From a virus, in the IMG/VR virus record IMGVR_UViG_3300021365_000133, positions 1-22,164 of that record: DNA of 22,164 nucleotides, one strand, 5' to 3'. Shown one piece after another: positions 1-22,164 of the stretch; positions within the stretch are counted from its first letter, which is position 1; each line of letters begins with the position of its first letter. Made by a program: the position numbers and the translations under genes. The notes beneath the pieces were generated by a model. That model was not told the origin of the DNA and did no database searches. It was given only the letters and a program-made list of their open reading frames with translations.

Positions 1-71
1 TTAGTATAAGTATCTGTATATGTAGTTGTGAAGTCGCTAAAGTTCTTTTTGTATCTATATCCTCCTCCCAT
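1..71 (-). CDS. Truncated small gene running off the left edge
   Basis: An ATG at 71 opens a minus-strand frame that begins MGGGYRYKKNFSDF and stays open for 23 complete codons to the window edge, so only its N-terminus is visible. I do not recognise it. The visible part is Gly-rich, then basic, then rich in Thr and Tyr. The call rests mainly on context: a promoter-like TTG-N20-TATATTTA ends 4 nt before the ATG, the same geometry as the promoter of the plus-strand gene at 21445. It could still be a chance frame, because so little is visible. Confidence 0.45.
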   Translation of the reverse strand, partial: MGGGYRYKKNFSDFTTTYTDTYT

Positions 72-75
72 ACAT

Positions 76-106
76 TAAATATAAGTATAATAAATTAAAC
101 TACCAA
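76..106 (-). promoter_or_regulatory. Bacteroidota-type promoter for the left-edge gene
   Basis: Reading the minus strand, TTG at 106-104 is followed after exactly 20 nt by TATATTTA at 83-76, one base from the Bacteroidota -7 consensus TAnnTTTG. The whole block is about 80% identical by eye to the plus-strand promoter at 21411-21441, including a shared ATTTGGTAGT around the -33 element. The predicted start of transcription falls at or next to the ATG at 71, so the message would be nearly leaderless. Confidence 0.55.
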
Positions 107-150
107 ATATAGTTCTAAACATTGGTAATTAAGATTGTTGATAAGTTTAT

Positions 151-181
151 TTGGTAAATGAATATAAAAGTTGTATGTTTG
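151..181 (+). promoter_or_regulatory. Bacteroidota-type promoter reading into non-coding DNA
   Basis: TTG at 151-153 and TATGTTTG at 174-181 are separated by 20 nt, a full match to the Bacteroidota -33/-7 pattern. The -33 region reads ATTTGGTA, as in the promoters at 76-106 and 21411-21441. Transcription should start near 187-190. No reading frame longer than 9 codons starts in the next 130 nt, so the product is probably an RNA, or the leader of something blocked by the late genes coming from the opposite side. Confidence 0.55.
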
Positions 182-185
182 CCGT

Positions 186-320
186 ATGTAATTTTTACGC
201 CTATGGAAGGATTGTATCTAATTGCTACTTAGGTCAAGTGAATTATCGAAAGATGATTCTTACGCTACATCTAACCGAATAAATACCGAAGTCAATAAAG
301 ACGTAGGTATTTATGTATTA
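186..320 (+). ncRNA. Candidate structured small RNA
   Basis: This stretch lies downstream of the promoter at 151-181 and holds no credible reading frame on the plus strand. It can form an 8-bp stem, GAATTATC (240-247) with GATGATTC (252-259, one G-U pair), closed by a GAAA tetraloop. That stem is enclosed by TTAGGT (229-234) pairing with ATCTAA (269-274). A 9-bp hairpin at 279-314 could close the transcript. I match it to no known RNA family; it lacks tRNA arms. The RNA call is inference from promoter plus structure plus absence of coding. Together with the promoters this accounts for the gene-free stretch from 72 to 332. Confidence 0.35.
279..314. terminator. Hairpin at the end of the late block
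   Basis: ATAAATACC (279-287) pairs perfectly with GGTATTTAT (306-314). GTC and GAC inside can add a short inner stem. The hairpin sits 18 nt beyond the stop of the holin-like gene (minus strand) and at the 3' end of the candidate small RNA (plus strand), so it could end convergent transcripts from both sides. Neither side has a strong U-tract, so efficient intrinsic termination is uncertain. Confidence 0.4.
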
Positions 321-332
321 ATAAATAATATT

Positions 333-791
333 TTAATTCTTTCTAATCTTTTCAAGTGTCCTAGCTCCAAAATATCCTCCATATACTAACATTAATAGAT
401 TACCTAATAAAGATATCCATTCTGAGTCTATTTTAAAGGTGTCTAATGAACTATCTAGTATAACATAGATAAATAGTGTTATAGTTAAAAAAGCTAAGCT
501 TAAAGGTCTTATATTCTTAGACAGCCAAGAATCACTAGACATATCAGAACTCCATCTTTTAGTTATCTCTTGCATTTCTATTACATCTTGTTCTAGTTCT
601 TTAACTAACATTTCTTTCTCAACAGCATTTAATTCTTTGCTACCAGTAATAGCTTCAAGTATATTAGAAACTTTACCACCAGTTATAGCATCAAATATAG
701 GAGATGCTTTTTTACCTGTTTTAACTAAACCTCTTAGTAAGTTACCAAAGAAAGTACCTTTACCATTATTCTTTAATTTTTTATCACTCAT
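333..791 (-). CDS. Holin-like membrane protein (3TM holin family)
   Basis: Likely holin or holin-like protein of the lysis cassette, acting in the host inner membrane. The 152-residue protein has a soluble, charged N-terminal half with helical segments. The motif DSWLSKNIRPL at about 87-97 leads into two hydrophobic segments, about 95-113 and 124-143, and the protein ends in a basic tail. This layout matches the '3TM holin' type common in Bacteroidota phages. It is the last gene of the late block; its start overlaps the stop of the preceding 43-aa membrane gene as ATGA, and the endolysin gene lies just before that. The family assignment is from recall of motif and topology. The membrane role is well supported, the holin function less so. 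Confidence 0.7.
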   Translation of the reverse strand: MSDKKLKNNGKGTFFGNLLRGLVKTGKKASPIFDAITGGKVSNILEAITGSKELNAVEKEMLVKELEQDVIEMQEITKRWSSDMSSDSWLSKNIRPLSLAFLTITLFIYVILDSSLDTFKIDSEWISLLGNLLMLVYGGYFGARTLEKIRKN

Positions 792-919
792 AACATTAAG
801 TATATTATTAAGGCTATTAAAGCTAGCCTATTTATTAGCATTAGTGTTTTAGGGTATTTAACAACTTCTAATGGAAGTGTAGCTCCACTAAGTAACATAG
901 CTGTATGGAATATAAACAT
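788..919 (-). CDS. Small membrane protein in the lysis cassette
   Basis: A 43-residue frame fits exactly between endolysin and holin-like gene. Its ATG overlaps the endolysin stop as TAATG, and its TGA overlaps the next start as ATGA. An in-frame ATG at 931 would give 47 residues beginning MDLLMF. The protein is strongly hydrophobic: a first segment around FIFHTAMLLSG, a short polar turn with EVVKYPK, then a second segment through LINRLALIALIIYLML. A second holin, an antiholin or a pinholin-like partner are possible roles by position; nothing in the sequence separates them. Double overlap with both neighbours makes a chance frame unlikely. Confidence 0.6.
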   Translation of the reverse strand: MFIFHTAMLLSGATLPLEVVKYPKTLMLINRLALIALIIYLML

Positions 920-1242
920 TAGTAAGTCCATATTACACCACAAGCTTTATTTCTATCATCGTCAACGTGAATAAAAGTATCAGCAATACCAATACGATTA
1001 AAACCAACGTGCATAAGAGCATCTATTATAAGATACCTAGTCTTACTATCTCTAGCTCTAATATCTACTGCTAAACCTTTTATATGGCTTGAAGTAGGGT
1101 TCTTAATAGACTCTGGATGGTCTGGACTTCTGTAGGCAGAGTTTATAAAGAATGGAAATCCTGCAAACTCTCTAGCATCATCTAGTTTAGCTAAAAAGTC
1201 TTTATCCATCTTATACTCTATCTCTTTAAAATATTTGCTCAT
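919..1242 (-). CDS. Endolysin, M15 family zinc peptidase
   Basis: Predicted peptidoglycan-cleaving endolysin of the M15 (D-Ala-D-Ala carboxypeptidase / L-Ala-D-Glu peptidase-like) family. In 107 residues it has the family signatures SAYRSPDHPES at 35-45, SSHIKGLAVDI at 51-61 and FIHVD at 90-94. Expected zinc ligands are H53, D60 and H92, with R38 conserved. It is a minimal catalytic domain with no wall-binding module and no signal peptide, so it needs a membrane pore made by neighbouring proteins. It precedes the 43-aa membrane protein and the holin-like protein, forming a compact lysis cassette at the end of the late block. Which bond it cuts cannot be told from the sequence. Confidence 0.88.
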   Translation of the reverse strand: MSKYFKEIEYKMDKDFLAKLDDAREFAGFPFFINSAYRSPDHPESIKNPTSSHIKGLAVDIRARDSKTRYLIIDALMHVGFNRIGIADTFIHVDDDRNKACGVIWTY

Positions 1243-1243
1243 A

Positions 1244-1867
1244 TTAACTTAGGTATTTTATATCTTTAAACTTACCATTAAGAGACTCAAACGTAGTTGA
1301 CATATCTCTAGGTAGTAAATCTATTCCCATAGCCCACATCTCTAGTACTGCAAGCATTAAGGTAAAATTATCTTTATTGTAACTACTTCCAAATATAGAG
1401 TTTATTCTATGTTCAAAAGAAACTATTACATCGTATCTAAACTTTTCAAATAAATGTATAACGTAATCTACGTCTTGAGGACTAACTCCTTTTAAGTCCC
1501 ACTCTATTCTTATAGCTTTAATGTATTCTCTATGCATATCTCCTTGTTCTAGAAGTATAAACTTCTTTAACTTATCTCTATCCATAGTATCTATATCCTT
1601 AGTTCTTACAATCTCTAACATTCTAGCAGAACACTTAATAGACTTATGTTTAGTGAAATCATAGCACATCCTAGTTTTTACTTTATCATACTCTCCGTGA
1701 GTATAAAACTTTAAATTAGCCACTTCATTTCTAACCCTATCAAGAGTAGAGAATACATCGTGGTTTTCTAATTCTATTATTAACCTCTTCTTTTCTTTCT
1801 TCTTAAAGATAGACTTAATAAATTGAGGTAGTATTATTTCTAGTATTTTTAGTAGTGCTAGTTTCAT
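1244..1867 (-). CDS. Conserved phage protein of unknown function, near lysis genes
   Basis: A 207-residue protein with no function I can assign. The N-terminus (1-20) is a hydrophobic or amphipathic helix, MKLALLKILEIILPQFIKSI, followed by the very basic FKKKEKKR, so membrane association is plausible. The rest is soluble and helical, with recognisable stretches FYTHGEYDKVKT, VDYVIHLFEKFRYDV and MGIDLLPRDM, which I recall from uncharacterised proteins of Flavobacteriia phages beside endolysin genes. It lies 1 nt upstream of the endolysin start, so it is co-transcribed. A lysis accessory role is guilt by association only. Confidence 0.6.
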   Translation of the reverse strand: MKLALLKILEIILPQFIKSIFKKKEKKRLIIELENHDVFSTLDRVRNEVANLKFYTHGEYDKVKTRMCYDFTKHKSIKCSARMLEIVRTKDIDTMDRDKLKKFILLEQGDMHREYIKAIRIEWDLKGVSPQDVDYVIHLFEKFRYDVIVSFEHRINSIFGSSYNKDNFTLMLAVLEMWAMGIDLLPRDMSTTFESLNGKFKDIKYLS

Positions 1868-1893
1868 TGGTTAGTTGTATTAGAATACTAAGG

Positions 1894-3552
1894 TTAACAA
1901 ACTTTTTTAATTGATACATTTGCTACAGAACCTACGAACGATGAATTAGCATTTACTGCAACTCTTGGTGATAATTCTGAGGATGTTGCAAATGCTTCAT
2001 AAACTCCATCAGCAGCAAGACTATTAAACTCAAGAGCGCCTGTTCCTTGTAAAGTTACCGAAACTGCTCCAGCAGAATAATCCTTAATTTCAAAAGATAA
2101 TTTTACTAACTCATTTTGAACACCAGTTACACGACCTGATTGTAATGATGATGTTGATGTTTGACTACCATCAATAGTTGCTTTATTATTAGCTTGGTCT
2201 ATACTCCAACCAGTATCTAATATCCAATCACTATTAGTGGAAAAGTTACCATTTGGAACTAGCTCACTACCCAAATATGGATTATACTCACCTTGACTAT
2301 CTACAATACCATCTAGAGTATTGTTTTCATAACAAACAACACCAGTTGAAGATATTTCTATTGAAATAGCGTCTGTATGTAAATTACTTCCTTCTATGTA
2401 ACATTTATTCTGAGTGACTAGAGAAACTCCAGCAACAGAGTCTCCTAAAGAACACCCTAATATATACCTTTGACCAGTTCCAGTATCACCAATACATTGC
2501 CCACCAGTCTTTGTGTATGTACTATCTATACTTAATGCACTTGATAATCCGTGTAAAGTAGACCCTTGAGAGTTTGTTTGTCCTTTTTTGTAATTGGTGA
2601 AAAATGAACTTACCTCGTACACATTACTTGAAACACTATTTCTATCATCTATATTTAAAGCATCTCCAGTTAGTGATTCTACATTACAATTTTGAAAGAT
2701 AGATTCATCTTGACCAAATACTTGATGTTCTCCGTATTTTAAATCACAATTTAAGAAATAAGATTTAGCACCTCCAGCTGAAGAACTATTCTGCATTTGA
2801 ACACTACCAAAAAAGTCTATATCCTCAAAGTATTGAGAGACATCTAGTGTTGGCCCATAACATTGGTTATCTAAATATATTAAGCTAGAATCTGGAGTTC
2901 TATCATCAAAAGTTCTAATGTAAATTACTCCTCCAATCCAAACATAACTACCTTGAGTTGAGTCAACATTTGCAATACTTCCTGCATTTGTATAAACCAT
3001 TGGTTGTCCATATAAATCTAAACTTGACTTATCAAAAACTTTAGATACAAAATCTGAAGCAGATGCAGAGTAATAGTTAGATGTTTGAGAAAAAGAACCA
3101 AATTGATTACTTACGTCTGATGTTATAATTGGTTTATCTCCCTCTCCATAAGCTATAACCTCTACAGGTCTTAATATTTGTCTAGTTCTTTGATTTTTAT
3201 AAAAGTAACTACCTCTTTTTAAATATATTCTGTCAGCATCACCTTTTGAATTAGCTGCTGTAAATGTTTGTAATGGTGTAGATTCAGTTAACCCATCATT
3301 AGAATCACTACCAGACACAGAATCAACATAGTAAGTTGTATTCACTGTTATATTAGCTCTTGTTTTTATATCAAAATCTTCAGATACTCTATAAGAACTT
3401 CCGTTTGTCTCCATAGTAAAAGGTAAAGGTATATTCATTCCAAAAGGAATTACAACATCTTCAAAATTATTTGCGTAACTGTAGTAGACACCTCCCCAGC
3501 CATTCTCTACTGGACTACCCCACCAACTAACTGGATATATTTCGTTTGCCAT
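1894..3552 (-). CDS. Tail spike-like protein, right-handed beta-helix with C-terminal CBM-like domain
   Basis: A 552-residue probable receptor-binding or glycan-degrading spike. Residues 1-70 (SWWGSPVENGWGGVYYSY) look like an attachment domain. From about 74 the motif YYVDSVSGSDSNDG followed by PLQTF is the usual entry into a pectate-lyase-like parallel beta-helix, and repeated short strands with Asn, Ser and Gly turns run to about 425. Residues 430-552 (VPNGNFSTNSDW, TGWSI, later LSFEIKDYSAG) resemble the jelly-roll carbohydrate-binding domain found at the ends of many phage fibres. No catalytic residues can be fixed by eye. It overlaps the preceding 39-aa gene by 26 nt and lies between head-tail connector and lysis genes. 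Confidence 0.65.
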   Translation of the reverse strand: MANEIYPVSWWGSPVENGWGGVYYSYANNFEDVVIPFGMNIPLPFTMETNGSSYRVSEDFDIKTRANITVNTTYYVDSVSGSDSNDGLTESTPLQTFTAANSKGDADRIYLKRGSYFYKNQRTRQILRPVEVIAYGEGDKPIITSDVSNQFGSFSQTSNYYSASASDFVSKVFDKSSLDLYGQPMVYTNAGSIANVDSTQGSYVWIGGVIYIRTFDDRTPDSSLIYLDNQCYGPTLDVSQYFEDIDFFGSVQMQNSSSAGGAKSYFLNCDLKYGEHQVFGQDESIFQNCNVESLTGDALNIDDRNSVSSNVYEVSSFFTNYKKGQTNSQGSTLHGLSSALSIDSTYTKTGGQCIGDTGTGQRYILGCSLGDSVAGVSLVTQNKCYIEGSNLHTDAISIEISSTGVVCYENNTLDGIVDSQGEYNPYLGSELVPNGNFSTNSDWILDTGWSIDQANNKATIDGSQTSTSSLQSGRVTGVQNELVKLSFEIKDYSAGAVSVTLQGTGALEFNSLAADGVYEAFATSSELSPRVAVNANSSFVGSVANVSIKKVC

Positions 3553-3646
3553 CTTTATTTTGTGTTTGTTTATTAATCTTATTATAAAAAGCTTCTAGCT
3601 TAATTATATTCTTTACTTTTGTTTTATATTTTGCTTTCACACTCAT
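3527..3646 (-). CDS. Small Lys-rich protein overlapping both neighbours
   Basis: A 39-residue frame, beginning MSVKAKYKTKVKNIIKLEAF, fills the gap between connector and beta-helix genes. Its ATG overlaps the connector stop as TAATG, the coupling arrangement seen throughout this block, and its last 26 nt overlap the start of the spike gene in another frame. It is basic (about one quarter Lys) and probably a single amphipathic helix. I recognise no family. Without it the 93-nt gap would be one of the few in the block with no start next to the stop, which favours a real gene. Confidence 0.5.
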   Translation of the reverse strand: MSVKAKYKTKVKNIIKLEAFYNKINKQTQNKDGKRNISS

Positions 3647-4158
3647 TATAGTACGAAACTTGAAAAGCTATCTGCATCTTTATCAGGATACATATCTCCA
3701 TTACTATTACTATTGTACTCAGGAAACTTCTGACTATTAAAGCAGATATAATCTAAGAATCTTTTAGTATAGAACTCAGCTCTATCTGTAATCTTACTTT
3801 GCATTCTATCTACATCTCTAAAGTCTACTGTATCTGACTCTTGTCCTCTATGCTTGTTTATACCTCCATTATCTATTTTAAACATAGCAAATGGCAAGTA
3901 CTCTAACTGAGTGAACCATATTAGCATAGGCTTAATATAAACGTCTCTAAGAGCTTTATAATCACTATTAGCAGGTAAGTCTATATCTCCTGATAATATT
4001 AAGTCCTGTAGCCTATCATATAGTTTACCACCTAAATAGTTTTGTATATGCATATCTTGTGCTACCTCAATTTGATGAATTAGCTTATCTGCATCTGTAT
4101 TACCATCTATAATAGATTTTGCTTTTAAGTCTGCTATACTTATGAATAATGCTTTCAT
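3646..4158 (-). CDS. Head-tail connector-like protein (DUF6712-like)
   Basis: A 170-residue mainly helical protein of the type found directly after the portal gene in many Bacteroidota phages, where head-tail connector or completion proteins usually lie. Visible segments: MKALFISIADLKAKS at the N-terminus, HIQNYLGGKLYDRLQDLI near 38-54, and YKALRDVYIKPMLIWFTQLEYLP in the middle. The IQNYLGGKLYD stretch is typical of the DUF6712 group as I recall it. Its start overlaps the portal stop as ATGA. A role under the portal ring is inferred from position and helical content; I see no catalytic motif. Confidence 0.6.
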   Translation of the reverse strand: MKALFISIADLKAKSIIDGNTDADKLIHQIEVAQDMHIQNYLGGKLYDRLQDLILSGDIDLPANSDYKALRDVYIKPMLIWFTQLEYLPFAMFKIDNGGINKHRGQESDTVDFRDVDRMQSKITDRAEFYTKRFLDYICFNSQKFPEYNSNSNGDMYPDKDADSFSSFVL

Positions 4159-5903
4159 AGTCCTAATATGTTTTTAATTTTACTTAATGTACTTCTGTAT
4201 GCTCCGTTGTCTGCTCTGTCAATCATTCTCTCTCCCATCTCACTTGGATTGTTAGGCTCGCTTAAACCTTTCTCGTAAGCTGAATCAGGGTCTACTCTTT
4301 TATCTCCTTTTAGTTTAAATACTCTAAGTTCCCAAAAGTGATGGCAATTTTTACCTCCCTTGAATTTTAGCAAACTATAATTCTGACCATTATGTCCTAA
4401 CTTACTATTCACTCCTCTAAAAGACATCATATTAATATCTTCTTTTCTGAACACTATATTCCTAGAAGTAAACGCTTCCATCTTCTTACAGAAATCTCTA
4501 CTATTAGGAGACTTTCTTACAGGCATATAAGCATATCTAATTTTATAGATATCACTATCTTCTTTAGATGATTTATTGCTAGACTTGATTTCAGCCATTT
4601 TAACGTCACTTAAGTCTTCTTCATATCTTTCACTATGCACAACTTCCCAATCATCGCTTAGAACCTCTCCTAGACCCTCTAATTGCTCTAGCATATCATC
4701 TCCTTGTTCTTCGGAAAAGTCTTCGTTAGATTGTGAAGATAATTTCTCTCCAGTTTCTTCTTCTTTTCTAATCTTAGTAGATATGTTATCTAGTTCTGTA
4801 AACTCGATAGGTTGTAATGTTACAAAGTATAAGTCTTGTACGATACCATTAAATTCTAATATATCTTCTAAACAATATTTAATCTCATCTTGGAATGGTC
4901 TAATAATAACGTTATCCATTAATACAGATGCTGTTCTTAATTCTTCTGCATTATTACCAAACCCTGTGTTGTCCTTAATACCTAATAAGATAGGAGATAC
5001 AATACCGTGACCTAACATAATCTTTTCTCTAGCTTCATCAGATAAGAATTGATATTGAGCGTGAGCATCAGGTAAGTGTATAGCTTCTATATTAGCTTGT
5101 GTTTCAGATGATTCGTTAAATGCAATGATTGTCTTACCACTATTAGAGCTACCTGCAAACTTATCATTAATCTTTCTTTCAATAGCACCTTGAGTTTCTT
5201 CATTAGGAATACCATTGTTAAAGTTAATAAATAAACTAGGAGCTAATCCATTTTGTATATTAGATATATGGTAGTTAGATACTTCACATTCTAAATCAGC
5301 ATATTGTAAACAAGCTTGGTAATCAGGAGTAGAGTAATAGTAAAACCCACTTCTGTAAGGCTTAATTATATATATCTCTTCTCTTTGTGATTTACTTCCG
5401 TGTTTAAAACAAGGTATTCTTTTAGGCTTGTCACTAGGTTTAGCGTCAGACCATTTAGGATGATAGTAGTATGCTTGTATAATTCCTTTAGAGTTAGCTT
5501 TTTCAGCTCTTAAAGTCTCCATAGGGAAATGAGATACTTTTAATATCTTAGTTTTATTTCTATTATAGGTAAGCTTAATTGCAGCTTGTCCTAATTTCTT
5601 TCTGTCTATTACTACCTTCTTGATTTCTCTAGGTCTTAATAGCTTTTTCATTCTTACATAATGTTCTGGTAACAACTCAGAGTTAGTAGATTCTATACCT
5701 CTACCAAATACCATATCAGCAATACCATTATTACATCTAGCGTTAGTTGGACTAGAAGTGTCTAAGTCAATAAGTCTACCAAAGTAGTTATTATCGTCTC
5801 CCCAAGAAACCCAATCTCTATTGTGAACTTCTTTTACTTCTGGTGCTTCGTAAGATGATAAGTTAAGTACCCTTACGTTTTGTTGTTGTTTCTTATTCTC
5901 CAT
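4155..5903 (-). CDS. Portal protein with extra C-terminal domain
   Basis: A 582-residue probable portal, the dodecameric DNA gate at the capsid vertex. Supporting features: N-terminal VSWGDDNNYFGRLIDL, the segment FPMETLRAEKA, and the region FGNNAEELRTAS followed by RPFQDEI, the helical 'stem' part usual in portals of this lineage. An acidic linker (about 385-440) leads to a separate C-terminal domain from about 453, with RDFC at 469-472, KEDI at 475-490 and CHHFW at 520-524. I recall this domain from other Bacteroidota phage structural proteins, but its job is unknown. The gene follows a 118-aa beta protein with TAATG-like coupling. Unusually it lies after, not before, the major capsid gene. 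Confidence 0.75.
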   Translation of the reverse strand: MENKKQQQNVRVLNLSSYEAPEVKEVHNRDWVSWGDDNNYFGRLIDLDTSSPTNARCNNGIADMVFGRGIESTNSELLPEHYVRMKKLLRPREIKKVVIDRKKLGQAAIKLTYNRNKTKILKVSHFPMETLRAEKANSKGIIQAYYYHPKWSDAKPSDKPKRIPCFKHGSKSQREEIYIIKPYRSGFYYYSTPDYQACLQYADLECEVSNYHISNIQNGLAPSLFINFNNGIPNEETQGAIERKINDKFAGSSNSGKTIIAFNESSETQANIEAIHLPDAHAQYQFLSDEAREKIMLGHGIVSPILLGIKDNTGFGNNAEELRTASVLMDNVIIRPFQDEIKYCLEDILEFNGIVQDLYFVTLQPIEFTELDNISTKIRKEEETGEKLSSQSNEDFSEEQGDDMLEQLEGLGEVLSDDWEVVHSERYEEDLSDVKMAEIKSSNKSSKEDSDIYKIRYAYMPVRKSPNSRDFCKKMEAFTSRNIVFRKEDINMMSFRGVNSKLGHNGQNYSLLKFKGGKNCHHFWELRVFKLKGDKRVDPDSAYEKGLSEPNNPSEMGERMIDRADNGAYRSTLSKIKNILGL

Positions 5904-6259
5904 TATATAATGTATGTATTATCATTTATCTCTCCTGTAGGTTGCGTATATCTATCTTGAGATATTATATGCTTAACCGTATAGTCGTTTTGACTAGTAC
6001 AGAATATTTTATCTCTATAAGCTAAGTTATCATCTGCTTCTATCTCCATAAAGTAAGTAGAGCCTTCAGATAGTATAGAACTAGAGAAGTCTAATGTTGT
6101 GAAATTACTATCACTACCCACTACTGCATCAGTTATTGTTTCAGACTTAGCATCTCCATCTCTTCTTAACCTAATAGATAATGTTATAACAGTAGATAAG
6201 TCTACTCTAGGCATTATAGATATTGATTGAGATGTTGTTATTGGTTGTAATATTATCAT
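5903..6259 (-). CDS. Small beta-rich structural protein
   Basis: A 118-residue protein made of alternating short strands (VITLSIRLRRDGD, FTTLDFSSSIL, YFMEIEADDNLAYRDKIFCTS). It resembles the single beta-sandwich proteins that sit beside portal or neck genes in Bacteroidota phages. It is the first gene of a late transcription unit: an intrinsic terminator lies at 6296-6324 and a late-promoter motif at 6267-6291, only 7 nt before the ATG. Its stop overlaps the portal start. Decoration or neck protein are possible; no specific family recognised. Confidence 0.5.
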   Translation of the reverse strand: MIILQPITTSQSISIMPRVDLSTVITLSIRLRRDGDAKSETITDAVVGSDSNFTTLDFSSSILSEGSTYFMEIEADDNLAYRDKIFCTSQNDYTVKHIISQDRYTQPTGEINDNTYII

Positions 6260-6266
6260 ACTAAGA

Positions 6267-6291
6267 TAACTATTTTTAATTATTTTGTTTT
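6267..6291 (-). promoter_or_regulatory. Late-promoter motif, copy for the portal/lysis unit
   Basis: Minus strand: AAAAC (6291-6287), 8 nt, then TAAAAATAGTTA (6278-6267). It follows the terminator at 6296-6324 directly and ends 7 nt before the ATG at 6259, so transcription would have to restart here. If TAGTTA acts as the -10 box the message would be almost leaderless. One of four copies that share all 12 core bases. Confidence 0.65.
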
Positions 6292-6295
6292 AAAT

Positions 6296-6324
6296 AAAAA
6301 AAGCCTCACATAATGCAAGGCTTT
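6296..6324 (-). terminator. Intrinsic terminator after the tail-tube-like gene
   Basis: On the minus strand AAAGCCT (6324-6318) pairs with AGGCTTT (6306-6300). With TGC/GTG inside it makes a 10-bp stem with a 5-nt loop, followed by a run of Ts (complement of 6296-6302). It lies 24 nt after the stop of the 175-aa gene and separates it from the portal unit. Classic rho-independent form. Confidence 0.85.
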
Positions 6325-6348
6325 AATTAGTATTTAAGGTATTCTTTA

Positions 6349-6876
6349 TTATACTCCTTCAGTAACTGTAAAACCTACAGCAGAAATAGTATCTCCTAAG
6401 AAGTTAGCAGGTGCTTTCTCCATTCCTGAGAATGTTAAAGTATATCCACTCATATCTCCCATAGAAGCTCCAGATACGATAGTACCACCAGATACATCTA
6501 ATCCGTGTTCTAAACCAGCAACAAATACGTTTCCGTTATTGTCTTCTACTAAAATAGTAGGACTTCCGAAAGCTAATAACTTAACTGTCTTATGGTCTTC
6601 TTTGGTTAATTTAGTTAATTGAAGCTCTAAAACTTGTTCAAAAGTAGTAGTTCCATTCTCACGAGAAGAAGTAATGTTCTCCGTATAAGTAGAAGCTCCT
6701 TTGATGTCAAACTTGTATGCAGAAGGTGTTCCTGCAACAGCATCAATAACATCTGTGTCTGTAGAGTCATAGGTAACAGCACCTAAGTCTCCTTTGTTAA
6801 CGAAGTAAACAGCGTTTAATCCACCAACTGAATCTTTACAAGGCTCTAAACGACCTCTTGAAATATCACAACTCAT
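6349..6876 (-). CDS. Probable major tail tube protein
   Basis: A 175-residue beta-rich structural protein. It starts MSCDISRGRLEPCKDSVGGL and contains AVYFVNKGDLG, TSSRENGTTTFEQVLELQL (about 69-87) and ILVEDNNGNVFVAGLEHG (about 107-124). These segments are familiar from an abundant but poorly named structural protein of Flavobacteriia siphophages. The tail tube reading rests on size, beta content and its own strong terminators; a capsid decoration protein is the main alternative. It lies between the capsid terminator (6901-6938) and its own terminator (6296-6324), as expected for a highly expressed virion protein. A degraded late-motif copy (10 of 12 bases) lies just upstream of its start. 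Confidence 0.55.
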   Translation of the reverse strand: MSCDISRGRLEPCKDSVGGLNAVYFVNKGDLGAVTYDSTDTDVIDAVAGTPSAYKFDIKGASTYTENITSSRENGTTTFEQVLELQLTKLTKEDHKTVKLLAFGSPTILVEDNNGNVFVAGLEHGLDVSGGTIVSGASMGDMSGYTLTFSGMEKAPANFLGDTISAVGFTVTEGV

Positions 6877-6900
6877 TATTTATATATTTTTAAAAGTTAA

Positions 6901-6938
6901 TAAAAAAGGGTAAGCAGATTAACTACCTACCCTTTTTA
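6901..6938. terminator. Terminator after the major capsid gene
   Basis: AAAAAGGGTA (6903-6912) and TACCCTTTTT (6928-6937) form a 10-bp stem with a 15-nt loop. On the minus strand it is followed by further T residues. It starts about 19 nt beyond the capsid stop and before the tail-tube-like gene. It probably ends most capsid transcripts while allowing some read-through. The symmetric A and T runs would let it work on both strands. Confidence 0.75.
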
Positions 6939-6956
6939 GTTTATATTATACTAATC

Positions 6957-7907
6957 TTAGTTAGCAGCGTTAACGATTCCGTAAGTTACGATATCTTCAA
7001 CAATTCCATACTGAACACCAGCAGTAAATCTCATAATGATTCTTACGTTTTGAGAACCATCTAAGTCAGCCATATCTAAAATCTTAACTTCGTTTTGGTC
7101 TGACATCAAACCAGTTCCGAAATGTAAGTTATCTTTAGTAGTAGCAATCATAGTATCAGAAGCAAGTCCGTTAGCCATAAAGATTTTTACACCATCAAAG
7201 CTCTCGATATTGATATTCTGATTGTTTCCTTTATCTTGGAAACCAGCAGCTCCTTGACCTCCAGATTGGAAACCACCTAAAGCTCTCTTGTAAGCTCTAA
7301 ATACGTTTTGAGCAACATAAATCATTAAGTCATCTCTTCCGTATAAAGCAGCAGGAATAGCATCTACAACTTTTCCTAATTCAGCTACAACGTTAGAAGC
7401 GTCTACAGTAGTACCAGCAACTTCGTTTGCAGCAGGTAAATCAGCATCAGCAGCTAATAAAGTAGAAAAACCATCATACTCTCCAGCAGTAGCGTTAGCT
7501 CCTCTCCATACATTGATTTCTTGTTTCTGTGCTACTTTAGCAGCAACGTGACCGATTAAATAGTCTTGGAAAGAAGAAGGTAAGTTATCGAAAGCAGAAT
7601 ATCCCATTGAGATAGCATCCCAGTCAGAACGGAAATCTTTCTTACATAATTCTAAGTTTACTTGAAATTCTTCTGGTTGAAGGATTCTTTCAGTAAGTGT
7701 TAATGTAGAAGTGTCAGCGAAATCACAAGTACCATCTTTTACGATACCGTCTAATTCTAATCTTTTTACAACTTCTTTAAATTTAACGTTTGGTCTAATA
7801 GTTAAACCTCCGTTAGCGATTGTGTTACCAGCTAATAAAGCTGCCGAGATGTATTTCCCAGCACTTTCTCCAGCATAGGTAGTAGTAATACTTGTACTTG
7901 TTGCCAT
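6957..7907 (-). CDS. Major capsid protein (HK97 fold expected)
   Basis: A 316-residue shell protein. Stretches I recognise from Bacteroidota phage capsid proteins are ILQPEEFQVNLELCKKDF (about 95-112), FQDYLIGHVAAKVAQKQE (helix, about 127-144) and the C-terminal VRIIMRFTAGVQYGIVEDIV. Alternating helices and beta strands fit the HK97 fold. It lies 29 nt after the scaffold gene and is followed by a strong terminator, both normal for the most abundant virion protein. Codon use looks richer in optimal A/T-ending codons with fewer rare triplets than neighbours, consistent with high expression. The prohead protease is about 5 kb upstream, not adjacent. Confidence 0.82.
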   Translation of the reverse strand: MATSTSITTTYAGESAGKYISAALLAGNTIANGGLTIRPNVKFKEVVKRLELDGIVKDGTCDFADTSTLTLTERILQPEEFQVNLELCKKDFRSDWDAISMGYSAFDNLPSSFQDYLIGHVAAKVAQKQEINVWRGANATAGEYDGFSTLLAADADLPAANEVAGTTVDASNVVAELGKVVDAIPAALYGRDDLMIYVAQNVFRAYKRALGGFQSGGQGAAGFQDKGNNQNINIESFDGVKIFMANGLASDTMIATTKDNLHFGTGLMSDQNEVKILDMADLDGSQNVRIIMRFTAGVQYGIVEDIVTYGIVNAAN

Positions 7908-7936
7908 AATTTTAGCGAATTTTAAATTTAATTTAA

Positions 7937-8470
7937 TTAATTATTAATCATTGACCACACTCGTTCGGCAGCAGTCATTCCTTTGTTATTAAAATTTTTC
8001 TGTCTAGTCTCAGTTACACTCTCAGGAGAATGCACTACTTCTTCTTCTACTTCTTCAGAAAGCTCTACAGCCTCTTTTTCTTCAGCAGATAATTTAGCAG
8101 GAACATCAGCCTCAGCATAATCAGATTTGTCTTCCATCATTGCTTTAATCATAGATAACAATTCTTGCTTAACTTGAGATAGTTCTTCTTGAGTAGCAAA
8201 GTTCATTTGAACTGGTGCTTCCACTGCAGGTGCAGCTTCTTTCTTAGGCTCTTCTTTCTCTTCAGCTAATTCAACTGCTTCTTCAATTACCTCTTCTTTA
8301 GTCTCTTCTGTAGATAACTCTACCTCTTCAACTTTTTCTTCGATAACCTCTTCAGCAACCTCTTCTGTAGATAAGACAACCTCTTCTGTAGCCTCAACTT
8401 CCTTAGCAACTTCCTCTTTCGATAAGCCTACTAATTCTTTGATGCTTGTAAGAATTTCTTTACTGTTCAT
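7937..8470 (-). CDS. Scaffolding protein, Glu-rich coiled coil
   Basis: A 177-residue, extremely acidic protein placed immediately before the major capsid gene, as expected for an internal capsid scaffold. Residues 18-75 are Glu/Val repeats (STEEVAEEVIEEKVEEVELS and a second related copy), suggesting internal duplication. Residues 94-115 (EELSQVKQELLSMIKAMM) form a clear heptad helix. The C-terminus NNKGMTAAERVWSMINN is the capsid-binding type of tail that I recall from scaffolds of related phages. It is the first gene of a late unit, with a promoter motif 25 nt upstream. It is a likely substrate of the XkdF-like protease. Confidence 0.72.
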   Translation of the reverse strand: MNSKEILTSIKELVGLSKEEVAKEVEATEEVVLSTEEVAEEVIEEKVEEVELSTEETKEEVIEEAVELAEEKEEPKKEAAPAVEAPVQMNFATQEELSQVKQELLSMIKAMMEDKSDYAEADVPAKLSAEEKEAVELSEEVEEEVVHSPESVTETRQKNFNNKGMTAAERVWSMINN

Positions 8471-8495
8471 AATTGATTGTTTTTATATATTAATA

Positions 8496-8520
8496 TAACT
8501 ATTTTTATTCTAACTGTTTT
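8496..8520 (-). promoter_or_regulatory. Late-promoter motif, copy for the scaffold/capsid unit
   Basis: Minus strand: AAAAC (8520-8516), 8 nt, TAAAAATAGTTA (8507-8496). It ends 25 nt before the scaffold ATG and follows the hairpin at 8544-8575. Same spacing as the copies at 6267 and 13500. Confidence 0.65.
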
Positions 8521-8543
8521 ATATTCAAACATATAACACTAAT

Positions 8544-8575
8544 AACCAAAGGGTTAACTTAATAACCCTCTGGCT
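8544..8575 (-). terminator. Terminator-like hairpin after the large fibre gene
   Basis: On the minus strand the arms 8575-8563 and 8556-8544 form a 13-bp stem (two G-U pairs) around a 6-nt loop, starting 9 nt beyond the fibre stop at 8585. The tail, TTATTAGTGTTA, is only moderately U-rich. It separates the fibre unit from the scaffold/capsid unit, whose promoter motif follows at once. Confidence 0.6.
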
Positions 8576-8584
8576 TGTAGTTTG

Positions 8585-11500
8585 TTATGTTAATCCGTTA
8601 ATGTTCACAGTTTCTATATCATTAGATACCATACTGTTAAACTGCAACTCAGTGGTGTTTTGGTCTTCAGGTCCAGCTTGATTTCGAATACCGTTAGGGT
8701 AAGCGTCATAAGTACCATCTCCCATTAACCATACTTGAGTTGCACGATAACAACTTTCAGTACCAATAGCAAAGTTAGAAAAGTCTCCTGCTGAAGTAAT
8801 AGGTCTAAATAGTTCACCAATTTTATAATCATCCATCCACTTTGTAGGGTCAGTAATCATTAAATCAATTTCAGTATCAGTAGGCATAGGTTGATTAATT
8901 CTCAATGTAGTTACTACCATAGAAGCTACTTTACCTTGAAAACTTCTATTAGAACCTCTACCACCTATAGTTAACTCTCCTGTAATAGCTTTATCCATAT
9001 CAGCTCCAGTGCTTGTCCAAGCTGAAGAAGTTGATAAGTTAGAACCAATAGTCCAGTTATTACTTCCACTATTCATTAATCTAATATCAAACATTGCTGC
9101 TAATGCAGTTGCTGTAGCGTTTGAACCACTTTGTCTAGTTCCGTTATTAGCTATGTAAACTCCGTACCAATCATTGTGCCCAAGTGCTGTTGCTTGAATC
9201 GTACATTCGTTATACCCTTGTCCTTCACGTCCCCAACCGTAGTATAGTTTCTTGCTAGAGTCTAGTCTTAAATACATATTGTCATCATTTGTTCCAGCTC
9301 CTTCTCCACTATTCCAAATATGTTGGTTTGACGAAACATTGTCTATCTTGAATACTATAGCAGTAGCAAAAGGTCTAACACTACTACCATTAGCAGTATA
9401 ACCTGAATTACTAGGTGCAGCAATGTTCGTAGCATAACCATTCATATGCAAAGGACTTACTGTATAGTAGTTAGCTGCTTGTTTTAAGTACTCACTACCA
9501 CCACTAAAATCTAAAGCCTTAGTCCAAGATGTATCGTTAGTTTGAACTGGAGCTACATCTGTAGCTGTTATAGTTAGACTACCAGTTGAACTACCATAAG
9601 AGTTAGCTCTTGTTACTGTAACAGTATAAGTAGTATCTGCTCCAACATCAGTTAAAGTACCTTGAATAGTAGAATAGTTATCATATACTAATCCACTTCC
9701 ACTAGGTGTAATAGATACGCTAGTAGACCAAGATGCACCTGCAGGAGTTACTTGTAAATTTACAGCAGTACCTTCCTCTTGAGTTATATCACTACCACTA
9801 AATTGAGTAGGTGTTAAATCAGAGTTAGTTAAGCTAGTTATCTCGGTAAACAAAACTGTCTGCCCGTCAAATACCATATTGTAGGGAGCGCTTACTCCTG
9901 CCATTTGTCCGTTATCAGGCATATACCAAGTAGTGTTTGTAGGGTCGTCAGCGTATGTATGTGTATGCGTTACGCCTTCAGATACTCCTGCTGTAGTCTC
10001 GTGATAGTACTTAGCCTCTTCTTCAGTAGCGAATAAAGGGTAGTTAAATACTCCATCAGGGCTCTCTATGTGTCTGAAATACATAGTAGGTGCTGCAGTT
10101 AATTGACCTTTTGATAAGGACTCGAATGTAGCTCCCACATCTCTACCTATATACATAAGTCTATAATCTCCATTCACAGCAGCAGAGGATAAGTGTTTGC
10201 TTACGATAAAGTTAACACCATCTGTAGAGCTCCACACTGTAAGTTTGCCTTGATTGTCAAAACCTATCCTAAAGTTAGTTGCTGCAAATCTGTTACCTTC
10301 AGTAGCAGGTAATCCCGACCAATTATGTTGATTTAAAGTTACAGCACCTAAGTTGTTAATAGGTTGACCGAAGTATACATAAGGGTTTATTAAGTCTGTA
10401 GAAGTGTCAGCGGCAATAGTTGCAATGGAATGTGTGTCCGCATCAACTAAAGAAACTGTATGGTTTGAACCTAAGTTCACTTCAAACTCGAAGTATTCTC
10501 CTAATGCACTTAGTCCTTCTTCAGTGATAAATCCATTATCTGAATTAGTACCTGAAGCTGTTGCAATCCCATCATTTAAAGTACCTAAGGCATCTCCTAA
10601 TAGAGTTATATTTGTGTCTCCAATAGTAGTAGGTGTGTCATCTACTTTTAATAAGTGAACCTTTGGCAAGCTAAATACTCTAGCGCCTGTGTGATTAGTT
10701 TTAATACCTAGCCTGTATTCAGAACCTTGAGGTACAGGATATGAAGTTCTAGCGTGAGGCTCCCAAGTTACACCATCTCTTAAGGTATCTATAGATATAA
10801 ACCCATTCTCATCAAGACCTACTCTTACTTTGATAGGGTCTCCGTTTAACCAATCAGTTTGCTCTTGAGTACCTGTGAAGTTGTACCATCCACTTCTGTA
10901 ACTAGCAGAAGTATTAGCTCCGTAGTTAGTCCAAGAACCATTAGGCGTTGGGTGAAACCAATGTGAAAATTGATATCCACTATGTCCTGAGTTAGATATT
11001 CCAAAAGTAGTAGGGTCAGCATAAGTTGAATTACCGTTGTAATATCCTGCATCATAACTATCTTGAGTATGTACTAAACCAAAGCCAATAGTACCTTCTA
11101 CTCTAATATCAAAAGTAAAGTACTCTCCTGCTTGGTCTATAGTCTCAGTAGACAATAAACCATTCTGAGAGTTAGTGCTAGTAGAACCATAAACATCATT
11201 CCCTACAGGGTCAAGTCCATATCCTATATAAGATACAGTAGTGTCTACACCACTTACATCAGCTATCATAGTTGAGTAAGGGTCTGATATCACAACAGAT
11301 TCAAAAGCTCCTACAGTAAATAACTCATTTAAGTAGTTTATAACGTCATTTAAACCACCGCTAATATGATTACCTTCTCCATTACATACGTTTGTATGGT
11401 CTAGTTTTGTAAAGTGAATTATACTACCTAATTCAGATTGTATGGTTATTAGTCCATCTCCTGTATTTGTAGCTTTAATTGTGTTTACACCATAACTATA

Positions 11501-11863
11501 TCCGTTATCTAACATTATAGAAGTACTTGTATCATCTAGTTTGAAACATACGGATACATCTGTTAGGTCAGTACCTCCACCACCTAGTCCAACTACATTG
11601 GCTTGTGATGTTATATAGTCTGCAGCTTCTTGAGCATCTGCAAAACTGTTACCATCTCTATCTACAAACTCTGTATATGGTATTTTATAGAACTCATACT
11701 CAGTGATTCCTGTTTCAGAAGTAATAACATCGTTTACTACATTTACTGCATTTGAGTCTTGAGAATCAACCTCTCCACTTAAACAAGCGTTCCAATATGT
11801 AGGGTTAGAACTTCCTTCAAAGTTTATACAGTTTCCCTGTTCGTTTCTTAATATCTTTATCAT
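8585..11863 (-). CDS. Large modular tail fibre/adhesin
   Basis: A 1092-residue probable host-recognition protein. Residues 1-190 form an attachment region. Two homologous beta-sandwich modules follow (about 230-402 and 438-582), sharing TNSQNG/TNSDNG, GEYFTFD/GEYFEFE, a DGVTWE/DGVNFI segment and YRLGI/YRLMY. Then come a short marine-phage-type module with YPLFATEEEAKYY (608-620) and WYMPDNG (646-652), an Ig/cadherin-like domain (about 695-775, TYTVTVTRANSYGSS), a LamG/concanavalin-like lectin domain (from about 785, LDFSGGSEYLK) and a C-terminal tip. No catalytic site seen. It lies 4 nt after the 259-aa fibre protein, so the two probably assemble together. Module duplication suggests growth by recombination. 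Confidence 0.68.
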   Translation of the reverse strand: MIKILRNEQGNCINFEGSSNPTYWNACLSGEVDSQDSNAVNVVNDVITSETGITEYEFYKIPYTEFVDRDGNSFADAQEAADYITSQANVVGLGGGGTDLTDVSVCFKLDDTSTSIMLDNGYSYGVNTIKATNTGDGLITIQSELGSIIHFTKLDHTNVCNGEGNHISGGLNDVINYLNELFTVGAFESVVISDPYSTMIADVSGVDTTVSYIGYGLDPVGNDVYGSTSTNSQNGLLSTETIDQAGEYFTFDIRVEGTIGFGLVHTQDSYDAGYYNGNSTYADPTTFGISNSGHSGYQFSHWFHPTPNGSWTNYGANTSASYRSGWYNFTGTQEQTDWLNGDPIKVRVGLDENGFISIDTLRDGVTWEPHARTSYPVPQGSEYRLGIKTNHTGARVFSLPKVHLLKVDDTPTTIGDTNITLLGDALGTLNDGIATASGTNSDNGFITEEGLSALGEYFEFEVNLGSNHTVSLVDADTHSIATIAADTSTDLINPYVYFGQPINNLGAVTLNQHNWSGLPATEGNRFAATNFRIGFDNQGKLTVWSSTDGVNFIVSKHLSSAAVNGDYRLMYIGRDVGATFESLSKGQLTAAPTMYFRHIESPDGVFNYPLFATEEEAKYYHETTAGVSEGVTHTHTYADDPTNTTWYMPDNGQMAGVSAPYNMVFDGQTVLFTEITSLTNSDLTPTQFSGSDITQEEGTAVNLQVTPAGASWSTSVSITPSGSGLVYDNYSTIQGTLTDVGADTTYTVTVTRANSYGSSTGSLTITATDVAPVQTNDTSWTKALDFSGGSEYLKQAANYYTVSPLHMNGYATNIAAPSNSGYTANGSSVRPFATAIVFKIDNVSSNQHIWNSGEGAGTNDDNMYLRLDSSKKLYYGWGREGQGYNECTIQATALGHNDWYGVYIANNGTRQSGSNATATALAAMFDIRLMNSGSNNWTIGSNLSTSSAWTSTGADMDKAITGELTIGGRGSNRSFQGKVASMVVTTLRINQPMPTDTEIDLMITDPTKWMDDYKIGELFRPITSAGDFSNFAIGTESCYRATQVWLMGDGTYDAYPNGIRNQAGPEDQNTTELQFNSMVSNDIETVNINGLT

Positions 11864-11867
11864 TTTA

Positions 11868-12647
11868 TTATCTTATTACGGTTATTAATATTCCAATAGG
11901 TTCAATTATAATAGGGTTGTCTGATTTAATAGCAGGAAGAGTCAAAGCATTTACATCTTCATTACTTGTTATCCACGCTGAAATCTCTACCCTGTTTAAG
12001 TACGAGTTACCTACAGTACCACCACCATAAAATATAGGCTGTGCTGTTAATGGAAAGGTAAATGTAATATCGTCACTGTCATTCCTGTTAGAATACCACA
12101 AAGCAGGCTCTACAGTTGTATTGGCTATCTGAGGTATTACATTAAAGTCAAAACGCACTCTTAATTGGTCTCCATACACTAACTCGTTTAATTTAATTCT
12201 ACCTGTACTACCTTCAAATCCTGTAGTTCCGTTAGAAGGGTAATTATCGTTAAATACATAATCGTAATCCATTAAAGATGTAACTCCACTAGGTAAGTTA
12301 GCTCCTTGAAATAAACCTATACCTGTATTTCCACTAGGTGTTGGTGTAGTCCAATAAGGATTATCGTTAGCTAAATGATTAGCTCTATTAAAACTAAACA
12401 CTTTGTATAAATCTGCATCTACATCTTGTGCGGTGTAGCTTACAGATGAGTCTACAAATGCTGTAGTTCTTGAGTATCCTGCTTGACCACTAGAACCATC
12501 TGCACTAATCCATTCAGTTCCATTCCAAAACTTATTTACTTTTTCATCAGTGTCGTAAACAATAACACTTTCTTCTGGCTTTAAAGATGCTATCTCAGCA
12601 GACGTATGTTTGTCTGGTCTAACATTAAAGCTTGTGTTTCTAATCAT
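11868..12647 (-). CDS. Tail fibre / receptor-binding protein
   Basis: A 259-residue protein with the fibre signature VIVYDTDEKVNKFWNGTEWI (about 28-47), a strand-turn-strand motif seen in many phage fibres that display head domains. A flexible Ser/Gly stretch follows, and then a beta-rich C-terminal domain (about 75-259) with LRVRFDFNVIP and RVEISAWITS, probably a trimeric jelly-roll head. The sequence gives no sugar-binding residues. It lies between a small Cys-rich gene and the 1092-aa fibre in one transcription unit. A neck or collar fibre is an alternative, because the unit is led by a head protease rather than tail genes. Confidence 0.55.
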   Translation of the reverse strand: MIRNTSFNVRPDKHTSAEIASLKPEESVIVYDTDEKVNKFWNGTEWISADGSSGQAGYSRTTAFVDSSVSYTAQDVDADLYKVFSFNRANHLANDNPYWTTPTPSGNTGIGLFQGANLPSGVTSLMDYDYVFNDNYPSNGTTGFEGSTGRIKLNELVYGDQLRVRFDFNVIPQIANTTVEPALWYSNRNDSDDITFTFPLTAQPIFYGGGTVGNSYLNRVEISAWITSNEDVNALTLPAIKSDNPIIIEPIGILITVIR

Positions 12648-12658
12648 AAAATTTATTT

Positions 12659-12889
12659 TTAATTATTAATAGTTCTTGTTGTGTCTATGTTTGTAACATT
12701 ACCCTCTTGTGAGGTCTTTACAGAAGCAGTATGTGTTTCTACCCTTTCAGTATCTTGGTTAACAATATTAGATACGTGGTCGTCATTATGTATAGAGCCA
12801 ATACCTTGTTTCCAATAGTATTGACACTTACAATTCTTACAGTCTTTTATGGTATATGTATTCTTTGATTTACAGTACTTTGCTCTCAT
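12659..12889 (-). CDS. Small Cys-rich protein of unknown function
   Basis: A 76-residue protein. The N-terminal third has four cysteines, C6, C17, C20 and C22 (YCKSK, then DCKNCKC), which could hold a metal ion or a disulfide. The rest is polar, with many Thr, Asn and Val and no hydrophobic core (VSNIVNQDTERVETHTASVK), perhaps an extended strand-rich tail. Its start overlaps the end of the protease gene by 20 nt and its stop lies 11 nt before the fibre gene, so it is firmly embedded in the unit. Fibre assembly factor is possible by position only. Confidence 0.5.
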   Translation of the reverse strand: MRAKYCKSKNTYTIKDCKNCKCQYYWKQGIGSIHNDDHVSNIVNQDTERVETHTASVKTSQEGNVTNIDTTRTINN

Positions 12890-13481
12890 TCTCTAGGTAG
12901 TCTTTTATTTCTTGTAATAATATTTTAGCTTCTTCTTCAGTCATATCCTCTACAACACTCATATCCTCTCTCTTATCACTAAAGATACCCTCAATACTTA
13001 AACCTAAATATTTACCATTCTTTACATCTTGCCATACAGCATCATTATCTATCTTCATAACTACTGCCCAATCTCCTTCTTTAGCATTTAAGTTATATAA
13101 AGCAGTTTTATCTTGTTTAGGGTCTTCTACTATCCAAGATTCAATTACAGATACACCAGAAGTAAATTCTTGATGCTCTAACGTTGTATTATTGTTTTTA
13201 AGACGTTTTAAGTATAGCTCAGACGCTTTTCTTACAGTTTCCTTAGAGAATGTTATATTATACTCGTAATCGCCTCTACGACGATATATGAGCTTATCTG
13301 GAACTAATGCTAATCCTACAATAATTCTTTTCTCTTTATCTACAGTTTTAAACTCAACTTTATGTTGGTCTTTACTAAGAGCTACAAAGTTCTCTTCTAT
13401 AGCAGGAAACTCTACTAGAGAGATAGCGTTTATGCCCTCTTCTCCTAATTGTTCGTCTATAATTAATTCTATTGTATCCAT
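12870..13481 (-). CDS. Prohead protease, XkdF-like serine protease
   Basis: A 203-residue maturation protease that would cut scaffold and capsid proteins inside the prohead. It opens with INAISLVEFPAIEENF (17-32), the usual start of this family. It has the core strand IIVGLALVPDKLIYRR (53-68), the probable catalytic histidine in TLEH (H103), then ESWIVEDP (114-121), and the probable nucleophile S162 in GLSIEG. The acidic C-terminus is short compared with relatives that carry an extra domain. A domain of the kind I recall at the C-terminus of such relatives is instead found on the portal protein here. It is the first gene of a late unit, with a promoter motif 18 nt upstream. It is oddly separated from the capsid genes by two fibre genes. 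Confidence 0.78.
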   Translation of the reverse strand: MDTIELIIDEQLGEEGINAISLVEFPAIEENFVALSKDQHKVEFKTVDKEKRIIVGLALVPDKLIYRRRGDYEYNITFSKETVRKASELYLKRLKNNNTTLEHQEFTSGVSVIESWIVEDPKQDKTALYNLNAKEGDWAVVMKIDNDAVWQDVKNGKYLGLSIEGIFSDKREDMSVVEDMTEEEAKILLQEIKDYLENESKVL

Positions 13482-13499
13482 AATATTTATTTAATAAGT

Positions 13500-13524
13500 T
13501 AACTATTTTTATTATTTCCGTTTT
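13500..13524 (-). promoter_or_regulatory. Late-promoter motif, copy for the protease/fibre unit
   Basis: Minus strand: AAAAC (13524-13520), 8 nt, TAAAAATAGTTA (13511-13500). It ends 18 nt before the protease ATG and sits in the 47-nt gap after the tape measure stop. No hairpin is visible upstream of this copy, so the tail transcript may read through. Confidence 0.65.
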
Positions 13525-13528
13525 ATTT

Positions 13529-15520
13529 TTAACCAAAGCTTGCAGAACTCGTAATTTCTTCGTCTAACTGCTGTTGATTTGTTATATCTCGACCAACAAC
13601 GTATGCTTGTAATGGTTGGTCAAATCTACCTTGTAATGTATTAGCTAGTTGGTTTTCCCTAGAAGCTCCTGCTAAATTAAAGTTAAAACTTCTATCGTTA
13701 CCACCAGAACCACCTCCACCTAAAGCACCAGCAGTTGATGTAGCTCCTGCACTAGATTGAAACTTTTGTCTAGCCAATGTAGCTACGTTTAATAACCCAC
13801 TAGTTATTGTTGCAGTCATTGCTATACCTTTACTTAGAGGGTCTGGGAACATTGGGCTAGCTTGAACCTGCGCAGCAGCTAGGTAAGTAGATATTAATGC
13901 TTGAGAGATATTAGCAGCCTTTTGCATTTTAAATCTTTTCTTCTCTATCTTTTCTTGCTTCTTTCTTAACTCCTCATCATTTCTAGCTATCTCTAATTGT
14001 ATGCTTTTTCTTTCTGATTTAGACAAGTTCTCGTTATTTAATCTTTCTCTAAGTTCATTGTTTAAAGCGTTAGTCTTGTTCTGCTCTATAGTCATTTCTC
14101 TTTCAAACTCAGAATCCATAAACCCAGATATAGCTTGACTTGTTTCCATCATACCTTCTATTCTAGCAGTTCTTCTATCTAGTTCAAATTGCTTTAATTG
14201 CTCTGGAGATAGTCCACCTCTCTCTCCGAAAGATAAATCAGCCTCAGCTTTCTGTATATTAGCATCTTCCGCTATACCTATTACTTTAGCATAGTATTTT
14301 CTCCAAGCCTTTACTAATTCAGAATTTGCATCGCTAGTTTCTAGCAATCTCTTCATATGGAAATCTCTCTGTATTATAAGTCTACTAGCTTTATCTTTAG
14401 TTGAAAGTAGTGCTATCTTTTCGTTTACGGATTGTATTTGTCTTACGTAAGATAAAGCATCTTTCCTTAATTGCTTTGTATCAAAAGCCTTAACTCTATC
14501 TCTTTTAGCTTTCTTTAATTTAGAGCCACCTGATTTTGATGGGTCTAGTGCTAATCCTTGACTTATTCTCTCTATTCTTTCTAGTATAGGGTCTGATTCT
14601 TTTTTTACACCTTTAGCTAAGTCTTTGAATTCAGCTATTAACTCAGCGTTAGTCTTTTTTCTTAATGTTAGACTCTTCTGACCCATAGAGTAAGATTTGT
14701 TGACTAACTTTTCCAACTCAATACCTTCTTCTTCTAAAAGTCCTTTAATTAACTTTAATTTCTCTTCTTGGTTTTCAGTAGCGTTAACTGCATCTATCCT
14801 CATTTGTTTAGATAGTAGCTCTGAATTTTCTTCAACCAGCTTATCCATTTCTATCCTAGCTGCTTGAGCTAGTGTGTATTGTTTTATTTTAAATCTAACT
14901 TCATCTAGGTTCTTTCCGTACTCTAGGTCAGCCTCAGTAAGCGTAGGAACTCCTTTTATTAACTCTTGAACAACTACAGCTCTTCTTTCTTCAGATATAC
15001 TAACATCTTCTAATTCGTTTACGTATCCTCTCATAACTAAGCCATTAGCGTAAACTTTCTTAGTCAAGTCTCCAACACCTTTCTCAGCTTTCTTGTTAGC
15101 TCCAAAGAAGAAGTCTAACGCAGATACAGCAGCAGTTATAGCAAACACAATACCTAGAGGACCCATAAGCTGTTTTCTCATAAGTCCTATAGCGTTCCCT
15201 AACCCTCCAGCCTTTGAAGATGCAGTACCCATCTGAGAAACCAACTGAGTAATGTTATTCGCCATACCTCTAATACCATAAGGTGCATCGGATATAACCC
15301 TAGAAAGTTCCATTGTTGCAGAAGTAGCAGAACCTGTAGCATCTCCTAAGTTTTTCATATTTTTGGCTGCATCTGGAACACCCTTAGCTATATCTTTACG
15401 CATCTTTAAGAAAGCCTTGTCAGCTTGCTCAAAACTCTTAGTTAAACCATCTATGCTTATCTTACCAGACTTAGCATCTACTTCTACTCTATAAATAATA
15501 TTGTTTACATCTTTAGCCAT
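13529..15520 (-). CDS. Tape measure protein
   Basis: A 663-residue protein that sets tail length and is ejected with DNA. The N-terminal part contains VISDAPYGIRGMANNITQL (about 75-93), a stretch typical of Bacteroidota phage tape measures. A hydrophobic segment follows at about 116-140 (GPLGIVFAITAAVSALDFFF). A long charged helical region, including repeated heptads around 480-540 (RKKQEKIEKKRFKMQKAA), leads to a second hydrophobic stretch near 560-600 and a Gly/Ser-rich end. At about 0.15 nm per residue the tail would be close to 100 nm, an estimate from the general rule. Its start overlaps the stop of the 49-aa gene. Tape measure genes usually follow the chaperone directly; here five genes intervene. 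Confidence 0.85.
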   Translation of the reverse strand: MAKDVNNIIYRVEVDAKSGKISIDGLTKSFEQADKAFLKMRKDIAKGVPDAAKNMKNLGDATGSATSATMELSRVISDAPYGIRGMANNITQLVSQMGTASSKAGGLGNAIGLMRKQLMGPLGIVFAITAAVSALDFFFGANKKAEKGVGDLTKKVYANGLVMRGYVNELEDVSISEERRAVVVQELIKGVPTLTEADLEYGKNLDEVRFKIKQYTLAQAARIEMDKLVEENSELLSKQMRIDAVNATENQEEKLKLIKGLLEEEGIELEKLVNKSYSMGQKSLTLRKKTNAELIAEFKDLAKGVKKESDPILERIERISQGLALDPSKSGGSKLKKAKRDRVKAFDTKQLRKDALSYVRQIQSVNEKIALLSTKDKASRLIIQRDFHMKRLLETSDANSELVKAWRKYYAKVIGIAEDANIQKAEADLSFGERGGLSPEQLKQFELDRRTARIEGMMETSQAISGFMDSEFEREMTIEQNKTNALNNELRERLNNENLSKSERKSIQLEIARNDEELRKKQEKIEKKRFKMQKAANISQALISTYLAAAQVQASPMFPDPLSKGIAMTATITSGLLNVATLARQKFQSSAGATSTAGALGGGGSGGNDRSFNFNLAGASRENQLANTLQGRFDQPLQAYVVGRDITNQQQLDEEITSSASFG

Positions 15521-15669
15521 TATTTCAATAGTTTTTTACGTTTGTTATTCATTCTTAGCTCTGCAAAGGTTGTAGGTAATTCATACAACCCTTTTGCTAT
15601 TTGTATATCCTTATCTGCTACTAGCCAGTCATCACTAGCTAGTAATTCTAATGCTTGTTTTATTATCAT
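15520..15669 (-). CDS. Small protein between hub and tape measure genes
   Basis: A 49-residue frame joins the two large tail genes. Its ATG overlaps the hub-like gene stop as ATGA, and its TAA overlaps the tape measure start as TAATG. The sequence begins MIIKQALELLASDDWLVADK and ends in the basic RMNNKRKKLLK. It looks like a compact helical protein with a DNA- or partner-binding basic tail. I know no family. Overlap with both neighbours and good coding character (Leu/Glu/Ala helix, Trp) make it a likely real gene. Its position suggests a tape-measure chaperone or tail-tip factor, which is inference. Confidence 0.65.
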   Translation of the reverse strand: MIIKQALELLASDDWLVADKDIQIAKGLYELPTTFAELRMNNKRKKLLK

Positions 15670-18503
15670 AATGTTCTTATTTGTACTGAGTTACTTATAT
15701 CTGAATAGTTTGGTGTTGCGTCTTTTGCTCTAACATAAAATTCATAAACTGTATTACTTGATAATCCTAATAAATTAAGACTTGTTCCTGTTACAGTCTG
15801 ATTTAACACTCCATCTACATATACCTCGTAACCTGTTACAGCTATATTGTCTGTACTAGCATTCCAAGATAAACCTGCTGATACATCTGTATAACCAGTA
15901 ACAATTAAGTTAGATGGTGCTGTAGGAGCTTCTGTATCTGAAGAGCCTGTAGAGGCTACTAATACTGAAGTCAATGAGGACTCGTTACCTTGAGCATCAT
16001 AAGATGATATCTGTATATCGTAAGACGTATTCTCATCTAATCCTTGAATAACATAAGAAGTCTGTCTAAGGAGTGTTTGATTCAATACTCCGTCTACATA
16101 AATCTTGTAACCCTTAACTATCTCTCCACTTGGGTTAGCTAACCAACCTATAATTATTTTATCAGTACTAATAGTAGGTATTTCATATAAGCCTACAGGT
16201 GTTGTTAAAGGGTCTCCAACAGGGTCTGCATCTTCACTAGAGAAGAATTTAAGTATTAACTCAAGGTCTGTAATACCTGTAGTTATATTAGTTCTTATGT
16301 TGTTAATTAAGAATTTCTCTCCATTCATCAACAATGTATCATTAATCTTATACTTTAATAAGAAAGATATACTAGCTTTCATTTTTAATTTAAACACTCT
16401 GGTCTTTTTGTCAAATACGCTTGATATATAATCACTATAGTACTTTCTGAATAACCCTCTAGCAATTAGTGTAAAGGTAAACTCATCAAACTCTCCGTTA
16501 AAGTTAATGCTCTTCGTTCCTTGCTCTACATACCAATCCGTACCAGTCCAATACTCTAAAGCATTTGAATTACTAGCTCTATTGTATTGAGTAATTAATG
16601 GTTTACCTAAGAATCCTATTTTAAACTTAGATGAGTCAACAGGCTGAACTACATTAAAGAACAATATAGGTTTAGTCATAACTTCGTTTTGGTCTTTATC
16701 TACCAACCACCCATTACCGAAGCTAGTCTTTTCTGTTATATTATCTTCATCATATAACCTCTCGTAATACATTTTCTCAAAAGGTAATTTAACTTTATAG
16801 TCTTTACCGTCAAATATTAAACTAGCATCTGTTCCGTTAGCTACAGACTCATACTCTAAGTTACCATAGTCTGTTTGAGATAACTCGTTATTGTTTATTA
16901 TTCCAAAAGTCTTAGGTTCTGAGAAGTTAAAACTTATATTCTTAAACAAGTCCATTCTATTTACTTCCATTTCACTATTATCAACCATATTGGTTATATC
17001 TATAGTGTTTCCTGTATTGTAGAAGTCTATTAAAGGTTTTACTTGTATTTGACCATCACTACCAACTATAGCAGTAAGGTTGAATGCTTTAAATATACCT
17101 GTTAAGAAGTCTACTATCTTCATCTTTGGCATATTCTTTGTTATCTCTATGTTTTGAATTAATGATTGAGTTCCAGATACTCTAGGTAGGTAGTAACTTG
17201 ATTCCGTTACAGGAACACCACCATCGTTTATAAAGTTTTGTACATCACAAATGTATTCATCGCTTCCTGCATCGGATACTTTAAACCTAACCTTCTTTAG
17301 CTCAACCTCTAAGTCAAAAGTTGCTAACTCGTTTTCTGTAGAGCTTACTCTAACGTTTATGTTATCCCACTCTCTTCTATTCTCTGAACATAATACTGCT
17401 GTCTTTTGAGTGTCTCCATTTAATCCTACAAACCTTTCTATAACAATGTTTCCATCTAGTATTTCTAAGTCATACACAGGATTAGTGCCACCACCACTTT
17501 TAGCTACATTAGTTACATCAACTATGACGTGATATTGAAAAACCCTAACTCTACTAGGGCGTACATCCTCCCAATAGGTTGTCATAGGTCTTCTGTCTGT
17601 TCCACTACTTAATAAGAAGTCAGAATTGGTATTGTTAGTACCTATTCTGTAGGTTGTTGAAGTGTATGCGTTAGTAGACGACTTAGGCGCTAAAACTCCC
17701 TTATTGTTATGTAGTAACATATATAAATCATCAAACTCAGCAGTGCCAAAGAAGTCATCAGAGAAGTCTATACTAGAATACTTATCTTCAATAGCAGATA
17801 TGATATGTTTAACTTTTATAGCTGGTTTTAGGTTTAACCAGTTTATACCATAATTACCTAAACCCTCCTCATCGTATATATTAGCACTAAAACCTTGATT
17901 AAACTCTACAGGAGCTGTAGAACCATTAGAATCATAAAACCACTTCTCTGAAGCAGAAATAGATGGGTAAACTATATCTTTACCTGCACCTGTAATCATA
18001 CCTGTACTAGAAAGCTCTAATCCTGTTCTAAAACCATTATTTACGTTGTCTATGTTATAAGTATGGTTGTATTTATCTAAAGAAGATAACTCAGATAGCT
18101 CAGACACACCTATTACATTCTGTATCTTAGTTAAAGCACCAAAGAATGTTATCCTATAAGAATGAGGTCTTGAACCTTTAAGTGTAGCCTTAGTTAATCT
18201 AGCATAACCTACTTTAAATAATACTCCGTTTAAGTATATCTCTGCTTTTTGCTTTATTCTAGCATCAAAGCCATTGGTTATATTAGAGTTATAATAATGC
18301 TTAAATATCCTATTGTTAGTTGGAGATGCAGGAACAGAAAATGTTTTAGAATAGTCTGTAAACACTTTAGAAATGTCTCTAACGTCTTGAAATGAAGAGT
18401 TAAGCTCTATTGACTCAAAATCAAAGAACTCTACTCTTTCAAATGTAGGCTCTCCTAATGGATTACCACTTGTATCTATATATAATTGAGGTTGTAAGTT
18501 CAT
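15666..18503 (-). CDS. Tail hub/baseplate-like protein with two fibronectin III domains
   Basis: A 945-residue tail-tip protein. Its N-terminus contains FQDVRDISKVFTDYSKTFSV (about 38-57) and GFDARIKQKAEIYLNGVLF (about 78-96), segments I recall from tail proteins of Flavobacteriia phages. A large beta-rich middle follows. Two fibronectin III domains form the end (about 765-854 and 855-945). Both contain the identical nine residues YVDGVLNQT, so they arose by duplication. FnIII domains on virions usually aid weak surface binding. The gene overlaps the preceding Dit-like gene as TAATG and is followed by the 49-aa gene and tape measure. Central hub (gp27-like) versus side protein cannot be decided from sequence alone. 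Confidence 0.65.
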   Translation of the reverse strand: MNLQPQLYIDTSGNPLGEPTFERVEFFDFESIELNSSFQDVRDISKVFTDYSKTFSVPASPTNNRIFKHYYNSNITNGFDARIKQKAEIYLNGVLFKVGYARLTKATLKGSRPHSYRITFFGALTKIQNVIGVSELSELSSLDKYNHTYNIDNVNNGFRTGLELSSTGMITGAGKDIVYPSISASEKWFYDSNGSTAPVEFNQGFSANIYDEEGLGNYGINWLNLKPAIKVKHIISAIEDKYSSIDFSDDFFGTAEFDDLYMLLHNNKGVLAPKSSTNAYTSTTYRIGTNNTNSDFLLSSGTDRRPMTTYWEDVRPSRVRVFQYHVIVDVTNVAKSGGGTNPVYDLEILDGNIVIERFVGLNGDTQKTAVLCSENRREWDNINVRVSSTENELATFDLEVELKKVRFKVSDAGSDEYICDVQNFINDGGVPVTESSYYLPRVSGTQSLIQNIEITKNMPKMKIVDFLTGIFKAFNLTAIVGSDGQIQVKPLIDFYNTGNTIDITNMVDNSEMEVNRMDLFKNISFNFSEPKTFGIINNNELSQTDYGNLEYESVANGTDASLIFDGKDYKVKLPFEKMYYERLYDEDNITEKTSFGNGWLVDKDQNEVMTKPILFFNVVQPVDSSKFKIGFLGKPLITQYNRASNSNALEYWTGTDWYVEQGTKSINFNGEFDEFTFTLIARGLFRKYYSDYISSVFDKKTRVFKLKMKASISFLLKYKINDTLLMNGEKFLINNIRTNITTGITDLELILKFFSSEDADPVGDPLTTPVGLYEIPTISTDKIIIGWLANPSGEIVKGYKIYVDGVLNQTLLRQTSYVIQGLDENTSYDIQISSYDAQGNESSLTSVLVASTGSSDTEAPTAPSNLIVTGYTDVSAGLSWNASTDNIAVTGYEVYVDGVLNQTVTGTSLNLLGLSSNTVYEFYVRAKDATPNYSDISNSVQIRTL

Positions 18504-19615
18504 TAAATTACGTCATCTATTATGTTATTACTAAATTCTACTTCTATTGTATAGTTTATAAGTTTGTCGTTAACTGATGTCTTTATTTTTAATGAAGAAT
18601 CGCTAATTTTAACAGCTTTAAGGACATCATTATCTGAATCTAATAGTTGAACCTCTTCAGACAACATAAGTTGCTTAAAAGACTCGTTTAGCTCTTCTGA
18701 GACAAATCCAGAGTTTAAAGTAATTGATTCTGTTCCGTTTTTACCATACTCTTTAGATGACCTAACAAGACCAGCATCTCTATCTCTACCTCCAGAACTT
18801 CTTTGTTTAAACTGATTAGCTCTAAACTCTTCAGCCTCAACACTCATAGATGATACTGACTTTTTAAAGAACCATAAGTCTTCCATTACACCATATTTAT
18901 TCTTAAATGTAATTCTGTATGGATTATACTTGCATTCTTCTATCTCTTTAACCTTGATAGTCTTAACTCCGTAGTCTGAAGATACTTGAATCTCGTCAAC
19001 ATTGATATTGCTATTACCTCCCCACCTAGATATTTTAGTTGAAAGGTTTGTGTAAGCAAGTGTATCTGTATAAACAGCACTGCCTTGATACATAAAATAA
19101 ACATAGACATTACTAGTTGTAGCATACTCTTTAGGGTTTAATATAGGTATTCTAAGGTTGTAGCCATCTAACTTATATATAGTATCTGAGCTACCAGCAT
19201 AGAAGCTATTGTTTTCTAGTTCAGTCACAAAGTCTTTATCTATTTTCTCTGAAGAATAAACATATCCATCTGTACAAAAGTAGTTACTAACTTGGTCTGC
19301 TTGTGCTACTCCATTTATCTCTCCACTAATAGTTACTGTAATATATCCGTTTTCATAGAACTTGAGATTATCTTCCCCAACAACACTTGTTATGTATTGA
19401 TTCCATACACCTACAAAAGAATAGTTAGGTGTGTAAGCCGAGCTACATAGCTTAGATATGTCAATAAAGTACTTATCTCTAAAATTTAAAACATATTCCT
19501 CTAAAACCTCTACAGCACCACCATCTATTCTTCCTACTTCTACTAAAGCAGATGCGTTAGCGTCTAATGTACCTCTACTTATATGAAAAGGACTTCTTGT
19601 TAATATTAACCCCAT
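18503..19615 (-). CDS. Tail protein, possibly distal tail (Dit)-like
   Basis: A 370-residue protein rich in beta strands and aromatic residues, e.g. YNPYRITFKNKYGVMEDLWF (about 230-249). A polar stretch with SSKEYGKNGTESITLNSGF (about 285-303) precedes a last domain, LINYTIEVEFSNN. I recall the 'G-x-x-E-D-LWFFKKS' kind of segment from uncharacterised tail proteins of related phages. It lies 2 nt after the gp10-like gene and overlaps the hub-like gene, where a distal tail protein would be expected. The Dit reading comes from position and fold type, not from a decisive motif. Confidence 0.5.
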   Translation of the reverse strand: MGLILTRSPFHISRGTLDANASALVEVGRIDGGAVEVLEEYVLNFRDKYFIDISKLCSSAYTPNYSFVGVWNQYITSVVGEDNLKFYENGYITVTISGEINGVAQADQVSNYFCTDGYVYSSEKIDKDFVTELENNSFYAGSSDTIYKLDGYNLRIPILNPKEYATTSNVYVYFMYQGSAVYTDTLAYTNLSTKISRWGGNSNINVDEIQVSSDYGVKTIKVKEIEECKYNPYRITFKNKYGVMEDLWFFKKSVSSMSVEAEEFRANQFKQRSSGGRDRDAGLVRSSKEYGKNGTESITLNSGFVSEELNESFKQLMLSEEVQLLDSDNDVLKAVKISDSSLKIKTSVNDKLINYTIEVEFSNNIIDDVI

Positions 19616-19617
19616 TT

Positions 19618-20121
19618 TTATTTATTTATTTGTTCTAGTAAATCTTTTTTATAACCTTCAAGTATCATACTTGTTAACTTTTTCTCCATAGAGCTTTTAA
19701 CCTGAGTTATAAAGCCACTACCTTTGTATCCAAAACGCTTAGATATACCTTTACGTCTTATACTTCTTGATAAAACATAACCTAATGACTTCCAAGTTCT
19801 ATCTGTAACTTTCTGAAACCTACCTTTCTTGTCTCTAACTTGAGGTCTGATACCTTTTGCCTTTGCCCATTGTATAATGTTTAACTGCATCTTCTCAAAC
19901 TCCTCTTTGCTTCCTTTACCTCCTGTAGATATACCTTCTGACAAAGCTCCTGCGTACTTTTCTGCTTTAACCTGTAGTTCATTAGCTACAACGCTATAAT
20001 CAAAAGACTTATCTAGCCTTCCAGACGCTTTAAAACCATCTTCTGATGCAGCAACCCTAAGTTTGCTTTTTATTAGCTTACCAGCTTCGTTTAATGCTTC
20101 GTTTAAGTGTTTATTCTCCAT
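19618..20121 (-). CDS. HK97 gp10-like / virion morphogenesis protein
   Basis: A 167-residue basic protein with the pattern of gp10-like head-tail or tail completion proteins. An N-terminal helix (LNEALNEAGKLIKSKL) is followed by GRLDKSFDYSVVANELQV (a strand pair after 'L-x-x-S'), KYAGALSEG (the conserved Y-A-x-x-x-E-G turn), IIQWAKAKGIRPQVRDKKGR (about 84-103) and a C-terminal RKGISKRFGYKGSGF plus helix. This order fits the family well. The start overlaps the preceding gene as TAATG. It probably acts at the junction between head and tail or in tail tube maturation. Confidence 0.65.
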   Translation of the reverse strand: MENKHLNEALNEAGKLIKSKLRVAASEDGFKASGRLDKSFDYSVVANELQVKAEKYAGALSEGISTGGKGSKEEFEKMQLNIIQWAKAKGIRPQVRDKKGRFQKVTDRTWKSLGYVLSRSIRRKGISKRFGYKGSGFITQVKSSMEKKLTSMILEGYKKDLLEQINK

Positions 20122-20579
20122 TAACAGATGCTTATTCCGTTAGGTACTTCTATTTCTATATCTGTAGTCCATCCTGCTAATACATTTCCGTATTTCTCTT
20201 TAAATGGCTCTGCTACAGGTGTTGTTGTTACCTGAAACTTAGAGTTGAACAAGTCTCCACGCATTAACTTCATTATAAGTGAGTTAATTACCTGAAACTG
20301 AGTATTCATAACATCGTGTAGGTTATCATTACCATAAAACTCGTCAAAATCACTAGGAGATTGGTTGTAGTCAACTATATCAGCACATAACACCTTTATT
20401 CTGAATGTAATAGTTCTTTCTCCGTAAGATGCGCTATCGATTAGTAGATGCGACAATGGGAACATTGTCGTTTTATCTAAATCTAAGTCAGTTATGTCTC
20501 CGTAGGAGACCGTATTTACAGAAGGATTGCTTCTAAGCTCATCCCTTAATACATCTAATATGTCGTAAACGTGTTTCAT
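20121..20579 (-). CDS. Tail terminator/completion-like protein
   Basis: A 152-residue protein of a type common in Flavobacteriia phages. It has an N-terminal helix (VYDILDVLRDELRSNP), TVSYGDITDLDL, FPLSHLLIDSA (41-51), FYGNDNLHDVMNTQFQVINS (about 81-100) and an end LAGWTTDIEIEVPNGISIC. The mixed alpha/beta layout and position beside a gp10-like gene suggest tail completion (lambda gpU-like), but I know no experiment on this family. Its ATG overlaps the stop of the frameshifted chaperone frame as TAATG, evidence that the second frame is translated. A perfect inverted repeat lies inside the gene at 20451-20470. Confidence 0.6.
   Translation of the reverse strand: MKHVYDILDVLRDELRSNPSVNTVSYGDITDLDLDKTTMFPLSHLLIDSASYGERTITFRIKVLCADIVDYNQSPSDFDEFYGNDNLHDVMNTQFQVINSLIMKLMRGDLFNSKFQVTTTPVAEPFKEKYGNVLAGWTTDIEIEVPNGISIC
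20451..20470 (+). terminator. Perfect hairpin with U-run on the antisense side of a tail gene
   Basis: CGACAATG (20451-20458) and CATTGTCG (20463-20470) form a perfect 8-bp stem around GGAA, followed on the plus strand by TTTTAT. It has the form of a short intrinsic terminator for plus-strand (antisense) transcription. It lies wholly within the coding sequence of the 152-aa tail gene, so it may simply be a chance repeat. Confidence 0.35.
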
Positions 20580-20839
20580 TATCTTGTACTTTGTTTTATT
20601 AACTTATTCTCTAATTCGTTTTTCTCTTTAGCGTACTCTAGGTACATTAAGCATTGATGAATGGGGAGTGCTGTAACTTCGTCAATTCTTCTGACATCTC
20701 CTTGCGCAAGTTCAAGTATTGCTGGATAACCTTTCCATTTTCTTCCGAAACTACTTCTGAGTTGCTCTCCTTTTCCGTCTGATATTGACTGAGTATAGAG
20801 TCCATCGTATAATCCCCTAATTTTTTCACTAAACGATAA
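20579..20839 (-). CDS. Frameshift extension of the tail assembly chaperone (-1 frame)
   Basis: This frame is in -1 relation to the chaperone gene. It has a TAG directly before the T9 run (20846-20838), then stays open for 86 codons. Its later part reads like the second domain of gpG-GT-type chaperones: FGRKWKGYPAILELAQGDV, RRIDEV, then KEKNELENKL. It has no ATG near its beginning, so it must be reached by slippage. A slip on TTT TTT (codons 172-173) would yield a 259-residue fusion, against 236 without slipping. Its TAA overlaps the next gene's ATG as TAATG, like other junctions here. It probably binds the tape measure during tail assembly, as lambda gpGT does. Slippage could instead occur at the A6 run (20826-20821). 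Confidence 0.75.
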   Translation of the reverse strand, partial: LSFSEKIRGLYDGLYTQSISDGKGEQLRSSFGRKWKGYPAILELAQGDVRRIDEVTALPIHQCLMYLEYAKEKNELENKLIKQSTR

Positions 20840-21357
20840 AAAAAAACCCTAGCACCTAAAGCTACATCTATTGGCATCTCTTTCATAAGGTCTGCGTAAA
20901 AGTCTGTACCTTGATACTCGTGTATTCTATACTTACCTCCTATTTGCCATATTAACGGTCTGTATAAGACTGCCATAGCTCTATGTAAGCTCTTGTTATC
21001 CCAAATATAATTCTCTAAATCTTCCCATTCTCCGTAAGACATCTTATCTAAGTTTGGTATTAGTCCAAACTCAACCTCTACTCCATCAGAACCTACCATT
21101 TTAAAGGTGTTTACTAATGGTGTTTGTGAATTTAAGGTGTCGTATAAGTGAGCTATAATAGTATCAAAGCTAGAAACAGGTATTTTAAGTAATGATTTTA
21201 AATCTACATCACAAAATATCTCTAACATCTTTTTATTTAGAAAATCATTAGATTCGTTGTCTTTATTCTTGTTGTAAACGTCAATGAACTTAACCCAGTC
21301 CTTTAATTTAATGCCTCTTAGTGACTTAGGTATATTTAAGTTAAAATTTTGATTCAT
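20647..21357 (-). CDS. Tail assembly chaperone, short (unshifted) form
   Basis: A 236-residue protein, first in the late block. Typical segments for this group in Bacteroidota phages are FGLIPNLDKMSYGEWEDLEN (about 98-117), HRAMAVLYRPL (about 125-135), YRIHEYQG and the helix DVALGARVFFYRLVKKL. The last 63 residues share DNA with the -1 frame extension, and this stretch is visibly more GC-rich than its surroundings, as expected for dual coding. The short form should be made in excess, the fusion as a minority, as in lambda gpG/gpGT. Upstream lies a late-promoter motif 22 nt before the ATG. Lack of similarity to lambda gpG itself is normal for this family. Confidence 0.75.
   Translation of the reverse strand: MNQNFNLNIPKSLRGIKLKDWVKFIDVYNKNKDNESNDFLNKKMLEIFCDVDLKSLLKIPVSSFDTIIAHLYDTLNSQTPLVNTFKMVGSDGVEVEFGLIPNLDKMSYGEWEDLENYIWDNKSLHRAMAVLYRPLIWQIGGKYRIHEYQGTDFYADLMKEMPIDVALGARVFFYRLVKKLGDYTMDSILSQYQTEKESNSEVVSEENGKVIQQYLNLRKEMSEELTKLQHSPFINA
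20838..20846 (-). promoter_or_regulatory. Slippery T9 run, putative -1 frameshift site
   Basis: On the minus strand nine Ts are read as G-TT TTT TTT T-AT. A one-base backward slip keeps perfect pairing for both Phe codons (pattern T TTT TTT). The -1 frame carries a stop directly upstream and is open downstream. A 5-bp inverted repeat (ATCGT at 20837-20833, ACGAT at 20808-20804) follows, a weak stimulator candidate. Polymerase slippage on the same run would have an equivalent effect. Confidence 0.65.
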
Positions 21358-21379
21358 ATATTATTTTTGTATATAAAGA

Positions 21380-21404
21380 TAACTATTTTTAAATTATATG
21401 TGTT
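21380..21404 (-). promoter_or_regulatory. Late-promoter motif, copy for the tail unit
   Basis: Minus strand: AACAC (21404-21400, one base from AAAAC), 8 nt, TAAAAATAGTTA (21391-21380). It ends 22 nt before the chaperone ATG and lies back to back with the plus-strand promoter at 21411-21441 in an 87-nt divergent region. Confidence 0.62.
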
Positions 21405-21410
21405 AATTAT

Positions 21411-21441
21411 TTGGTAGTCTCATTTATTTTTTGTATATTTG
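21411..21441 (+). promoter_or_regulatory. Bacteroidota-type promoter for the rightward gene cluster
   Basis: TTG at 21411-21413 and TATATTTG at 21434-21441, spaced by 20 nt, match the -33/-7 consensus fully. The ATG at 21445 begins 3 nt after the -7 element, so transcription should start at or next to the start codon, giving a leaderless message. The -33 region ATTTGGTAGT also occurs in the left-edge minus promoter. Confidence 0.65.
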
Positions 21442-21444
21442 CAT

Positions 21445-21690
21445 ATGGAATTACTAGATTCAAACAATACAATAACATTTAAGAAGTTTAAGTGTCTGAG
21501 AACTAATCAGATATACGAGGTTGTTCAAACAGAGTGTACAGGTAGGTATATTAATAACGCTATCGATACACTTGTTCGTAGTGACGGACTAAGAAAGTCT
21601 TTTGCTAGAGCAGAACTAAGAACTAGGTTTTCTAATATAGAAGGCATACCAGAAAAAGATTATTTAACTAAAAAGAAGAAAAAAAGATGA
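21445..21690 (+). CDS. Small protein of unknown function, first rightward gene
   Basis: An 81-residue protein starting MELLDSNNTITFKKFKCL. I chose the ATG at 21445; an upstream in-frame TTG at 21439 lies inside the promoter's -7 element. The sequence has an N-terminal beta-like part (ITFKKFKCLRTNQIYEVVQT), a middle helix and a very basic tail ending KKKKKR, which would suit nucleic acid binding. I recognise no family. It overlaps the next gene by 4 nt (ATGA). Its host-like promoter and orientation away from the structural genes suggest early or middle expression. Confidence 0.6.
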   Translation: MELLDSNNTITFKKFKCLRTNQIYEVVQTECTGRYINNAIDTLVRSDGLRKSFARAELRTRFSNIEGIPEKDYLTKKKKKR

Positions 21691-21980
21691 CACAAGCAGA
21701 AATTATTGAATTAGTAAGAGATATACACCCAGAAGTAGACCACGAAGGAGTGGATATAGTGTATGATAATGGTAATTATGACGTAGATGTAAGATTTACT
21801 TCTTGGGATTGCTTATTTACTGTAGAAATATACTCTAAATCAAGCGAAATACCATTAGAACTAACTTCTAGGACTATGACAGAGCTATTTGACTATACTG
21901 TAGATTTACATACAGAATATATGAGAGACTTAGTAAATTTAGAGGAAACTAGGGATTACTTAGATATTTATGAAAAATAA
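21687..21980 (+). CDS. Small acidic protein of unknown function
   Basis: A 97-residue acidic protein coupled to the preceding gene by ATGA. It opens with a helix (AEIIELVRDIHPEVD), continues with three strands (VDIVYDNGNYDVDVRF, CLFTVEIYS) and ends in a helical stretch (FDYTVDLHTEYMRDLVNLEE). This alpha-beta-beta-beta-alpha layout is that of many small phage early proteins, but I know no match. Its acidity complements the basic tail of the protein encoded before it, so the two could interact; that is speculation. Confidence 0.6.
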   Translation: MTQAEIIELVRDIHPEVDHEGVDIVYDNGNYDVDVRFTSWDCLFTVEIYSKSSEIPLELTSRTMTELFDYTVDLHTEYMRDLVNLEETRDYLDIYEK

Positions 21981-21992
21981 TCAACAAAAAAC

Positions 21993-22023
21993 TTGCGTAT
22001 GTGAATAATTATTCGTATGTTTG
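21993..22023 (+). promoter_or_regulatory. Bacteroidota-type promoter with a palindrome in its spacer
   Basis: TTG at 21993-21995 and TATGTTTG at 22016-22023 are 20 nt apart, a full consensus match. The spacer contains the perfect 12-bp palindrome GAATAATTATTC (22003-22014), flanked by direct repeats of CGTATGT (21996-22002 and 22014-22020). This looks like a repressor site placed to block polymerase binding. The first ATG downstream is 22052, giving a leader of about 20 nt. Confidence 0.6.
22003..22014. promoter_or_regulatory. Candidate operator palindrome
   Basis: GAATAATTATTC is a perfect palindrome lying exactly between the -33 and -7 elements of the promoter at 21993-22023, where a bound dimeric repressor would exclude polymerase. 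AT-rich palindromes of this length are not rare by chance in such DNA, so the location carries most of the weight. Confidence 0.4.
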
Positions 22024-22051
22024 CAAAGTATTAACAATTAAACTAAAAATT

Positions 22052-22156
22052 ATGTACAGTAACTGTTGTGGTGCATCGCCAAGCCCTATAAGCGATGATT
22101 TATGTGGAGATTGCCTAGAATGGTGTGAATTTAATACAGAAGAAGAATGCGAGTAG
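22052..22156 (+). CDS. Small zinc-finger-like protein
   Basis: A 34-residue frame with six cysteines: CC at 5-6, C18 and C21 (DDLCGDCLEWCEF), C25 and C33. Residues 5/6 and 18/21 could form a zinc ribbon of the kind seen in tiny 'CCGA...CxxC' proteins of Flavobacteriia phages, which I recall as common but uncharacterised. The end is acidic (TEEECE). It follows the promoter at 21993-22023 by 28 nt and is the first gene of that transcript. Too short for most gene finders, but motif plus promoter make it credible. Confidence 0.65.
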   Translation: MYSNCCGASPSPISDDLCGDCLEWCEFNTEEECE

Positions 22157-22164
22157 AAGATTTA
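22147..22164 (+). CDS. Possible start of the next rightward gene, cut by the window edge
   Basis: An ATG at 22147, overlapping the end of the zinc-finger-like gene by 10 nt in another frame, opens MRVEDL and continues off the right edge. Only six codons are visible, so this is a guess based on the tight packing of the cluster. Confidence 0.25.

Follow-up and report, generated by a model that had tools for sequence, protein, structure and literature searches.

Tail assembly chaperone genes, whose frameshift is conserved among dsDNA phages, are a classical case both of recoding and of proteins made in fixed stoichiometry. Phage lambda makes gpG and the fusion gpGT at G_GGA_AAG, and the E/E' genes of phage P2 shift at T_TTT_TTG. 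The ribosome needs a heptamer of the form X_XXY_YYZ in phase, for which a run of seven (1+3+3) or eight T's would suffice. Stimulators such as a Shine-Dalgarno sequence 5' of the slip site or a hairpin or pseudoknot 3' of it are common in ribosomal -1 frameshifting, but not obligatory. All tail-chaperone fusions in the literature that we surveyed were attributed to ribosomal frameshifting, and no description of transcriptional slippage in a tail chaperone was found in a search largely confined to journals open without subscription.

Slippage by RNA polymerase is helped by an upstream terminator-like hairpin. In Shigella mxiE, slippage joins two ORFs (PMC1088944). A run of nine A or T is the length at which many bacterial genomes start to avoid such runs (PMC1088944), and the RNA-DNA hybrid within RNA polymerase spans 9-10 bp (PMC5009743). 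Here, a viral fragment of 22,164 bp (the whole record, hereafter the window) and its relatives were analysed. On balance, the proportion of short to long chaperone in a large lineage of Bacteroidota phages seems to be set when RNA polymerase slips on nine or ten T's, with about 60 dual-coded codons following the slip.

Locus and reading frames

The features of the window that bear on the junction are as follows.

20647..21357, minus strand: short form, a 0-frame ORF of 236 aa, probable tail assembly chaperone (gpG-like); relatives match over the full length
20838..20846, minus strand: putatively slippery T9 run, in codons G-TT TTT TTT T-AT; every relative with the junction has T9 or T10 here
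20839..20845, minus strand: in-phase T_TTT_TTT heptamer inside the T9 run, candidate ribosomal slip site
20579..20839, minus strand: -1 frame, C-terminal (gpT-like) half of the predicted long form, 86 codons past the junction plus the stop TAA
20647..20837, minus strand: dual-coded overlap of 191 nt, with purifying selection on both frames
20647..20838, minus strand: part of the short form past the junction (0-frame tail), 63 codons and a stop, modelled as a helix with low confidence
20121..20579, minus strand: next gene, 152 aa, collinear with P12024S_41 of the Nonlabens phage; its start and the -1 frame stop share TAATG
13529..15520, minus strand: tape measure protein (probable), encoded in the same module; weak PHROG matches (phrog_15478, E 0.027; phrog_30292)

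The minus-strand sequence around the junction reads ...AGG GTT TTT TTT TAT CGT..., and the record holds no other T9 run. As the first-pass annotation had described, the -1 frame opens after a TAG immediately 5' of the run, continues for 86 codons and ends in a TAATG, which combines its TAA stop (20581-20579) with the ATG of the next gene. The 0 frame extends 63 codons past the junction; the long fusion would thus comprise 173 + 86 aa, and the short form 236 aa. Other details of that annotation held in part. The TAATG junction, which it placed throughout the block, recurs at several gene boundaries (20579, 20121, 18503, 5903) but not at every one. The overlap, described as unusually GC-rich, has 39% GC versus 34%, a moderate excess at about the 92nd percentile of 191-nt windows. 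The run-on of the short form by 63 residues was confirmed, but it is not peculiar to this phage, the family median being 58 codons. The short-form stop is itself a TAATG (20645-20649, minus strand), whose ATG lies in the -1 frame and could start a 22-aa reinitiation peptide; this ATG is not conserved as a start in P12024S.

Conservation of the run and of both frames

Of the 269 related loci in which both halves were detected, every one encodes the second half in the -1 frame. At 274 of 274 junctions the run is T9 (200) or T10 (74), as it is in 83 of 83 further loci (80 viral and three bacterial; 75 T9, eight T10), and no T7, T8 or T11 run occurs among these 274 + 83 family junctions. The loci of the separate scans partly overlap, and the first set represents 239 distinct 300-nt contexts. 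Queries from either frame retrieve identical loci, and profile searches add many more, such that hundreds of diverse relatives are seen to share the T run and the two frames. The homology of the C half starts at the T run in all members. For comparison, 1.2 Mb of flanking sequence contains 21 other T9 runs and no T10. The first-pass annotation had named a changed run length, or relatives conserving one frame only, as grounds against its reading; the length and both frames are kept. An A6 run, which it had also mentioned, is replaced in relatives by GAGAAAA or GACAAAA; it was rejected as slip site, and the junction is therefore the T9.

The cultured members of the family, Nonlabens phages P12024S and P12024L, both carry T9, and tblastn matches in the phage collection were confined to Nonlabens phages. 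Two prophage-like loci were found, in Flavobacterium azizsancarii and Paenimyroides baculatum. The phage hosts of the family are Bacteroidota. In one relative (L412), the full-length alignment showed in-frame stops because one frame was read past the junction; the split gene, with its T9 and -1 half, reads normally.

The 63-codon overlap is dual-coded. Comparison of 36 independent close pairs gave, for 0-frame codon positions 1/2/3, 0.055/0.118/0.094 substitutions per site in the overlap and 0.069/0.040/0.251 upstream. Selection in the overlap is thus dominated by the -1 frame, whose silent rate is about half of the upstream rate, as expected if the 0 frame matters too. Synonymous recoding of the -1 frame brings a 0-frame stop after six codons (median), compared with the real median of 58, and none of 300 such simulations of the window kept the 0 frame open to 63 codons. 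The 0 frame is therefore open far beyond expectation, and the long overlap is a maintained norm of the family. The +1 frame closes within four codons past the run in 215 of the 239 contexts, so that other slippage products would be short. Together, these data show that the junction into the -1 frame at T9-10 is conserved and that the sequence after it codes in both frames.

Continuous homologues appear to exist as well. Two distant Bacteroidota genomes (L414:1114-1983 and L415:1078-1926) each carry one continuous ORF, of 290 and 283 aa, with no T run, which aligns across the junction with the fused family profile (217 columns, probability 97%, single-comparison E 5e-11). The C half alone gave no score in these genomes, so the claim of fused homologues depends on the full-length alignment. 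Both ORFs apparently encode a chaperone without a short form, and such homologues speak for the fusion as a product of the split gene.

Protein identity and genomic neighbourhood

The gene is probably a tail assembly chaperone gene, given weak matches to Phage_TAC_7, PHROG tail families and the HK97 chaperone together with its position in the tail module. The short form of the window had no match in Pfam and matched phrog_32199 (function unknown) alone. Among 104 family short forms, 12 weakly matched Phage_TAC_7 (PF10109, the P2 gpE family; best 8.4e-5), 27 matched the tail protein phrog_166, and five matched the tail assembly chaperone phrog_3140 (best 6.3e-4). The structure match to the HK97 gp13 chaperone (PDB 2ob9; Z 3.3, 67 residues, 4.0 Å) is below the informative level. 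Foldseek returned nothing from PDB at E <= 0.001, matches in BFVD were mainly uncharacterised phage proteins plus P12024S, and sequence searches of PDB with profiles of both halves gave no useful match. AlphaFold was run on the two halves separately, leaving out database sequence L010. The model of the -1 frame half (m9c52bdb39452) has a mean pLDDT of 82; in the short form, confidence is high over the part shared by both products and low over the 0-frame tail (200-236), which is modelled as a helix. As in known tail assembly chaperones, one gene holds a short and a long frame pair, with the C half in the -1 frame at all 269 loci (predicted products).

The gene lies on the same strand and in the same tail module as the probable tape measure gene, upstream of it. 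A chaperone gene of this kind usually adjoins the tape measure gene, whereas four genes intervene here. After the terminase, the tail module is collinear with that of P12024S. The gene order (4155-21357) is unusual: in the direction of transcription the tail genes lead, and the tape measure candidate is followed by an XkdF-like protease (12870-13481), a probable major capsid protein (6957-7907) and the portal (4155-5903). Further, a 107-aa Peptidase_M15_3 protein at 919-1242 (Pfam E 5e-9) is a probable endolysin. Immediately 5' of the chaperone gene lie 32 nt (21360-21391, minus strand) that recur with 88% identity at 8476-8507 (minus strand), upstream of a 177-aa gene (7937-8470), possibly as a shared late promoter or leader.

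The two halves are kept in databases as separate unknown families (phrog_32199 and phrog_38404), and GenBank holds them as P12024S_38 and P12024S_39 (JQ823122.1, 23136-23830). Gene callers thus split or truncate the chaperone gene, and hundreds of phage genomes carry it in two pieces or cut short.

Decoding at the T run

We consider transcriptional slippage at T9 the leading and a fairly probable explanation of the long chaperone fusion. Slippage itself, its transcriptional nature and the protein roles are what we infer from the sequences, as follows. While transcribing T9, RNA polymerase would occasionally slip, so that a minority of transcripts gain one U without template and carry U10 instead of U9. 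Read normally, the U10 mRNAs would give the fusion (...RVFF-LSFSEKIRG...), and the unslipped mRNA the short form. If the products act like lambda gpG and gpGT, the tape measure protein would be coated by the short form, made in excess, and recruitment of the tail tube subunit would fall to the rarer C-terminal domain.

The main alternative is programmed -1 frameshifting by the ribosome, in which tandem tRNA-Phe would slip from UUU UUU into the -1 frame on U_UUU_UUU and yield an identical fusion protein. We regard it as possible but the less probable course. It is the established mechanism for tail assembly chaperones, and longer U runs could add chances to slip. The heptamer T_TTT_TTT is in phase at all family junctions, although any T9 run contains one automatically, in any phase. 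What is conserved, however, is the length of the run and not the heptamer. The T run occurs in six codon-phase compositions, with at least 13 phase changes on a tree of 104 divergent members, and its length is always 9-10; the T7 and T8 runs that would keep the heptamer never occur. In the 0+3+3+3 phase the heptamer itself needs nine T's, and the discriminating phase is 1+3+3+2 (10 clusters). Extra 3' T's are found in 18 of 18 members with loss of 5' T's and in 21 of the 86 others. A paired phylogenetic sign test of this 5' loss and 3' gain, restricted to supported branches, gave 3 to 0 and is underpowered; with only three informative independent pairs, the compensation alone is not significant.

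The sharpest test concerns a T-to-C change at the last position of the heptamer, which alters neither protein: in the 0 frame TTT becomes TTC, and in the -1 frame TTA or TTG becomes CTA or CTG. Among 148 sequences in 62 clusters, T_TTT_TTC occurs in none, while matched dual-silent sites in the same overlaps carry C in 31%. A scan of the entire viral collection gave at least 121 sites with the T9 motif, of which 119 have both halves of the family and two the N half only; the nine matches to the corresponding T7C motif include no family member. Both U_UUU_UUC and U_UUU_UUU belong to the efficient class for Escherichia coli ribosomes (PMC4066793), a point in favour of ribosomal slipping on the T run; the absence of T_TTT_TTC is, for the same reason, not predicted by the ribosomal model. 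Judged from these comparisons, selection keeps nine or ten T's uninterrupted, although flanking T's may partly be kept by the hydrophobic residues of the two frames. Transcriptional slippage is expected to come with a conserved, phase-independent run of at least nine A or T, and T9-T10 is always present; this length matches the 9-10 bp of the RNA-DNA hybrid and the point from which many bacterial genomes avoid A/T runs. Because the length of the homopolymer rather than the heptamer is kept, the evidence points to transcriptional slippage.

Searches for stimulators gave little for either mechanism. No excess of Shine-Dalgarno sequences 5' of the run was seen in the family, nor any family-wide downstream hairpin, and this speaks against the ribosomal mechanism; a weak 8-bp hairpin adjoins the run in the window's own clade only and is broken in two members (L016 and L018). 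An upstream terminator-like hairpin was not above synonymous shuffles, being slightly less stable. In sum, a programmed -1 change at T9 that joins the N and C halves, as the first-pass annotation proposed, stands, but its assignment to ribosomal frameshifting in the manner of lambda gpG/gpGT is not established and is judged less likely.

Two further alternatives are very improbable. The halves might be separate genes, the downstream frame being translated by coupling or reinitiation, in keeping with their annotation as two CDSs in P12024S (P12024S_38 and _39) and with the -1-frame ATG held by the short-form stop TAATG at 20649-20645. However, the -1 frame has no ORF of at least 60 aa from ATG, GTG or TTG, and a product reinitiated at 20648, just 22 aa long, would lack the conserved core; moreover, homology is conserved from the run onward in every member, and homologues fused in frame exist. 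Equally doubtful is phase variation at the DNA level, with virions individually T8, T9 or T10. Homopolymeric runs are classical sites of such variation, but no off-phase genome was found in more than 350 loci, and all assembled junctions share the same frame relation. Least credible is an error or pseudogene, with a true run of T8 or T10 and one frame continuous: homopolymers are error-prone, but a frame relation and run length shared by hundreds of independent contigs, the isolates P12024S and P12024L and bacterial genomes exclude sequencing error and make the junction neither an assembly artefact nor an isolated oddity, while a 0 frame open so far beyond expectation argues against a pseudogene.

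Comparison with known systems

Among cultured phages, genes 38-39 of Nonlabens phage P12024S and 40-41 of P12024L were the only members of the family found. They are homologous, with a T9 run, the same frame relation and a collinear tail module; the 0-frame tail there is just 25 codons long, and the halves are annotated as two unrelated hypothetical proteins. The run of nine identical A or T likens the locus to Shigella mxiE, Thermus dnaX and IS elements with slippage at 9A or 9T, and, as in mxiE, one extra nucleotide would join two overlapping ORFs. Those are genes of a bacterial regulator, a polymerase subunit and transposases, for which slippage has been shown, whereas here it is inferred. 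The P2 gpE/E+E' family (Phage_TAC_7), the closest in Pfam by weak matches, shares a T-rich slip site and a shift to the -1 frame; its slip site is not homopolymeric over nine positions, unlike the T9-10 here.

As in lambda gpG/gpGT, a tail-module gene would give a short form and a rarer fusion to a C-terminal part in the -1 frame. Unlike lambda, the site is a T9-10 homopolymer and not G_GGA_AAG, about 60 dual-coded codons follow the shift rather than a few, several genes separate the chaperone from the likely tape measure gene, and the shift is probably transcriptional. The work done is probably the same as that of gpG/gpGT and the decoding step different. If so, it is the ratio that matters and not the decoding machine, the strategy of lambda having been reached with a different one, and ribosome and RNA polymerase could be compared in a clear natural experiment, as two solutions to one assembly problem.
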